Positions 1 through 64,000 of a stretch of 64,000 nt of DNA are shown one piece after another. The number at the start of each line of letters is the position of its first letter. The first letter of the stretch is position 1. Both the position numbers and the translations under genes were made by a program. The DNA is taken from contig NZ_SMSE01000001.1 of the NCBI RefSeq assembly GCF_004354085.1, positions 295,335 to 359,334 of the forward strand, given 5' to 3'. The notes below the pieces were generated by a model. The model made no database searches. It had not been told where the DNA came from and saw only the letters and a list, made by a program, of their open reading frames with translations. This DNA is from Seongchinamella unica (GTDB lineage Bacteria > Pseudomonadota > Gammaproteobacteria > Pseudomonadales > Halieaceae).

Positions 1-1027
1 GCGTAACACGTCCCACCGAGGTCAACAGCAACCCGGGGCGCTCAGCGCCACAGGCCAGCCACTGGTCCAGCTTGCGCAGGGCGAGGAACTCTGATGGCAG
101 CACTGCGGCGGATTTCCCCAGCCATTGCAATACCCGCTCCCGGGCCAGGTCGATAAACTCGGTAAACGGCAGCACGGTGGTGCCCTTATCCGGGTATTCG
201 CAGCCGTTGAGGATACCTACCAATCGTCCCTGCTCCGCCGCCCGGCGCAGGTCTGCCTCGAGGCCAGCACCTCCGCCCGCAGCATCACCGGCGGGGTCCG
301 GCTGCTGTATTTCGCGCACATAGGTGGGTGACACCGCGTGCACCCGGTGACACAGGTTAATGGCAGCGCGCGCGGGGTTGAAGCAATCCGGGTAACGCGG
401 GTCGGCAAGCAGGTCGGCCGGGTAATCCATCGCCCCATACCAGCTGTCCAGGGCGGACTCGTCCCCGCTGAACGGGCGAATACCCTGGAGTGCCAGGTTG
501 TGGATTGTGTAGACCATGGGTATCGCCGGCATCAGCTGGAAGCTTTTGTCGTAGCGTGCCAGCACCGCCACCAGCGCACTGTGCCAGTCATGGAGATGAA
601 TGATGTCCGGCACTTCCAGGCGCCGGCTGGACAGCGCCTGCAATACTGCACCACAGAACAGTGCAAATTTCGACGCATCAGTGGCGAAGGGGCGCTCCGG
701 ACCGTCGTCACAGTAAATCTTGCCGGCGCCCTGGGGCGCCAGCAGTGGGTGTTCCAGCACCCAGTGTTTCACCCCCGGCTGGGCAGGTTCCGGCTCCACC
801 CGCCACAGCCCCACACGCTCGATGCGGCCGCGGAAACGCAGCTGCAATTCGCTTATCCGCTGGGCACCGGACAGCGTGGAAAAATACTGGTAGCCGGGCA
901 TGACAACCGATACCTGGTGCCCCAGCGCCGCCAGGGCCGGCGGGACATCGCGAATAACATCGCCCATGCCGCCCACCTTGCCGCCGGGAAACGCGCCGTT
1001 TTCGGCGGCAACCATTAAAATTTTCAT
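1..1027 (-). CDS. glgA: Glycogen synthase, N-terminal part (runs off left edge)
   Basis: Transfers glucose from ADP-glucose to the growing alpha-1,4-glucan in the cytoplasm. About 342 codons are visible, roughly two thirds of a typical GT5 glycogen synthase. The start reads MKILMVAAENGAFPGGKVGG, with the KxGG loop that binds ADP-glucose. Further on are GDVIRDVPPALAALGH, HDWHSALVAVLARYD and VYTIHNLALQG, all standard for the N-terminal Rossmann domain. The reading frame is open to position 1, so the C-terminal GT-B domain lies outside the window. It is the last visible gene of the glycogen operon, 27 bp after pgm. The identification is firm. Confidence 0.95.
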   Translation of the reverse strand, partial: MKILMVAAENGAFPGGKVGGMGDVIRDVPPALAALGHQVSVVMPGYQYFSTLSGAQRISELQLRFRGRIERVGLWRVEPEPAQPGVKHWVLEHPLLAPQGAGKIYCDDGPERPFATDASKFALFCGAVLQALSSRRLEVPDIIHLHDWHSALVAVLARYDKSFQLMPAIPMVYTIHNLALQGIRPFSGDESALDSWYGAMDYPADLLADPRYPDCFNPARAAINLCHRVHAVSPTYVREIQQPDPAGDAAGGGAGLEADLRRAAEQGRLVGILNGCEYPDKGTTVLPFTEFIDLARERVLQWLGKSAAVLPSEFLALRKLDQWLACGAERPGLLLTSVGRVT

Positions 1028-1054
1028 CGCTGTGTCACCCCGATCAAGCGATAC

Positions 1055-2698
<1,644 letters not shown>

Positions 2699-2713
2699 TC
2701 AATCCCGCTTGTT

Positions 2714-3982
2714 TCAGGCGGCCCCTTCAGGCTGGCCCAGCATGCCCCGGGTCACCAGCACCACACCGCGATCGGTCACCCGAAAGCCATTGGCGCGATC
2801 CTGCTCCGCATCGTAACCGATCACAGTGCCCTCTGGAATGTTGCAGTGCCTGTCTATAATGGCGTTGCGAATCCGGCAATGGCGGCCCACCGTTACCTCC
2901 GGCAGGATCACCGCTCGCTCCACGTCGCAGTAGGAATGTATCCGCGTATTGGAAAAAATGACCGACCCGCTCACCCGGCTGCCTGACACGATAGCTCCTC
3001 CCGCAACCATGGAGTCTACCGCCATACCGCGTCGATCATCTGCGTCAAACACAAACTTGGCGGGAGGATACTGCTCCTGGTAGGTCCACAGCGGCCATTC
3101 CTTCTCGTACAGGTTGAGCGCTGGCGAGGTTCCGATCAATTCCATATTGGCCTGCCAGAATGAATCCAGCGTGCCCACGTCCCGCCAGTAGGCCTTGCCC
3201 CCGGTCTCGGGGTCGCGGAAGGGATAGGCATTTACCTGGTACTGTTCGATGATGGAGGGCAGGATGTCGTTGCCGAAATCGTGGGAGGATTTCAGGTTGC
3301 TCGCGTCGCTGGTCAGGATATCGCAAAGGAATTCGGTATTGAAGATATAGTTGCCCATCGAAGCCAGGGTCAGGCCAGGCTGCCCGGGTATCTCGGCCGG
3401 TTCCGCGGGCTTTTCCTGGAAAGCAACGACCCGGCCATTTTCGTCGACCTTCATCACCCCGAAGGCGTTGGCCGCCTCCTCCACCGGCACCTCCAGGCAA
3501 CAGACAGACAGGTCGGCCCCTGATTCCACATGATTGACCAGCATGGGACCATAATCCATCTTGTACACATGGTCGCCAGAGAGAATCAGCAGGTAGTCCG
3601 GGGCCTCGGCGCGGATAATATCCAGGTTCTGGTAAATGGCATCGGCCGTGCCCTGATACCAGTCTTCGGAATACCGCTGCGACGCAGGCAGAATCTCGAC
3701 ATACTCCCCCAGCTCTTTCTTGAAGTGGCTCCATCCGCGCACCAGGTGACGTACCAGTGAGTGCGCCTTGTACTGGGTCAGTACCCCGATTTTGCGAATA
3801 CCCGAATTGACGCAGTTGGACAGGGGAAAATCGATAATTCGGTACTTGCCGCCAAAGTACAGCGCCGGTTTGGCGCGCCAGCTGGTCAGCTCGTAGAGGC
3901 GTGAGCCGCGCCCACCGGCCAGCACCAGGGCCATGGTATTGCGGGTAAGACGGCTTACGTAACGCGGGTTCTGCTCTTCCAT
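2714..3982 (-). CDS. glgC: Glucose-1-phosphate adenylyltransferase (ADP-glucose pyrophosphorylase)
   Basis: Makes ADP-glucose from ATP and glucose 1-phosphate, the committed and normally allosteric step of bacterial glycogen synthesis. At 422 residues it has the usual length. The nucleotide loop [16 protein letters not shown] is near residue 18, then [20 protein letters not shown], the catalytic [10 protein letters not shown] near residue 136 and AFQEKP. The C-terminal third is a left-handed beta-helix type region ([15 protein letters not shown], then [18 protein letters not shown]). A 139-bp gap separates it from glgP upstream, so an internal promoter is possible, though none is evident. Confidence 0.96.
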
Positions 3983-4121
3983 CAGCTCATGCTCTCCTGG
4001 TGGTCAGGTGTGGCGCGGCGTGGCGCACCGTCAATCAACAGCCTAGTACACTTCGAAAAAGTTGACAGGCAGGGGGACGGGTCCCGTGGTAGCGACACCA
4101 GCCCGTGCCTACCCTGGCGTC

Positions 4122-6566
4122 CTACTTGAACCATATATCATCCCGGTATTCAGCGATGGTGCGGTCACTGGAAAAGCGCCCACTGGCGGCGGTGTTGAGG
4201 ATACTCATTCGCGACCAGCGCCCGCCATCGGCAAAGGCGCTGTCCACCCGCCGCTGGCAATCAATGTAGCTGCGAAAATCTGCGGCGGTCATCCACGGAT
4301 CTCCCGGGCTGCGTACGGCAGCGATAATCGGCTCGAAGATACCGGCTTCCAGCAGGTTGAAATGACCGCACTGCAGCAAATCCATCACCCGCGCCAGATC
4401 GGCATCGGTCTCGATAATGTCATCGGGGCGGTAGGCTTTGCGTGTTTCCTCCACCTCGTTGGCGCTGAGCCCGAAGAGGAAGAAGTTCTCCTCCCCCACC
4501 GCCTCGCGAATCTCGATATTGGCACCATCGAGGGTACCGATAGTCACCGCACCATTCATCATGAATTTCATGTTGCCGGTGCCGGAAGCCTCCTTGCCTG
4601 CCGTAGAAATCTGCTCCGACAGGTCCGTTCCGGGACAAATCGCCTCCATCGCCGTTACCCGGTAATCCGGTAGAAACACCACCCGCAGCCAGTCCGCCAC
4701 GCGCGGGTCCCTGTTTACAACCCTGGCGACATTGCCAATGAGTTTGATGATCAGTTTCGCCATGGCGTATCCGGGAGCGGCCTTGCCACCAAACAGGACA
4801 CAGCGGGGTGCCAGACCGGTCGTGTCACCACGCAGGATACGGTCGTATAAATGAATCACATGCAGGATGTTGAGCAACTGGCGCTTGTACTCGTGAATCC
4901 GCTTTACCTGCACGTCAAACATCATATCCAGACCAAAGCTGACGTCGCACTCGTGTTTCACCAGTGCCGCCAGTCGATCCTTGTTGTCGCGTTTCACTGC
5001 CATAAAGCGCTCGGCGAAGGCGGGGTCGTCGGCGTGCTCCCGCAGGCGCTGCAACTGACCCAGATCAGCCAGCCAGCCGTCGCCAATCGTTTCATCAAGC
5101 AGTGATTTCAGTCCCTTGTTGCAGTGCGCCAGCCAGCGCCTGGGGGTAACGCCATTGGTCTTGTTGTTGAACTTTTCCGGATAGAATTCAAAAAAATCCC
5201 GGAACAGGCCCTGCTTCAACAGTTCGGTATGCAGGGCGGCCACACCGTTCACCGAGTGACTGCCGACAATCCCGAGATAGGCCATACGGATCCGCGGGTG
5301 GTCGCCTTCCTCGATGATCGACATGCGACGCTGGCGTTCACTGTCTCCCGGCCAGCGCGCCGCCACCTGCCCCAGGAAGCGGGCATTGATTTCGTAGATT
5401 ATGTCCAGCAGACGCGGCAGCAGTTGCCCGAACAACTCCACCGACCACACTTCCAGCGCTTCGGGCAACAGGGTGTGGTTGGTGTAGGCCATGGTATGAC
5501 CGGTGATCTCCCAGGCCTCTTCCCAACCCAACCCGTGTTCGTCCATCAACAACCGCATCAGCTCGGCGACCGCCACCGTGGGATGGGTATCATTGAGCTG
5601 AAAGCCGTTCTTCGCCGCGAACTCGCCAAATTCGTTGCCGTACTGCCGAACCCAGCGATGCAGCACATCCTGCAGACTGGCGGAGGCCAGGAAATACTGC
5701 TGTCGCAGGCGCAGCTCCTTGCCCTGTTCACTGGCATCGTTGGGGTACAGCACCATGGTGATCTGCTCGGCCTGGTTTTTCGCCTCCACCGCATCGGTGT
5801 AACTGCCGGCGTTGAATTCCTCCAGGTCAAACTCGTCTGTGGCCTCAGCCTTCCACAGGCGAAGGGTATTGACCGTGCTGTTGCGATATCCCGGAATGGG
5901 CACGTCATAGGGCACAGCCAACACATCGTGGGTATCAACCCAGCGCGCCCGCAGGGCACCGTGACTGTCGCGATAGTAGTCCGTATGTCCGAAAAAACGG
6001 ACCCTGCGGGTGTGCTCGGGGCACTCGATTTCCCAGGGGTTGCCGTTGCGCAACCAGAGATCAGGAGATTCCACCTGGTAGCCGTTCTCAATTTTCTGGT
6101 GGAACATCCCATACTGGTAACGTATACCGTAGCCGACGACCGGCAGGCCGAGGCTGGCGCAACTGTCCAGGAAACAGGCGGCCAGCCGGCCCAGTCCGCC
6201 ATTGCCCAGCCCCGCATCCACCTCCTCGTCCTCGACTTCCTCCAGCTCACAGGCGTACTCGGCGACGGCGACGCGGACCGGATCTTCAATATCGAGATTG
6301 AGCAGGGCGTTGTTGAGGCTGCGTCCCATCAGAAATTCCAGCGACAGGTAATTGATGGTTTTTAGGCCCTCTTGTACCTGCCTCTCGCGGGTGTTGCGCC
6401 AGTCGGTAATCAGGCGCTCCCGTATCGTCGATACCAGCGCGCTGTAAAGATAGTGTCGCGAGCAGCTGGGGTCATCCCTTCCCAGGGTGAATAAATAGTG
6501 GCGCTGCAGGCTGTCCCGGATCGGGTCCAGCGGGGGCGACGGGTGCTGCTTGATGATTTGCTTCAC
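4122..6566 (-). CDS. glgP: Glycogen phosphorylase
   Basis: Releases glucose 1-phosphate from non-reducing ends of glycogen. The 814-residue protein has the family features: NYLSLEFLMGRSL near residue 72, GLGNGGLGRLAACFLDS near 120, NDTHPTVAVAELMR near 330, NKTNGVTPRRW near 470, and the pyridoxal-phosphate lysine region EASGTGNMKFMMNG near 660 followed by GTLDGANIEI. The start is a GTG overlapping the glgX stop (GTGA), implying translational coupling. Downstream is the 139-bp gap before glgC. Substrate preference (glycogen versus maltodextrin) cannot be read from sequence, but the glg context favours glycogen. Confidence 0.96.
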   Translation of the reverse strand: MKQIIKQHPSPPLDPIRDSLQRHYLFTLGRDDPSCSRHYLYSALVSTIRERLITDWRNTRERQVQEGLKTINYLSLEFLMGRSLNNALLNLDIEDPVRVAVAEYACELEEVEDEEVDAGLGNGGLGRLAACFLDSCASLGLPVVGYGIRYQYGMFHQKIENGYQVESPDLWLRNGNPWEIECPEHTRRVRFFGHTDYYRDSHGALRARWVDTHDVLAVPYDVPIPGYRNSTVNTLRLWKAEATDEFDLEEFNAGSYTDAVEAKNQAEQITMVLYPNDASEQGKELRLRQQYFLASASLQDVLHRWVRQYGNEFGEFAAKNGFQLNDTHPTVAVAELMRLLMDEHGLGWEEAWEITGHTMAYTNHTLLPEALEVWSVELFGQLLPRLLDIIYEINARFLGQVAARWPGDSERQRRMSIIEEGDHPRIRMAYLGIVGSHSVNGVAALHTELLKQGLFRDFFEFYPEKFNNKTNGVTPRRWLAHCNKGLKSLLDETIGDGWLADLGQLQRLREHADDPAFAERFMAVKRDNKDRLAALVKHECDVSFGLDMMFDVQVKRIHEYKRQLLNILHVIHLYDRILRGDTTGLAPRCVLFGGKAAPGYAMAKLIIKLIGNVARVVNRDPRVADWLRVVFLPDYRVTAMEAICPGTDLSEQISTAGKEASGTGNMKFMMNGAVTIGTLDGANIEIREAVGEENFFLFGLSANEVEETRKAYRPDDIIETDADLARVMDLLQCGHFNLLEAGIFEPIIAAVRSPGDPWMTAADFRSYIDCQRRVDSAFADGGRWSRMSILNTAASGRFSSDRTIAEYRDDIWFK

Positions 6567-8698
6567 TGTGACTCCTCACTTTGCCACAGGTCACTGCCCG
6601 GAACTCCGGGCACGCGACCTGCGGTCAGTATCTGGATGGAACACGCTGCAATCGTCAGCGTGGTAAGACCCCGGACTGGCGGCGATTGGCCTTCGCAACC
6701 CGGCCGCGCCGTGTCGGCAAACAGCCGCCAGTCCCCTCCGGGAGACTCGGGTACGGTAAATTCCGCGGTGCTGCGGTCGGCATTGAAAATGACCAGCAGG
6801 AAACGTGGTACTGCGCTGGCATGGGCCGAGGTTTCAGTCAGCAGGTACCCCAGCAAGCGGTTGTGGTGCTCGTGCCAGTGCTCCTCCCGCATCAGCTTAC
6901 CGTCCCCGTTGAGCCACTGAATACTATCATCATGGGGGTCGTCGGGGAGGTGCCGGTAGACATCGGCCTGCAGTACCGGGAAGTGCTGCCGCAGGAATAA
7001 CAGTTTGCGAGTAAATGCTGTCAGCGCCGCACCCTGTTCCCCACTGGCTTCCCAATCAATCCAGTTAATGCGGTTGTCCTGGCAGTAGGCATTGTTGTTG
7101 CCCTGCTGGCTGCGGCCCAGTTCATCACCGGCCAGCAACATGGGAACGCCCTGGGAGACCGCCAGAGTCGCCAGGAAATTGCGCTGCTGCTGCCAACGCA
7201 GGCTGTCGATGGCAGGATCGTCGGTCGGCCCCTCCACCCCGTGATTGGCGCTCAGGTTTTCCCGATGACCGTCGTTGTTGTCTTCCAGGTTGGCCTGGTT
7301 GTGGCGCCGGCTGTAGCTCACCAGGTCGCGCAAGGTGAAGCCATCGTGACTGGTGATGAAATTGACACTGGCGTAGGGTCGCCGGCCGGCGTGCTCGAAG
7401 ATATCACCGGAGCCGTGCAGGCGCCTGGCCAGCTCCGGGAGCTGACCGCCATCGCCGCGCCAGTAGCGACGCACGGTGTCGCGATAGCGATCATTCCACT
7501 CACTCCACCCGGCCGGGAACCTGCCCAGCTGATACCCGCCCGGGCCCACATCCCAGGGTTCGGCTATCAGCTTGCGGGAACTGAGCAATGGATCCTGTGA
7601 GACCACCTGGAAAAAGGTCGAGTCCTGGGCGAAACCCCGCTCCTGACGACCCAACACCGTGGCCAGATCAAAGCGGAAGCCGTCCACTCCCATCGCCCCC
7701 GCCCAGTAGCGCAGACTATCGGTCACCAGCTGCATTACCCGGGGATGGCGGATGTTGAGGGTATTGCCGCAGCCGCTGTCATTGATATAAAAGCGTTGGT
7801 CGCCCGGCAACAGCTGATAATAGGAGCGGTTATCGATGCCGCGGAAACTGAGCGTCGGGCCCAGGTGGTTGCCCTCACAGCTGTGGTTATAGACCACGTC
7901 CAGGATAACCTCGAGGCCGGCTTCGTGAAAACGGTCGACCATCTGCCGAAACTGCTCCGGCCCGCCGGCGCCGAGATAGGTACTGTGCGGGGCGAAGAAA
8001 GCGAGCGTGTTATACCCCCAGTAATTGCTCAGTCCCTTTTTGTGCAGCGGTTGCTCGTCGATAAAGGCGTGCACCGGGAGCAGCTCGACACTGGTAATGC
8101 CCAGCGCCTTGAGGTAGTCGATGACCGCTGCCTGTGACAGGCCGGCAAAGGTGCCACGAAGGGACTCCGGTACCCCGGGATGCAACATGGTGAACCCGCG
8201 CACGTGGGTCTCATACAGCACCGTCTGACACCAGGGCACGAGGGCGCGATTGGCATTATTACACCACTGGGGCTGGGCACTGACTACCGCCTTGGGCACC
8301 CACGCCGAATTGTCGCGACGGTCCATCAGCAGATCCTGGGTCGGATTCTCACTGGCGTATCCGAGGTTGGCGTCGTGCCATTGGTAACGCCCCTTGAGCT
8401 GGGTAGCGTAGGGGTCCAGCAACAGCTTGTTGGGGTTGAAGCGGTGGCCCGCTTGCGGCTCATAGGGTCCGTGCACCCGGTAGCCATAGCAGGTGCCCGG
8501 CGCCAGCCCGGGCACGTAGCCGTGCCACACATCGTGCGTTTTCTCAGGTAATGTCAGGCGCGCGAGCTCGCGCTCACCAGCGGGATCGTAAAGGCACAAC
8601 TCCACCGACTCCGCGTGGTCGGAAAACAGCGCAAAATTGGTGCCCTCACCATCATAATGCGCACCCATGGGGCGCGAATTCCCCGCGATAATTTCCAT
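6563..8698 (-). CDS. glgX: Glycogen debranching enzyme (GlgX-type isoamylase)
   Basis: Hydrolyses alpha-1,6 branch points of phosphorylase-trimmed glycogen. The 711-residue GH13_11 protein carries an N-terminal CBM48-like domain, DVVYNHSCEGN near residue 270, the nucleophile strand GVDGFRFDLATVLGR near 333, the acid/base strand LIAEPWDVGPGGYQLG near 380 and FITSHDGFTLRDLVSY near 445. It starts 3 bp after the glgB stop and its stop overlaps the glgP start. Released maltodextrins would be passed to MalQ, encoded two genes upstream. Confidence 0.95.
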   Translation of the reverse strand: MEIIAGNSRPMGAHYDGEGTNFALFSDHAESVELCLYDPAGERELARLTLPEKTHDVWHGYVPGLAPGTCYGYRVHGPYEPQAGHRFNPNKLLLDPYATQLKGRYQWHDANLGYASENPTQDLLMDRRDNSAWVPKAVVSAQPQWCNNANRALVPWCQTVLYETHVRGFTMLHPGVPESLRGTFAGLSQAAVIDYLKALGITSVELLPVHAFIDEQPLHKKGLSNYWGYNTLAFFAPHSTYLGAGGPEQFRQMVDRFHEAGLEVILDVVYNHSCEGNHLGPTLSFRGIDNRSYYQLLPGDQRFYINDSGCGNTLNIRHPRVMQLVTDSLRYWAGAMGVDGFRFDLATVLGRQERGFAQDSTFFQVVSQDPLLSSRKLIAEPWDVGPGGYQLGRFPAGWSEWNDRYRDTVRRYWRGDGGQLPELARRLHGSGDIFEHAGRRPYASVNFITSHDGFTLRDLVSYSRRHNQANLEDNNDGHRENLSANHGVEGPTDDPAIDSLRWQQQRNFLATLAVSQGVPMLLAGDELGRSQQGNNNAYCQDNRINWIDWEASGEQGAALTAFTRKLLFLRQHFPVLQADVYRHLPDDPHDDSIQWLNGDGKLMREEHWHEHHNRLLGYLLTETSAHASAVPRFLLVIFNADRSTAEFTVPESPGGDWRLFADTARPGCEGQSPPVRGLTTLTIAACSIQILTAGRVPGVPGSDLWQSEESQ

Positions 8699-8701
8699 CT
8701 G

Positions 8702-10939
8702 TCAGCCCTGCCCGATCTTTTCGGGGCGGTGCACCAGCACCAGTGTCGCCAGTGGCGGCACTGTCAGTTGCAGCGAGCAGGGCAGGCCGTCACAGGGACA
8801 GTCACTGGCCACAACACCGCCCTGGTTTCCTGCGCCACTGCCCCCGTACTCGCTGGCATCAGTATTGATGCATTCTTCATACCAACCCGGGGCCGGCACA
8901 CCCACCCGATAGCCCAGTTGCGGCTGTGGGGTCAGGTTGGCGATCACCACCACCGGTGGTGCACCCTCGTGACCACGGCGCAGCCAGGCAAACAGCGACA
9001 GCTCCCGGCGGTCATGCTGCAACCACTCGAAGCCACCTGCCTCGCAGTCGCGCTGGTGCAGCGCGGGTTGTTCCACATAGACGCGGTTGAGGTCCCTGAC
9101 CAGCCACTGTACGCCCCGATGCTGCGGCTGGTCCAGCAACTGCCAATCCAGGCCGCGATCGTGGTTCCACTCTCGCCGCTGGCCGATCTCTATGCCCATG
9201 AACAACAGTTTTTTCCCGGGATGAGTCCACATAAACGCCAGGTAGGCACGCAGATTGGCAAACTTCTGCCATTCATCGCCCGGCATTTTTTCGATCATCG
9301 AGCCCTTGCCGTGCACCACCTCATCGTGGCTCAGGGGCAACACAAAATTTTCGTCCCAGGCATAAACGATGCTGAAGGTCATCTCATCGTGATGATGCTG
9401 CCGATGAATCGGGTCGCGCGCCATGTAGCGCAGGCTGTCGTTCATCCAGCCCATATTCCACTTGAAACCAAAGCCGAGGCCGCCGGAATCCACTGGCCGG
9501 GAAACCCCCGGCCAGGCGGTGGATTCCTCCGCTATCATCATAATGCCCGGATGGCGGGCATAGACACGGCGGTTGACCGACTGCAGCAGGTGGATTGCCT
9601 CGAGGTTCTCACGACCGCCATGAGGATTGGGAATCCATTCGCCCTCTTCCCGGCTGTAATCCAGATAGAGCATTGAGGCCACTGCGTCTACCCGCAGCCC
9701 ATCGAGATGAAACTCTTCCAGCCAGTAGTTGGCGTTACTCACCAGGTAGCTGAGTACTTCGCCCCGGCCGTAGTTGTAGATCAGCGTGTTCCAGTCCGGG
9801 TGAAAGCCCTTGCGTGGGTCGAAGTGCTCATAGAGGGCGCTGCCGTCGAAACGCCCCAGACCGTGTGGGTCCGTGGGAAAATGCCCCGGGACCCAATCCA
9901 GCAGCACACCGATATTTCTGGCATGACAGGCGTTTACAAAGTGACGGAATTCATCCGGCGTGCCGAACCGGATGGAGGGCGCATACATACCGATGGGCTG
10001 GTACCCCCAGGACCCGTCAAACGGGAACTCGCTGATCGGCATTAACTGGATGTGGGTAAAACCCTGCTCCTGTACATAGGGGATCAACTCATCTGCCAGC
10101 TCAAGGTAGCTCAGGTAGCGATTGCCCTCCTCCGCCTTGCGCCGCCAGGAGCCGGCGTGAACCTCATATATAGACACCGGCCGTTGCACCTGGTGCAGCT
10201 GTGCCCGCTGCTGCATCCAGTCCTGGTCTGTCCAGGTAAAGGGCGGTCGCAGCACAACGCGTGAGGCCGTATCCGGCGGGTGCTGCATCGAGCGCGCATA
10301 GGGGTCCGCCTTCAGGGGCAGCAACTGCCCCTGGCTGTCGTGAATCTGGTATTTATAAAGGGCCTGGTCGCACACCCCGGGTATAAAAATTTCCCATACC
10401 CCGGAGGTCGGGTGTTTGCGCAAGGCATGCTGGCGCCCGTCCCAACCGTTGAAATCGGCCACCACTGCGACCCGGCCGGCCTCGGGCGCCCAGACCGTGA
10501 ACAGCACCCCCTCAACCCCCTCCTGGCGCCAGGCCACGGCACCCAGGCGCTGCCAGGCGAACTCTTCAGTGCCCTCGTTGAAATAGTAGAAATCGGCGTC
10601 ACTGCGACAGGCGGGGAAGCGGTAAGGGTCTTCCAGCACCTGGATATCGTCCCTGGCTGTTACCTCCAGGGCGTAGTCGAAGTGTCGGCGCCGCTGCACC
10701 AGCTTCGCCTCGAACAGCCCATCGGGATGGATACACCGCATCCGCACCAGCTTGCGCCCGCTGTCGCGTGCGACGACCGCTACCTCATCGGCCCAGGGCA
10801 GAAGCGCGCGGATCACCATTCCCGGGCCAGCGGGATCGTGGTGCAAGCCGAGCAGAGAAAAGCTGTCAGCGTGGCGACCGCGGACCAGCGCCTCGATCTG
10901 GGCGCCTGTCATCGTTGGCTGATAGTCCTCTGTACTCAA
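8702..10939 (-). CDS. glgB: 1,4-alpha-glucan branching enzyme
   Basis: Creates alpha-1,6 branches by transferring alpha-1,4 segments. At 745 residues it is the long form, with an extra N-terminal beta domain before the CBM48 region. GH13_9 motifs are in order: WVPGHFPTD near residue 350, GLRVDAVASMLYLDYSR near 415 (catalytic Asp), MMIAEESTAWPGV near 468 (Glu), LPLSHDEVVHGKGSM near 535. The start is a TTG overlapping the malQ stop (TTGA), preceded by GAGGAG; no in-frame ATG is better placed. This indicates coupling to malQ. Confidence 0.95.
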   Translation of the reverse strand: MSTEDYQPTMTGAQIEALVRGRHADSFSLLGLHHDPAGPGMVIRALLPWADEVAVVARDSGRKLVRMRCIHPDGLFEAKLVQRRRHFDYALEVTARDDIQVLEDPYRFPACRSDADFYYFNEGTEEFAWQRLGAVAWRQEGVEGVLFTVWAPEAGRVAVVADFNGWDGRQHALRKHPTSGVWEIFIPGVCDQALYKYQIHDSQGQLLPLKADPYARSMQHPPDTASRVVLRPPFTWTDQDWMQQRAQLHQVQRPVSIYEVHAGSWRRKAEEGNRYLSYLELADELIPYVQEQGFTHIQLMPISEFPFDGSWGYQPIGMYAPSIRFGTPDEFRHFVNACHARNIGVLLDWVPGHFPTDPHGLGRFDGSALYEHFDPRKGFHPDWNTLIYNYGRGEVLSYLVSNANYWLEEFHLDGLRVDAVASMLYLDYSREEGEWIPNPHGGRENLEAIHLLQSVNRRVYARHPGIMMIAEESTAWPGVSRPVDSGGLGFGFKWNMGWMNDSLRYMARDPIHRQHHHDEMTFSIVYAWDENFVLPLSHDEVVHGKGSMIEKMPGDEWQKFANLRAYLAFMWTHPGKKLLFMGIEIGQRREWNHDRGLDWQLLDQPQHRGVQWLVRDLNRVYVEQPALHQRDCEAGGFEWLQHDRRELSLFAWLRRGHEGAPPVVVIANLTPQPQLGYRVGVPAPGWYEECINTDASEYGGSGAGNQGGVVASDCPCDGLPCSLQLTVPPLATLVLVHRPEKIGQG

Positions 10940-13041
10940 GCTCCTCGCTCCTCGTTAACGGCATCCAGCAGCCCCTGCACCGCTGGATCGGCAAAGACTT
11001 CGCTAGTGTCCAGCTGTTGTTTGCGCCGCCAGTTGGGGTATTCCCGATCGGTGCCGGGTATATTGACCGGTTCACGCAATAGCTGCAGGTCCTCGAGCTG
11101 CAGCAGCACCAGCCGGGAAGCACCCCGCGCCGCCGCCCGGTGAAGCGCCTCACACAGTTCCATATCGAATGCCCGATCAATCCCGTCGCCGGCCCGGCCA
11201 GCGGGCAGCAGGGAGCACCCCGCAAGCCATTCAAGTAGCCGCTCGCGATGTCGGCATCGCCCCTCGAGTTGCGTCTGCAATGCGTCGTCGTTCACGATCA
11301 AGCCGAGCTGCCGACGCCGGCGCAAATCGTCGGCACTCCACCAGTCAGCCAGTGTCGGCACATCATGGTTGGTCACCATGAACAGCGCATCCGGCTGCTT
11401 TTCCCCGGGTTCCACGAGGCGGCCATCGAGGTACTCGTCAAAGTATAGTACCCGGTTGCCGTAGATGCGGCCGTTATGCATTTGCTCGCGAAATTCCTGC
11501 GGCACCACTCCCAGGTCCTCACCAATTACCATGCAAGCATTACGCCGACTCTCCAGGCGCAACAGCGCCAGCATCTCATCCCGGGGGTAATAAACATACA
11601 GCCCACCGCCCGTCGAGCCGGGTTCCGAACCCGGCAGGCACCACCAGAGACGAGAGAGCGCCATGGCATGATCAATTCGCAGTGCACCCGCCGCGCTCAT
11701 GTTACTGCGCAACAGGCTGATAAAGTGACCAAACTGCTGCTGCCGCAATGTCACTGGATTGAGCGCGGGCAAACCCCAGTCCTGGCCCTGGTCGGCGAAA
11801 GGGTCTGGCGGTGCGCCAATTGTCGCGTTCGACACAAACAGCTCCGGAGCACCCTGTACTTCGCAGCCGGGAGGCACCGACCCCACCGCCAGGTCGCGCA
11901 TCAAGCCGATACGCATTCCCATGGCCAGGGCGTGGGTGTGGCAGTCCGCCAATTGCGCCTGCGCCTGCCACTGCAGGTAGGCAAAAAAGTGCGGCGAATC
12001 AGCATAGCGGCGGGCGTGGCGGTTGTGTACCGCCTCAAATGCGCTGAACGCTTCCAGGTCGGCGCCCTGCTCGTGCAGAAAGCGCTGGAATTGTCGACCG
12101 CGGGGCGTGCCTGCCTCCAGGTGCGTTGCTCCGAAATGCGCGTACAGCAGCTCGAAGACCTCGTATTTAAGGGCGTTGACAGCGTCGTAGTCCACCAGAG
12201 GCAGATCCCGTAACCCGGCACACCTTGCCTCTCTGTCAGGGGTCAGCGGATCGCGGCCGAGCGTACGCAGTTCATCCATATCCGCCATCCGCTGCGGATC
12301 GATATACAGCGGGTTGAGAAAGCGTCGATCAGAGGGCGCGTAGGGACTGGCGGCATATTTCTCGTCACTCAGCGCAGCATGCAGGGGATTGAGGCCGACC
12401 AGGTCGGCGCCCCGGGCTGCGGCCAGCTCGATCAGTTGCAGCAGATCGCTGAAGTCGCCTACGCCCCAATTGCGCTGTGAGCGCAAGGTGTAGAGCTGGC
12501 AGCTGATACCCCACAGTCGCTGCCCGTCACCCTCCGGAATATCCTGGCAATGGCGCGGACTGACAATGAGCTCGGCAGTCTCCTGGCGAGAGCCATTGCT
12601 GATCCGCAATTGGTGATAGCCCGGTGCCAGTTCGCCCAACGCGAGAGCGTGGGCACTGTATCGGCAGTCGTCGATATGGTACTCGCCCGTTTCCGGCAGT
12701 TCCGCGGGCACGCAGCTACCCTCCACCTGGGTGCCGTATTCGGTATCCACTTCCCAGAACAGCTTTTCAGCACGCCGCTGGGGGTGACTGTGCAGGTGAA
12801 TAACCGGCTGATCCTGGTCGACGATATAGAAAGGCCGCAACCACTGTAACCAGGGCGCGGCGTCCAGCTCAAACACCGCCCTGTTCACGGACGCCGGGTC
12901 GTCCGGGTCGTAACCCATCTCCCGCAGCGCCTGCAACCGGTCTTCACCGGGGACAGCGCGCCTATTGCCGTGATAGTCGGTGTATTCCGTGGAGACACCC
13001 GTGAGATACAGCAGTTTTTCCAGCTCATTCATAAACAGCAT
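10936..13041 (-). CDS. malQ: 4-alpha-glucanotransferase (amylomaltase)
   Basis: Disproportionates short maltodextrins left by phosphorylase and debranching, releasing glucose. The 701-residue protein is a GH77 member of the longer E. coli MalQ type. Motifs include GDFSDLLQLIELAAARGAD, RIDHAMALSRLWWCLPGSE near residue 450 (nucleophile Asp), ACMVIGEDLGVVPQEF near 500 (acid/base Glu) and TNHDVPTLADWW near 560. It is the first gene of the operon. A second in-frame ATG nine bases downstream (13032) could be the true start. The 187 bp upstream should hold the operon promoter, but no convincing -35/-10 pair was seen. Confidence 0.93.
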   Translation of the reverse strand: MLFMNELEKLLYLTGVSTEYTDYHGNRRAVPGEDRLQALREMGYDPDDPASVNRAVFELDAAPWLQWLRPFYIVDQDQPVIHLHSHPQRRAEKLFWEVDTEYGTQVEGSCVPAELPETGEYHIDDCRYSAHALALGELAPGYHQLRISNGSRQETAELIVSPRHCQDIPEGDGQRLWGISCQLYTLRSQRNWGVGDFSDLLQLIELAAARGADLVGLNPLHAALSDEKYAASPYAPSDRRFLNPLYIDPQRMADMDELRTLGRDPLTPDREARCAGLRDLPLVDYDAVNALKYEVFELLYAHFGATHLEAGTPRGRQFQRFLHEQGADLEAFSAFEAVHNRHARRYADSPHFFAYLQWQAQAQLADCHTHALAMGMRIGLMRDLAVGSVPPGCEVQGAPELFVSNATIGAPPDPFADQGQDWGLPALNPVTLRQQQFGHFISLLRSNMSAAGALRIDHAMALSRLWWCLPGSEPGSTGGGLYVYYPRDEMLALLRLESRRNACMVIGEDLGVVPQEFREQMHNGRIYGNRVLYFDEYLDGRLVEPGEKQPDALFMVTNHDVPTLADWWSADDLRRRRQLGLIVNDDALQTQLEGRCRHRERLLEWLAGCSLLPAGRAGDGIDRAFDMELCEALHRAAARGASRLVLLQLEDLQLLREPVNIPGTDREYPNWRRKQQLDTSEVFADPAVQGLLDAVNEERGA

Positions 13042-13228
13042 CCATGCGCGATAATCGGTCGCGGGGATGATCCATTCTTACTCCGGACCCGTTGCGGATA
13101 GTTTCCAGTGCGTGCTTGCCTGCCTTGGTCCATCGCGGTCAGCGGCCCATGTCTATGCCACCCCGCGCCCGCCGGAACGGCGCCGGCGAGCAGCGGCTGC
13201 GCATGCCTGAAACTGGCGCTGGGGACAA

Positions 13229-14530
13229 CTAGGGCCGCGCCTGGAACAGCCCCAGCAGGGCCGCGGTCATCCCGTTGACGCCGGCGCTGATGGTCGGACC
13301 GGCATCCGGGGCAAACTTTGCCGAGTGCAGGCTGGGCAGCGTGAGCTTGCCTGCTTGCGCCGCGGCGATGCTGGCGGGGCTGACGGCGCCCAGCCACAGG
13401 ATACTGCCAGGTACCCGTTCTTCGGTGCGGCCATAGCGGGAGAAATCCTCGCCGCCCATGACCGGATCTATTTCCAGAGCGGCCGACTCGCCCAGGGCCT
13501 GCCGGACCAGGCCGGCTACTTTGGTGACCAGTTCCGGGTCGTTGTAGACGGCCGGGGTGTACTCGTCGGCCACGGTGACAAGCGGCAGGCGGTCCTCCGG
13601 CATGCCGGCCGTGCGCGCAACGCCCTGGCTGATTTCTTCAATCCTTCTCAGCAGCATGGCGCGAGTGGCGTCGGAGTAGCTGCGCACGGTGAGCTGCATT
13701 TTGACCTCGTCGGAGATGATGTTGTGCTTGGTGCCGCCATGAATGGAGCCGACCGTGATCACCGCGGGGTCCAGCGGTGACAGCTCGCGACTGACAATCG
13801 CCTGCAGGCCCAGCACTATCTCCGCAGCCATCAGCACCGGGTCGATGGTGGTATGAGGGTAGGCGCCATGACCGCCGCGCCCGTAAACGCTGATGTCCAC
13901 CTCGTCGACATTGGCCAGGGCGTAACCACTGACATAGCCGAACTGCCCGGCAGGCAGTGAAGCGCTGACATGCAGGGCCAGATTGGCGTCGGGCACACCG
14001 AAGCGCCGGTACAGGCCGTCCTGCAGCATGGCAAGGGCGCCGGCGCCGAGTTCCTCGGCCGGCTGGCCAACCAGCAACAGGGTACCCTGCCATTCACTGC
14101 GGCGGGCGATCATCTGGCTGGCCACGCCCAACAACACGGTCATGTGAACATCGTGGCCGCAGCCATGCATCACCGGCACCTTTTCACCGGAGGGAATGAC
14201 GCCGGTTGCCTCACTGGCAAAGGGCAACCCAGTATCCTCCGGGATCGGCAGGCCGTCCATATCGGCGCGGTACATCAGGGTCGGGCCGTCACCGTTGTCC
14301 AGTTTTGCCACCAGTCCGTGGCCGCCGATACCGGTGCTGACGACGTAGCCCATGCTCGAGAGTTCCCTGGCCAGGTAGGCGGCGGTCTGCGCCTCCTGCA
14401 GGGAGAGCTCAGGGTGGCTGTGGAGGTGTCGATAGTGGGCCATCAGCGCGGCGTCGGTCAGCGCGGCGGACTGGGCGGTGAGGGCCAGCAGGCCAAGGCT
14501 GGCCAGGACGATGCGCAGGGTATGCGGCAT
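13229..14530 (-). CDS. Secreted M20-family amidohydrolase
   Basis: A zinc amidohydrolase of the M20D group (hippurate or N-acyl amino acid hydrolase like). The first 23 residues form a signal peptide (hydrophobic run ending TAQSAA), so it should act in the periplasm. Visible motifs are YRADMDGLPI near residue 88, HGCGHDVHM near 121 (metal ligands), GQPAEELGAGA near 153 with the catalytic Glu pair, GRGGHGAYPHTTIDP near 215 in the dimerisation domain, and MGGEDFSRY near 385. The length of 433 is normal. It is a stand-alone gene upstream of and in the same direction as the glg operon; a link is unproven. The natural substrate is unknown. Confidence 0.9.
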   Translation of the reverse strand: MPHTLRIVLASLGLLALTAQSAALTDAALMAHYRHLHSHPELSLQEAQTAAYLARELSSMGYVVSTGIGGHGLVAKLDNGDGPTLMYRADMDGLPIPEDTGLPFASEATGVIPSGEKVPVMHGCGHDVHMTVLLGVASQMIARRSEWQGTLLLVGQPAEELGAGALAMLQDGLYRRFGVPDANLALHVSASLPAGQFGYVSGYALANVDEVDISVYGRGGHGAYPHTTIDPVLMAAEIVLGLQAIVSRELSPLDPAVITVGSIHGGTKHNIISDEVKMQLTVRSYSDATRAMLLRRIEEISQGVARTAGMPEDRLPLVTVADEYTPAVYNDPELVTKVAGLVRQALGESAALEIDPVMGGEDFSRYGRTEERVPGSILWLGAVSPASIAAAQAGKLTLPSLHSAKFAPDAGPTISAGVNGMTAALLGLFQARP

Positions 14531-14797
14531 GAAAGACTCCGTATCTAAAGGGGTGTAGCCCTTTCACGATAGCGGAATTGGCCGGTGGCGGGTAGTGATT
14601 TCCGGTCGGGTGTGAGCGCCTGGTAGATCACTTGGCCTGCTCGCCTCTGCCGACGACTTGGTACTTTTCAACCGCTGCTGGCCCACTACGGGAATCCGTC
14701 AGGTTACGACACAAGCCTGAACCATGGCGCGATAATCGCCGGCTGCCGACTCACTCCCACTCGATTATCAATAGGCCTTTTTTATCTCTTAAATTCA
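14531..14797. other. Intergenic stretch with no recognisable gene
   Basis: Between the M20 amidohydrolase and the MaoC relic no start codon with a ribosome site or family-like frame was found. The right half turns AT-rich (14760-14830) compared with the GC-rich DNA to its left, marking the start of the relic-filled zone. The upstream region of the amidohydrolase gene (read leftwards) must lie here. Confidence 0.5.
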
Positions 14798-15382
14798 ATG
14801 ACTTATTATCCTGCTAATTGGCAATACCACGAAAAATACCATGCTCAGACAAACCTTCGAAAGGTTCGGATAAATTGCCTATTAAGCAATGATACACAGC
14901 ACACCAAGCATCTGGGTCTTGATTTGCAGGTGCATGGCCTCCTACCCCTACGCCATGGTGACATAGTGTACGCCACCAATCCCGATCATCTCGATGAGGG
15001 AGCGGCTACCGCGGGAAGTCGCGGCGAACTGATGGCGCCGGCCACCATGCTGTTCGTGTGGAATCAGACTGACTACGCGGTCGCCGGCACCGGGCGCCCG
15101 AAGGACCCCCAGGTGGAGCTGGTCGAGCTGCTGGATGCCCACAGCTACAACGGCATCGTGCCCACCGACACGACCCAGGATTATGTCCGGGAACTGCGGC
15201 TGGGGGATGTAATCTCCCAGCGCACGGTGATCGACAACATCTCTGAGCGCAAGACCACCGAGCTGGGCGAGGGTTATTTCTACGAGACAGTGACCGAGTT
15301 CACCGACCAGAACGGTGAGGCGGTTGGGCGCCAGACCTTCAAGGTGCTCAAGTTCCGCCCCGTAAAGAACGACCAGGCCTGA
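14798..15382 (+). pseudogene. MaoC-like hot-dog dehydratase, N-terminal relic
   Basis: The frame is open, but only codons from about 14978 onward look like protein of a known family: MAPATMLFVWNQTDYA followed by RELRLGDVISQRTVI, DNISERKTTELGEGYF and TVTEFTDQNGEAVGRQTFK, the MaoC/FAS1 N-terminal dehydratase fold found in acyl-CoA hydratase heterodimers. The first ~60 residues do not resemble the family, so the true N-terminus seems lost. It is followed after 15 bp by a second MaoC piece, as in intact two-subunit operons. Probably a non-functional remnant, since the partner is also cut; a short functional protein cannot be excluded. Confidence 0.6.
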
Positions 15383-15397
15383 GTGGAGACCGCGACC

Positions 15398-15622
15398 ATG
15401 ACACAGAATCTGAAAAGCAGTGAGATCAGCGTGGGCCAGACCTTGCCCGAGCGCCCCATTCCCGTCACCACCTCGCTGGTGACCTGCGCCGCCCTGGCCA
15501 CCCGGGATTTCGAGAAGGTGCACCACGACAAGGGCTTCGCCCAGCCCGACGGCATGCCGGATGTCTACATGAACATCCTGGCCAGCCAGGGGCTTACCGA
15601 GACTGGTGGAAATGGTCAGTGA
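15398..15622 (+). pseudogene. MaoC-like dehydratase, partner subunit, 5' fragment
   Basis: Starts with a plausible ATG and reads through LKSSEISVGQTLPERPI, TRDFEKVHHDKGFA and DVYMNILASQGL, the opening of a MaoC C-domain enzyme with the catalytic-loop Asp and His (DFEKVHHD). The homology breaks near 15595, where the opposite strand becomes a TonB-receptor fragment, so the gene was cut by a rearrangement and ends after a few unrelated codons. About half the domain is missing. Confidence 0.75.
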
Positions 15623-16209
15623 ATGACCCTCGACGTCGGCCGTAGAAAAGGGCATATGGTCGGCCTGCCTCGAGCCGACCCGGCCTGCGCCACGTGCGAT
15701 CGCACTGCTGTATGCGGAAATGAAAGTCTGCAGGGAGGGGATCAGTCGATGGGTAATCCGGGGATCGGTGCCGGGAATTTGCACCCAGCCCTGCGCCGCT
15801 GCCAGGACTCCGCGCATGGCATCTATGCGGCTGACAATGCCGGCGGCGTCCAGCGGTATCAGGTCGACAACCTTTAGTACTTTATTGGTCTCGCGCAGAC
15901 GACTGCTGTCGAAACGGTAGGATACCAGGCTGTCCGCCGTGACCTGCCAGTCCAACGCGCCGCGAAAGACCTCGCGATTGGTATCCATGAAGTCCAGTTC
16001 ACCCGACACCGTGTTGTCGTAGAAACCGTCGCACTCCCGGTTCTGGTAGCCAAAACTGGCAGTCAGGGAGCGCAGTGGGCCCGACACATCGCCGCAGGTC
16101 GGCGTATCGACGTTGCTCTTGATTTCCTGCTGGGCATACTTGCCCAGGATCCCCGAGACCTTCGTGCCCAGTTCGCCACTGAGTGGACGGGTAATGATAT
16201 TCAGCGCTC
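15594..16209 (-). pseudogene. TonB-dependent receptor fragment (plug end and first strands)
   Basis: About 205 residues in one frame without a stop align to residues roughly 165-370 of the intact receptor at 36574-39138. Matching stretches include ALNIITRPLSGELG against ALSIVTKAPTGEFG, DPRITHRLIPSLQ against DPRITQRLIPSLE, and SRQADHMPFSTADVEGHS against SAQADHMPITDTVGDGHS. Both ends are missing: no signal peptide or TonB box and no barrel C-terminus. The left edge abuts the truncated MaoC gene at about 15595. The lack of stops suggests the deletion is recent or the fragment is short enough to escape them. Confidence 0.9.
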
Positions 16210-16312
16210 ATTTATCGCTTTTTACTGCCCCACCCGCAAGCGAATTTTTCTCGCAGTCCCTACAGCAACTGCAGCACACAAGGGCGGACGCCGGACCGCA
16301 GCCAACTGCTAC

Positions 16313-16328
16313 CGGACTTTTACAGTCA
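16313..16328. repeat. 16-bp element, copy 1 of a scattered motif
   Basis: CGGACTTTTACAGTCA here matches CGGACTTTTACAATCA at 36385-36400 in 15 of 16 positions, and a weaker form lies at 17303-17318. Copies 1 and 2 sit in non-coding DNA next to related genes (receptor relic, 365-residue secreted protein). It may be a regulatory site or leftover homology of the duplicated cluster. Confidence 0.4.
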
Positions 16329-16424
16329 CTTTGATAGTCATCGGCTGAACAGCGTGGCCTCACGATTGACCGGATAGGTCCACCGGTCTAGTCTTTTTAG
16401 GCCTGCCCGCCACTGGAGCTTCGC

Positions 16425-16787
16425 ATGCCGCCTTCCCCAGAGTCCGCCAGCCAGTTGCCACTGCCACCACCCACGCCGGTCGAAATCAGCCTGATGAGCG
16501 AAAACGACCATTACGTCTTTCGCACCGAGACAGGTCAGTCGCTGTATGTACGCACGGCTGATCGAACGCTGGAATCGACCTGCGGGGAAACCTGCCTGCG
16601 CGACTGGTCACCGCTAGCTGCCTCGGGCAAGCGAACGCGAAGTGTCGGAGACTGGGACAGCTTCACCGGCGTCGACGGCAAGCTGCAATGGGCCTACCGG
16701 GGTAAACCGGTCTACACCTACCGCGCTGCTTGCACCGCGCCGCCCGAGTCAATCCCGGCGGAGCACTGGCAGCTACTGCAGCCCTGA
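16425..16787 (+). CDS. Single-unit Lipoprotein_15-like protein
   Basis: A 120-residue protein with one copy of the repeat seen several times in the 433-residue protein at 30661-31962: a TGQSLYVRT strand, a CGETCLRDWSPL segment with two cysteines and KLQWAYRGKPVYTY. This pattern is typical of the Lipoprotein_15/COG4315 family, whose function is unknown. No clear signal peptide is present in the proline-rich N-terminus, so location is uncertain; a start farther in is possible. It lies between relics on the other strand but is itself uninterrupted. It may be a surviving gene or an isolated repeat unit. Confidence 0.55.
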   Translation: MPPSPESASQLPLPPPTPVEISLMSENDHYVFRTETGQSLYVRTADRTLESTCGETCLRDWSPLAASGKRTRSVGDWDSFTGVDGKLQWAYRGKPVYTYRAACTAPPESIPAEHWQLLQP

Positions 16788-16800
16788 ACAGACAGGACTC

Positions 16801-17280
16801 TCAGCGTTCCAGCGCGGGATCGTCGGTACGCGGCACCCGGATGGCATAAAAGCCCGCTCCGGGTAGCGCATTGATACGATGCCTCAGAATCTGGGCGGGC
16901 TCGAGATCCTCTGTGTAGGTATAGACAGGCCGCCCGCGGTAGGCCCACTGGCCACACCCTGGGGTTGGGATTGCTGTCTTCGTAAGTCAGCCCCAAGGGG
17001 CATGGTAGACGGGATGTGGAATCTCGACGATGCTCCACTCGCCGGAAGCACGAGCCCGAGATCCCGCGCAGCGGCTCCCGCCCCTGATAAACGGCCTGCC
17101 CCTGGTAACTGTATTGGTGAATCCCCCTGCTGTGCCAGGTTTCCGTGCAACCCACCATCCGCGCCATCTGATTGTCCACGGCGATACCTTCCGCGTTGAA
17201 GAACTTTTGATGGCCACAGGAATTCTCAGTGGCCCTGCCGTCTCGGTACCGTCAAGGAGAGAGCCCCCAGGCACAGGTCA
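16801..17280 (-). pseudogene. Chimeric relic: 365-residue secreted protein joined to repeat protein tail
   Basis: Reading leftwards, the first part matches the secreted protein at 35126-36223: LDGTET then, after a frame change, ENSCGHQKFFNAEGIAVDN and QMARMVGCTETW (intact: NSCRHEKF, TAVDNQLARVVGCTASW). It then becomes the C-terminal part of the Lipoprotein_15 protein at 30661-31962: HQYSYQGQAVYQG, EWSIVEIPHPVYHAP and, after another frame change, AYRGRPVYTYTEDLEPA and LPGAGFYAIRVP (intact: AYRGRPVYTFVDDDEPA, LPGSGFFAIQ). Two genes have thus been fused by deletion and hit by at least two frameshifts. It is not expected to make a functional protein. Confidence 0.85.
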
Positions 17281-17302
17281 AAGGACCGAAACCTAAGCTT
17301 AC

Positions 17303-17318
17303 CGAACTTTAACCATCA
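17303..17318. repeat. 16-bp element, weak copy 3
   Basis: CGAACTTTAACCATCA agrees with the element at 36385-36400 in 13 of 16 positions. It lies just upstream of the chimeric relic (read leftwards) and about 90 bp before the AraC gene (read rightwards). A binding site for that regulator is one possibility; chance is another. Confidence 0.25.
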
Positions 17319-17408
17319 GTCTCGCAGCACCCTTTGCCTGCCGCCAGTGTCATGGGCTACTCTGGAGGTTCCTGAAGCAGCCCAGGTCGATCCCCACAAG
17401 ATCCTTGA

Positions 17409-18461
17409 ATGAGCAACGATCACTTTGAAATCTCGGTACAGTACCTCGCGCCTATCCTGAACGAACTGGAAAAACGCGGCTATACGCTGCGGGAAGTCTT
17501 CGCGTATGCAGGCCTGCAGCTGCCTGCCAACTGCGACAACCCGGGCAGTGTGGTTCTCCCGGTGCTAGACTTCTCGACTCTCTATGGCCGAGCCCTCGCC
17601 CTGCTGGAAGTCGAGACCAGCGAAAGACTGGATAAACGCCCCTCCGACAAAGGGCGACTTGAAGTCATGTGTTGCGTCGCCATCGCCTGCCCCGACCTGA
17701 GAAATGCCGCCCGGCAGCTTTCCACGCTCAGCCGCTTCAGCCATCCCCAGGACATCACCATTCATCTGGAAGAGAGGGAGGATAGCGCGCGACTCATTCT
17801 TGACTTTCATCGCAGCTCGCAAGACACCGCATCCCTGCTGGTTGCGGCAGCCTCGCTGATATTCCTGCACCAGATTTTTTCCTGGGTGATTGGCAGCCGC
17901 ATCAGGCTGCGTGAGCTGCACCTCAAGTCACCCGAACCGAAGGAGTCCATCAGCTTGCTGGACTTGCTCGACGCACCGGTTATCTACGAGCATGACTGCG
18001 ACGCGATGGTTTTTGACGCCGACATCCTGGACTGGCCAGTGATCCGCACCTACGCGGACCTGCAGAAGATCATCGATTACATACCCTTCGACATTTGGTA
18101 CAGCGGCGGCGTCGACCTGCCCATGGCCGGCAGGATCCGAAACATGTTTGTCTCCGCCTTGCACGATAACCTGCCGATCCCTTCGACGTCCTCTCTCTGT
18201 CAGATCTTTCATGTCAGCGAAGCCACACTGCGCCGCAGGCTGCGCGACGAGAACAGCAGCTACTCGTCAATCCGGGAAGAGAGCCAAAAGAAGTTCGCCG
18301 AGTATATGCTGCGTTGCACCGATGAGCCGATCAGCGATATTGCACTGCGGGCGGGCTTCGGCGACGACCGGGCATTCCGCCGGGCCTTCCAGCGCTGGCT
18401 GGATATCAGTCCATCCCGCTACCGGGCCACGAACTCCGTCGAGAGCCCCGACAAATCCTGA
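17409..18461 (+). CDS. AraC-family transcriptional regulator
   Basis: A 350-residue regulator with a large N-terminal ligand-sensing domain (Arabinose_bd type, as in OruR/ArgR-like activators) and a C-terminal AraC DNA-binding domain. The first helix-turn-helix includes SLCQIFHVSEATLRRRLRD near residue 265, the second DIALRAGFGDDRAFRRAFQR near 320, ending in the conserved SPSRYR. It is an intact gene in a field of relics, so it may have governed the decayed cluster or may still act on the related cluster at 28-39 kb. The ribosome site is weak. Confidence 0.9.
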   Translation: MSNDHFEISVQYLAPILNELEKRGYTLREVFAYAGLQLPANCDNPGSVVLPVLDFSTLYGRALALLEVETSERLDKRPSDKGRLEVMCCVAIACPDLRNAARQLSTLSRFSHPQDITIHLEEREDSARLILDFHRSSQDTASLLVAAASLIFLHQIFSWVIGSRIRLRELHLKSPEPKESISLLDLLDAPVIYEHDCDAMVFDADILDWPVIRTYADLQKIIDYIPFDIWYSGGVDLPMAGRIRNMFVSALHDNLPIPSTSSLCQIFHVSEATLRRRLRDENSSYSSIREESQKKFAEYMLRCTDEPISDIALRAGFGDDRAFRRAFQRWLDISPSRYRATNSVESPDKS

Positions 18462-18479
18462 GGGCCTCCCGGATTTCTG

Positions 18480-18655
18480 TCAGGGTGTCCAATTGGGATA
18501 CGCGCGCCTAAAACGCTTCTTATTGGGCATGACCACAGTCGGCAGGGTAGCGGCATTGGCTTCGAATTCCACCGGCACCATCCCGTTACGGTAAAGCAAA
18601 TAGGCAGGCAATGCATGGACCTCGCTGTCACCCAGTGACTGTGGCTGCGTGTCGA
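18480..18655 (-). pseudogene. SoxD-like cytochrome c, C-terminal relic
   Basis: The last ~58 residues of a homologue of the cytochrome at 28351-28905, in one frame with a normal stop: QPQSLGDSEVHALPAYLLYR against HPQSLDDNEVYALTAYLLYR, then FEANAATLPTVVMPN against FEANASALPKVVMPN and RAYPNWTP against RAYPDWNP. The CxxCH haem motif and signal peptide are absent. The upstream edge abuts a VOC-family relic. This is the fourth piece of the 28-39 kb cluster found in the decayed zone. Confidence 0.88.
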
Positions 18656-18659
18656 GGGA

Positions 18660-18929
18660 TCAACCCTGGAGAGTGACGTCCGTCGCGGGAAGGGCGCCGG
18701 CCAGATCATCCAGCCGACTCCAGTAGCCGGACGGATCACCGTCCAACTGCAAGAGGTTTTCCGCAGGGTCTTCTGCCCAATAACTGCCCTCGACGTCATA
18801 AGGCAAGGTTCTGAACTTCCGACCAAGGGACTCCAGCTTATTCGCCAAGGTTTTGGCCTCAATTCTCCCAAGGGCGAGCGCCACGTGATCCAGTCCGGGA
18901 GCACCGACGGGTGCCGCTTTTCTTATATG
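18660..18929 (-). pseudogene. VOC/glyoxalase-family C-terminal fragment
   Basis: Ninety open codons beginning after a stop: APGLDHVALALG, then LESLGRKFRTLPYDVEGSYW, AEDPAENLLQLDGDP and a normal end. This is the vicinal-oxygen-chelate fold ending, with the metal-ligand-like His in LDHVALA; the usual C-terminal Glu of xxPxGNxxEL is replaced (DPAENLLQL). The first module and the start are missing. It may be a fragment, or a short protein with a start at the ATG-less edge; a relic is more likely. Confidence 0.6.
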
Positions 18930-18989
18930 TTACGGCAGGCACACCTCACACTCCAGGCTTGGCAAAGGTCGGGGACTTCCCTAAGAAGG

Positions 18990-19304
18990 TCATTCGCAGA
19001 GCAAATCTCCCGCACGATTATCCACCGTAACGAGGTTTTCATAGAAAGTAACCTCTGGCACGCAACCCATGTTTTTCTTGAAGTCTTCCAGGAAAGCCTC
19101 ATTGAAAAACGCTTCTGCATTGGCCCGCGAGTCCCACAGATACACAGATAGCCCAAGGCCCTGGGACTCGTTGTAGCAGAACTGCTTGCTGTAAAGATGC
19201 GGCATGCCTTTGAACATGCTCTCTGCCCCCTGCTTGAGCATGGGCGCGACTTGTTCGCGGGGAGGATTGCCAGCGATGGTGTATTTGACAATAACGGTGA
19301 TCAT
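18990..19304 (-). CDS. YdhR/ABM-like small mono-oxygenase-fold protein
   Basis: A 104-residue protein with the ferredoxin-like alpha-beta pattern of the antibiotic-biosynthesis-monooxygenase/YdhR group: ITVIVKYTIAG at the start, HLYSKQFCYNE near residue 36, LSVYLWDSRANAEAFFNEAF near 52. Such proteins act on aromatic or quinone-like substrates or have no known activity. The start has a clear GGAGAAC ribosome site. It follows the GMC oxidoreductase by 56 bp and is the last intact gene of the PhyH-GST-GMC operon. Function is inferred only from the fold. Confidence 0.75.
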   Translation of the reverse strand: MITVIVKYTIAGNPPREQVAPMLKQGAESMFKGMPHLYSKQFCYNESQGLGLSVYLWDSRANAEAFFNEAFLEDFKKNMGCVPEVTFYENLVTVDNRAGDLLCE

Positions 19305-19360
19305 GTTGTTCTCCAGTCTCTTGCTATCAAGCCTTCGTATACGCAGCCCTCAGGGCCACA

Positions 19361-20938
19361 TCAGTTGTGTTTTGCGTCTTCGAGGATCAAGTCTGCCACT
19401 CGCATGGCAACCGCCATGACGGTGGCATTGGTAACACTCGCAATCATTTCCGGCAGGATCGAACCGTCCACGACCCGCAAACCGGTAACCCCGTGCACCC
19501 GGGCTCTGGCGTCGACCACGGAGGCGCTGGTTGCCTCACCCATGGCACAGCTCCCCACGGCGTGGAAACCGGGCTGCCCCTGAGCCTTGTAAATTGCCAG
19601 TAACTCATCATCGGTTTCGGCTTCGGCGATAGCACTGGTATCGACCAGGACGCGCGAGGCAAGGGGCTCCTGCTCGAGGATGCTTTTCACCGCCCTGAGG
19701 CCGGCAATGCTCGCGCGGCGATCGTACTCTGTCTGCAGGTAACTCATGCGGATGCGAGGCGGAACCCCAGGCTGCTTCGAAGCCAGGACTACCTCACCGC
19801 TACTCTCCGGATACATCGCGTAGGCCGAGAGACTGATGCCGGCACGCACACTGAAGTCGTCGCCATCCCGGGAGAAAGGGCTGAACATCAGCATGACGTC
19901 AGGGGCAGCCAGGCTGTCACTGGACTTGAGAAAGGCTGCAGCATGGCAGGGCGACTGCGACATGGGCCCCTTACGACTGGCATAGTAGCGGACCAGATTA
20001 CCGAGCAGGCGCAGGCCGCCGTATTGACGGTTTTCCGAATCCAGTGGCGATCGTGTCTCGACCCCGACCCCGCCAATCAGGTGCTCCCGCAGATTACTGC
20101 CGACATGAGAATTGGCGTGCAGCAGGTCAATCGCCAGCTCCTCCAGCAGTGCCGGATCACCGATTCCCGACCGCTGCAGAATCAATGGAGATTCGATTGC
20201 TCCTGCCGAAAGAATCACCTCCTTTCTTGCCTGAAACAGCCGCTCCGCACCATTTTTCTCACACAGTACGGACTGGGCCTTCTTGTCTTTGAAAATCACC
20301 CGGTTAACAGCCAGATCGGTCCGCACCTGGAGGTTCTGTCGCGACTCTGGTCTGCGAAGGAATACCGATGCCGCGCTCTGCCGGCGTCCACTCCCGTCAA
20401 TATTGTAGTGCAGGTAGCCCGCACCGCGGGCACCGATGTCGGTCAGTGACACCTGCTTTGGTAGACCTTGCTTCTCACAAGCCTGGAGAAATTTGTCAGT
20501 GATGGCATACTGCTCGCGATGAGGCGCGACACGGAAATAGCCGTTTTCGCTGCCCTGCCCATCCAAAGCATCCAGATGGGGCTCGAGGCTCTCATAGCTC
20601 CACTCCGACCCCCCGTATCTGGCCAGGCGCTGGATACCCTCGGGGCGCGGGCGAATCCAGATCATGCCGTTGACCGAGCTGGAGCCCCCGAGAGATTTTC
20701 CGCGCAACCAGAGCTCGTCCTTCGCCTGCACGTCACTCCGAGTAACCTGATAGCGGCTGACATGTCTGTCACCTTTCAGCAGTGCACCAAAGCCCTTGGG
20801 CATTCTGAACAGCGGGCTGCGATCGGCCGCGCCCTGCTCGATCAACAGGACCTTGTAATCGCCAACGCTCGCCAGTCGATGCGCCAGGGTGCAGCCGGCA
20901 GAGCCGGCTCCCACGACAATGTAATCAAAAATGTCCAT
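19361..20938 (-). CDS. GMC-family FAD oxidoreductase
   Basis: A choline-dehydrogenase-like flavoprotein oxidising an alcohol to an aldehyde. The FAD loop YIVVGAGSAGCTLAHRLAS is at the N-terminus, followed by the GMC signature LRGKSLGGSSSVNGMIWIR near residue 80. The second signature lies around EVILSAGAIESPLILQRSGI, and the C-terminus carries the active-site His in PGFHAVGSCAMG and Asn in SVTNATVMAV. About 525 residues. The ATG at 20938 is preferred over an upstream TTG because GGAAG sits 7 bases before it. It starts 35 bp after the GST stop, in an operon with a PhyH dioxygenase. The substrate is unknown. Confidence 0.92.
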   Translation of the reverse strand: MDIFDYIVVGAGSAGCTLAHRLASVGDYKVLLIEQGAADRSPLFRMPKGFGALLKGDRHVSRYQVTRSDVQAKDELWLRGKSLGGSSSVNGMIWIRPRPEGIQRLARYGGSEWSYESLEPHLDALDGQGSENGYFRVAPHREQYAITDKFLQACEKQGLPKQVSLTDIGARGAGYLHYNIDGSGRRQSAASVFLRRPESRQNLQVRTDLAVNRVIFKDKKAQSVLCEKNGAERLFQARKEVILSAGAIESPLILQRSGIGDPALLEELAIDLLHANSHVGSNLREHLIGGVGVETRSPLDSENRQYGGLRLLGNLVRYYASRKGPMSQSPCHAAAFLKSSDSLAAPDVMLMFSPFSRDGDDFSVRAGISLSAYAMYPESSGEVVLASKQPGVPPRIRMSYLQTEYDRRASIAGLRAVKSILEQEPLASRVLVDTSAIAEAETDDELLAIYKAQGQPGFHAVGSCAMGEATSASVVDARARVHGVTGLRVVDGSILPEMIASVTNATVMAVAMRVADLILEDAKHN

Positions 20939-20973
20939 ATCTGGCTTCCGATCGTCCTGCAATTGTGCGCGAG

Positions 20974-21645
20974 TCAGTCAGGCTGCTTTCCCATATACTT
21001 TGAGATTTCACTGACAAGAATGGCGTCGATTGCCTGACTGACAGCAGACGCATCCATCGCCCTGTCCCAGGCTTCAAGGCCTGGAAGAACACTGGCGAGA
21101 TCGATACCCGCACAACCTGCAGTATTCAGGCCCGGTAGCGCGGTGTGCCCCCTGACCACGATCAGTACATACCGGAGCATGATATCCGCGAGCGTCAGTT
21201 TCGGTCCCATCAGGTACGGTTCAAATACACTCAGTCTCGACAACGCACGCACGCCCTTGTTGAGGGTATCGATGGCCTTGAGATGGCTGTCGTTGTCCTT
21301 TTCACCCTGCATGACCACGGGAATCAGTTGACGTGCTGGTGCTTCAATGTACAGTTCACACACCTTCATCAGTTCACGCATCTTCGCCCGCCCCCAGGGA
21401 TCGGAAGGAGCCAGGCTAGGCCCCTGAAAGCTGTCTTCAATATATTCGAGAATACTGCTGGTTTCCGAGAGATAGCCCTCTTCCACGCCGATGCAGGGAA
21501 TCTTGCCGAGCGGGCTTTTATCCAGATAGTCATCTCCGGACCCGGGCATCACGAGCACTTCCTCGTAACTCACTCCTTTCTGCATCAGGGTGTGCTTAAC
21601 CATGTTGTAGTAATGGCTGACTGGAAAACCATAGAGATTCAGCAT
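20974..21645 (-). CDS. Glutathione S-transferase family protein
   Basis: A 223-residue GST: thioredoxin-like N-terminal domain (LYGFPVSHYYNMVKHTLMQK, then DKSPLGKIPCI and YLSETSSILEYIED, the glutathione-binding cis-Pro and SE motifs) and an all-alpha C-terminal domain with LTLADIMLRYVLIVV. Ribosome site GGAG 9 bases before ATG. It lies between the PhyH dioxygenase and the GMC enzyme, suggesting glutathione-dependent handling of a reactive intermediate. A broken paralogue with the same signature residues lies at 41225-41763, also next to a PhyH gene. Confidence 0.92.
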   Translation of the reverse strand: MLNLYGFPVSHYYNMVKHTLMQKGVSYEEVLVMPGSGDDYLDKSPLGKIPCIGVEEGYLSETSSILEYIEDSFQGPSLAPSDPWGRAKMRELMKVCELYIEAPARQLIPVVMQGEKDNDSHLKAIDTLNKGVRALSRLSVFEPYLMGPKLTLADIMLRYVLIVVRGHTALPGLNTAGCAGIDLASVLPGLEAWDRAMDASAVSQAIDAILVSEISKYMGKQPD

Positions 21646-21740
21646 TGATTATGCTCCGGTGGGATGTAAATGTTGTTTGACTTCTACACCGCAATTCTGC
21701 AAGCCAGCAATGCCTTCGGCAGAGAAACAAAAGGGTGTCA

Positions 21741-22523
21741 TCACTCAATCTCCACCATTTTCATGGCGTTCTCGCGATTGCCCACCATGCCGTAACCACC
21801 AGTGGACTCGTAGCCCATCAGCTTGATCAGCTCGCGCGGTAGCGCCCTGGTGGTTTCCGGGGAACAGGAAAGGTACTGATTTTCTACCTGACGGACCCAG
21901 CCGACACTGAAGGCAATATCGATGGCACGCCGTATCCGGTCGGATTGATTGAAGCCGCCGCCGTGATAGATTTTTCCGGAGAATATCATCACCGAACCAC
22001 GGGCCATCTCCACTGGCAGGCTGTCTGTCTGGGTGAATGTGGCATTCGGTCCTGCTGCGTGACTCCCGGGCACCACTCGTGTCGCCCCCATTTCCTCGGT
22101 AAAATCCGTCAGGGCCCACAGCGAATTAATAAAAACATCATAGTCCAGAGGGAAGGGGAAACGATCAAACAGCATCTCATCCTGATGCAGAAACTGGGCC
22201 TCTGCTCCGGGCGCAATCGAATTGACTTCTGTCAGTGAAAGCTGAAACTGCTCGGCGTGAGAAAACAACTGCCGTATCGTGGCGAGATAGGTTTCCTGCA
22301 GAATCAACTCCCGCACACCCGGTGAGCGCTCTATCAGAGAGCCCAGTCTCTGGGTATTGAAGCCCATTTCGGGCAGATGCCCAAAAGGTGCGCTCTCCAG
22401 ATGGGGGTCCAGCTCCTGCTGGATACGATCCATGAGCTCATTGGACACCAGCTTGTCGATAATAACGTAGCCGTCCTGGCGAAAAGCTGCCACAAGATCG
22501 TCAATGGCAGCATCTCTACTCAT
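21741..22523 (-). CDS. Phytanoyl-CoA dioxygenase family (PhyH) protein
   Basis: A non-haem Fe(II)/2-oxoglutarate oxygenase of about 260 residues. The iron-binding facial triad is visible as HQDEMLF near residue 115 and the distal His in KIYHGGGFNQSDRIRRAI near 190, with the Arg that binds 2-oxoglutarate close behind. ATRVVPGSH between them is typical of PhyH. The ATG at 22523 is chosen; an upstream TTG at 22538 in frame also has GGGAG before it. It is the first gene of the operon PhyH-GST-GMC-ABM, divergent from the TauD gene. The substrate is not predictable. Confidence 0.9.
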   Translation of the reverse strand: MSRDAAIDDLVAAFRQDGYVIIDKLVSNELMDRIQQELDPHLESAPFGHLPEMGFNTQRLGSLIERSPGVRELILQETYLATIRQLFSHAEQFQLSLTEVNSIAPGAEAQFLHQDEMLFDRFPFPLDYDVFINSLWALTDFTEEMGATRVVPGSHAAGPNATFTQTDSLPVEMARGSVMIFSGKIYHGGGFNQSDRIRRAIDIAFSVGWVRQVENQYLSCSPETTRALPRELIKLMGYESTGGYGMVGNRENAMKMVEIE

Positions 22524-22769
22524 ATGTCTTACGCTCAAGCCTGTTTGCTCCCTTCATGGTCATGTCAAAGTTCCCGGGGGGGTCTTGCACGACACCGGAG
22601 CAGACTGCCGGCGGAACACAGGCCCCACCTGTATTACAGCGAGAACCATTCTGTGCTGATGCTCCTGTTGGTTGAAGGACCTCAGTGTGTTGGCAGCGGA
22701 CCTTTACGATCACAAAATCAGATGTCGCTGTTTTTTTCAGACTTTTCCCTGTCAAACCCCGGTTGAAGC
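22524..22769. other. Divergent intergenic region, left part
   Basis: Between the PhyH and TauD genes, this part must carry the leftward promoter for the PhyH operon, but no clear -35/-10 pair was recognised. A 79-codon open frame on the minus strand (22516-22755) overlaps the PhyH start and has no family-like features. Confidence 0.4.
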
Positions 22770-22798
22770 TTGCCTGCCACTTCCAGGGCCCATATTAT
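22770..22798 (+). promoter_or_regulatory. Sigma-70-like promoter for the TauD-type dioxygenase
   Basis: TTGCCT (22770-22775) and TATTAT (22793-22798) are separated by 17 bases, close to the sigma-70 consensus. Transcription would start near 22805, giving an untranslated leader of about 70 bases before the GAGGAG ribosome site and ATG at 22877. Confidence 0.6.
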
Positions 22799-22799
22799 T

Positions 22800-22811
22800 T
22801 ACGGTACCGTA
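22800..22811. promoter_or_regulatory. 12-bp palindromic operator candidate
   Basis: TACGGTACCGTA is a perfect palindrome directly after the -10 box, covering the predicted transcription start, the usual place for a repressor. The sequence ACGGTACCGTAGAATT resembles ACGGTATAGTAGAATT at 26581-26596 (14 of 16), which lies between the tauD relic and a TetR gene. That TetR protein is the obvious candidate to bind both. Confidence 0.5.
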
Positions 22812-22876
22812 GAATTCATGCACTCACAGCGGAGAGGCATGCCAACAGCGACCATCGGTGGTGAGGAGATTTAGCC

Positions 22877-23740
22877 ATGGCACTTCAGGTTTCACAGCTT
22901 CCCAAAAATGTCGGCGTACAGGTTTACGGGTTTGACCCGATGAATCTGAGTGCCGCGGATATCAGCCAGTTTCAAACCCTGTTCAATGACAACAGTGTGA
23001 TTCTCATCCGGAATATCTCACTCTCTCCGGAAAAGCACCTCGAGTTGACCAAGGCGCTTGGGGAGCCCGGCATTCACCCCGTGGCCACCGGCCGGCTGGA
23101 GGGCTACCCGGAGATCCTGGTGCCCAAGCCCTACGGGCTGGCAATCAGCGAGGACCCAGAGGAAATCGTCGGTCGCATTCCCTGGCACGCGGACCTGACA
23201 TTTACCACCAGCCCTCCGCGCGGAGCGCTACTGCGCGCCGTGGAAATTCCCGCGGAGGGAGGACAGACCGGCTTCATTGATACTGCCCGGGTCTACTCGG
23301 AATTGGATGCATCACTCAAGCAGCGAATTCAAAGCCTGCAGGCAGTACACCGCATGGTCTATGGACAACGTCAGTTGGGTTTCGATGTCGATAAGCAGCA
23401 AGCAGCAGAAGTCAGCAAGCGCTTCCCGGATGTGACCCAGCCGCTGGTGCAAACGGATCCGGAAAGCGGCGTTGTCTCCCTCAATATCAGCCCACTCTTT
23501 CTGGAGTATATCGTCGACATGGAGAGCGGCGAGAGCAGGGCACTGCTGAAGGAGCTGCAGACAATAGCGACGCAGGAGCAGTACGTCTACTGGCACGAAT
23601 GGCAGCAGGACGACCTGGTGATCTGGAACAACTACCGCACGTTACATTGCGCCGCAGGCCACCCGCAGAAATTCCCCAGAACCATGCATCGGACCACGCT
23701 CGAAAGCCGCGAGCCGATGGGCAAACTCCTCGCAGCCTGA
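22877..23740 (+). CDS. TauD/TfdA-family 2-oxoglutarate dioxygenase
   Basis: A 287-residue Fe(II)/2-oxoglutarate dioxygenase. The proximal ligands are in IPWHADLTF near residue 100 (HxD), the distal His in YRTLHCAAGH near 258 and the 2-oxoglutarate Arg in MHRTTLE near 272. Relatives cleave sulphonates, sulphate esters or aryloxyacetates; the nearby YeiH-type exporter and SoxCD genes make a sulphur substrate attractive, but this is inference. Strong ribosome site (GAGGAG, 8 bases to ATG). It is transcribed alone, away from the PhyH operon. A broken paralogue lies at 26075-26549. Confidence 0.92.
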   Translation: MALQVSQLPKNVGVQVYGFDPMNLSAADISQFQTLFNDNSVILIRNISLSPEKHLELTKALGEPGIHPVATGRLEGYPEILVPKPYGLAISEDPEEIVGRIPWHADLTFTTSPPRGALLRAVEIPAEGGQTGFIDTARVYSELDASLKQRIQSLQAVHRMVYGQRQLGFDVDKQQAAEVSKRFPDVTQPLVQTDPESGVVSLNISPLFLEYIVDMESGESRALLKELQTIATQEQYVYWHEWQQDDLVIWNNYRTLHCAAGHPQKFPRTMHRTTLESREPMGKLLAA

Positions 23741-23777
23741 AACGTGAATGGCGGTGCTGGCGCCGCTTACGCGGCAC

Positions 23778-24788
23778 TCAGCCCAGTACCGCGACTCCCG
23801 CCGACAAAAAAAGCAACACCAGGCTCTGGGCGACCATGACCATGACGGGGCGCCATCCGCAAGACAGCAGACCATGCAACGAGACACGCATTCCCGCAGC
23901 GGCCAACGCACTGGCAAAGGCCAGTGATGATACGCCCGGTGCGACTGCGCCTACGGCGGTGGGTACGATACCAAGATTGCTCAAGGCGAAGACCAGCAGA
24001 AACAGCCAGATAAAACCGGGAAGCCTCACCCACTGGCGCCAGCTCGGATTATCCTGCAGGCTGCCAGAATGCGTCACAATGCCTGCCAAAAGCATGACAG
24101 GAATCAGCAGCAGAATTCTCAGCATCTTGGTGACAATGGCCGTGTCGCCAGCATCCGGGGAAATGGCATAGGCCGCGCCCACCACTTGGGCGACATCATG
24201 AATACTGGCGCCCATCAATATACCGCTCTGGTGGCTGTCGAGCTTCAAGTGCTCTGCCAACAGGGGATAAAAGAACATGGCGAGCGTCGACAAGGCAGTC
24301 ACGCAAACCAGCACCGCTACCAACAACCCCCTTTGCAGTTTGCGCGGATCCATGACGGATACCAGAGCAATCGCGGCCGAGGCTCCACAAATGGACACTG
24401 CCCCCGCCAGCAACAGGCCCGATTCCGACGCCAGTCCCAGCAATCGTGCGAGCAGAAAACCCAGAATACCCGAGACAATCACGGCCAGCAGCGCCAGACA
24501 AATGGTGGGCCACCCCAATGCTGCCACCTGGGCGAGTTCCAGCCGGGTCGCCATCAGCACGATGCCCGCCCTGAGCAACCAAGTTGCCGCATGGGCCGTA
24601 CCGGTTGACAGGAGCCGCGTCCTTCCCAGCCTGCCGAGACACATACCCCCCACGATGGCCAGCAGATAGGGCGTAACCCCCGTGATCTGCGATGCGAGCA
24701 GCGCCAGGCTACCCAATAGCATGGCAAATACCAGACCCGGCAACCAGGCTGATAGCCTGGCAAACTTTTCGACGATAAATGACCTCAC
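23778..24788 (-). CDS. YeiH/UPF0324-family membrane protein, putative sulphate/sulphite exporter
   Basis: A 336-residue integral membrane protein with about ten hydrophobic segments and the family marks VSICGASAAIALVSV near residue 133 and MGASIHDVAQVVGAAYAIS near 200. Relatives (PSE family, Cons_hypoth698) are proposed to export sulphate or sulphite, although the evidence is indirect. The start is GTG, 24 bp after the MFS stop, so the two transporters form one unit. An exporter of oxidised sulphur would suit a dioxygenase that releases sulphite. Confidence 0.85.
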   Translation of the reverse strand: MRSFIVEKFARLSAWLPGLVFAMLLGSLALLASQITGVTPYLLAIVGGMCLGRLGRTRLLSTGTAHAATWLLRAGIVLMATRLELAQVAALGWPTICLALLAVIVSGILGFLLARLLGLASESGLLLAGAVSICGASAAIALVSVMDPRKLQRGLLVAVLVCVTALSTLAMFFYPLLAEHLKLDSHQSGILMGASIHDVAQVVGAAYAISPDAGDTAIVTKMLRILLLIPVMLLAGIVTHSGSLQDNPSWRQWVRLPGFIWLFLLVFALSNLGIVPTAVGAVAPGVSSLAFASALAAAGMRVSLHGLLSCGWRPVMVMVAQSLVLLFLSAGVAVLG

Positions 24789-24812
24789 ACTTGCCGGATG
24801 CTTATGGGCAAC

Positions 24813-26051
24813 TTACGAGCTAACCGGGACGAGTAGGCTGCGATAACGCAAGAGCAAGGCTATCAACAGGCCAGCCAGGTAGCAGGTGAGCACCATGGTC
24901 AGGGACCAGACAAGTCCGATGGCGTACAAACCTGCGGCAATACCCGCCAGAGACGCTGTGATGATGGACGTACCGGAACCCGCCAGACCCGAAGCGAGCC
25001 CTCGCAGATGGTCATTGACTCGCAGGGCCTCGGCAAAGCCCATGGAGATGACAATGGCCTGGCAGGCGGAGACCACCATGAACAATACGAACAGGTTCAG
25101 TATGCTGTATGGGAGAGCACGCGTGTACAACAGGTAGGCAGTCACGAAGCACACTGCAACGCCAAGACTGGTCACTATCAGGCGATTTACTCCGGTCCTG
25201 GCAACCAGTTGCGCGGAAAGTATCGCTCCACCAATTGCCGCAATCGCATTTGCCGACGTGAAATAGCCAATCAGGTCAGGAGACAGCCCCAGCTCGGTGA
25301 GTGCAGACGGCAGTACCGTGTTCATTGTCATGGCGGCAGACGCGCAAAGTGCCACCATCACGACGTGCGCGGTGAAGTGCAGTGAGCCGAGCAGACTCAG
25401 GTAGTCCCTGAGAATTTCCAGCGCCTTGTGTATCCCCCTGTGGGCAGTTGCCTCCCTTTTCACGACGGTCTCGGGCAACAGCGAGAATACCAGCGCCAAC
25501 AACAAGCCCCCATATCCAGCCAGGAAAACAAACAGGGTTTCCCAACCCAGGTAATAGGTCAGCAGACCTCCAAGGATCGGAGCAACAAAGCCCGGCACCT
25601 GGATGCCAATGGTGATAAATGACATCGCCCTGGCCGCTTCGACGCCGTGAAACACGTCGTGCACAACCGCGCGGGACACCACACTCATCGCCGAGACGCT
25701 CGCTCCCTGCAGTACACGACACAAGATCAGGACTTCAACACGCTCCACGCTCAGGGCAAACAGACTGACCAGCGTAAAACAGATGACAGAAGCCAGGAGA
25801 ACCGTTCGCCTGCCAAGGCGATCCACCGCCGGCCCGATGACCAATTGCATCGCACCCACAGCTAGCAGATAGCCAGTGATAACCCACTGTATGGTCCCGA
25901 GCCCGACCCCGAAATCACTGACCATCACAGGAAGGGCGGGGAGGAACAAAAGCAGAGACATGCCACTGCTTGCCGCCAGCATCATCAGCAACCAGAGAGG
26001 CGGCCTGGTACCGGTGAGAAGCGAGCTTACCGAAGCTTGATCACTGGACAT
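24813..26051 (-). CDS. MFS transporter, Bcr/CflA-like drug:H+ antiporter
   Basis: About 412 residues with twelve predicted membrane segments. The loop 2-3 motif appears as PAVDRLGRRTVLL near residue 75 and the helix 5 motif C region as MSFITIGIQVPGFVAPILGG near 130, typical of 12-TM Bcr/CflA exporters. The ATG at 26051 (MSSDQASVS) is preferred: the frame is open further upstream, but those codons belong to the tail of a tauD relic. It forms a unit with the YeiH gene. Substrate unknown; efflux of a toxic product or import of a substrate are both possible. Confidence 0.88.
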   Translation of the reverse strand: MSSDQASVSSLLTGTRPPLWLLMMLAASSGMSLLLFLPALPVMVSDFGVGLGTIQWVITGYLLAVGAMQLVIGPAVDRLGRRTVLLASVICFTLVSLFALSVERVEVLILCRVLQGASVSAMSVVSRAVVHDVFHGVEAARAMSFITIGIQVPGFVAPILGGLLTYYLGWETLFVFLAGYGGLLLALVFSLLPETVVKREATAHRGIHKALEILRDYLSLLGSLHFTAHVVMVALCASAAMTMNTVLPSALTELGLSPDLIGYFTSANAIAAIGGAILSAQLVARTGVNRLIVTSLGVAVCFVTAYLLYTRALPYSILNLFVLFMVVSACQAIVISMGFAEALRVNDHLRGLASGLAGSGTSIITASLAGIAAGLYAIGLVWSLTMVLTCYLAGLLIALLLRYRSLLVPVSS

Positions 26052-26074
26052 GTCAGTACTCACTCTTGTTGGCC

Positions 26075-26549
26075 CGGTTTTCCAGATCATGACGTTACCC
26101 TCACGCCAGTGATGTATGTAGGCGAAGCGATCCTGACATGCGAAGGCCTTGAGCTCTTCGAGCAGGGCCCTGCTCTCCTCTTCGGGCTTTTTATTTTACC
26201 CGGCAGCTGATCATAGGCATGCGCACTATCTATCCAGCCAGGAAAAACTGCCGACGACCTCATCACCGCGTGGGTCGCCCTCGGGCAATTGTTCCCCACT
26301 GCTGGCGGAGAGAACGATCAACTCCGGACAATCGGGGTGTCGCAGCGCCTCGATGGGGTAAATATCCGCCTTCCCAAAGACATTGGACAGCTGCAGCTGT
26401 CGCGCCGGTGTCAGGCTGCGACCGCGGATCAGGATCAGCCCGTGATCATCAAGTGCCTGCCGGTAATCGGCGGTACGCATATCGGCGAGAAGGCCTGCGG
26501 TCAATTCCACGCCAAACCAATCGGTCAGGGGTCTGGGTGCTTCGGTCAT
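26075..26549 (-). pseudogene. TauD/TfdA dioxygenase with internal deletion
   Basis: The first 107 codons (26549 to 26226) give a normal N-terminus: WFGVELTAGLLADMR, DDHGLILIRGRSLTPARQLQ and GEQLPEGDPRGDEVVGSFSW, stopping just where the HxD iron ligand should follow. After a short gap the frame leading into the MFS gene reads SRALLEELKAFACQDRFAYI and HHWREGNVMIW, which is the C-terminal strand just before the distal His of such enzymes. The middle and the very end are missing, so no active site can form. The gene diverges from the TetR regulator. Confidence 0.85.
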
Positions 26550-26580
26550 GCCCAGTCCTCAAGTGCTTCGTCGTTTTTCA

Positions 26581-26596
26581 ACGGTATAGTAGAATT
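26581..26596. promoter_or_regulatory. Operator-like box upstream of tauD relic
   Basis: ACGGTATAGTAGAATT matches the sequence at 22801-22816, which contains the perfect palindrome before the intact TauD gene, in 14 of 16 positions. It sits 32 bp upstream of the tauD relic start and 156 bp upstream of the TetR gene, an expected place for a TetR-type operator. Confidence 0.4.
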
Positions 26597-26751
26597 TTTT
26601 ATAAACAACGACAAGTCTGCCAGGTAAAATATTGCAATTACCAAACCAGCAGGTTCGCGCTAAACAGAAGCGAAGTACAAGGCTGGCTTGGCGTTATCAA
26701 TAAACTTATCCTTGCATCCTGGAGAAGCAGGGAAAACAGCGGGAAGTCTCA

Positions 26752-27432
26752 ATGCAAGCCACGGAAACCTCCGGTAAAACCCGAAAGTGGAACAGGAAGC
26801 GTCAGGAAATCATGTCTGTCGCGGAAAGCGTGTTCGCGGAACGCGGTTACGAAAGCACCAAACTGGAACATATCGCCGAGGCGATGCAAATGCAGAGACC
26901 CTCGCTGCACTACTACTTCAAGGGCAAGGAGGAATTGTACGACGCGGTCTTTGGCCAAATCGTCGATGACCATCTGCAGGCGATCAGAAAGCTCCGGGAT
27001 GTTCCAACGGAGGAACTGCCCGAGAAAATTGCTGTCACCTGGATTGATTTCGCCGCGCAGCGCCCCACCGCTGCCCACCTGATACTGGAGCAGTATTTCA
27101 ACAATCGCCTTCCCGCCACACCCAGCGCAATCCGCGCGCGCCGCCTGATTTTTACAGAGGTCTCGGGGATCCTGAAGCAAGGTTGCGCCAACGGAGGTGC
27201 GGTAATCGATACCACCTTTTTCATGCTGCTGGTATCCGGCATGACCAAGTTCTGGGCTTCCGTTCAGCAGAGAATGATTCAGCGCCTTGACTACGACACG
27301 CTGTCAAAAGAGAACCTGGAGCAGCTCCGGCTGGTTCTGACCGGCATCGTAACCGACCTGATGAGTGGTCGCTATACAGCTTCAACTGGACAGGCGGACC
27401 GACCAGCGGAAGTCGGTGCGGTCACCGGTTGA
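26752..27432 (+). CDS. TetR-family transcriptional regulator
   Basis: A 226-residue regulator. The N-terminal helix-turn-helix is clear: KRQEIMSVAESVFAERGYES then LEHIAEAMQMQRPSLHYYFK near residue 40. The C-terminal ligand domain is not assignable. It diverges from the broken tauD gene and the MFS-YeiH unit, so it probably repressed these and, from the shared box, the TauD gene at 22877. The 3' end overlaps a TonB-receptor relic on the other strand by about ten bases, so the last residues may be altered by the rearrangement. Confidence 0.88.
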   Translation: MQATETSGKTRKWNRKRQEIMSVAESVFAERGYESTKLEHIAEAMQMQRPSLHYYFKGKEELYDAVFGQIVDDHLQAIRKLRDVPTEELPEKIAVTWIDFAAQRPTAAHLILEQYFNNRLPATPSAIRARRLIFTEVSGILKQGCANGGAVIDTTFFMLLVSGMTKFWASVQQRMIQRLDYDTLSKENLEQLRLVLTGIVTDLMSGRYTASTGQADRPAEVGAVTG

Positions 27433-27519
27433 AGGTGTAGACGATATCCACGCCATAGCTGGGAAGGTTGCCGTAATTGTTCACGGCAAACCCGAGCTGG
27501 CCGAAGTCGATGTGGGCAG
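27422..27519 (-). pseudogene. TonB-dependent receptor, last ~32 residues
   Basis: Reading leftwards: AAHIDFGQLGFAVNNYGNLP then YGVDIVYTFNR and a stop. This is the closing strand of a receptor like the one at 47812-50193 (DFGALGFAVNTYRELRSVGF). Nothing upstream of it is receptor-like: the sequence changes near 27520 into an RND pump fragment on the opposite strand. It marks a rearrangement junction. Confidence 0.8.
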
Positions 27520-27526
27520 CGTACAA

Positions 27527-27751
27527 CGGTTTCGCCCCGTGGTACTAACCTCGATAACAACCTTCATCAGGTTGCTCCCGATACAGATTACGAACTCACT
27601 GCAGGCACAGTTTGTCAAGCCGATAGCGATTTCTATTGGTTTTGGCGTGCTGTTTGCCACCTTCGTAACGCTGCTGCTGGTGCCCGTGCTCTCCTGTATT
27701 GGGGGCGACATTCAGCGGCTTCTTGCCGGCGCCGAGCTAAAGCGCTTATGA
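27527..27751 (+). pseudogene. RND efflux pump (AcrB-type), C-terminal relic
   Basis: About 74 codons: RFRPVVLTSITTFIRLLPIQ, then SLQAQFVKPIAISIGFGVLF and ATFVTLLLVPVL, the last two membrane helices of an AcrB/MexB-type transporter. No start codon or earlier domain is present. It begins within ten bases of the receptor relic, head to head. Confidence 0.85.
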
Positions 27752-27771
27752 AGCAGTTCAGGCGAAATCGT

Positions 27772-28164
27772 TCAGGCGTTTTGCGTTCTTCTCAAACAAA
27801 TAATCCATGCCTGCGCGATAATGATAAACAGCGCCAGAAACGACAGGATAAAAGCATCGTAATAAATGGGGTCGTACCACGCGAACTCGCCTTTATGGAT
27901 TTTAACCCAGCCGCGAAAGTGCTGGCTCATCGCTACACCAGCTCCAAAGAAGGCAAACACGGAGGCGAAGTACTTGAGAATAAAGTGGCTGCTGCCGAGA
28001 ATCATGAAGGCACCCAGCACGCCGATAATAGTGCGTTGCACACGGCAAAATGGACAGGGGTAAACCACCTCTAACCAATCGACTGCCCAAGCGCCCATGC
28101 AGACAACAATCGCGATAACACCGAGCAGGCGAATATGCTTCTGATAAAATTCAAACGTGAACAC
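27772..28164 (-). CDS. DsbB/BdbC-like membrane protein
   Basis: A 130-residue protein with four hydrophobic segments and the quinone-proximal redox motif as YPCPFCRVQRTIIG near residue 38, as in disulphide-bond formation protein B. The second periplasmic Cys pair of classical DsbB is absent; only one further Cys is present, in the last helix. It may therefore be a quinone-linked thiol oxidoreductase other than DsbB. It stands alone between the RND relic and the SoxD gene, in the same direction as the redox cluster and 186 bp beyond it. Confidence 0.8.
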   Translation of the reverse strand: MFTFEFYQKHIRLLGVIAIVVCMGAWAVDWLEVVYPCPFCRVQRTIIGVLGAFMILGSSHFILKYFASVFAFFGAGVAMSQHFRGWVKIHKGEFAWYDPIYYDAFILSFLALFIIIAQAWIICLRRTQNA

Positions 28165-28350
28165 GGCTCAAATCCCTCTTTTGCACGACAGAGCGTGGGT
28201 GATTGTCGGGTAAAACCTTTTTGTTGTCCCGACTAACGCTGCCAACTTGGGGGCCCACTTACTATTGGGCGCATGCCTGTTATGGATAACATCGAAAGAA
28301 TATTTCCACCGGGAATCCTGACAGGTCCGGAGCATTTTCCCCACGCAGGG

Positions 28351-28905
28351 TCAGGGATTCCAATCAGGGTATGCGCGGATGAAATATTCTTGATTGGGCA
28401 TGACCACCTTGGGCAGGGCCGAAGCGTTGGCTTCAAAATGGGCGGGAACAACACCATTACGGTATAACAGATAGGCGGTCAACGCATACACCTCGTTGTC
28501 GTCAAGTGACTGCGGATGCGAATAGGGCATGGCTCGACGGATATAATCAAACAGCGTGGTTGCATAAGGCCAGTAATTTCCCACCGTTCGCTTCCCTCCC
28601 GTCTCGCCGAAGGGACGTGGCTCATCGCTCACCAGCACATTGTTCAGCCCGCCTACCCCGCCTTCGCCATGACAGGCAACACAATGCTCCAGATATAACC
28701 GAGCACCCGTCTCCGTGGTCCCGCTGCCCTGTGGCAAACCGTCGCCCGACGGCAATATGGTCATGTCCCAGGCCGCGACAAGCTCCCCTGAGGCTACCTT
28801 GCCCAACTGCGGGCTCAAAGGCGCCGCGGGCGAGAGATTCTGTGCGTGTGCTGCGCTCGCAGATAGCATCAGCACCATTGATAAACGTAACGCGAACCTA
28901 GACAT
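28351..28905 (-). CDS. soxD: SoxD-like cytochrome c
   Basis: A secreted c-type cytochrome of about 184 residues: signal peptide ending in SAAHAQ, haem motif CVACH near residue 80, and the axial Met likely in RRAMPYSHPQSL near 135, followed by DDNEVYALTAYLLYRNG and VVMPN, typical of the SoxD cytochrome domain and related SorB-type subunits. The start lies inside the soxC stop region (ATGTCTAG overlap), so the two are co-translated. Together with SoxC it should take electrons from a sulphite- or sulphane-type substrate. The usual longer SoxD with two haems is not present. Last gene of the cluster; a relic of a paralogue lies at 18480-18655. Confidence 0.85.
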   Translation of the reverse strand: MSRFALRLSMVLMLSASAAHAQNLSPAAPLSPQLGKVASGELVAAWDMTILPSGDGLPQGSGTTETGARLYLEHCVACHGEGGVGGLNNVLVSDEPRPFGETGGKRTVGNYWPYATTLFDYIRRAMPYSHPQSLDDNEVYALTAYLLYRNGVVPAHFEANASALPKVVMPNQEYFIRAYPDWNP

Positions 28906-30178
28906 AAACATTCCTGACATCACCGTTCTGAAGTATTTGCCAGCTCTGAATCGCATTGTAGTGGTAAACGGCATTGCGGCCCCGCTCTGCCAGCCACGCC
29001 TCTCTCGACGGCTGTACGGCTCCAGTCTCGTCGATGGCCCGGCTCTGCAGCACTGCCGGCCCACCGCTCCAGTTCCAGCCCATACGAAAACGTGTCATCG
29101 CCTTGGGCAACACAGGGGAATCGAGTGCAGCTTCTGACCAGGTCGCACCACCATCGGCGCTCACTTCTACGCGTTGAATCCTGCCGCTTCCCGACCACGC
29201 CAGCCCAGTGATCTGATAGATGCCCTTATCACGCAATGCCATTCCAGCAGAAGGCGAGGTAATAACGGATTTCACACCCATGGGGAAAGTAAACAGCAAA
29301 GATTTTCCGTCCGGGCGCACATCAGAATATTTGGAGGTTTCATCCTTGGTCATTGCCGGCTCGCTCACGACCTTGAGACGGCGCAGCCACTTGACCGACA
29401 TATTCCCTTCCCAGCCAGGGAGCAAAAGACGCATCGGATAGCCATTCTCTGGACGCAGGCGCTCCCCGTTCTGGTACAGGGCCAGTAGCCCATCGTCCAT
29501 GATTTTTTCCAGGGGAATACTCCGGCTCATCAATGCTGCGTCGGCGCCCTCGGCAATGACCCAGTGCGCAGCAGGGTCGACACCGGCTTCCTCGAACAGT
29601 GATGATAGGGGGATGCCGGCCCAGTTGGCGCAGGAGACCAGGCCGTGCAATTCGCCAACCGAGGCTTGCACGGGGTTTTCGGCGAGCAATGCAGCACTGT
29701 TTCCGGAACACTCGATGAACAGCATCTTCGATACCATGGGGTATCTACCCAGGTTGTCCAGATCAAAGGTCAACGGCCTTTTCACCATACCGTGTATCAG
29801 GAGTTGGTGCCGTTTGGGATCAATCTCTGGCACACCGTTGTGGTGGCGCTCGAAGTGCAGGGAATTGGGCGTAATCATACCTTCCAACGACTGCAGTGGC
29901 GTACGGGATGCCCCCGATCCCACCGTTCCGGGCTGAGATACCACGTTACGCTGCACATCCGCTTCATGGTGCGAGCGGTCGCCGTAGGGCGACATCCCGG
30001 CCCCTGGCTCTCTCGTCCACTCGGGAACCAGGTCGGGGGCAGACCGATCTTCAGCGCTGACGCCTGCCGCGAGAAAGGGTATCGAAGCAATCGCCGCGCC
30101 ACCCTTCAGAAAGACTCTCCGGTGCAGCAGACCATTGGTATTGGGCAGCTCCAGAGCTTTGGCTTCATTATCGCGCAT
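28898..30178 (-). CDS. soxC: SoxC-like molybdopterin oxidoreductase (sulfane/sulfite dehydrogenase)
   Basis: About 426 residues with a twin-arginine signal (HRRVFLKGGAAIASIPFLA). The sulphite-oxidase fold shows the Mo-binding Cys in VSCANWAGIPLSSLFEEAG near residue 195, preceded by MLFIECSGNSAALLAEN, and SoxC marks such as LALYQNGERLRPENGYPMRL, LLPGWEGNMSVKWLRRLKV and GLAWSGSGRIQRVEVSADGG. In thiosulphate oxidisers SoxCD acts with SoxYZ, SoxXA and SoxB; none of these is in the window, so the real substrate is open (sulphite is the simplest guess). The ATG at 30178 precedes the Tat signal best. It is coupled to the cytochrome downstream. Confidence 0.9.
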   Translation of the reverse strand: MRDNEAKALELPNTNGLLHRRVFLKGGAAIASIPFLAAGVSAEDRSAPDLVPEWTREPGAGMSPYGDRSHHEADVQRNVVSQPGTVGSGASRTPLQSLEGMITPNSLHFERHHNGVPEIDPKRHQLLIHGMVKRPLTFDLDNLGRYPMVSKMLFIECSGNSAALLAENPVQASVGELHGLVSCANWAGIPLSSLFEEAGVDPAAHWVIAEGADAALMSRSIPLEKIMDDGLLALYQNGERLRPENGYPMRLLLPGWEGNMSVKWLRRLKVVSEPAMTKDETSKYSDVRPDGKSLLFTFPMGVKSVITSPSAGMALRDKGIYQITGLAWSGSGRIQRVEVSADGGATWSEAALDSPVLPKAMTRFRMGWNWSGGPAVLQSRAIDETGAVQPSREAWLAERGRNAVYHYNAIQSWQILQNGDVRNVYV

Positions 30179-30192
30179 TATTTGGCACCAGT

Positions 30193-30268
30193 TCATTCGG
30201 GACAAACATCGAGAAGAATACCGTCGGGATCCCTGATCGAGAGACAGTCATCTACTGCGTACTCCCCT
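30193..30268 (-). pseudogene. Possible VOC/glyoxalase C-terminal remnant
   Basis: About 24 codons read EYAVDDCLSIRDPDGILLDV then CPE and a stop, resembling the closing xxDPDGxxxEx strand of VOC-family proteins. The frame is closed just upstream and the piece runs into the soxC start. It is short, so a chance match cannot be excluded. A VOC fragment also adjoins the SoxD relic at 18660. Confidence 0.35.
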
Positions 30269-30344
30269 CTTCAAACGGGGACACGGCTCTGCTTCTAGCC
30301 CTGAGGACCTGCAGGCCACCTAATCGCTTGGGAAAAACGACTTC

Positions 30345-30635
30345 TTACTTCTCACCCCAGGATTCACACACACTGGTGGCATACACCGGACCCTCGTTGA
30401 GCAGCTCGCAGCTGCCACAATTTGAGGTTGTGGTGTCAGCAGTAAAGAACGCGCAATCCCTGCACTGACGCTCGCCTTCGGCATCCACCTGAAACCCGAC
30501 CACATCGCGCATCCTGCGCTGGCTGCGCGACAAGGATTTCAAGCTATCACAGGCCCCTTCCGCTCGGGCGCGATGCAAAGCCAACAGTGGAACCATGCCC
30601 GCCAGCAAGCCGACAACATAACGTCTTGTGATCAT
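30345..30635 (-). CDS. High-potential iron-sulphur protein (HiPIP)
   Basis: A 96-residue periplasmic electron carrier. An N-terminal RR-containing signal (TRRYVVGLLAGMVPLLAL) is followed by four Cys in the HiPIP pattern: CRDCAFF, NCGSC and SVCESW. The 4Fe-4S cluster cycles between +2 and +3 and usually donates to reaction centres or terminal oxidases. Its place between the repeat protein and SoxC suggests it carries electrons from this cluster's enzymes to the respiratory chain, perhaps through the cytochromes encoded at 39-40.5 kb. The final GEK is unremarkable. Confidence 0.88.
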   Translation of the reverse strand: MITRRYVVGLLAGMVPLLALHRARAEGACDSLKSLSRSQRRMRDVVGFQVDAEGERQCRDCAFFTADTTTSNCGSCELLNEGPVYATSVCESWGEK

Positions 30636-30660
30636 CGTGCATTACCTCTCATCCGCTGCG

Positions 30661-31962
30661 CTAGCGCGATAGCGTTTTCTCGTGGTTACCGGCTGCCTGT
30701 ATGGCAAAAAATCCTGAGCCTGGCAGCGCTGTCATCTCGTGGCCCAACACCAAAGCGGGCTCATCGTCATCTACAAAGGTATAAACTGGCCGGCCGCGGT
30801 AGGCCCAAACGGATACCACGGGATTGTTGTTATCCTCCGCATAGGTAAAGCCACGGGGATCGGTATAAACCGGAGAAGGAACCTCCATCACAGACCACTC
30901 GCCAATCGAGACCGAACCCGCCTCCGCCACATAGGGCTGCCAGCGCTGCACACATAAATCAGGCGTTCCACAGATAATCGCCCAATGAGCTGCAGCGTCA
31001 CCTGGGTCGTCACACGGTACCGATTCAGGCCCTTCCTGACAGCTGAAAACATACAGGGCCATGCCGTCCTGCGTCGTGTATATATCGGCGATCAGACTGA
31101 AGCGCGTTTCAATGGCGGCAGGAAGTGGCAGCGCTTTTTCGAAATAGACCGCATCCCAGCCTTCGATTGGCTCAGGGTCGGGGCCAGTGACCGCATCCGG
31201 GCCAACAAAGATGGGCTGATCGCGAAACGCATACTGACGAAAGCCACCAGCACCTTCAATTACGCTCCACTCACCCACCTGTTTGACCAGCGCGCCCGCC
31301 GCAAGCGGCTCCAGGCCTTTGCCGCATTCCACGCAGGGCTCTGAATCCGCCGCGCGTGGGGTGTACAGTGCGCGACCATTGAGCACAAGTGCGAGACCCT
31401 CCCTGAGCCGCAGCAACTCGACACCCGGCGGCATATCCAGTGGCGCCATCGCCAGCTGCCACCCACCATAACTACGCTCGATAACATTGACGCCGTTCGC
31501 GTCACCCGCCTTGCGGTCTTTGATCGAACGATGCATCGGGCGGCCTTCGTAAGCCCACTGGCGAGAATTGTCGTGCCGCTCAACAATGGTCCATTTGCCC
31601 TCGGGCCTGGCATCGTCAGCGGCGTGGAACGGCGGCCACTTATCCTCGCAGGTCTTGCGCACATCAGGGTGCGGGAGATACACCGTCTGGCCGGTCACAT
31701 GTTTGTAACTCGATTCACGATTATTATTGCACTGGGGGCTACCCGGTGTCGTCTCATCGCGAAGCCACCAATACAGCGTTCCCCCACCCGGCGCAGCGAG
31801 CACCGGGCCAAAAGCCGTCATCTCAATTAACGCGGGACCATCCGTCAACGAAGCCTCCTCGCTGCCAAAGGATGAGACACCAAGACAACTGGCCAGAACA
31901 CCAAAAACACTAGTGATGGACCTGAAAATTGCCCGGCGGCGCACAGCAACGTTTCTTAACAT
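30661..31962 (-). CDS. Multi-repeat Lipoprotein_15/COG4315-type secreted protein
   Basis: A 433-residue exported protein: hydrophobic signal near residues 13-33, then repeated units of the form GGTLYWW / C....C / DKWPPF / GKWTIVERHDNSRQWAYEGR, recurring near residues 65, 190 and 300, with the last WAYRGRPVYTF unit near 395. The family is of unknown function; its name reflects lipoprotein members, but this protein has no obvious lipobox. It sits 25 bp upstream of HiPIP. A single-unit relative is at 16425-16787 and the C-terminus of a lost paralogue at 16801. A binding or scaffolding role in the periplasm is a guess. Confidence 0.75.
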   Translation of the reverse strand: MLRNVAVRRRAIFRSITSVFGVLASCLGVSSFGSEEASLTDGPALIEMTAFGPVLAAPGGGTLYWWLRDETTPGSPQCNNNRESSYKHVTGQTVYLPHPDVRKTCEDKWPPFHAADDARPEGKWTIVERHDNSRQWAYEGRPMHRSIKDRKAGDANGVNVIERSYGGWQLAMAPLDMPPGVELLRLREGLALVLNGRALYTPRAADSEPCVECGKGLEPLAAGALVKQVGEWSVIEGAGGFRQYAFRDQPIFVGPDAVTGPDPEPIEGWDAVYFEKALPLPAAIETRFSLIADIYTTQDGMALYVFSCQEGPESVPCDDPGDAAAHWAIICGTPDLCVQRWQPYVAEAGSVSIGEWSVMEVPSPVYTDPRGFTYAEDNNNPVVSVWAYRGRPVYTFVDDDEPALVLGHEMTALPGSGFFAIQAAGNHEKTLSR

Positions 31963-32062
31963 CTATAACCCACCTTCATTGAGAATTGAGCGCCTGCCAC
32001 ACAAGAACAAACAACTGACTCTGGACCTCCGGCTCGGGCATTCGTAATGCACGTGGCGCCAT

Positions 32063-33412
32063 TCAAACCAACATTTCGTTAATCGGGCTCGAGGTGCGTA
32101 GTGAACCCTGCCCCCAGTCCGCCAGCGGCACACCGAACAAACGCTGGATCGTATAACCCAGACGCGTGCCGGCGTCCCCCTCCCCATCAATGTGCAGGCC
32201 CGTCTTGACCAGACCATTGAGTCGACCTGCCGTAAACATGGGGATGCCGTCCAGTGAGTGAGTTTTGGCAAAACGACAGTCCGAATGCCCGTAAACCAGC
32301 GTGTTATCCAGCAGCGAGCCGTCACCTTCCGGCATGTTCGCCAGAGAACCGACGAAATAAGCCCACTCTTCCATCGAGCGTTGCACAAACCAGGACGACT
32401 GTGGCTGCAATCCGGTATCGGGGTCGACGCCCTCTTCGTGGGTCAGAATATGATGAGTCCGTTCCGAGCCCGCTCGCGTGGCCGCAGAGAAGCTATCAAA
32501 ACATACCATGTTAAAGACGCGGCTCTGATTACAGGCTAACGCCATCACCAACATATCCGTCATCAGGCGGTGCCGCTCAACAACGAGCTCGACATCAAGA
32601 CCTTTCGCCAACTCCGTTGGTTCATCAGGCACTGCACAATGGGGAGCAGGAGCAGGTTTTTGCAACTGCAACTCAAGACGTGTTTCAAGCTCCCGAATCG
32701 AAGTCAGGTAGTAATCGAGTCGCTGCCGGTCTGCCTGTCCCAGAGCTCCCTCAACCTGCTTGATTTCATCAACCACACCCGAGAGCACGCTCTTGCGCAA
32801 CATGATTCGGGGATCTGGGGTGAACGTGTCTGAGTTCGGGTCCTGAAATTCTGGACCAAATATCTTTTTGTAGAACTCCAGCGGTGATATTTCCGGCGGG
32901 TTGATGGCGTCGGCACTACGGAAACTGTAACTGTCCCGAGGTACCCCCGTCGCCGCCAACTCCAGCGACCGAAAGCGGGTCCCGCCGCTGATCATGTCAG
33001 CAATCGGAATATCCAGACTCTGCCCGGGCAGATCTCCGCGTGCCGCGGGCACGATACCCGAGCGAAGTGCGACCCAACCCGTGTAATGACACAGATTGGG
33101 CTTGCCGTCCGTCGACACGTTGAAATTGGTATACACGTTGACATGCTTGCGCAATTCGCCGAGCGGCGAAAGTTGCCGGGTTAAGTCATATCCCGCGCCG
33201 ACCGTACGCGGCACAAATATCGCCTCATCAACACCCAGACCCCAAAACCAGGTGCCGAAACGTGATGGTAATGGAGCATTGGAAGCAAACGCAGTGCCGT
33301 TAGTATTCAGGAATACGTCCAGTAGTGGCAGACCAACGGCTACGGCACCACCCTTGAGCATGCCTTTAAGAACTTGCCGCCGCTGCAGCTTCTTGTGCTT
33401 ATGAAACATCAC
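32063..33412 (-). CDS. DUF1552 family protein with export signal
   Basis: A 449-residue protein of the DUF1552 group. Its N-terminus (LQRRQVLKGMLKGGAVAVGL) is a twin-arginine-type signal, so it is probably folded before export, perhaps with a cofactor. Family-like stretches include PSRFGTWFWGLGV near residue 50, ADRQRLDYYLTSIRELETRL near 225 and LDNTLVYGHSDCRFAKTHS near 375, reminiscent of the sulphatase/DUF1501-like alkaline phosphatase fold. DUF1552 genes typically follow DUF1592 genes, as here with adjacent stop and GTG start. No enzymatic role has been established for the family to my knowledge. Confidence 0.85.
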   Translation of the reverse strand: MMFHKHKKLQRRQVLKGMLKGGAVAVGLPLLDVFLNTNGTAFASNAPLPSRFGTWFWGLGVDEAIFVPRTVGAGYDLTRQLSPLGELRKHVNVYTNFNVSTDGKPNLCHYTGWVALRSGIVPAARGDLPGQSLDIPIADMISGGTRFRSLELAATGVPRDSYSFRSADAINPPEISPLEFYKKIFGPEFQDPNSDTFTPDPRIMLRKSVLSGVVDEIKQVEGALGQADRQRLDYYLTSIRELETRLELQLQKPAPAPHCAVPDEPTELAKGLDVELVVERHRLMTDMLVMALACNQSRVFNMVCFDSFSAATRAGSERTHHILTHEEGVDPDTGLQPQSSWFVQRSMEEWAYFVGSLANMPEGDGSLLDNTLVYGHSDCRFAKTHSLDGIPMFTAGRLNGLVKTGLHIDGEGDAGTRLGYTIQRLFGVPLADWGQGSLRTSSPINEMLV

Positions 33413-35113
33413 TCAATCCTCGTGCTGATAGGCTAGTTTGGCGGTGCTGGCTGTCAGCTCCGGTGTCAAGGTGACGCCGAAGAATGCATCGCTCAAGGTA
33501 ACGGCACGCAATACGTCTTTCCAGCGGTACCCTTCGACATCGAGCCGATCAAGAAGCGGATCAATAACTTCCGCCTCTTCACCGTCCAATAGCGGGCGCC
33601 CGATAGCCGCGGTATACACTCGCTGGACAAGACACGCTGTCAGTGCCGGGTTATCCCGCACCGCCGAACCCAGCTCCACAGCCGTTTCAAAATCCACCCT
33701 GTCCAAGGTGCCCGCGGGATCAATCAAGAACCCTTTTTCCGTTTTGCGAAATTGGCCGGCACCGTCGAAATTCTCCAAACCCAGGCCTATCGGGTCGGTA
33801 ATCGCGTGGCAACCCCGGCAGGTCCGATCGGTGTTATGCACATCCAGACGCTCGCGGGCGGTAGGCAATCCATCGGCATCCTCCAGCGCCGAAAAATCGA
33901 CATTTGGCGGCGCATCAGGAACATGTTGGCACAGCATGATTTCACGCAACGCCTTGCCTCGGCGGGTAGGAGAACTACGACCGGGGTGTGCGTGCTGGGC
34001 AAGAAAGCCTACCTGGGTGAGGAAGCCACCCCGCTCATCGTCTACCGCAAGCTCATAAGGCACCCATTCGGAGGGCCTGGCACTGACGGGGAAACCGTAT
34101 ACAGCAGCCAAGTTCGCTGTAAGCATCGTATGGCGCGTCGTGAACAGATCGCGGTAATCCTCGTCTCTTTGGATGAGGTGATCGAGTATCAGCTGCAACT
34201 GTTGTTCGCGGGCATCCACAAGCACTTTGGAATTGAATGCCGGGAAAATTGTCTCGTCCTTAGTCAGGTTATCGTAGCCCTCCAAGATGAGAAAGTCGTT
34301 GAAGAAGCTGCGCACACCATCCCTCAGTCGTCGCGAGGCCAACATTCGCTCTACCTGCTTTTGCAGCCCGGCGTCGGTGTGCAGAACCCCCGACTCGGCC
34401 GCATCAATCAGTTCGGTATCTGGGCCCGAAGCCCACAGCATCAGGCTCAGACGGGAAGCCTTGGAGTGGGCATCGAGACGCCAGCCTCCGGGACGCTGAG
34501 GGTCAGACTCAAGATGCTCCTGTATAAATAGAAAGTTAGGCGACAGCAACATACCAACCAACGCCAACTCAAGGCCATCGTAAAAGTCTCCCGCTGGACC
34601 AACGCTGCCGCCCGCCAGCTCCACAAGCGAATGCAGCTCCGTTTTGGTCAGCGCACGTCGATACAGTAGACGGCCCGCACTACCAATAAACTGGCTGGCA
34701 CAGGCATCGTTGCGGACATCCGTGGCAACGGGCTGACAGGGAATGGTAAATTGCCGATTCTCCGGAGCAACGACCTGCTCCGCAACCAGGTGCGCCGCGC
34801 GATCCAGTGAATCCAGAGCGCCCGACGTTACAATGGCCTGCCCGGCACCGAGCGCCATCATGCCCTCCATTCGACGCAAAGGCGCAAAGCGGACGTTCAG
34901 CTCCATCTGCGGACCGAATATGGCTCTGACCGTATTCAAGTACTGCGGCTGACTGATCAGCCGCATTGTGGGCTGCATTTCACTCATCTCGCCGTCAGCT
35001 AAGGCAGCACCCGCTACGGCCATTGCCGAACCCAGCCAACACAGCATGGAGCAGGCAAGTACGCGTGATAAACCCTTTGCTACCGCCACCGTATTATCAC
35101 CCATGTACTTCAT
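33413..35113 (-). CDS. DUF1592/DUF1588/DUF1585 family haem-binding protein
   Basis: A 566-residue secreted protein with the domain series common in Planctomycetes and some Proteobacteria: a DUF1587/1595-like start (SQPQYLNTVRAIFG near residue 52), DUF1592 (ALVGMLLSPNFLFIQEHLE near 185), DUF1588 with a single haem motif in NTDRTCRGCHAITDPIGLGL near 432, and a DUF1585 C-terminus (YRWKDVLRAVTLSDAFFGV). The CRGCH motif makes it a c-type haem protein. The signal peptide is near residues 15-38. It is paired with DUF1552, and presumably an electron-transfer or oxidative enzyme at the outer membrane or in the periplasm; function unknown. Confidence 0.85.
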   Translation of the reverse strand: MKYMGDNTVAVAKGLSRVLACSMLCWLGSAMAVAGAALADGEMSEMQPTMRLISQPQYLNTVRAIFGPQMELNVRFAPLRRMEGMMALGAGQAIVTSGALDSLDRAAHLVAEQVVAPENRQFTIPCQPVATDVRNDACASQFIGSAGRLLYRRALTKTELHSLVELAGGSVGPAGDFYDGLELALVGMLLSPNFLFIQEHLESDPQRPGGWRLDAHSKASRLSLMLWASGPDTELIDAAESGVLHTDAGLQKQVERMLASRRLRDGVRSFFNDFLILEGYDNLTKDETIFPAFNSKVLVDAREQQLQLILDHLIQRDEDYRDLFTTRHTMLTANLAAVYGFPVSARPSEWVPYELAVDDERGGFLTQVGFLAQHAHPGRSSPTRRGKALREIMLCQHVPDAPPNVDFSALEDADGLPTARERLDVHNTDRTCRGCHAITDPIGLGLENFDGAGQFRKTEKGFLIDPAGTLDRVDFETAVELGSAVRDNPALTACLVQRVYTAAIGRPLLDGEEAEVIDPLLDRLDVEGYRWKDVLRAVTLSDAFFGVTLTPELTASTAKLAYQHED

Positions 35114-35125
35114 TATTACCTGCCC

Positions 35126-36223
35126 TCATCGAGACGCTGTCTCTGAGTTGTTGTGCATTCGTGCATCATCACTTCCGGGGTGTGCAATCAAAGCGCGTAC
35201 TGCGTTGATTTGATAGGCCGCCGAAATCGCAGTGCATTGACCGCTTTCGGGATCCGGGTACCCATCCGCATATCGATGAGCCGCCCGGTAATACCAGGCA
35301 TTACTGTGTGGCCCAACGCTGGCCGCGGCACCTCCCATGCCACGACTGTGGGCGCTCCACCAGATCTTGAGATCTTCATAGCCACCGAGGATGCCTTCGG
35401 CCCCGTTCTTGGTCAGGGTCAGGCGTAAACGCATGTCGCGAACAAGACGCTCCGCGGGCGTTGTTATCCAGTAGATTGGAAACCACGCTTCCTGAATGGG
35501 CTCTGTGGTCAAAACACCGTCAGTGATGCTTCCTTTGGTTTCGTACATGTATCGGGTGTAACGCTCGTCAATACGCTGATTCTGAAAAGGAGGGATGGTG
35601 CCGCCGGCGCCCAGGGACAGGCCATCCAGGCCCTTGTAAATATGCACCATCACCTCAGAATCATTCTCTTCGCTGTCAACACCACTGATCTCGATCAGAA
35701 TGCGATTGAGCGGGAAGTTAACAATTTCCTGTTTGAAAAACTCACTCGCAAACCCACCCGTGCGCCAGGATGCTGTGCAACCCACGACACGCGCCAATTG
35801 ATTATCAACTGCCGTACCCTCTGGCCCCTCGAACTTCTCGTGTCGGCAGCTGTTATTGGTGGCCTCACCGGTCTGAGTGCCGTCCAGATTGAGCCCATAG
35901 CCAATTCGGGTTTGCAATTCCGGAGAGGGCAGTAGATCCTCGCTCAACAGCGGCATATAGGCCGAATGCTCGCCATTGGGGCCACGATTTGTAAAGTAGC
36001 CGAACGTTTCACGAAGCTCTTGTGAGTTTTCCATCGCTTGGTGCTGAGCCATCTCACCCTGGGTCAAGCCGGCGGGACATTCCTCTTTGCCACCAGGCGT
36101 TTCATACAATGCGTGGCGCCATTCAGTTATCACGAGGCCAATCGTTTCACCACTCGCTTGCTGCGCAGCGACTGGGGAGAGGAGCGTGACCAGGCAGACA
36201 AGAGCCGCACAACTTCTATTCAT
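35126..36223 (-). CDS. Secreted protein of unknown function, 365 residues
   Basis: Begins with a clear signal peptide (CAALVCLVTLLSPVAAQQ). Recognisable features of the mature part: ALYETPGGKEECPAGLTQGE near residue 40, FTNRGPNGEH near 77, LDGTQTGEATNNSC near 113, DNQLARVVGCTASW near 138, PIYWITTPAERLVRDMRLRL near 249 and WWSAHSRGMGG near 288. Several Cys could form disulphides. I recognise no catalytic motif or fold. It precedes the DUF1592 gene by 12 bp. A frameshifted fragment of a paralogue at 16801-17280 confirms that it belongs to a repeated gene set. It is a good candidate for a novel enzyme or binding protein. Confidence 0.8.
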   Translation of the reverse strand: MNRSCAALVCLVTLLSPVAAQQASGETIGLVITEWRHALYETPGGKEECPAGLTQGEMAQHQAMENSQELRETFGYFTNRGPNGEHSAYMPLLSEDLLPSPELQTRIGYGLNLDGTQTGEATNNSCRHEKFEGPEGTAVDNQLARVVGCTASWRTGGFASEFFKQEIVNFPLNRILIEISGVDSEENDSEVMVHIYKGLDGLSLGAGGTIPPFQNQRIDERYTRYMYETKGSITDGVLTTEPIQEAWFPIYWITTPAERLVRDMRLRLTLTKNGAEGILGGYEDLKIWWSAHSRGMGGAAASVGPHSNAWYYRAAHRYADGYPDPESGQCTAISAAYQINAVRALIAHPGSDDARMHNNSETASR

Positions 36224-36573
36224 GGAGAAAAACCGCCTTCTGTTGTTATGTTGAATTAATCTTCATCCACACTGGAAGAAAAGCAGATAGATTCCTCATC
36301 GCGTAACTTAGTGCTCAGCAAGAACTGAATTCGTTGATTTTATTGAAGCTTTTTTAGCTGCGACAGGACTAAAGGCAGCGGGATCGGACTTTTACAATCA
36401 AATTCGAACCTATTAACAGAGTTTAATCGTCCGCCCAACAGTATTTGCTGCTGTTTGGCACTCTGTCTGCCCTCAACTCTGGCGGCAGGTCCTCGGCACG
36501 GGACTGCACCCGAGCCGACGACCATCTCTGCCAAACAATCCACCTGCCGTGGCATTCCAGCAAAAATGTGGGA
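36224..36573. other. 350-bp intergenic region between receptor and secreted protein
   Basis: No gene is supported. The region is AT-rich next to the 36223 start and contains the 16-bp element at 36385-36400. It probably carries a separate promoter for the 365-residue protein and the genes after it, since the gap is long for an operon. Confidence 0.5.
36385..36400. repeat. 16-bp element, copy 2
   Basis: CGGACTTTTACAATCA, 162 bp upstream of the 365-residue protein gene; a 15/16 match lies at 16313-16328 and a 13/16 match at 17303-17318. Possible regulatory site for the redox cluster. Confidence 0.4.
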
Positions 36574-39138
36574 TCAGAACGTATAGCTAAGCTCTACCGC
36601 ATACGTGCGCGGATCCCCGTATTGTTGCGAGATCAGTCCAAGCGCCCCCAGATTGAGGCCGTACAGCGGATAATCTTCATCGGTCAGGTTTTTACCCGTC
36701 AAGGCAACAGACATCACCCCGCCACCAACAGGAATCTCTTCCAGGCTGAGCCTGGCGTTGACTAACGTACGCTCATCCATGACCTGATGCGGATATATCC
36801 ACGGCTGCCCGCTTAAGGTGCCGCCCCAGATGGCGTTCTCATACCACTCATCCTGCCAGTTCACCTGCATATAGCCGCGCAATTCACCTCTCGAGAAACG
36901 GTGGAAGATATAATCTGCCGTCACGCTGAGCGCGTTATCCGGTGAACCTGATCGCTTGGCAAAATTCACACCAGGAAGGCAGTTTGTCGGATCCGTGTTG
37001 GAGCAGATATCCGGGAATTCATCGAAGTCTCCATTGATGTAAGCGTACGAAACACTCACCATGAGATCGTCCAGTGGAATCGCCGTCACTTCAATTTCGC
37101 TGCCCCAGCGCTCGGCCTGACCGCCGTTACCAAGGCCCGACAGGGCTCGACCATCTGGCGTAACGGTAATCTGGGAAATCTGCCCATCTTTCCAGTCATA
37201 GGTCCAGAGCGAAGCATTTACCCGCATGCGACGTTCAAACCAGTCACTCTTCAGGCCGATTTCATACTGCTCTACCGTTTCTTCATCGAAGTTGCCGTCA
37301 AACACCCCGGGGTTGAACCCGCCTGACTTGTAACCCGTGGAATACTTCGCGAAGCCGTTAACGGTGTCAGTAAACTCGTAGGCCAGCGTTAGCGCACCAC
37401 TGAGATTGTAGAAGTTCTCTTCTTTGGAGAAGGATTCCTCGGGGTTGACCCTGAACACAGTTACCTGCTCGCCGCGGAATTGGTCCAGGGTCTTTTCCTC
37501 TTCGGTATAGCGCAGGCCGGCCGTCACCGAAAACCGCTCATCCATCCACCCGGGCGTGAACTTCATTTGGCCAAAAATCGCCTTGGCAAGCGTTGTGCTG
37601 TTCGATCGGGTTTCTCTACCTGCACCGGAGAGGGGGGCAAGATAAATGGCGGCGGAATCGGTTTCGTCCGCTGCCTCCTTTTCCTCGTCGTCAAAATAAT
37701 ACAAGCCAACCACGTATTCTGTGCGCTCGGTGGTGCCAACAAACTGAATTTCTTGGGAGAATTGCCGGTACTCGGTATAATTTCTGGGAAGCGTCCTATC
37801 ACCCAGTATGGCGTGGAACGCACCGATCTCATCCACTGCATCCCACACATTGCTAACCAGCGGATACGCGAACCCCCCCGAACCACCGTACAACTGCCCG
37901 AACGTCGCCAGCAAGGTGTCGTTCATTATCCCCACGCCATTGGCATCAAGACGACTATCAATGTTCTCGATATCGCCGACAGTATTGGTCAGGAGTTTGC
38001 GGTAGGCGGTAATCGATTTAAATTCAACCTCACCGAGAAAGCCTAGCGTACCGAGGTCAGTAGAAAAGGTGACCGAGTGGCCATCGCCCACGGTATCGGT
38101 TATTGGCATGTGGTCAGCCTGCGCACTACTTACCCTACCCTCGCCGACCTCGAGAATCTCCTGATAGGCAGCGATCGTCTTTTCCAACGAGGGAATCAGG
38201 CGCTGCGTGATACGCGGGTCAGTCCCCGGCGTCGCTGCCCAGCCCCTCGCCGCTCCCAAAACGCCTTGCATGCCCTGGATACGGGTAATCCCCGAAGCCG
38301 TCAACGGCGTGAAGTCGACGACTTTATCGACATTATTGGTATCGCCAACTCTGCCCTTGTCATAACGGTACGCGAACAGGGTATCTTCACTCAGGCGCCA
38401 GTCTGCCGAAACATGGTAGGACTCACGGTTGATGTCCATGAAAGCGGGCTCACCTGGTACCGAGTTTTCATAAAAACCATCGCGGCTACGCGTCTGGTAA
38501 CCGAAACTGGCGGCCAATTCGCCCAGAGGACTGGAAACATCTCCCAGCGTAGGGGTATTCATATTGACCCGAAGATCTCGTTGATCGTATCGACCCACTG
38601 TGCCCATAACCTTGCCGCCAAATTCCCCGGTTGGCGCCTTGGTAACAATACTGAGCGCGCCGCCAGGTGAGTTGCGGCCAAACAGCGTTCCTTGCGGCCC
38701 GGGCAAAATTTCCATTTGCTGCAGATCAGCAACATCAAATGCCGCGGAGCGTTGACGGCCCAGGTATACGCCATCCACATAAATACCAACGGCGGCTGAC
38801 ACGGCGCCGTTCAGCGCGGCGCCACCCGACAAGCCCCGTATGTTGAGCGTTGTTGCGCCTCTTGCTCCCGGAGACTCAAAGCCCGAGACTCCGGCCAACT
38901 CCGCGATGAGATCGGTGGGACCGCTAATACCGCGTTTCAGGATGTCGTCGCTCGTGAGTGCCGTGATAGTGACGGCGGTATCCTGCAGGTTGGTCTCCCG
39001 CCGCTCTGCGGTGACTATTGTTTCTTCGAGCACTCGAATTCCAGCATTTTCCTGAGCTTGTGTCTGGCTGGCACCGACGAGCACTAAAGTTGCGGCCAGA
39101 ACTGAGGTGGAAATCAAGGAACGCCGTAAATGAATCAT
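36574..39138 (-). CDS. TonB-dependent outer-membrane receptor
   Basis: An 854-residue receptor. Signal peptide to about residue 28 (ASQTQA), TonB-box-like ETIVTAERRETNLQD near 38, plug domain with VYVDGVYLGRQRSAAFDVA-type motif and GPQGTLFGRNSPGGALSIV near 150, then a 22-strand barrel ending YAVELSYTF with the terminal Phe needed for outer-membrane insertion. The family (often called CirA/FecA-like in Sphingomonads and Halieaceae) imports bulky or scarce compounds, not only iron. Being the head of the SoxCD/DUF1592 cluster, it likely brings in that system's substrate. A 205-residue slice of a paralogue survives at 15594-16209. Confidence 0.93.
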   Translation of the reverse strand: MIHLRRSLISTSVLAATLVLVGASQTQAQENAGIRVLEETIVTAERRETNLQDTAVTITALTSDDILKRGISGPTDLIAELAGVSGFESPGARGATTLNIRGLSGGAALNGAVSAAVGIYVDGVYLGRQRSAAFDVADLQQMEILPGPQGTLFGRNSPGGALSIVTKAPTGEFGGKVMGTVGRYDQRDLRVNMNTPTLGDVSSPLGELAASFGYQTRSRDGFYENSVPGEPAFMDINRESYHVSADWRLSEDTLFAYRYDKGRVGDTNNVDKVVDFTPLTASGITRIQGMQGVLGAARGWAATPGTDPRITQRLIPSLEKTIAAYQEILEVGEGRVSSAQADHMPITDTVGDGHSVTFSTDLGTLGFLGEVEFKSITAYRKLLTNTVGDIENIDSRLDANGVGIMNDTLLATFGQLYGGSGGFAYPLVSNVWDAVDEIGAFHAILGDRTLPRNYTEYRQFSQEIQFVGTTERTEYVVGLYYFDDEEKEAADETDSAAIYLAPLSGAGRETRSNSTTLAKAIFGQMKFTPGWMDERFSVTAGLRYTEEEKTLDQFRGEQVTVFRVNPEESFSKEENFYNLSGALTLAYEFTDTVNGFAKYSTGYKSGGFNPGVFDGNFDEETVEQYEIGLKSDWFERRMRVNASLWTYDWKDGQISQITVTPDGRALSGLGNGGQAERWGSEIEVTAIPLDDLMVSVSYAYINGDFDEFPDICSNTDPTNCLPGVNFAKRSGSPDNALSVTADYIFHRFSRGELRGYMQVNWQDEWYENAIWGGTLSGQPWIYPHQVMDERTLVNARLSLEEIPVGGGVMSVALTGKNLTDEDYPLYGLNLGALGLISQQYGDPRTYAVELSYTF

Positions 39139-39324
39139 ATTGTCACCCTTATTATTTAAATGATTTAACCGTCTTACTTCGGGCTGGAATTCCTCGCAGA
39201 AATATTGCCAGTTATCCCCGGTAGAGCTTCATATCTGGTGAAAGCTACCTACCACCCCCGCCCCACGGTGAGCGTACTTTTGTACTGCGCGGACCTTTAA
39301 CCCCCGCGCCGTGTTGAAACGTTA

Positions 39325-40011
39325 TCAAAGTGGGATATCCAGCGACTGCAAATACCACACGAGAATACCAGCCAGCGCGACGCCCAAAACACTCCGCCAC
39401 AGCGGAGCAAACCACAGCTCAGTGGCCGATCCCGGCTGATCGTCGCGACCGGAAATCATGCGGACAATCAGGTTCTGGCCTCCCAGCAACCAATACAGCA
39501 TCACGGCAATAATGTGCACCGCCACAAAGAACAACAGCAGATTGAACACTCGCTCGTGCCATAGCGCCGCAAAACGACCGGCTTCAAAGCTCACGTAGAA
39601 TGACAGTGGACCGGCTTCCATACCGTCTACGTCGACAGCTAACAGGCCAAGGCACACCTGTGCCAGCAACAAGAAAAGCAGAACGGTACTGCTCAGGGCT
39701 CCCAGCGGGTTGTGCCCCGCGGGGGCAGGTTGCCGCGCTCGCCGGCGCAGTTCACGCGTGTAAGCCAGAGTGCTGGCCGGGCCACGCAAAAAATGCTTGA
39801 AGCGCGCCGTGGTGCTTCCGAACACACCCCAATAGAGTCGAAAAACCAGTACGCCTGCCATGACGTAGCCCATGTAGCGATGCCATTGCATCTCCCCGTT
39901 CTCAGCGGTCCACCTGCTGCCGCAAAACAACAATAACAATAACCAGTGACCGCACCGGGTCGGCAAGTCCCAGACCTTGCGGCGCTGGAAAACGTGTGCC
40001 CCGGTCATCAA
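39325..40011 (-). CDS. Cytochrome b561-type membrane protein
   Basis: A 228-residue di-haem cytochrome b of the bacterial b561 / Ni-hydrogenase b-subunit type with four membrane segments. Candidate haem ligands: RCGHWLL near residue 20, MQWHRYMGY near 42, ALWHERVFNLLLFFVAVHII near 150. It would pass electrons between the quinone pool and periplasmic cytochromes. The start overlaps the stop of the cytochrome c' gene (ATGA), so the two likely form a complex, as in many b561/c' gene pairs. It lies 186 bp upstream of the TonB receptor in the same direction. Confidence 0.88.
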   Translation of the reverse strand: MMTGAHVFQRRKVWDLPTRCGHWLLLLLFCGSRWTAENGEMQWHRYMGYVMAGVLVFRLYWGVFGSTTARFKHFLRGPASTLAYTRELRRRARQPAPAGHNPLGALSSTVLLFLLLAQVCLGLLAVDVDGMEAGPLSFYVSFEAGRFAALWHERVFNLLLFFVAVHIIAVMLYWLLGGQNLIVRMISGRDDQPGSATELWFAPLWRSVLGVALAGILVWYLQSLDIPL

Positions 40012-40517
40012 TCCTCTTCCTCACGAAAAGTGTCATGGCAGCCTGAACAGGTATCTCCCATCTCTCGCACGCGCTCGCGGGTAGCCTCCAGATCACCCGA
40101 GACTACGGCGCTCTGGAGATTTTCTGCGGCCAGAATATAGTCCTCCCAGCGCGCGGCAAACTCATCCGGCCGTTCCCAGATAACCGGTAACGCTTCCGTC
40201 TCAATTCCCTCGCCAGGGCCGGTACCTTGAGGAAACCAGTTTTCGATCACCGGCTCTCTTGAATAGCGTAACAAGGGCCTGGAGTATTCCCGGATCATGA
40301 CCATTACGGGCCTGGAGCGGCGAAATTGGTCGCGTACGCCCTTGAAAGCCGCCCCCATATCCTTGAAGCCCTGCTGCCGCATTTCAACGGTCACCATCGG
40401 GTCGGCGCTCTGCGCCGAAACAGCAGGTGAAAGCAGCACTGCAATCGCTATAGTAATCAGGTGATAACGAGCCAAGTCTGCTCTCCTTCGTACAGAAAAA
40501 TACATGCCTGCGCTCAT
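40008..40517 (-). CDS. Class II cytochrome c (cytochrome c'-like)
   Basis: A 169-residue secreted cytochrome. Signal peptide ends near residue 36 (PAVSAQS); the mature part is helical and ends with the haem motif MGDTCSGCHDTFREEE, the C-terminal CxxCH position typical of cytochrome c' four-helix bundles. Its first codon overlaps the stop of the upstream NTF2-like gene (ATGA) and its stop overlaps the b561 gene. Likely the soluble electron partner of that membrane cytochrome. Confidence 0.88.
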   Translation of the reverse strand: MSAGMYFSVRRRADLARYHLITIAIAVLLSPAVSAQSADPMVTVEMRQQGFKDMGAAFKGVRDQFRRSRPVMVMIREYSRPLLRYSREPVIENWFPQGTGPGEGIETEALPVIWERPDEFAARWEDYILAAENLQSAVVSGDLEATRERVREMGDTCSGCHDTFREEED

Positions 40518-41035
40518 GGCTTGACCACCGGCGGTAACGCCAGAATGTCGCTGATACGGCCATTAGTAACGATAAAACGTTCGGCGACCCAGTGTGTTTC
40601 CTCAGGCGATGCTTTCAACTTTACCGTAAAAATCGCCCAAGCCGTGTCACCGTCTACCGCCCATTCTTGCTCAGTGGCTGATTCGATCAGATCGGACCGG
40701 CTGTCCTGTAAGAACTCGGTGCGACCGGTGGTTGCGTCGCCGCGCAACGTACCCAGGCTGCGCCGCTTAAAGTCGTCCGCAAGCGGTAACTGTGCGGCTG
40801 CAAGATCGCCACGCACCCATTGTAAATAGGTTCCTGCGACCGCAATGACACAGGCACGTCGCTCCCCCCCGGTGAGCGACGCGGTGGCACTGTCCGCCAG
40901 TCGTTGAGAGCAGGCTTTCCAATCCGCTTGTTCAGATGCCTGCAACACACCCGACGAAAAAAGCCCCGTGACGAACATGGCCACGGGCGCCGTCAAAAAA
41001 TAGGCGAAAATTGTAGATCGGGTGTTATTCACCAT
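40514..41035 (-). CDS. Exported NTF2/SnoaL-like protein
   Basis: About 173 residues. The ATG at 41035 is chosen because AGAGGTGG precedes it by six bases and it begins a membrane/signal segment (FAYFLTAPVAMFVTGLFSSG). The mature part resembles the cystatin-like NTF2/SnoaL fold: LQWVRGDLAAAQLPLADDFK near residue 75 and DGDTAWAIFTVKLKA, then HWVAERFIVTNGRI near 150. Function is unknown; such domains bind small hydrophobic ligands or catalyse simple chemistry. First gene of the unit with cytochrome c' and b561. Confidence 0.65.
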   Translation of the reverse strand: MVNNTRSTIFAYFLTAPVAMFVTGLFSSGVLQASEQADWKACSQRLADSATASLTGGERRACVIAVAGTYLQWVRGDLAAAQLPLADDFKRRSLGTLRGDATTGRTEFLQDSRSDLIESATEQEWAVDGDTAWAIFTVKLKASPEETHWVAERFIVTNGRISDILALPPVVKP

Positions 41036-41224
41036 GCGCACCACCTCTGCGAAGTACTTATTGTTGTATGCACCCCGGGATAGCGATCTCCCATTCACCT
41101 GATGCGTTGCACGACCCTCTGTTCTGTACAACAGGGGATCCACAGCATTCAGGGTAGTCTTTAAACGAGAAAGCTTGAAAGGACTCTACTCACTCACAAC
41201 CGGACAGTTCCGATCAATGTGGGC

Positions 41225-41763
41225 CCTGCTAGCGAGTTTAAAGCAAGAGATATTAGTCCGCCTGCATTTTTGCGCGCGGCAATCACGTTGGGTAACCAAG
41301 TACCGCCCGTCACAACCACTCGCGCGCAACGCAGAACGATATCCGCAAGCGTGATCTGCTCACCATCAGAAAGGGGGTGAAGTGTCCCACTCGTTGAATG
41401 GACACAAGTGCCTAGACCATCAACACTGCAACATCGTCGAGTACTGACTTCTCCAACGGCGCTCCACCGATGGGCGCAGGGATCACGCGCCAGCTCTGGC
41501 TTTCTATGTAAAACTCACAGATCTTCATGAGCTCGTGCATTTTCGCCTGACCCCAGATATCCGGCGGTGACAAAGGCTGTTACGGATAGCAGGCTTCAAT
41601 ATAGGTCAGAATCAGGCCGGTTTCTGACAAGAAGCGGCGGGGTGTTTCGATGCAGGGAATTTTCCCCAACGGACTTTTGTCGAGAGAGGTTGGATCGGTA
41701 CCCGGTACAGCGGCTACTTCTTCAAAATCTATGCCGCTGCTCAACATTGCCGTTACTAAAACC
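41225..41763 (-). pseudogene. Glutathione S-transferase with in-frame stop and frameshift
   Basis: Homologous to the intact GST at 20974-21645. Reading leftwards: SSGIDFEEVAAVPGTDP, LDKSPLGKIPCIET, FLSETGLILTYIEACYP then a TAA stop; the frame continues with DIWGQAKMHELMKICEFYIE (intact: DPWGRAKMRELMKVCELYIE), and after a frame break with ITLADIVLRCARVVVTGGTW. The first dozen residues are missing because the homology starts right at the stop of the upstream amidohydrolase gene. It was evidently the last gene of the 41-50 kb operon. Confidence 0.9.
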
Positions 41764-42879
41764 TCAGGTGATAAAACGCAACATACTTTCAGCACGCTGA
41801 AGGAATTGATCTTGTTGCTCACTAAGTTTCTGATGCTCCTCAACGATAAACCCGGTGTAGGGGCCCTCAAAAGGATTGTCCTCTTTAGTAATTCTGGATT
41901 TCAGCCCACTCAACTCCTCGAAGATCGCCAGTGCCAGAAACGGCGTCATCGTCGGGTCATACCCCCCCTCATGGCTCAGCACCAAGTTACCGCTACACAC
42001 ATTAGCGGCGAGCTCCATGGTATATCGTGTCATTAGGCGGAAGCTTTCCGAGTGCAACAACATGCGCGCCGTTGGGTCGCTGAAACCTGCATCCAAGCCA
42101 CTGGCCACAACGATCAAGTCCGGGCCAAACTGCGTCACAGCTGGAATGATGATGCGCTCGAAAGCTGCGAGGTAGGCGCCAGTCCCGGAACCGGGTGGAA
42201 GCGGGATATTGAGGTTGTAGCCCTCCCCGTCGCCTTCACCGTTGTGTTCGACAAAACCACGCCCATAAATCATCTGGTCCTGATGAATCGAGAGCGTCAG
42301 AACCGAAGGATCAGAGTAAAAAGCGGATTCGGTTCCGTTTCCGTGGTGGGCGTCCCAATCAATTATTGCGACTTTCCGCAGGCCATGCTCTTGCATAGCG
42401 GACTTCACCGCGACGGCGATATTGGAAAACACACACAGCGCCATACCCGTGTCTTTCTCAGCGTGATGCCCTGGCGGCCTCACCAACGCATAGGCATTGC
42501 TGACTTCCTTATTTAATACGGCATCAATTGCTGCCTTAGTGCCGCCCGCCGCCAACGCGGCCAGCTCGAAACCCCCGCTAGGCATGAGCAGGCCTGACCC
42601 CGCGTAGCCTCCATGATCTGCGCTAATCTCTGCCACGCGGTTGATATAGTCCAGATCGTGGACAAGTGCTAATTCCTCGTTGGACACACACGCCGGCTTG
42701 ATCAGTTTAAGCTGTTCCAGAAGCCCGGCCGTCTCGAGCAAATTCAGTATTCGCCGCTTGCTTTCAGGTGTTTCGGGCTGAGTACCTGGTTGAATGAAAC
42801 GGTAGTCATTGAACACGCTAGCGTAGGAACCGAAGTCGTACCACATATAACGCTCATCCCACGCCAAACCCGTTTTCAT
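41764..42879 (-). CDS. Histone-deacetylase-like amidohydrolase (acetylpolyamine amidohydrolase type)
   Basis: A 371-residue zinc enzyme of the class II HDAC/AcuC/AphA superfamily. The active-site signatures are YALVRPPGHHAEKDTGMALC near residue 130 (tandem His), IIDWDAHHGNGTE near 172 (zinc Asp and His) and SGLDAGFSDPTARM near 265, with SHEGGYD near 305. Bacterial members deacetylate acetylpolyamines or small N-acyl substrates. No signal peptide is present, so it acts in the cytoplasm, unlike the oxidases upstream. The operon context suggests it cleaves an acylated amine after import. The substrate is not established. Confidence 0.9.
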   Translation of the reverse strand: MKTGLAWDERYMWYDFGSYASVFNDYRFIQPGTQPETPESKRRILNLLETAGLLEQLKLIKPACVSNEELALVHDLDYINRVAEISADHGGYAGSGLLMPSGGFELAALAAGGTKAAIDAVLNKEVSNAYALVRPPGHHAEKDTGMALCVFSNIAVAVKSAMQEHGLRKVAIIDWDAHHGNGTESAFYSDPSVLTLSIHQDQMIYGRGFVEHNGEGDGEGYNLNIPLPPGSGTGAYLAAFERIIIPAVTQFGPDLIVVASGLDAGFSDPTARMLLHSESFRLMTRYTMELAANVCSGNLVLSHEGGYDPTMTPFLALAIFEELSGLKSRITKEDNPFEGPYTGFIVEEHQKLSEQQDQFLQRAESMLRFIT

Positions 42880-42932
42880 CGCGATACTCCCGTTCTAGTT
42901 GAGTTGCTGCAGCCTCATCATTGCCGGCTACT

Positions 42933-43787
42933 TTACAATCTGCCTGCTGCCAGCATGTCCGCTGGGATGCCGTTATCCACCGCCCCTAAAAAACCTTCGC
43001 CTTTTGCGATTCCATCATGCACGCCGAAGCCCAAGAGCTCTTGTGCTCTACGCGACATTTTCCGAACGCGCTCTCTAGAAATGGATAAATAGCTGTTCTC
43101 TTCGGTCCGGAGCCAGCCAAGGCAAAAGCTGGTATGCATGCCTCGCCGAACGGCGTCTGTTCTATTAGAGCCCGCACCGTGCAGCGTAGATCCCAGATAA
43201 ATCACCGCCGATCCTGGAGACATTTCAGCAATGACGATTTCTTCGGGTTTTGGCACTCGATCATGGGGCCACCGATGGCTACCTGGCACCACGCGAGTCG
43301 CACCCATATCTGCAGTGTACTCACTGAGAGCAATAAGTGACGCAAATTGCACATGGCCACCGATGGCACTCGTTAACTCCCTGGGCCAGACATCCTGATC
43401 GCGATGAATCAATTGATCCCCTGACCCAGGCCCACGATCGAGAACGTGAGCAAGATTTAAAATATAATCAGAGCAATTGGGTAGCAGTATCTGATCACCT
43501 ACCAGCTTGAAAATAGGGTGAAGCAATACCGCATTCACAAATGTGTCTGACACATTGGCAACCCCGGTCAAATGTTTTGTGTGCGGACCGTGAAAGAACT
43601 CAACCGCTGCGTTTGGATGGGCATGATTCACCGGTTTCTTTTCCAGCGCAGGGTTAATCTCAGCGTTTAACCGGTCGAGTTCCTCGCTTGTTAAAAAACC
43701 CTCAATAACTAGCGCGCCATTTAAGTCAAGCTCGTTGAGGATGTCCGCGGCTGAAGCCGTCACAGGGAAGTGTTTGAGAGTCGTCAT
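42933..43787 (-). CDS. Phytanoyl-CoA dioxygenase family (PhyH) protein
   Basis: About 284 residues. Iron ligands: QLIHRDQDVWP near residue 128 (HxD) and distal His in STLHGAGSNRTDAVRRGM near 208; the usual ATRVVPGSHRWP lies between them. The C-terminal half resembles the PhyH protein at 21741-22523 (CLGWLRTEENSYLSISRE against SVGWVRQVENQYLSCSPE). The ATG at 43787 is preferred over a GTG at 43802. Like its relative it was followed by a GST gene in the same operon, here with the HDAC-like gene between them. Confidence 0.88.
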   Translation of the reverse strand: MTTLKHFPVTASAADILNELDLNGALVIEGFLTSEELDRLNAEINPALEKKPVNHAHPNAAVEFFHGPHTKHLTGVANVSDTFVNAVLLHPIFKLVGDQILLPNCSDYILNLAHVLDRGPGSGDQLIHRDQDVWPRELTSAIGGHVQFASLIALSEYTADMGATRVVPGSHRWPHDRVPKPEEIVIAEMSPGSAVIYLGSTLHGAGSNRTDAVRRGMHTSFCLGWLRTEENSYLSISRERVRKMSRRAQELLGFGVHDGIAKGEGFLGAVDNGIPADMLAAGRL

Positions 43788-43847
43788 AGAGTATGCGTCC
43801 ACAAAATAGTCACGTTTTCTTTCACAAAATAGCGAGCTAACCCGACA

Positions 43848-44333
43848 TTAATTCGACGCGATAGCTGAAACTTCAATCAGTATTCTGGAGTCAGCGAGTG
43901 TTTCCACGCCAATCATGCTGAAAGCGTGTGCCGGAAAGGGCTGACCCTCAAGTGCTACGGCCATTCCTGCCATGATTTCCTGTGCAGCTTCTGCATTCAG
44001 GCCGCGAATATACAAGGTACTACTGACGATATCTTCCGGCTCGGCCCCCGCCGCGCGAATCGCGAGAATGACATTCCCAAGTGCTTGTATTGTTTGCGCA
44101 CGGTAATCACCAATTCCCACGAGTTTCATGTTTTCGTCATAGGCGACCTGCCCCGCAACGTAAATCGTCTCGCGGCCGGTTGTCGCCATTACTTGATGGA
44201 AACCTGGCATTGCGAACAAGCCGGGGGGATCTATCGCCCGATGGGTAAGTGGCTGGCTTTGAGGGCCAGTGGCGGAGCAACCTTGTGTGACAATCGCCGC
44301 AAAAACAACCAGCCATGCATATAAAGGTTTCAC
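43848..44333 (-). CDS. RidA/YjgF-family protein with lipoprotein signal
   Basis: A 161-residue protein. Residues 1-20 form a lipoprotein signal with Cys in VTQGCSAT, whereas ordinary RidA proteins are cytoplasmic and have about 130 residues. The Rid fold is clear: IYVAGQVAYDENMKLVG near residue 60, QTIQALGNVILAIRAAGAEP, SSTLYIRGLN and RILIEVSAIAS at the end. The segment equivalent to the imine-binding Arg of E. coli RidA (PARS) reads PAHA, so imine deaminase activity is doubtful. It lies directly after a lipoprotein FAD oxidase gene, which suggests the two work together in the periplasm. Confidence 0.85.
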   Translation of the reverse strand: MKPLYAWLVVFAAIVTQGCSATGPQSQPLTHRAIDPPGLFAMPGFHQVMATTGRETIYVAGQVAYDENMKLVGIGDYRAQTIQALGNVILAIRAAGAEPEDIVSSTLYIRGLNAEAAQEIMAGMAVALEGQPFPAHAFSMIGVETLADSRILIEVSAIASN

Positions 44334-44359
44334 TAACGTTCTCCGTAAAAGGTTTTTGC

Positions 44360-45862
44360 TTACAGGATACCGAGGCGCTGCGCTATACGTGCCGCCGGAA
44401 TCATCAGGCTGCGGATCAAGAACTCCTGCTTCCCAGGATTTGAGACTGCTTGTGGGCGTTCAATAGGAAACGGCAGTTGATCGAGACGGTCACGGGCGAT
44501 AGCCGTTGCGAGCGCCCTACCCATCAACGGCGCCATGACGTTGCCCCAGGCATTGAAGTGCATCAAACCGTAGATGCCGGGCCTCAATTCGTACATTCCT
44601 GGGAACTCCTGCTGCCGCATTGCGACCTTTCCTGTCCAGTAGGCCTGGAGTTTGATGGGGAACTCTCGTGTCACAGGCCACGTACGATGTATCCACGCCA
44701 AATGCTGCTGAAAGTGCCAGTCGGCATCCCAAGGTTTACTCCGGCTGGGCATAGAAGCCGTGATGATACGGTCGTGACCGTCGATCAGAAATGGATTGAG
44801 GTCGAAGGGCACCTGCGCGAGTGTTGCTCTGCTGGGCATAATCTGGTCCCGCAGCTCGTGTGGCAGTGGCCCACTGGACAGTGCATAGGCGGTCATCGGA
44901 TAACAGGATTGCCGTAGCTCGGGTACCACGTCGGTTGCATAGGCGTTAGTGCAGAAAACCACCCGCTTGCAGCGCACCGTTGATCCATTCTGCACGCGAA
45001 CGCGCCAATCGTCGCCGTTCTGCGACAAGCTGGTGACTTCAGTGTCGCCAAAGATGCGTGCGCCCTGCGCACGCGCCGCAGCGCTCATGCCGGCGGTAAA
45101 CAGGTAGGGATTGATGCGTCCTCCCGTGGGATACAGAACGCCGTGGGAGTAATAGTTGGAACCCGTCATTGCAAGCATGGCAGGCGCATCGACAGATTCC
45201 AGATTCTGCCCTAACTTGTCGGCGGGCTGCGTCGAAGCCGCATGAAACTTCTCAAAGGCACTTTGCGACGTCATGGCATTAAGATAGCCGCTTTGCGTGG
45301 CATCACAGTCAATATTGTAGCGCTGCGCAATCTCGAAGGGGATACCGTGATGCTCCCGAAAGAGTTCAAAAAAAGCGCGGCCTTGATCAGGGAACGACTC
45401 GAAGACACTCATGTCACGCAGTAGTGGCAGCACATGACCAGCATTGCGGCCCGAGGCGCCCCAGCCGGGTTGGTGCATTTCCAACACGACAGTACTGAGT
45501 CCCAGCTCGGTCAGGTGCAAAGCCAGGGAGCTGCCGGCGAGTCCCGCACCGACAACCACAACATCTGCTGTCAGGTCTTGCTCTAGCGCTGGGTAATCGG
45601 GAGCAACGCCCAAAGTTTGGGTCCAGCCGCTATTGGCGATTGGCACACTACCTTGCTCATAGAGATCTTCCGTAGCCTGGTGCTCCTGCACTGTCGTGCC
45701 GCTGGCGACCTCCGTGTCAGCAGCGTTACCGCAGCCCGCCAGTGCGCTGCCCATCATCAGATATCCCCCGTTGCGCAATATATCGCGTCGAGTTAATGAA
45801 TCATCGACGCCATTGTCGGCTTTGATGACCACAGGGAGATCTCCTGTTTTCCTAATGTTCAT
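44360..45862 (-). CDS. FAD-dependent oxidoreductase of the DAO family, exported
   Basis: A 500-residue flavoenzyme of the glycine/D-amino-acid/GlpO (DAO) family. The N-terminus TRRDILRNGGYLMMGSALAG followed by Cys reads as a twin-arginine lipoprotein signal. The FAD site is VVVVGAGLAGSSLALHLTELG near residue 85, followed by EMHQPGWGASGRNAGHVLP. Late in the protein are LQAYWTGKVAMRQQEFPGMY and YGLMHFNAWGNVMAP, typical of the family (gamma-glutamylputrescine oxidase-like members). It would oxidise an amine to an imine. The start overlaps the quinoprotein stop by 4 bp. Substrate unknown. Confidence 0.9.
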   Translation of the reverse strand: MNIRKTGDLPVVIKADNGVDDSLTRRDILRNGGYLMMGSALAGCGNAADTEVASGTTVQEHQATEDLYEQGSVPIANSGWTQTLGVAPDYPALEQDLTADVVVVGAGLAGSSLALHLTELGLSTVVLEMHQPGWGASGRNAGHVLPLLRDMSVFESFPDQGRAFFELFREHHGIPFEIAQRYNIDCDATQSGYLNAMTSQSAFEKFHAASTQPADKLGQNLESVDAPAMLAMTGSNYYSHGVLYPTGGRINPYLFTAGMSAAARAQGARIFGDTEVTSLSQNGDDWRVRVQNGSTVRCKRVVFCTNAYATDVVPELRQSCYPMTAYALSSGPLPHELRDQIMPSRATLAQVPFDLNPFLIDGHDRIITASMPSRSKPWDADWHFQQHLAWIHRTWPVTREFPIKLQAYWTGKVAMRQQEFPGMYELRPGIYGLMHFNAWGNVMAPLMGRALATAIARDRLDQLPFPIERPQAVSNPGKQEFLIRSLMIPAARIAQRLGIL

Positions 45863-47802
45863 TGACCATCTACCGTATAAACAAGCAGGGCATTGCCGGA
45901 TTTCATGATAGAGCTTGCGCCGGAAGTGATAAAGAGAGCTTCCCTGCCAACTGTGACGGGGTAGCCGCTGACCTGCCCACCACTCGCCGTGCCGTTAACC
46001 CCATCGTATTCGATGGCGGTATCAATTTCGCGCAGCAAACGTCCGTCCCCTGTGGCGTAGATGCGCACATAGCCATCCCAGAAGCCGGCGAACACCATAT
46101 CTGAGACCACGGTAACCGCCGCTACTTGGCCGGCGATACAGTTTTGGCTCTTATCCCAATTACAAGCCGCCTGAGGAGCTTTGGTGCGCCATACCACCTC
46201 TCCGTTGGCGGGATTGAGCGCAACCAGCGAACCGGTGAGGCGCTGCTCGGGAGAATCAACATCAGAGATGGGCACGTAAATCTTCTTGTCATCTGCCCCT
46301 AAGCCATACATAACGCCACCCAGGTCACCACCCTCTGAGACCTGTGTGGACCAGAGAACCTTGCCGCCCAAGTTCGGGTCAATACCGTAGACCTTACCCG
46401 ATTTCTGCCCGACAACCAGGATGTCTTTGCCATCAGGGAGCGGATGAATAAGCACAGAGGTCCCCATAGAGAAGAAATTTCTGCAGTCTGTTACCCGCTC
46501 GGCGCAAATGCGGCTGCGTTCGTCGGGTTCGGGCAGGAATGACTGCTCCCAAGCCCGTTTACCGGTTTGCAGGTCATAAGCGATGACAGAGTATGGCCCT
46601 GCAGCACCGGTAAAGCCGTATTCCTCCGCAGTAGTCGCATAGACCACACCTCTTTTCGCATCAATAGTTAGCGGCGTGTAGGTTGATGCGCCAGCGGGGC
46701 CCTGCTGGAACTGCCCGGATGCGTGCTCTTTGCTCGGTGGCGCAGCAGCGCTCTGAGTGCTGTGATGTTGTGACTCTAGCACTAGCGAAGCTAGTGACTC
46801 GGTGATGTGATGCTGTTTCCACAGCAGCCTGCCACTGCGTAAATCAACCGCAGCCACGCCGCCGCGCGCGCTACAGCAAAAGTAGCTTTTGTCATGCGTT
46901 AAGGGATCTTCCATGGATGAGAGCGGGATGTAGACGATCCCGTCATATACCGTAGGCGCCGACGTTATGCGCGTCAGGACATGGTTCTCGACATTGGTTT
47001 GCCACAGGATTGCTCCGGAAGCCGCATTGAGGGCAAACACCGTGCCCGTATCATCGCCAAACAGCGCTACGCTGGACGCCGCGTTTTTATCACGTCCACT
47101 GCTATCGTCAAACGCGACGACGGTGACCGCGCGCACAATCCGGCCTTGCGTGGGATAGGCCCACTGCGCGCAGCCGCGCTCGGCATTCAGCGCAACAACG
47201 TAACCCGTACCGGCGAGAAACAGGGAGTCGCCTGCTTGTGTAACCGGGCCCGCGGCCCCTCCGGGATAGGCATAGCTCCACTTGAGCTGCAAGCGCGCCA
47301 CCGCGCTTGCGGTGAATTCCGGGTGCTGGCGAGAACGACGCCCACGAATATCGCCGTGAGTGCTGCTCCAGTCGCCTTCCATTAGCGCTACGCTGGCTGG
47401 AAGGTTGGCACACAGCTGCGTGGCGGGATTGACGATCTCCTTCGGTTCGCGCCCGGTGAGCAGTTTCACCAATGACTTGATCTGCTCGTCTGCAAGGCCT
47501 TCCACCATGGGTGCCATGGCACCACTACGCAGTGCTTGGTAGACACCTTCTGGGGGGCGATAACGCAACGAGGCACGCGGCGGCGTTCGTCCCTCGGCGT
47601 TGTCATGGCATTGCGCGCAGCGGTCTGCATAGATTTTCGCCGCAGGTGAATCGGCGTTTAAGGCGTGGAAGTTGATGTTACCCATACCATCCATTAAGGG
47701 CTCATCCTGGCTCCAAACCACAGACGCGAAAAGCAACCCTGCCAGAATTGCAGTCACCAAGGTCGAGCCTCTTGTATAGCCGATAAGGTGTGTAAACATC
47801 AC
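45859..47802 (-). CDS. Quinohaemoprotein alcohol dehydrogenase, PVADH-like
   Basis: A 647-residue periplasmic enzyme. Signal peptide (TLVTAILAGLLFASVVWS), then a cytochrome c domain with CAQCHDNAEGRTPP near residue 62, then a PQQ beta-propeller: SGAILWQTNVENHV, vicinal Cys in YFCCSARGGVAAVDLRSGRL near 310, AYDLQTGKRAWEQ and ALNPANGEVVWRT. The haem domain before the propeller is the arrangement of polyvinyl-alcohol dehydrogenase, not of ethanol dehydrogenases where it is C-terminal. It oxidises an alcohol and passes electrons to a cytochrome. It starts 9 bp after the TonB receptor stop. Confidence 0.9.
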   Translation of the reverse strand: MMFTHLIGYTRGSTLVTAILAGLLFASVVWSQDEPLMDGMGNINFHALNADSPAAKIYADRCAQCHDNAEGRTPPRASLRYRPPEGVYQALRSGAMAPMVEGLADEQIKSLVKLLTGREPKEIVNPATQLCANLPASVALMEGDWSSTHGDIRGRRSRQHPEFTASAVARLQLKWSYAYPGGAAGPVTQAGDSLFLAGTGYVVALNAERGCAQWAYPTQGRIVRAVTVVAFDDSSGRDKNAASSVALFGDDTGTVFALNAASGAILWQTNVENHVLTRITSAPTVYDGIVYIPLSSMEDPLTHDKSYFCCSARGGVAAVDLRSGRLLWKQHHITESLASLVLESQHHSTQSAAAPPSKEHASGQFQQGPAGASTYTPLTIDAKRGVVYATTAEEYGFTGAAGPYSVIAYDLQTGKRAWEQSFLPEPDERSRICAERVTDCRNFFSMGTSVLIHPLPDGKDILVVGQKSGKVYGIDPNLGGKVLWSTQVSEGGDLGGVMYGLGADDKKIYVPISDVDSPEQRLTGSLVALNPANGEVVWRTKAPQAACNWDKSQNCIAGQVAAVTVVSDMVFAGFWDGYVRIYATGDGRLLREIDTAIEYDGVNGTASGGQVSGYPVTVGREALFITSGASSIMKSGNALLVYTVDGQ

Positions 47803-47811
47803 TGTAAGCCC

Positions 47812-50193
47812 CTAATACCGATAGCTGAGGTCGAAACCCACGCTGCGCAATTCCCGGTACGTGTTCACTGCAAAGCCGAGGGCACCAAAATCGACACCAA
47901 ATTCGCGCACCTTTTCATTGCCGAGGTTTCTGCCCCAAGCGGCTACACTCAGCTCACCGTGGGGCACCGGAATATCGGCCAGCGTCAGGCGCGCATTGAA
48001 AAGCGTGTAAGAATCAGCCCGGTCGTACAGATTCAGTTGCGTCTGAAAGGTTCTATCGCCGGAATAGGCAACATCGAACTGTGCAATCCACTGGCCGTAG
48101 CCCATGTGCGGAAAGGTGTACTGCAAGATCGCCGAGGCGTTGCTCTTGGGTGATCCCGCAATGGTGCTGGCGGTATTGGCAATATCGGCAGTCAGTGGTT
48201 CGCCGTCCTCTCCCCTCGCGGGGAAACCTGTTATCGGATCCGAGACACTGGTGATGAATTTATTGTAAGACAGATCGGTGTAGCCATAGCTGAATGTTGC
48301 CAACAAGGCATCAGTCGGCATAACGGTAAGTTCTAGCTCTGCCCCCCATGCCTCGGATTCCCCTGCGTTGACCAGCTTTGAGGAAGCGCCACCGGAGCCC
48401 GCTTCAAATTGTGAAACCTGCTGGTCCTCATATTCGTAGTAAAACAGTGCGCCGTTAAGACGTACCCGGTTCTCCATCCATTCACTCTTGCCACCCAATT
48501 CAAAAGAGGTAACATTTTCTTCGTTTACAGGATCTTCAAACGATGTTTGGGTGGTGGCGCGAACGTTATAGCCGCCGGCACGATAGCCCGTTGCGATCTT
48601 GCCGTAGAGCATCAGATCATCGGATGCGGTGTAGGTCATGGTCAGATTAGGATTGAACTTACTCCAGGAGTCACTGGCTGACAGCGTCGTTTCGCCTACG
48701 TCGTCAAACGTGTTGGTCAGGCGAAGTTCGCGCTCATCCTCACTCCAACGCATCCCGAGTGTTGCCGCCCACTTTGGACTGATGTCATAGGTAAACTGGC
48801 TGTAAAGCGCCCAGGCATCGTTGTCTGCTTCATAATAGTTCGCGCCAGAGTTTAGTACGATGCTTTTGCCGAAACAGTCACCGGCACAGAGAAAAGCTTG
48901 CGTTCCCGCGTCCAAACTTCCGAGTGCCAGCAGCGCCGGGAAAACAAACTGCTGAGGATCGGCTTGCCGCCCCTCCTCTCCAAAAAAGTAGACGCCCGCA
49001 GTGTAGGAAAGTCGATCATCAGCGAGTGCGCCGATGACCTGGAACTCCTGGGACCATTGTTCGTGTTCATTAAAACCCTGCGAATCAAACATTTGCACGA
49101 AGTCACCGGCAGGCACTGTCGTACCATCAAATGATGCTGAGAGAAGCGTCTGCCCATCGCTAGGGAACTCTCCAAAACCCTGACTGGCATAGCGATTGGT
49201 GAACTCGCGCCACGAGGAAATCGACTTCAGTGTGTAGCTGTCTGCCTCCCAAGCGAGTGTGAGTGCGTGACCGTCAATCTCCATCGACTGATCCTTGCCA
49301 TCACCGATAAACGGCAGGCTGCCCGACCGCCTGGGTGATGCGGCCGCCGCAGCCTGCTCATACTGCCCGCCGCCGAGGCTCAGCTGCAGCGGGCGCACAA
49401 AGCTGATTTGACTGAGGTTGGTGTTAGAGTCCTGCTGAAAATGGTCAAAGGTGTAGTCCGCGACCAAGCGTTCTGTTGGTGTCCATCGCACCGCCAGGCG
49501 CACCGCCTGCTGATCGTATTGGCCCAAGTCACCGCCCGTATAAGCGCTGCGCACCAATCCACCGCGCTCGCCATGGGTAAAACTTAGCCGCGCTGACAGG
49601 TTCGACCACTCGGGGGTTTCTATAGAAGTGGCACTGCGCAGCAGCTCGCGCTCACCCATCGTCACTTTCTGCTCGAAACCGAATTCGCCCGATGGCTTCT
49701 GGGTGACAATATTGATGGCACCGCCTGTGGTGTTGCGACCAAACAAAGTGCCCTGGGGCCCACGAAGCACCTCAATACGCTCCATATCGACGATTTCGAA
49801 GGCGGCCGCCGAATTGCGCCCAATGTAAATACCGTCGATATAAATTCCCACCGTAGGGTCGATGGCCAAAGAGGGTTCGCTGGAAGCAATGCCACGAATA
49901 CTGATCCCGTAAGCGTTCTGACTTGCGGGCGTCTTGTTCATCCGCAGGTTAGGGGTATAAGCCGCGATATCACCGCTTTCGATAACACCAAGATTCTCAA
50001 GGCTTTGCTGATCAAAGGCCGTTAAAGAGATGGGCGTATCTTGCTGGGACGCGACAACGCGTTCGGCTGTCACCAAGACTTCCTCTAGGCCGCCCCGGGA
50101 TCCGAATTGCTCTTGACCCAACACCACGGTGGAACACAAAGCGCTGAGAGCGACGCTCGATAGACGTAACGGTACGTGCGGGATCATTGGCAT
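47812..50193 (-). CDS. TonB-dependent outer-membrane receptor
   Basis: About 793 residues from the ATG at 50193, which has GAGGAA seven bases before it. Signal peptide (SVALSALCSTVVLGQ), TonB-box-like EEVLVTAERVVASQQDTPIS near residue 38, plug motifs YIDGIYIGRNSAAAFEIVD and LRGPQGTLFGRNTTGGAINI near 150, barrel to the last strand GFDLSYRY. First gene of the operon with the PVADH-like enzyme, so it probably imports the alcohol- or amine-containing substrate. A tail fragment of a close relative sits at 27422-27519. Confidence 0.93.
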   Translation of the reverse strand: MPMIPHVPLRLSSVALSALCSTVVLGQEQFGSRGGLEEVLVTAERVVASQQDTPISLTAFDQQSLENLGVIESGDIAAYTPNLRMNKTPASQNAYGISIRGIASSEPSLAIDPTVGIYIDGIYIGRNSAAAFEIVDMERIEVLRGPQGTLFGRNTTGGAINIVTQKPSGEFGFEQKVTMGERELLRSATSIETPEWSNLSARLSFTHGERGGLVRSAYTGGDLGQYDQQAVRLAVRWTPTERLVADYTFDHFQQDSNTNLSQISFVRPLQLSLGGGQYEQAAAAASPRRSGSLPFIGDGKDQSMEIDGHALTLAWEADSYTLKSISSWREFTNRYASQGFGEFPSDGQTLLSASFDGTTVPAGDFVQMFDSQGFNEHEQWSQEFQVIGALADDRLSYTAGVYFFGEEGRQADPQQFVFPALLALGSLDAGTQAFLCAGDCFGKSIVLNSGANYYEADNDAWALYSQFTYDISPKWAATLGMRWSEDERELRLTNTFDDVGETTLSASDSWSKFNPNLTMTYTASDDLMLYGKIATGYRAGGYNVRATTQTSFEDPVNEENVTSFELGGKSEWMENRVRLNGALFYYEYEDQQVSQFEAGSGGASSKLVNAGESEAWGAELELTVMPTDALLATFSYGYTDLSYNKFITSVSDPITGFPARGEDGEPLTADIANTASTIAGSPKSNASAILQYTFPHMGYGQWIAQFDVAYSGDRTFQTQLNLYDRADSYTLFNARLTLADIPVPHGELSVAAWGRNLGNEKVREFGVDFGALGFAVNTYRELRSVGFDLSYRY

Positions 50194-50239
50194 GGGAAAT
50201 TCCTCAAGAGATGATTTATTGGATCGAACAGAATTCACC

Positions 50240-50268
50240 GTTATACAAGACGTCTGTCTTGTTGTAAA
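50240..50268 (-). promoter_or_regulatory. Promoter with operator in its spacer, upstream of the receptor operon
   Basis: Read on the minus strand: TTTACA (50268-50263), 17 bases, TATAAC (50245-50240). Within the spacer is an inverted repeat, ACAAGAC-gtct-GTCTTGT (50245-50262). A repressor bound there would block RNA polymerase. The divergent TetR gene at 50480 is the natural candidate. A partial repeat of the half-site, CTTGTCTT, lies at 50273-50280. Confidence 0.65.
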
Positions 50269-50479
50269 GTCACTTGTCTTTTCGTGCGCCAATCATAATT
50301 TGAGTGGCTTACAGTTTTGGCTGTATTGCCGGATAACAACTCCAGCTCTGCTACGGGGCTTCACCCCGGGAGCATCAGTCAATAGAATGTCAACGCCCTG
50401 CGCAGGAAGTACGATGGCTTCCTGACCTGTCGGTGTCGCTTCGCGCGAATCCACGGGATGTGAACTGGAACAATTGGCT

Positions 50480-51145
50480 ATGGATTCAACAACTAAGGAG
50501 GGCGCTTTTCCCCGCGTATCGGATTCAACGCAGGAACGGCGCGAACATATTATTCAGGCGGCTACCGGCGTGATTGCGCGGGAGGGACTGGCTGCCCTTT
50601 CGGTCCGTTCTGTCGCCACGGCTGCAGGCTGCTCACGGGGGCTCGTCGAGCATTATTTTCGCAATAAAAATGCGCTATTGGTGGCTTCCAACGATTGGGC
50701 AAATGCCACATATCTGAAACGCGTGCAGACGGCAGTTGGTAAAAAAAGTGGGCTTCAGGCGCTCGAACTGCGCCTGCGCAACCTGATACCCTACACCGAC
50801 ACGATTTATGATGAATGGAAAGTGCGTGTCGCGTTTTGGCATCAAGGGGTGACTCTGCCCTTAGTGGAAGAGGCGAACAACCGATCGTTCTATGGGGTAT
50901 ACCATGCAATTTTGGAGGATATGCGTCAGGCTCAGGCGGCTGGCGAGATTGCAGCTGGTATTCCGCTGCGCGTGACATCGGAGTTATTGCTGATGACCAT
51001 GATTGGCTTGTGCATGAGCAGCATCAATGACACCAAACTGCGCCGAAAGGCGCCCCTTGACCGTCGTCTAGCCATGATCCTCGGTTTCCTCAAGACAGGC
51101 GATGCAGCGGCACTTGAAGTCGGGGATCCTGAAACAGAATATTAA
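50480..51145 (+). CDS. TetR-family transcriptional regulator (BetI-like)
   Basis: About 221 residues. The DNA-binding domain reads ERREHIIQAATGVIAREGLA then ALSVRSVATAAGCSRGLVEH and YFRNKNALLVASNDWAN, close to the BetI type of TetR regulators. The C-terminal part (LRNLIPYTDTIYDEWKVRVAFW) is the BetI-like ligand domain. The ATG at 50480 is chosen; an in-frame TTG at 50474 is an alternative. It diverges from the TonB-receptor operon and likely represses it through the site at 50245-50262, responding to the operon's substrate. Confidence 0.9.
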   Translation: MDSTTKEGAFPRVSDSTQERREHIIQAATGVIAREGLAALSVRSVATAAGCSRGLVEHYFRNKNALLVASNDWANATYLKRVQTAVGKKSGLQALELRLRNLIPYTDTIYDEWKVRVAFWHQGVTLPLVEEANNRSFYGVYHAILEDMRQAQAAGEIAAGIPLRVTSELLLMTMIGLCMSSINDTKLRRKAPLDRRLAMILGFLKTGDAAALEVGDPETEY

Positions 51146-51623
51146 ACGTGCTCCATCATCGTCCTTATATGACGACTGGAGAGTCTCGTCGGGATTAAGG
51201 GGCGCGGGAATCTCTGGGACTGGAGATTGATGGTGTCCCTGGCGAATTATTACTTTTCCAATAATATCAGATAGTTGGCAGTTGCCGCTTTCTCCGCGTG
51301 GTACTACTCTCGGAAAGCATAAAGGACGCCATTTACCTGCTTTTTAACTTGCTCACCTCCGCTGCAAAGCTACTGAGTGTTGTTTACCATCCAATATTGA
51401 CCCGTGGGTCAATATTGGATGGTGTTCAACAGATTCCGCCCGTCACCGCGCACTTACGCGACATCAGCCAGCGGGAGTCGCTATTGTCCCTGGCTAATAC
51501 CAGCACGAGCCGGGTACCCTAATCAATAAACCACTGTAGTGTTGCATAACACTAAACACTAGCCTAGTATTTTGGTGATAGGTAGTTTTCTAGAAGTGCA
51601 ACGGAATCTCAAGGTCACTCTAA
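51146..51623. other. Gene-poor stretch at the ICE/chromosome boundary
   Basis: No supported gene. It holds a perfect 38-bp palindrome (51386-51423) and a small inverted repeat AGTGTT-gcat-AACACT near 51537-51552. Codon-like structure is absent and base composition drifts towards AT. The chromosome-ICE junction may lie here. Confidence 0.5.
51386..51423. repeat. Perfect 18-bp inverted repeat with 2-bp centre
   Basis: ACCATCCAATATTGACCC, GT, GGGTCAATATTGGATGGT. The arms match in all 18 positions. There is no T-run after it on either strand, so it is not a standard rho-independent terminator. It could be a protein-binding or recombination site, or a transposon scar. Confidence 0.85.
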
Positions 51624-51785
51624 ATCTACGGCTACGAAAAACGGCTGTTAAAGTCGCTGGCTAAAGCCCTAGTGGCCGACCCAGATGCCTTGTTGAGAGT
51701 ATCTTCCTCAACCGACTCAGAAATGGTCGAATTGATAAACGATCAGCCCGAATTCAGCCAGTTATTGAGAACCACAAAAACCTAG
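51624..51785 (+). pseudogene. Coding-like fragment of unknown family
   Basis: Fifty-three open codons after a stop, IYGYEKRLLKSLAKALVADP then DALLRVSSSTDSEMVELIND and a stop, with a protein-like composition but no ATG. It could be a gene with a rare start or the end of a broken one. I do not recognise it. It lies just ahead of the small ICE-side protein at 51862. Confidence 0.3.
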
Positions 51786-51861
51786 ACGCTCAGCGCGCAG
51801 GAAATTGGACGTCTCTCGGACTATGCTATATCTATGAAGATCGAAAAGAGCGTCGAAACAA

Positions 51862-52077
51862 ATGGACAGCCAAAGCACCAAAAACACACCGCCAGTTCTG
51901 GCCATGCTTCAGAACGTTGGATCGATCTTTATTAGCATGGGCGCATTCTTAGTCTCGGTTTTTTCAGACAGTTCAAGTGACGAAAATTCTGCAGAATTTA
52001 CTAGCGGGTCGCTCAACTATCGAACAGGTAAACGTGATGACGGCACCGATCCCTATGGTTGGTACGACGACGAGTAG
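51862..52077 (+). CDS. Small hypothetical protein with GTDPYGWY tail
   Basis: A 71-residue protein: one hydrophobic segment (VGSIFISMGAFLVSVF near residue 18) followed by a polar acidic tail with SLNYRTGKRDDGTDPYGWYD. The strongly patterned tail looks conserved rather than random, and I believe similar short proteins occur beside ICE transfer genes, but I cannot name the family. It is convergent with the TraG-like gene; the stop codons are only a few bases apart. Probably a membrane-anchored peptide of the ICE. Confidence 0.6.
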   Translation: MDSQSTKNTPPVLAMLQNVGSIFISMGAFLVSVFSDSSSDENSAEFTSGSLNYRTGKRDDGTDPYGWYDDE

Positions 52078-52081
52078 TATC

Positions 52082-53647
52082 CTACCGTTTAGTGCCCTTA
52101 CTGGCCGCTATTTTTCCTAGTGCTCCCCCCTTCTGACCAGTATCGTTAGCCGGTTTCATAAATGGGTTGGCAGAATTATCTAGTGAACGCCCAACTTTCA
52201 CCCCCGCCCACGCCATCATTCCACTCCAAAGTAGCGGCAACCCCAGATAAAGACTGGTGGTAATCATATTCAGCAGCATGCGCTTGGCATCGTGTTCGCC
52301 GGGGTTGGCGAAGATCTGCAAGAAGACATTGACGTCCGGGTACATAGACAAAATCAGGTTCTGATCCACCCACATGGCTAAATACCAAAGTACACTCCAG
52401 AACTTAATGGTGAAGATGGCCATGCCACCTACAACCATCATGGCGATGGAATATCGGGACAACACGACCACCAGCGGCAGTAGTGAGTAGATACCCAGCA
52501 GCATGATGGCCTGCACCATGGGCAGAGACTGAAGTACCGCGGTCATGGTCACGGAAAACAGGGCGGATGCTGTAATCATGCCACCGGCGGCAAGCCCGCC
52601 TTTGACAATGGAACCAGCCGCGTTGACAAGCCCTGAGCCGGAAGCGTTGTTGGCAATTAGTTCATTATTTGACCAGGAGGGTGGCGCATTGTTGAGTACG
52701 GTTTTGGCGACGGCGTCGTTTTGTTGTTCGCTGGCTAGCGCAGGTGCAATGGCGACGACCAGCCCGGAAAACCCGGCGGATGTGGCATCGGCTTCATTGA
52801 TCAGCTTCTGCCGCACACCAATGGCGGCGTCCTCCCACCATTGCTTGCAGTAAGGCTTGCCCCAGGCTGGTGGTGTGGCGGCATCATATTCCGTATCTCT
52901 GGCCGCGTTGTACGCCCAGCCTGTGACCTGGTTAGAGGGGCGAAGGGTGTCGTAGTAACCCGCGGCATCTCGATAGACGTGTGACCCAACCCAGTCAGGG
53001 TCATCGGCTCCATACGTTGCGAGACTGCTATTGATCGCCGCTGTGTCCGGTCGTTCTGCCTGATATTTGGAACGCGCCGGGATATAACACTGGCTGAAAA
53101 AATCGCTCACTTCCTGCTTGAGGCGCGGATCGGCAATGGTCGCCAGGCGTGCCTGCTGCTCGAAAGTCCGCATATCCGCCACCGTAGGCAGGCCTTCGAC
53201 AATGGCGTGGTTTAAACCCGAGCTGAGTGCAATCACCCCGTACCACCAGACGGGAACATTGACGGTTGCCGCGGTACCGATAAAGCCCGTTGTGCCGTAG
53301 GTGCTCTGAGGGGCAGCCACGGTTGCTGTGGCCGGCGCTGGGTCCAACAGGGTTGGCGGTGGCGAATAGGACAAAGTACCGGCGTTGAGCGGGGTCAGCG
53401 CAGCGGGTTGCCCCGCCAGCACAACTACTAGCAACGAGATAAACAGCTCGATCTCCATGCGCCGCAGTGAGAGGCCACTGGCATGACCCACTTCACCGCC
53501 TTGAGCAGGCTCGCGCCAGTTATCGATCAGGATGCCCAGAAACGGCAAAAAGACGATGCCGGTACTGACCAGCACATCCCACAGAATACCGTAAAAGGTC
53601 CAGCCAAATAGCGACGTAAAGAGCTCCAGGTAGCTATCGACACTCAT
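52082..53647 (-). CDS. Conjugative transfer protein, TraG N-terminal-like
   Basis: A 521-residue inner-membrane protein: hydrophobic segments at the N-terminus (FTSLFGWTFYGILWDVLVST, then ISLLVVVLAGQPAAL), a long periplasmic part and further helices near residues 365-480 (VQAIMLLGIYSLLPLVVVLS, AMMVVGGMAIFTIKFWSVLW). This matches the TraG_N mating-pair stabilisation domain of the F-like/ICE transfer system. The long periplasmic C-terminal domain of F TraG is absent, as in ICE versions. It overlaps the preceding gene by 4 bp and is the last transfer gene of the block. Confidence 0.88.
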   Translation of the reverse strand: MSVDSYLELFTSLFGWTFYGILWDVLVSTGIVFLPFLGILIDNWREPAQGGEVGHASGLSLRRMEIELFISLLVVVLAGQPAALTPLNAGTLSYSPPPTLLDPAPATATVAAPQSTYGTTGFIGTAATVNVPVWWYGVIALSSGLNHAIVEGLPTVADMRTFEQQARLATIADPRLKQEVSDFFSQCYIPARSKYQAERPDTAAINSSLATYGADDPDWVGSHVYRDAAGYYDTLRPSNQVTGWAYNAARDTEYDAATPPAWGKPYCKQWWEDAAIGVRQKLINEADATSAGFSGLVVAIAPALASEQQNDAVAKTVLNNAPPSWSNNELIANNASGSGLVNAAGSIVKGGLAAGGMITASALFSVTMTAVLQSLPMVQAIMLLGIYSLLPLVVVLSRYSIAMMVVGGMAIFTIKFWSVLWYLAMWVDQNLILSMYPDVNVFLQIFANPGEHDAKRMLLNMITTSLYLGLPLLWSGMMAWAGVKVGRSLDNSANPFMKPANDTGQKGGALGKIAASKGTKR

Positions 53648-54018
53648 GGTAGTGTTCCGGACATCAGGCTCAGGGCATTAACCAGCACACCCTGCCCTAA
53701 TACCAGCTCCACTAGCACTAGCAAGGTGACGGTTCGCCAGCGCAACGCCGCTAGCGACGTGACCTTGCTATGAGTGATAATGCCTGCACTCGCCAACCTC
53801 GTGATCAGATGATTCCAACCGAGTGCAACAAAGGCGATCAGCGTCCAACGAAGCAGTGCGAGCGCCATCCGCCATGCATTGATACTATGCTGGACGGATT
53901 GTACGGATTGAGTCTGTAGTTGGTGCATGAGTAGATAGCCGACCACCCCGGTCAGCAGTGCGGCCAACGTAGTCAATACCAGAAAACTTTTTCGCCTTTC
54001 GAGATGTTTACTGAACAC
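53644..54018 (-). CDS. Small ICE membrane protein
   Basis: About 124 residues with two or three hydrophobic segments (FLVLTTLAALLTGVVGYLLM, RWTLIAFVALGWNHLI, VTLLVLVELVLGQGVLVNAL). The reading frame is open much further upstream, but there it overlaps the C-terminus of the previous gene in another frame, so a GTG at 54018 just inside that gene's stop, with GAGGTG before it, is the likely start; GTG at 54024 is an alternative. Position between the PFL_4711-like and TraG genes is typical for this ICE type. Role in the transfer apparatus not known. Confidence 0.65.
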   Translation of the reverse strand: MFSKHLERRKSFLVLTTLAALLTGVVGYLLMHQLQTQSVQSVQHSINAWRMALALLRWTLIAFVALGWNHLITRLASAGIITHSKVTSLAALRWRTVTLLVLVELVLGQGVLVNALSLMSGTLP

Positions 54019-55348
54019 GCCCACCTCGCAACGGGTTGGGATCAATAGCGGGCACTTCAGGCACCGTAAGAGAGCTTTGCCGCCTGGCAGCCGCTCGTTC
54101 AAGTAAGGTGGAAACGGTATCGGAGACGACTTCTTTGCGTACACGGGTTTCAAATAGCAGGTTCTCGATTTCTTTGTCGAGCTCGACAATGGAATTGTCG
54201 GCATGCTCTCGGGCCACTTCGGTCGCATAGACCTCGGGCACCTGTCGTCCTGACAGCAGTAGCCTCCGGGCAAATAGCGCCTTCTCTACTGTGCGCGCGG
54301 TACTGATTTCAGACACCAGGCGGCCCATGATCAGGCTCTGCTCCGAGGCTGGCATTTCACGAATCGCCTCGATCACTTGCCGGGTAATGGCCACACCGGG
54401 TGCGGTGATCTTATCGAGGTTGGCAAGCGTTAGCGGTGTTGCGCCACTGACCAGATTCTGGATGTCGGTGGTGACGGCAGCGGACTCTTGGTAGAGCTTG
54501 GGTAACAGCCCCGTGCCAGGAATGCTGTCCTTGCGGCAAGTGTCGCATGTGGTAACGATATTCTCGCCCACCACTTCGACCGTCCAATCGCGCGCATCAG
54601 CCGGTGATGGCCAGACCTCGGATAACCGTGTCGATGACGCTGCCGGCACCGGGCTCGGATCTGTAACAGGCCGATTCATATTGATGTTGTAGCCGGCCTC
54701 GACGATATCCCCGGTGAATTCCAGCACCGGTTGCCCGCGGCCACCGGCCTGGCCGCCAATCCAGGGCACTCCGTTGTTGCCATTGGACGACTCCACCGTG
54801 GTTTTTGCTGTGACGGCATCATTTCCACCGACCCCCATCTGCACTTTCCAGTCATTGCCTTTGGATAAGGTAATCAAGTCAGCATAGGGGTTCTTGCCCT
54901 GAGCGATTTCCGCTTCCATCTGCTCACAGGATTTGGTGGCCAATTGCATAGTCTCTTCAGCTTTGAGCAGGGCGTTTTGGAACAGGTCATACAAACCAGG
55001 ATTGGCTCGTTGCAGTATCAATGCCGGCAAGGCAGCAATAGCGCTGGTCGCGGCTGCTGTCATGGCGTTCATCATATTGTCGACACCTGCGCCAATGTCA
55101 TTCAGGGTATTGGTCACCGCCGCCACCGGATCGAACTTGCCGCAGCTATAGCCCAAGCCCAATTGAGCGGATCCACCCAGAGTCACTGATACGACTGAGG
55201 GATTGGCCGGTACCGAGACGGGCTCTGCTCCGCCGATTTCGTAGTACCACAAGCCATCCTCAGTGGGCGCTTGCGCGGCAAAACCGTTAATGGTCCATAG
55301 GAGTGACCAACCGAAGAGTAGCGACATGCATTGATTGTGGGTCTTCAT
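54008..55348 (-). CDS. ICE conjugation protein, PFL_4711 family (TIGR03755)
   Basis: A 446-residue exported protein: signal peptide (MSLLFGWSLLWTINGFAAQ), a Cys-containing N-terminal part (GLGYSCGKFDPVAAVTNTLN near residue 56), VVGENIVTTCDTCRKDSIPG near 255 and a helical C-terminus. Family assignment comes from length, Cys pattern and position after the PFL_4710-like gene. It is proposed to be a TraH-like periplasmic component of the mating pore. Its start overlaps the stop of the previous gene by 4 bp. Confidence 0.82.
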   Translation of the reverse strand: MKTHNQCMSLLFGWSLLWTINGFAAQAPTEDGLWYYEIGGAEPVSVPANPSVVSVTLGGSAQLGLGYSCGKFDPVAAVTNTLNDIGAGVDNMMNAMTAAATSAIAALPALILQRANPGLYDLFQNALLKAEETMQLATKSCEQMEAEIAQGKNPYADLITLSKGNDWKVQMGVGGNDAVTAKTTVESSNGNNGVPWIGGQAGGRGQPVLEFTGDIVEAGYNINMNRPVTDPSPVPAASSTRLSEVWPSPADARDWTVEVVGENIVTTCDTCRKDSIPGTGLLPKLYQESAAVTTDIQNLVSGATPLTLANLDKITAPGVAITRQVIEAIREMPASEQSLIMGRLVSEISTARTVEKALFARRLLLSGRQVPEVYATEVAREHADNSIVELDKEIENLLFETRVRKEVVSDTVSTLLERAAARRQSSLTVPEVPAIDPNPLRGGRVQ

Positions 55349-56370
55349 GGGGGGTAATCGATCCAGTTAATGTCGATTAGAAAAAACTGCCCTTCCCTCT
55401 CGCAACATTGGTAGGGCCGCCAGAGGTTCCACACGTAATCACCCTCGGCATCAACTCTACCTCCGCCCCAACCATTGGCACTAGCGAGGTCGTTGGTGCC
55501 GAATACGGCGCAGCTCGATTCTGCTTTGGGAAGCAACATCTGCCACTCACCGGTGGCGGGATCGTCTTCAACCAATGGGCCCGGCGACCAAATCCGCTGG
55601 TCGGAGCTGAAAGACGGTTCGATCTGATCGTAAATGTGCGGCTGACCGTTCCGGGTCACGATATCTCCGGCTCGCTGCGCATTGATTGCCGCGGCCTTGG
55701 GCTCCTCTGCCTGTGTGGTCCAGCCTGTTCTGGGGTAGACACCACCCCAGGTCTGCAGAGGCCAAGCGCCTATTTCCCGCATGCCGGATATCAGGCTCGC
55801 TGGATAGAACATCTCCGGGATTTCCATACGCCAGGAGAGCGCGTCCAGGCTCGACATGAAATAGGGATAAAAAGAGGTGGTTTCCGATTCACACAAATAG
55901 CCGCTACCCGCCAGGACACCCGACAGCGAGCCCAAAGGGTGGCCGATGACATCGGTCTCCCGAAAGATCAGATTGCGGTGATCCCTGTTGCCCTGCCCAC
56001 CTTCCGTTCGATTCCCGGCGCTCTCGATGGGCACGGCCAGCAAGCTGCCGAGCAGTCCTGTCGCAGCGGAGCTTTGGGCGGCGCCAAGAATGCTGCGAAT
56101 CTCTGTCCAGGGATTGCTACCGAGTTCATTGTAACTGCTCACCACTGCATCCGGCTGGTAATGGCCAACTTTGATTGAGGTCTCGACATTGCATTCGTAA
56201 ATGGAACAGCGCAGCCAAAAGCACATCCCCACCGGCATCCAGCGCATACAACTGAGCGCGGCACTCGTGGTCTGAGAGACGATTTTCGTGGTGGAGATGG
56301 TTCCAGCATGGCTCATGAGGGGCAACCACATCAGCAGGATGAATCCACAACGGCGGATAGCGCGCATCAT
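55345..56370 (-). CDS. ICE conjugation protein, PFL_4710 family (TIGR03756), TraU-like
   Basis: About 341 residues. Start at the ATG overlapping the stop of the previous gene (ATGATG at 56370). Signal peptide (RCGFILLMWLPLMSHAG), then ALSCMRWMPVGMCFWLRCSI near residue 37, a Cys-rich stretch typical of TraU-like proteins, and CCEREGQFFLIDINWIDYPP at the end. TraU proteins are periplasmic, disulphide-bonded parts of the F-type mating apparatus. Order with neighbours supports the call. Confidence 0.85.
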   Translation of the reverse strand: MMRAIRRCGFILLMWLPLMSHAGTISTTKIVSQTTSAALSCMRWMPVGMCFWLRCSIYECNVETSIKVGHYQPDAVVSSYNELGSNPWTEIRSILGAAQSSAATGLLGSLLAVPIESAGNRTEGGQGNRDHRNLIFRETDVIGHPLGSLSGVLAGSGYLCESETTSFYPYFMSSLDALSWRMEIPEMFYPASLISGMREIGAWPLQTWGGVYPRTGWTTQAEEPKAAAINAQRAGDIVTRNGQPHIYDQIEPSFSSDQRIWSPGPLVEDDPATGEWQMLLPKAESSCAVFGTNDLASANGWGGGRVDAEGDYVWNLWRPYQCCEREGQFFLIDINWIDYPP

Positions 56371-56846
56371 GGTCGAGCCTCCCCGGCCTGCCACTGCTGA
56401 TACCGCTGGGTTGCCGCTCGAACATCGGTGATGCCGTAAACCACCGTTTTGCCATCGAAGACAATGGCCGGGTAGCGATCAATGCCGTACTGCATCGTCT
56501 GCACCAAACCGTTAGCGGCGTTTTCCAGTTCATGGCTGAGTTTATTTTCCATACGCTGAAAGCGATGGAGGGCTGTCTGCTTTGCAACTTCGGGATTCGC
56601 TGGCAAGTCTTTGGAGAGTTCCTTCTGAAGTCGATCAATACGGTCTATGTAGTACACCGTTATACCGTCCGCATTATTCGCGACCGGGTTCATTGAATCG
56701 GTAAATACCTCGATCGCAGTTGAGGGTTCGTCAGCCAAAACCGGCTCACAGAGCACCCCTGTTAGACCGATCGAAAGAATGAGATGAGCTCTTGCAATAT
56801 TCACTGGCGGCCATCCGGATCCACATACCTTTGACAGAGCATTCAT
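56367..56846 (-). CDS. ICE conjugation protein, PFL_4709 family (TIGR03757)
   Basis: A 159-residue exported protein with signal peptide (ILSIGLTGVLCEPVLADE), then AIEVFTDSMNPVANNADGIT, YYIDRIDRLQKELSKDLP and QYGIDRYPAIVFDGKTVVYG. The last motif is a thioredoxin-fold, TrbC/TraF-like ending; no CxxC is present, as usual for the family. It is first in the left part of the transfer block, separated from the ATPase gene by the NERD gene on the other strand, so it must have its own promoter in the 120 bp before it. Confidence 0.85.
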   Translation of the reverse strand: MNALSKVCGSGWPPVNIARAHLILSIGLTGVLCEPVLADEPSTAIEVFTDSMNPVANNADGITVYYIDRIDRLQKELSKDLPANPEVAKQTALHRFQRMENKLSHELENAANGLVQTMQYGIDRYPAIVFDGKTVVYGITDVRAATQRYQQWQAGEARP

Positions 56847-56966
56847 GCTGAAGGATTGACGGTGGGGGATAAACGGAAAATCCAGACATGAAGCGTCGAT
56901 GTTTCTGGCCGACCAGAGGCAACATTCCTATAATGGCGGGACATTCGTAACGGAAAAGATACGGGA

Positions 56967-57794
56967 ATGGATTTCAGCCCCATCATCCAACAGGTCTACA
57001 ACGCGCTGTGGTACCTCATACCTCTCGCTATCCTGGCAGGTATTCTCAAGTCACCCTGGTTCAAAGGCATTACCGGTGAGTTTCTGGTCAATACGGCCGC
57101 ACGGCTGTTTCTTGCAAAGGACGAATACCACCTGATCAAGGATGTGACATTACAAACCGATGATGGCACCACACAGATCGACCACATCATTGTGTCGCGC
57201 TACGGCGTGTTCGTAATTGAAACCAAAAATATGAAGGGCTGGATATTCGGTTCGGCCAACCAGAAGACCTGGACCCAGAAAATCTACAAACACACCCATA
57301 AATTTCAGAATCCACTGGACCAGAACTATAAGCACGTCAAAACGCTGGAAGCTTTGCTGGATATTCCCGCTTCCGCAATTCACTCGCTGGTGGTGTTTGT
57401 CGGTGATTCGACGTTCAAGACGGAGTTACCCGACAATGTGGTTTATGCCGGTGGGTATATCCGGTATATCAAAGCGCGGCACGATGTGATCCTCAGCCAG
57501 GCCGACGTGGAGACCGTAACGGCAGAAATCGAACAGCTGAGATTACAGCGGGGGTTTACCACCAACCGACAGCACGTCAACCATTTGCGCCAGAAGAAGG
57601 CTCCCTCACCGCCAGCTGCCCCCTCAATCGTGCCGCCAATCACTGCGTCAACAACGTCCCAAAGCCAAAAACCGTGCCCAAAGTGTGGCGGTACGATGAT
57701 ACTAAGAACGGCCAGAAAGGGAAAAAAAGCGGGCAATCAATTTTGGGGATGCGCAACCTATCCGGCCTGCCGTGGGGTCATGAAACACGCTTGA
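56967..57794 (+). CDS. NERD-domain protein with topoisomerase-type zinc finger
   Basis: A 275-residue protein. An N-terminal membrane helix (LIPLAILAGILKSPW) is followed by a NERD nuclease-related domain: GEFLVNTAARLFL, TQIDHIIVSRYGVFVIETKN (the D...ExK nuclease pattern near residue 80) and MKGWIFGSANQKTW. The C-terminus is a four-Cys zinc ribbon, CPKCGGTMILRTARKG then FWGCATYPACRG, as in topoisomerase I tails. It lies on the strand opposite to all transfer genes, between the ATPase and PFL_4709-like genes, so it is probably cargo. A DNA-targeting role, perhaps defence or entry control, is inference. Confidence 0.85.
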   Translation: MDFSPIIQQVYNALWYLIPLAILAGILKSPWFKGITGEFLVNTAARLFLAKDEYHLIKDVTLQTDDGTTQIDHIIVSRYGVFVIETKNMKGWIFGSANQKTWTQKIYKHTHKFQNPLDQNYKHVKTLEALLDIPASAIHSLVVFVGDSTFKTELPDNVVYAGGYIRYIKARHDVILSQADVETVTAEIEQLRLQRGFTTNRQHVNHLRQKKAPSPPAAPSIVPPITASTTSQSQKPCPKCGGTMILRTARKGKKAGNQFWGCATYPACRGVMKHA

Positions 57795-57808
57795 TACCAG
57801 TAAACCTG

Positions 57809-60535
57809 CTACGCACGAGACTGTTCGATACGCTTGGCAATCTCGTAAACCGCCTCCAGCTCGGAGCAGTTCTTCTCACGCATAATGGCTGCGCGCTCAG
57901 CCTTCTCATGCTTTTCGGTCATCGCCAGGGCAAGTGACAAGGCAGGCGGTACGTTGCGGAACAGCGCTTCGACCTTGTCGGCCAGAACCACCCCTTCCAC
58001 GTACTTGCCGGGCTCCTTGCGGGCGGACAGCAGCAGGTTTCGTTGCTCATCATTGAGATCCTTAAACCGGGCGATCTGCTCCACCTCCTCTTTCGGCATT
58101 ACCAGACATAACCACCACTCCATCATATTGAGCATCTTGCGACTGGCGTCGGGAAAGTCCTCCAGATTCTGGGTCGCGATCCAGAACCAGGCACCGAGCT
58201 TGCGCCACATTTTGGTAATCTTGACCACGTAACGGGCCAGTAAGGGATTGGTGGTAATGATATGGCCTTCGTCAGTGACTACCAGAGTGGGCCGATCATC
58301 ATGCTGGTGGCGTTCCACCAGGTCGTTGATGTGGCCCATCATGGACAGGTAGGCCACGGTAAGCTGATCTTCATAGCCCTCTCTGGCCAACATACCCATT
58401 TCCAGGATAGTGACATCAGCCTCTGGCCAGGACTGCCCCGGCCGGTTGAAGAAGTGGCCTGCCAGGCCCGAGCAGAACAATGCCATGCCGTCACCCATTT
58501 CGAGAGCGCGATTGCGTCGATGCTCGGGCAACTCCGTGTTGGTAGCGATGGTTTGAAAGGCATTGACCACATCCTGAGTAATCACTTGGCTTCTGTCTGT
58601 CTCTTTCACGGTTCTTGCGGCCAGGAATATGGCGTTGCGAATCAATAGTCGATCCGCACGAGTCAACCGTGCATCTTCGCGATCCTCGCCGCCGGTGATC
58701 ATGATGCGTGCGGCGATCTCCATTTCACCGAGAATATCGCGACCTCCCCCCTCTTCTTCGACCTCATCGTCATTACCTAATATCGCCTCCAAGGTACTTT
58801 CATCGACATCGAGCGGATTAAACGCATGTCCCCGATCAAGCAACCGCAACGCGGCGGCAAAGGGCGGTAGGCTGACATCGACATTGGGGTTTAACGTGAT
58901 CTGGTTAACCGACAGACCGTGGTGGGCAAAATGTTGTCCCAACAGCGAAAACGAAGCCCCGGCCTCGATGATGAAAATGCGTGGTCGATGCCGGGCCATC
59001 ATCTGTTGCAGCAGATACACCAACAACGCCGATTTCCCTGCCCCGGTGGGCCCCAGTATCAGCATGTGGGCATTCTTCTTGCGGTCATCTTGGTGCAGCG
59101 GGTCGAAGACCAGCGGTTCGGCGCCTCGGTTGTAGAAAACCAGGCCCGGATGGCCAGTCCCACGCGAACGACCGTAGAACGGAAGTAGATTGGCAATGTG
59201 GCGAGAAAACACCAGACGTGAGCGGCGTCGGGATTTGTCCAGGTCGGCGTCATAGGCCATGGGCAGGTTGCGGATATAGCTGTCGAGTGACAGTAAGTCC
59301 GCTTCCTGGGTAATGGGCTGCAGGCCGTTGGGTAAGAGCAGTGCGTGAAGTCGATTCAGATTACCGCGCAGCGCCTTCTGATTATTTCCCCGCACATAGA
59401 AGGCCATGCTCACCGGATACAGCTTGTTGCCCTGGGCCATCTCCCGCTCCACTTGCTCGGCATCTTCCCGAGTAATCGACGCCTCAGCGGAATCGCCCAC
59501 TGATGCGCGCTTGATCTGGGCAATATGATTGCGGGTGGTGTCCTGAGCCTTGAGCGTGAGTGTGATCGCCATGATGGTGTGTTCAGGCAGACGATCGAAC
59601 AGCGAAAATTCCTGATCCCCAGCCTGGCGCTCTGCCGTGAAATGCCCAATGTCCGGTGCCCGCCGCAAGCTTTGAATACTCACGACAGTATGAGGCATAC
59701 TATCGAAAATCCAGCTCGCCGTTGCCTGGTCCGAACGGGGCATCGACAGGGCCAACTGTTCCGCAAAGTCATAACCGAATGGCAAGTTGTCATCACCTGG
59801 GTATGGCGCCAACTGTAGAAGTGCTTCTGAATTCCCCTCTGCTAACGGTGGGTTGGGATTGAACCAGCTCAGCAACCATTGATAAAACGCCTGACCGTTA
59901 GCGCGTTGGGCCGTGATCCCGGCGGCGGCCAATGAGGTGATCCATTTGGTTGCCACATCATTGAGCGCCTCTTCCACCTCGATAGCTGCTGGAGTATTGC
60001 CATTGCTCTTCAAGCGACGGTATAACACTACACGGATCCTACGTTGCTGCCCCTGCCAACGCGAACCGGTGACCGTGGTATCGTCAAACAAGCCTCCTGG
60101 TCGAGAAATTGCCTGCAAGTGTTTCGTCATCACCGACTGGTAGTGTTGTGAATACTCCGAGGCACGAACCTTCAAAGACGGATATCTGGCCAGTAACGTA
60201 TCAAACTGCGTGAGCTTGGGCTCATCCTGCACATATATCTGCAATACCCAGGGGGCGTCATCGCGCTCGGGGATGGCCTCGTTGATTGCGGTTTGAATCG
60301 CATCGCGCAGCTGTGTCATAAACGCTGGCGTGCGGGCTTCGCACCCGACCGGCTGAACCTCGAATAGGGCCCCCAGACTAACGCCATCCTCCAACAAGAA
60401 GGCTTTGATCTCAGGCAAATATTCCATCCAGGGCAACAGGTCGGTAAACGACGACGGACGATGGTACTGCTTTTCTACCGATTCGGAAGTTAAGGGCGGA
60501 GCGTCCGAAGGATCGAGGAATTTTGAGTTCGTCAT
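57809..60535 (-). CDS. Conjugative transfer ATPase, PFL_4706 family (TIGR03744), TraC/VirB4-like
   Basis: About 908 residues, a VirB4-class motor of the type IV secretion system. Walker A is LGPTGAGKSALLVYLLQ near residue 500 and Walker B TLVVTDEGHIIT near 755, followed by FWIATQNLEDFPDASRKML. The N-terminal half (LPWMEYLPEIKAFLLEDGVS, SRRRSRLVFSRHIANLLPFY) is family-typical. The ATG at 60535 follows the stop of the lipoprotein gene by 7 bp with AGGG before it. Its 3' end converges with the NERD gene, 14 bp apart. It powers pilus assembly and DNA transfer. Confidence 0.93.
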   Translation of the reverse strand: MTNSKFLDPSDAPPLTSESVEKQYHRPSSFTDLLPWMEYLPEIKAFLLEDGVSLGALFEVQPVGCEARTPAFMTQLRDAIQTAINEAIPERDDAPWVLQIYVQDEPKLTQFDTLLARYPSLKVRASEYSQHYQSVMTKHLQAISRPGGLFDDTTVTGSRWQGQQRRIRVVLYRRLKSNGNTPAAIEVEEALNDVATKWITSLAAAGITAQRANGQAFYQWLLSWFNPNPPLAEGNSEALLQLAPYPGDDNLPFGYDFAEQLALSMPRSDQATASWIFDSMPHTVVSIQSLRRAPDIGHFTAERQAGDQEFSLFDRLPEHTIMAITLTLKAQDTTRNHIAQIKRASVGDSAEASITREDAEQVEREMAQGNKLYPVSMAFYVRGNNQKALRGNLNRLHALLLPNGLQPITQEADLLSLDSYIRNLPMAYDADLDKSRRRSRLVFSRHIANLLPFYGRSRGTGHPGLVFYNRGAEPLVFDPLHQDDRKKNAHMLILGPTGAGKSALLVYLLQQMMARHRPRIFIIEAGASFSLLGQHFAHHGLSVNQITLNPNVDVSLPPFAAALRLLDRGHAFNPLDVDESTLEAILGNDDEVEEEGGGRDILGEMEIAARIMITGGEDREDARLTRADRLLIRNAIFLAARTVKETDRSQVITQDVVNAFQTIATNTELPEHRRNRALEMGDGMALFCSGLAGHFFNRPGQSWPEADVTILEMGMLAREGYEDQLTVAYLSMMGHINDLVERHQHDDRPTLVVTDEGHIITTNPLLARYVVKITKMWRKLGAWFWIATQNLEDFPDASRKMLNMMEWWLCLVMPKEEVEQIARFKDLNDEQRNLLLSARKEPGKYVEGVVLADKVEALFRNVPPALSLALAMTEKHEKAERAAIMREKNCSELEAVYEIAKRIEQSRA

Positions 60536-60542
60536 GAATGCC

Positions 60543-60989
60543 CTACTGCTTGTCGGACGAAGGTACGGCCGCTGCCGGCACCTCACCGGGCACTTCCCCC
60601 GGTAACGCGTACTCCGCCTTTTCGTAAAACGGGAATGTGGTCACATAGCCCGGTACCGGCGTGCGTCCACTGCCCGATAGGTGAGGAAAGATATACATCA
60701 CCAGTGTGGGGTTCGGCAGCCGGGGAAATACCGTATCGATTTCATTGGCGGCCTCTCTAACGAAGCCCTGATAGTGGTCAATACCGGATTGCGGTAACGG
60801 CTGACCAGCGATTGTTCGACGATGGTCAGACTTCTGAACATCAACCATGTGCTGATCGTAAATGGACTTCATGGTGGGGCCGTCCTGCGGTAACACCGAC
60901 TCCTTGGTGCTAGCACAGCCGGCCATCAACACACTAGTCCAGACCAGAACCAGTGGTAATCGTTGCGTGTTCGAAAAGATTCGTTTCAT
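60543..60989 (-). CDS. Conjugative transfer lipoprotein (TIGR03751)
   Basis: About 148 residues from the ATG at 60989, which lies inside the end of the previous gene (56-bp overlap). The lipoprotein signal ends LVWTSVLMAGCAST, with the acylated Cys. The body includes MKSIYDQHMVDVQKSDHRRT and LVMYIFPHLSGSGRTPVPGY near residue 110. It is the TraV-like outer-membrane anchor of the transfer pore by analogy. Strong positional support between the PFL_4705-like and ATPase genes. Confidence 0.88.
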   Translation of the reverse strand: MKRIFSNTQRLPLVLVWTSVLMAGCASTKESVLPQDGPTMKSIYDQHMVDVQKSDHRRTIAGQPLPQSGIDHYQGFVREAANEIDTVFPRLPNPTLVMYIFPHLSGSGRTPVPGYVTTFPFYEKAEYALPGEVPGEVPAAAVPSSDKQ

Positions 60990-62355
60990 GATGGAGTTTC
61001 CTGCCGTTGGAATGGAAATCAATGGGGAGTTCATGATCGACATGGATCGCCAGCTCGATGCCCGCGGGCACAAACACCGCATCGAAGCTCTGAGCCTGAC
61101 GCTCCCGCAACCACTGAGCGACTTCGTCGCTGCCCCCGCCTACTGTTTTGCCCAATACGTATTTACCCGTCTCACCTGAGACCACGCTGGTGGCCGTACC
61201 CGAATCGCTGATCAGGGTTGTGGTTTCAGACTGCGCCGCCGCTTCACCGGCAGCTTCGAGCGCCATCACGCCAATGCGCTGGGCCAGAAACGCCGGTGCG
61301 TTGGTCTTGCGCTCTCCCGTAATACAGGGAATACCGCGCGCATCGGAAATCCAACCCAGGGGTCTATCGCTGTTTCCACTGGAACCACCCAACTGATTGT
61401 CGTCACTGGATAGCGTCTGGATGGTGCCGTCCTCAAAAACAAAGGTCACCGATTCCAGTTTCCCGGTCACACAGGAGAGCGTCCAATCACCGATCGCCGT
61501 GCCGCTCCAGATCATGCCTTCAACACCTGGAATACGCAGACCATTGGCGGCCAGGTTTTCCTTGCCGGTAATCACCTTGAACGGCATGGGGTCGCGGACC
61601 TGCCCCTGGATAGGCACCCTGCCCACCAATGCGGTCATACCGGTGGATCCAATCAGTGTGGCGTTGCGAGGCACTGTGTAGACGGGGAGCGCCGTATTGA
61701 GGGCATCGGACCCTTTCGACACAAGCGATTGCACCTCCGGCCGGGTAGTGTCTAACGCATTGCGGCTGGTGCGAGTGAACCGGTTGATCAACGTCTCCTT
61801 ATCACCCTCAGGTGCTGGCGTGAACTCCAGGGGATTGACCCACACCAGCGATTCCGATTCCACCGCCGATGTTCCGATCCCATCCAGACCGAGTCCGATC
61901 GGAATATCGGAAACCGTGGACAACGGATGTGACGATGAGGTTCCAAGCCGGTTGGTCAGCGAATCCACCCTTGCCGTCAGCGCGGCGATGGCTGACGTGG
62001 TTTCGGTGGCGGCTGTGTCCAACCGCTTTGTCTCCAAAGCTGTCTGCACTTTCGACAGCACGTTGTTTTCGATCTGTTTTCTATCGTCGACAAGGCCGCG
62101 ATTCTCCAGTTTGAGGGCGGTGTTATCCCGACGCAGGGCATTGAGTTCCGAGGTCATGGCGCTGACATTCGCCGTCAGTGTCTTGATGGTGTCTGCGGGT
62201 GTATCGGCATCCGGTTTCGGCGCCCGCGGTACGGCCTCCAACAGCTGAGGTTGCCCTTCTTTCGGGGAGCAGGACTTCAGCCCAACTAGCACTGCCGCCA
62301 ACACAACGGAGCCGGCAAGAATAGGTAACAAACGATTACTGGTGACCATCGACAT
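60934..62355 (-). CDS. ICE conjugation protein, PFL_4705 family (TIGR03752), TraB/VirB10-like
   Basis: A 473-residue protein: one N-terminal membrane anchor (LLPILAGSVVLAAVLVGLK), a coiled-coil segment near residues 55-140 (TIKTLTANVSAMTSELNALR, ENNVLSKVQTALETKRLDTA), then the beta-rich VirB10-like part with LPVYTVPRNATLIGSTGMTA near 225 and VPAGIELAIHVDHELPIDFH near 438. Links inner and outer membrane parts of the mating pore. A start at the next ATG (62349) is equally possible. Confidence 0.9.
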   Translation of the reverse strand: MSMVTSNRLLPILAGSVVLAAVLVGLKSCSPKEGQPQLLEAVPRAPKPDADTPADTIKTLTANVSAMTSELNALRRDNTALKLENRGLVDDRKQIENNVLSKVQTALETKRLDTAATETTSAIAALTARVDSLTNRLGTSSSHPLSTVSDIPIGLGLDGIGTSAVESESLVWVNPLEFTPAPEGDKETLINRFTRTSRNALDTTRPEVQSLVSKGSDALNTALPVYTVPRNATLIGSTGMTALVGRVPIQGQVRDPMPFKVITGKENLAANGLRIPGVEGMIWSGTAIGDWTLSCVTGKLESVTFVFEDGTIQTLSSDDNQLGGSSGNSDRPLGWISDARGIPCITGERKTNAPAFLAQRIGVMALEAAGEAAAQSETTTLISDSGTATSVVSGETGKYVLGKTVGGGSDEVAQWLRERQAQSFDAVFVPAGIELAIHVDHELPIDFHSNGRKLHHETNLFEHATITTGSGLD

Positions 62356-62374
62356 GGTTGATTCCTATCCTCTC

Positions 62375-63184
62375 TCAAAGTGCCACATCGAAGGGCCGGT
62401 CAGAGACCAGATAGACGGCTGTCGTATCGGCCTCATTGCCGGCGGGTAACAGGCGATTATGTTGAAACGTGGCGGCCAGCCATGACCCGCGCAGTTCCCG
62501 CGGATCCAGCACCACCGCTGTTTGAGTACGATTGGTCAGTTTTACGGCGGTGACGTACTGCAGACCTACCTTCCAGGCGGCGACTGGCACGGCCTCAACC
62601 TTGGCGCCATACACCAGATCGACCGGTTTGCCATTTACCGGCATGGCAGCCACACCCGACTGACGGGGAATCAGTCGCGTTGGCGCATAGAGTTGTTGAG
62701 CCGCATATCGGGTTAACGCAGCATAGCCCCATGAACGTGATCGAGTGCCATACTTCGACTCAGCTGCACCTGTATTTTGCGGTGTTTCCAGCAGTATCTG
62801 CACATCAGGCAGTGAGCGCCCCTCTGCCTCGTCAGGCGCTGCTGAAATATCGAGGACGTACATCGGACCATCGGTTTCCGATCGCACCATGACACGGCTA
62901 GGCTCAAAAGACTGTCTGGCCAGTAGGTATACGGTGCCGTTGATGCTTTGAGTACGTAGCAATGGCGTCAGCGTCTGCGGCAAGCCGATACTCACCGAAT
63001 CAGGGAAATGAACAAGACGCTCTTCGCCCACGACCAACGGGATGACAATGGGTGATTTGTTCCAGACAACTCTTTCAGGACCATTCGAGGCCGCGTCATC
63101 GGCTTGCGCAAAGCACACCACGAAAAAACATAACCCTAGAAGAGCAACCCATTGGGCTGGAGAGTAACAATTCGGTGCTTTCAT
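62375..63184 (-). CDS. ICE conjugation protein, PFL_4704 family (TIGR03749), TraK-like
   Basis: A 269-residue secreted protein: signal peptide (WVALLGLCFFVVCFAQADD), then PERVVWNKSPIVIPLVVGEE near residue 36, VYLLARQSFEPSRVMVRS near 86 and, in the C-terminal half, QTAVVLDPRELRGSWLAATF. The TraK/VirB9-like class forms the outer part of the secretion pore. The start overlaps the stop of the previous gene by 4 bp; 19 bp separate it from the PFL_4705-like gene. Confidence 0.9.
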   Translation of the reverse strand: MKAPNCYSPAQWVALLGLCFFVVCFAQADDAASNGPERVVWNKSPIVIPLVVGEERLVHFPDSVSIGLPQTLTPLLRTQSINGTVYLLARQSFEPSRVMVRSETDGPMYVLDISAAPDEAEGRSLPDVQILLETPQNTGAAESKYGTRSRSWGYAALTRYAAQQLYAPTRLIPRQSGVAAMPVNGKPVDLVYGAKVEAVPVAAWKVGLQYVTAVKLTNRTQTAVVLDPRELRGSWLAATFQHNRLLPAGNEADTTAVYLVSDRPFDVAL

Positions 63185-63858
63185 CTAGAGGATTCCTCTT
63201 CAGTTCTGGTACCCGTTGCACCGGGCTCAGCCAGTTCGGCATCGGTTAATCGACGCGGGCCTTCAGTTCCGTACCCATCAAGAGCCATGCCCCAGGGATT
63301 AGTTTCAGGATCGATTGCTTGCCTCACCACGCGAATCGGATATCGAATAGTGGTCTGCTTAACGGTCATGCCTTTCACCGACTCCATCAAATCCAGATCC
63401 AGCCATACGATCCATGTGTCGGAGGACAACACGTCAACTCGGCGTTCTTCGTAGCCATGCCCCGGTACTTCATGCACACCCCTTACCCGGTAAGCCAGCT
63501 CACCGCGTCTGGCTTTTAGCTCCATATCCTCAATCAGATCATTGCGGTAGCGAGGCGTCAGATAAGGTGATATCCGAAAAATTGCACTGCCATAATCAGT
63601 CGCGCCGTTCTCGGGCCAGCGATTGAGTTGCTGAAAAATGTAGAACGCGAACGCATAGACATTCGCTGGAGGCACTTCCTCCGCGGCCAGCACTGCGCCA
63701 GAGCGCAAATCAGGTGGCACATAGACGCGCAGCTGTTTGGGGGCCTGACTCCAGCCAATCCAGAGCGCGAGAATGATCAGTCCTTGTAGGCCGATGACGG
63801 CCCACAGGGAGCGCAAATGCGAACGTACGTTATCGATTTCGAGACGGTAGCGGCGCAT
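63181..63858 (-). CDS. ICE conjugation protein, PFL_4703 family (TIGR03746), TraE-like
   Basis: About 225 residues from the ATG at 63858, which has GGGAGA seven bases upstream; the frame is open further but there overlaps the previous gene. One membrane segment (LWAVIGLQGLIILALWIGW near residue 15), then LRVYVPPDLRSGAVLAAEEV, VYAFAFYIFQQLNRWPENGA and YLTPRYRNDLIEDMELKARR. TraE/VirB8-like proteins are periplasmic assembly factors of the type IV secretion pore. The start overlaps the stop of TIGR03750 by 29 bp. Confidence 0.9.
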   Translation of the reverse strand: MRRYRLEIDNVRSHLRSLWAVIGLQGLIILALWIGWSQAPKQLRVYVPPDLRSGAVLAAEEVPPANVYAFAFYIFQQLNRWPENGATDYGSAIFRISPYLTPRYRNDLIEDMELKARRGELAYRVRGVHEVPGHGYEERRVDVLSSDTWIVWLDLDLMESVKGMTVKQTTIRYPIRVVRQAIDPETNPWGMALDGYGTEGPRRLTDAELAEPGATGTRTEEESSR

Positions 63859-64000
63859 GCTGCGTTCTCCCGATATCCCAGGACCCACTCCGTAGCACCC
63901 AGGGGACACGATACAGCCCCATGGTCTGCAGGCGGATACGTAACCATTGCTGGTAATAACCTTCTGGCCGCCCACGTTTGATACGCTGGAACAGCGTCGC
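63830..64000 (-). CDS. Conjugative transfer region protein (TIGR03750), C-terminal part
   Basis: Fifty-six codons run from the right edge to a stop at 63830: ATLFQRIKRGRPEGYYQQWL then RIRLQTMGLYRVPWVLRSGS and WDIGRTQ. The KRGRPEGYYQxWL signature and the position before the PFL_4703-like gene are typical of TIGR03750, a small TraL-like membrane protein. The N-terminal membrane segments lie beyond the window. Confidence 0.85.
   Translation of the reverse strand, partial: ATLFQRIKRGRPEGYYQQWLRIRLQTMGLYRVPWVLRSGSWDIGRTQHAPLPSRNR

Follow-up and report, generated by a model that had tools for sequence, protein, structure and literature searches.

A recurrent Unk365, DUF1592 and DUF1552 gene module, with an orphan SoxCD pair beside it, in Seongchinamella unica

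Introduction

We know of no role for genes of the DUF1552 and DUF1592 types, and a locus of Seongchinamella unica in which both lie in a run of redox genes, next to a SoxC/SoxD pair, raises the question which of these genes belong together and what they might do. The preliminary description had proposed eleven same-strand genes forming one periplasmic system in the window (the whole stretch of 64,000 nucleotides analysed here); the eleven genes are real, and their earlier names are mostly right:

28351..29064, minus strand: SoxD-type monohaem cytochrome c (Pfam; likely start near 28905-28911)
28898..30205, minus strand: SoxC-type molybdopterin subunit, orphan sulphite-dehydrogenase type, lineage-specific neighbour (TIGR04555; tree)
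30345..30635, minus strand: HiPIP electron carrier, accessory (Pfam)
30661..31962, minus strand: Lipoprotein_15 repeat protein, core in many, not all, lineages (Pfam; alignment)
32063..33412, minus strand: DUF1552 protein, core, Tat-type N-terminus (Pfam; AF2 and Foldseek)
33413..35113, minus strand: DUF1595/1592/1588/1585 cytochrome, planctomycete-type, core (Pfam; CRGCH haem motif)
35126..36223, minus strand: Unk365, secreted, 365 aa, unnamed family, core (without Pfam match)
36574..39138, minus strand: TonB-dependent receptor, accessory (Pfam)
39325..40011, minus strand: cytochrome b561, accessory (Pfam)
40008..40517, minus strand: cytochrome c', accessory (Pfam)
40514..41143, minus strand: secreted protein, weakly NTF2/SnoaL-like (Pfam SnoaL_2 E 0.011, under cut-off; likely ATG start near 41035)

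By visual inspection, each core protein has an export signal, and the Lipoprotein_15 protein has a possible lipobox, LASC. Across the window, a promoter scan found about as many as chance predicts (7, against 7.7 expected), a terminator scan came near the chance number (18, against 14.7 expected), and no tRNA was found.

Distribution of the core module

Unk365, the DUF1592-type c cytochrome and DUF1552, often joined by Lipoprotein_15, almost certainly constitute a real conserved system. Among 145 genomes, the own genome included, Unk365 occurs in 28, DUF1552 in 29 and both in 27, and 27 of the 28 Unk365 genomes also have a strong PSCyt3 match; the probability of this threefold co-occurrence by chance (p ~1e-26) takes genomes as independent and ignores shared ancestry, which counts against the overall reading preferred below. 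The core genes are conserved together across Proteobacteria: all four are present in 44 of the 47 named loci whose flanks are long enough, and the DUF1592-DUF1552 pair lies near Unk365 in 44/47 named loci and 22/26 loci of relatives. Lipoprotein_15 was seen in all 47 named loci, in a search seeded from loci bearing it, but in just 8/26 loci of relatives and in none of four Sphingomonad plasmid loci, a further point against the preferred reading. The co-occurrence test proposed earlier thus gives a strong positive result for DUF1552, DUF1592 and Unk365 and a positive one at some loci for Lipoprotein_15, but fails for SoxCD, so that the earlier interpretation is partly supported.

The module is also found in named, cultured Sphingobium, Solimonas, Hydrocarboniphaga and Chromatocurvus; Chromatocurvus halotolerans DSM 23344 shows a single place each for Unk365 and DUF1552. 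Its nearest relatives are those of Sphingobium and Caulobacteraceae, and transfer between classes is therefore implied. The Sphingobium quisquiliarum locus (L132) combines a TonB receptor, HiPIP, the core four, cytochrome c' and b561. The four Sphingomonad plasmid loci, lying among catabolic genes where annotated, all contain DUF1592, DUF1552, c' and b561; Unk365 is present in three (split in L279), and its lack of any recognisable form in L280 counts against the preferred reading. We can only guess at a saponin link for the Tom-strain plasmids, because PMC10653915, on tomatine and Sphingobium, uses none of the words 'cytochrome', 'TonB' and 'DUF' in its main text. Scanning more of the module's neighbours with Pfam revealed no shared substrate clue.

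Electron carriers and receptors

Multihaem cytochrome c, HiPIP and cytochrome c'/b561 are the recurrent partners of the module. A multihaem cytochrome c family (named from the Pfam match of one member) is contiguous with it in 43 of 115 pooled loci and is the carrier beside it in many gammaproteobacteria; HiPIP is contiguous in 11/115 and stands beside the module in L132 and the plasmid locus L277. The window's own HiPIP reaches 25.1 bits in PF01355 (cut-off 22) and has six Cys, where at least four are required. Homologues of b561 lie beside the module in L132 (49%), L136 (44%) and the four plasmid loci (44-50%), and those of cytochrome c' adjoin it in L132, L133, L136 and the same four. TonB receptors, present at part of the module loci, are 22-36% alike over aligned pieces. 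All these accessory genes thus recur beside the module, but vary between loci.

Receptors similar to the window's two were found near 6 (plus one of the other type) of 47 and 5 (plus one) of 26 loci; this low frequency counts against the preferred reading.

The core proteins and their relatives

The DUF1592-type cytochrome (566 aa) carries PSD5-PSD4-PSCyt3-PSD2 domains, all four over the Pfam cut-off, and a CxxCH motif, whose C432, C435 and H436 are invariant across 47 rows. Pfam revealed no carbohydrate-binding module in it, and sequence comparison with solved structures gave nothing convincing for this protein (best E 2.1) or for Lipoprotein_15 (best E 0.22). The PSCyt3/PSD genes of Planctomycetes and Verrucomicrobia belong to the same domain families as the window pair. 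PMC5615132 reports that PSCyt3 genes usually adjoin one family of unknown genes, and that nothing was known about what PSCyt genes and the genes around them do; we infer that this family is DUF1552, a name that appears in a count in a supplement legend and is absent from the main text. The Proteobacterial pair differs in being tied to Unk365, often to Lipoprotein_15, and in its company of HiPIP, b561 and c'. In relatives, all four weak PSCyt3 places examined (15 genomes have weak matches only) turned out to be PSCyt-DUF1501 pairs, whose cytochromes are homologous to the module cytochrome (profile comparison probability 97.8) but which have DUF1501 in place of DUF1552. Homology of DUF1552 to DUF1501 was considered and received no profile match, in a small alignment with 5 DUF1501 rows. 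Cbp2D and Cbp2E of Cellvibrio (cellulose oxidation) are likewise secreted with c-type cytochrome domains, but the accessible text names X-domains and not DUF1592 in them, so that the likeness is one of general features; a Cellvibrio CBM2 protein is annotated DUF1592 in the part of PMC6004670 available. Our searches of an open-access literature collection turned up no study of what the module does.

The DUF1552 protein matches PF07586 (HXXSHH) with 153 bits (cut-off 30) and was modelled by AF2 with a pLDDT of 83.8. Foldseek returned 60 PDB matches at E<=0.001 (best E 7e-7, probability 1.00), and the 50 of these 60 that were listed are sulfatases and their relatives, for example LtaS/LtaP and YejM/PbgA. 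The protein is therefore predicted to have the alkaline-phosphatase/sulfatase core fold, although TM-scores of the predicted model are low (0.28-0.51, with high rmsd), which counts against the preferred reading; by sequence, no solved structure was convincingly similar (best E 0.13). In sulfatases, an Asp pair that binds metal usually follows the first strand. In DUF1552 this pair is missing and WGLG stands instead, with each of the four letters conserved in 55-58 of 58 rows, whereas H109, H320, H321, H325, E326, E327, D369, H385 and H407 are invariant across the 58 rows. This rebuilt His-rich site is probably a metal site.

Unk365 is a new protein family with no recognised relatives. The named genomes hold 143 homologous stretches, the best 80 of which were listed; the AF2 model (pLDDT 89.1, pTM 0.86) found no PDB fold match at E<=0.001, and neither Pfam nor a sequence search for solved relatives gave a match. 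Homology to Lipoprotein_15, with which it had merged in one single-linkage cluster, found no support in profile comparison.

The SoxCD pair and a decayed second copy

The closest known counterparts of the pair are SoxCD of the Sox thiosulphate system and orphan SoxC sulphite dehydrogenases. The window SoxC passes the TIGR04555 equivalog (570 bits, cut-off 420), and a monohaem cytochrome comes next after it, an arrangement shared by 16 of 20 SoxC loci viewed. Paracoccus-type SoxD is dihaem, but the window SoxD has one CxxCH in 237 aa. The preliminary description had named a complete sox set elsewhere, grouping with this pair, as the ordinary alternative: searches of the own genome found neither SoxB nor SoxY (the SoxY search gave matches in 6 of 8 genomes, this one not among them), and in the tree the window SoxC lies outside the sox-operon clade. 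Membership of the Sox thiosulphate pathway was rejected on the missing SoxB and SoxY.

SoxC is not a general module part either. It exceeds the cut-off in none of 13 module-bearing genomes of our choosing, lies near the module in 1/47 named loci (~6 kb off, on the opposite strand) and 0/26 loci of relatives, and co-occurs with it by genome at chance level (6 seen, 5.6 expected); joint oxidation by SoxCD and the DUF1592 protein, as suggested earlier, is therefore not a general mechanism. Within this lineage a second locus bears on the pair:

15596..16207, minus strand: TonB receptor remnant, 54% to the receptor at 36574-39138
16446-16814, plus strand: inverted Lipoprotein_15-like piece
16804..17109, minus strand: Lipoprotein_15 remnant
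17090..17275, minus strand: Unk365 remnant
17409..18461, plus strand: AraC-type regulator between remnants (Pfam)
18483..18650, minus strand: SoxD remnant (C-terminal 56 residues, 68%)

SoxD thus has two places in the own genome, both in the window and each beside one of the genome's only two Unk365-family places, and was found in none of six same-genus genomes searched, out of seven available. Both this and the SoxD remnant in the decayed copy favour a link specific to this lineage, whose version of the module may include SoxCD; we read SoxCD as an orphan pair of the sulphite-dehydrogenase type attached to that version.

The AraC-type regulator, 31-32% identical to plasmid AraC proteins, stands divergent beside the Unk365 remnant, an arrangement that AraC and Unk365 also show at plasmid loci L276 and L279.

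Proposed function and alternatives

Our preferred reading, to which we give a probability of roughly 45% as a whole, is that of a horizontally acquired redox module with TonB import, oxidation by DUF1552 and DUF1592 and interchangeable carriers; periplasmic oxidation of an organic substrate as the module's job falls, from gene content, a little short of even odds. A TonB receptor would bring an organic compound into the periplasm, where DUF1552 would bind or transform it at its predicted His-rich, probably metal, site. The DUF1592 cytochrome would accept the electrons, although gene content does not fix their direction, and Unk365 and Lipoprotein_15 might be structural or electron-path partners. 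Electrons would leave to the respiratory chain by a carrier that the host supplies, possibly multihaem cytochrome c in many gammaproteobacteria, or HiPIP with c'/b561 in this and Sphingomonad-type clusters; SoxCD might feed the same carriers.

Two further genes of the window bear on SoxCD:

22877-23740: TauD-family dioxygenase (144 bits; NCBIfam taurine dioxygenase cut-off 313)
23778-24788: YeiH-type transporter (139 bits; NCBIfam YeiH cut-off 233)

With these, SoxCD could serve in sulphite detoxification independently of the module and lie next to it incidentally, a reading that is possible if on the doubtful side. TauD-family genes stand beside SoxC pairs in 3 of the 20 SoxC loci viewed and a YeiH-type gene in one, which also has a sulfolactate-dehydrogenase-like gene (below cut-off), and the missing SoxB and SoxY agree with it, but both window proteins are under their NCBIfam cut-offs and the remnant is a second tie between SoxD and the module. 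That same remnant, the restriction of SoxD to these two places and its absence from the six same-genus genomes, as well as the SoxC reading frame beginning 139 bases beyond HiPIP in the same orientation, would also suit the earlier proposal of one dedicated organosulphur oxidation system of SoxCD and the DUF1592 protein; the scarcity of SoxC in module-bearing genomes and loci, its chance-level co-occurrence and the orphan SoxC pairs that occur elsewhere without the module make this distinctly improbable.

For the core itself, electrons might flow the other way, with b561/c' or other carriers taking them from quinol and passing them to the DUF1592 cytochrome and the metal site of DUF1552, where O2 or H2O2 would be activated to attack a hydrophobic substrate. 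The recurrent c'/b561 pair of Sphingomonad-type clusters, the invariant His-rich set and catabolic oxygenase genes near the pMSHV module copy are consistent with such an oxygenase- or peroxidase-like system, but many gammaproteobacterial copies have multihaem cytochrome c instead and the fold searches of DUF1552 and Unk365 found no oxygenase fold, so that we think it unlikely. The sulfatase matches could alternatively mean that DUF1552 is a true phosphatase- or sulfatase-like hydrolase removing a blocking group from an imported compound, the cytochrome serving in regulation or maturation. Some module copies have an alpha-L-rhamnosidase-type family next to them, yet the usual Asp pair is replaced by WGLG and, to our knowledge, sulfatases need no obligate haem partner; although sulfatases often neighbour PSCyt genes in Verrucomicrobia (PMC5615132), a hydrolase seems quite unlikely.

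Significance

The boldest form of the preferred reading, a rather doubtful one, would be a new class of periplasmic oxidoreductases, in which an alkaline-phosphatase-fold DUF1552 serves a redox role by way of a metal site rich in His and is coupled to a planctomycete-type cytochrome and a new-fold Unk365, with interchangeable carriers, and which catabolic plasmids would have helped to spread between Sphingomonads and marine Gammaproteobacteria. Setting SoxCD apart from the core avoids a misleading inference of thiosulphate oxidation. DUF1552 and DUF1592 genes now have a compact recurrent setting of three or four core genes and electron carriers in named, cultured bacteria; DUF1552 has gained a predicted fold and a candidate metal site, Unk365 is added as a new family, and the question of their function is now directly testable in cultured hosts.

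Gene arrangement

The preliminary description had reported eleven genes on one strand, and open reading frame calls together with profile scans bear this out, placing all of them on the minus strand. These genes and their surroundings are as follows:

15596-18650: remnants of another copy of the module, now decayed, on either side of an AraC-type regulator gene that is itself intact
22877-24788: TauD-family dioxygenase gene adjoining a gene for a YeiH-type putative sulphate exporter, near soxCD
26076-26549: second TauD-family gene, in fragments and apparently decayed
about 28351-41143, minus strand: eleven genes, transcribed in the order weak NTF2-like protein, cytochrome c', cytochrome b561, TonB receptor, Unk365 (secreted 365-residue protein of an unnamed family, 35126-36223), DUF1592-type cytochrome (PSCyt3), DUF1552, Lipoprotein_15, HiPIP, SoxC, SoxD
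41764-50292, one strand: genes for histone-deacetylase-like, PhyH-like dioxygenase (named from sequence), RidA-type and FAD oxidoreductase proteins, a PQQ-propeller protein with a weak haem domain and a second TonB receptor; this run may be a further catabolic cluster

The eleven-gene stretch likely comprises several transcription blocks; a promoter scan gave candidates at chance level (7, with 7.7 expected). By their coordinates, the NTF2-like, c' and b561 genes overlap by 4 bases each, the TonB receptor gene has spacers of 186 and 350 bases on its two sides, Unk365, DUF1592 and DUF1552 are spaced by 12 and 0 bases, and spacers of 100, 25 and 139 bases lead from DUF1552 through Lipoprotein_15 and HiPIP to SoxC.

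Conservation of the core

Unk365, the DUF1592-type cytochrome and DUF1552 form a conserved core. Among 145 genomes (own included), Unk365 was found in 28, DUF1552 over the cut-off in 29 and strong PSCyt3 (>80 bits) in 28; Unk365 shares 27 genomes with DUF1552 and 27 with PSCyt3, where about 5.5 are expected (Fisher p 7e-26 and 5e-27, shared ancestry being ignored). The exceptions are G113 with Unk365 only, G081 with the DUF1592-DUF1552 pair without Unk365, and the 75% complete genome G140 with DUF1552 only. Around the relatives' Unk365 places 35 stretches were taken, of which 34 passed the blastp limit for Unk365 and 26 extended at least 5.5 kb on both flanks; the pair was present in 22 of these 26, in 8 with Lipoprotein_15 as well. 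A search of named genomes, sharing four loci with this set, gave 47 loci with enough flank among the best 80 of 143 stretches. DUF1592, DUF1552 and Lipoprotein_15 lie within the stretch in 44 of them, a rate biased upward for Lipoprotein_15 because the search was seeded from loci bearing it; the other three (L134, L165, L184) lack the pair. In the phylum sample the Unk365 family is rare (1/397 other genomes, up to four candidates scored per genome). Three stretches (L149, L161, L194) carry the whole core module twice, which suggests diversification through duplication.

The accessory genes of the module are electron carriers. Of 115 pooled loci, 43 carry a member of one cytochrome c family (about 429 residues) contiguous with the module, 11 HiPIP and 8 a member of one TonB receptor family. 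The cytochrome has at least two Cytochrom_C stretches (Pfam, one member scanned) and matches NCBIfam models only far below cut-off. Receptors near alphaproteobacterial copies are 23-36% alike to that of the window, aligned in pieces, and the imported compounds may therefore differ. In 25 pooled loci (including L033, 12710-13633) the surroundings of the module encode a creatininase-family protein (one member scanned), in several of those viewed on the opposite strand. Five loci from the family to which the window belongs (L050, L054, L060, L061, L062) have a protein family matching alpha-L-rhamnosidase (GH106; one member scanned) contiguous with the module.

Relation of SoxCD to the module

The window SoxC scores over the SoxC equivalog cut-off. 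As previously claimed for the neighbourhood, SoxB and SoxY are missing, and neither was found anywhere in the own genome; nor does the window SoxC group with the SoxC of the relatives' sox operons, which falls outside its clade in a quick tree. That clade has seven rows (two being the window itself; support 99), and three of the other five, when viewed, each showed SoxC with a monohaem cytochrome. Outside the own genome, the closest match among 398 phylum genomes reaches 58%. Methylosinus plasmids give the same figure; there, too, SoxC is paired with a cytochrome c, and the annotation of the stretch shows no further sox gene. Across 20 SoxC loci viewed, the partner has one haem in 16 and two in 3 (one locus having both), 2 being not resolved; TauD-family genes adjoin 3 and YeiH 1.

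The co-occurrence foreseen in the preliminary description holds for DUF1552 and DUF1592, together with Unk365, and in part for Lipoprotein_15, but not for SoxC, which meets Unk365 at chance level (6/145 genomes, own included, versus 5.6 expected; p 0.51). SoxC lies near the module in 1/47 named loci (from the best 80 of 143) and 0/26 relatives' loci, and none of 13 module-bearing genomes, chosen by us from 80 loci and including several MAGs, has SoxC over the cut-off, weaker matches of the wider family occurring in 7. The decayed copy, by contrast, speaks for a link: it retains pieces of the TonB receptor (54%), Lipoprotein_15 (41-48%), SoxD (68%) and Unk365, the last of these matching the intact copy at 44-45% and, over 42 residues, the Caulobacteraceae locus L133 at 60%. 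SoxD occurs in the own genome only at the intact and the decayed copy, so that each of the two copies in this lineage had SoxD joined to it; it was not found in the six same-genus genomes searched (of seven in the set). Either SoxCD is part of this lineage's version of the module, or a single stretch was duplicated whole.

Relatives and origin

Among the best 80 of 143 stretches, the closest relatives of the window module are alphaproteobacterial: Sphingobium quisquiliarum (L132), a Caulobacteraceae MAG (L133) and Sphingomonas solaris (L136). Identities to L132 are 56% (Unk365), 55% (DUF1592), 67% (DUF1552) and 40% (Lipoprotein_15); its stretch holds a TetR gene without detectable likeness to the window's TetR, a TonB receptor, HiPIP, all four core genes, c' and b561, followed by an SDR; SoxCD is missing from it. 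A quick DUF1552 tree joins the window, its branch flagged as long, with Sphingobium and two Caulobacteraceae rows (SH-aLRT 98), and neither Unk365 nor DUF1552 was found in seven same-genus genomes. Relatives of Unk365 lie on thirteen plasmid records (12 Sphingobium, 1 Novosphingobium). All four plasmid loci viewed have DUF1592, DUF1552, c' and b561, and none Lipoprotein_15; Unk365 is present in L276, L277 and L279 and not recognisable in L280. L277 has HiPIP as well; each of the other three has a TonB receptor and a gene of AraC type, with catabolic genes close by. In L279 (Sphingobium herbicidovorans pMSHV, 6983-8328) Unk365 is seemingly split into two overlapping reading frames. We read these data as movement of the module between classes, the direction of which we infer.

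Predicted structures and proposed function

Unk365 has no Pfam match, and 37 family members gave only scattered weak ones (best E 0.024). Its model (pLDDT 89.1, pTM 0.86) is a mixed fold with many strands; nothing in the PDB matches it at the threshold of E<=0.001, the best hit having E 0.017, which does not in itself prove a new fold. The DUF1552 model (pLDDT 83.8, pTM 0.82) resembles sulfatases as well as LtaS/LtaP and YejM/PbgA. The best match has E 7e-7 and probability 1.00, and the TM-scores among the 50 matches listed are 0.28-0.51. The Asp pair that is the rule for the sulfatase-type fold is missing in the alignment of 58 DUF1552 rows, in which H109, H320, H321, H325, E326, E327, D369, H385 and H407 are invariant and D378 is kept in 55.

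Profile comparison shows a relationship between the DUF1592 family and the cytochromes found in PSCyt-DUF1501 pairs, and all four weak PSCyt3 places examined, from 15 relatives' genomes with weak matches only, are such pairs. Their long PSCyt cytochromes (L283-L286) each have a DUF1501 partner, and some match PSCyt3/PSD4 and also, at a weak level, PSD1 or PSCyt2, a hint that the families so named may be one superfamily.

No functional study of the module was found in the open-access literature searched. PSCyt genes with neighbours of no known function have been described in Verrucomicrobia (PMC5615132), a DUF1552 gene stands in a table of an expression study (PMC2754498), and domains of the module are named in tables of PMC7789669 and PMC6004670. 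We infer the substrate, the electron direction and a catalytic role of DUF1552; our preferred reading is that the module would be a periplasmic redox enzyme working on an imported organic compound.
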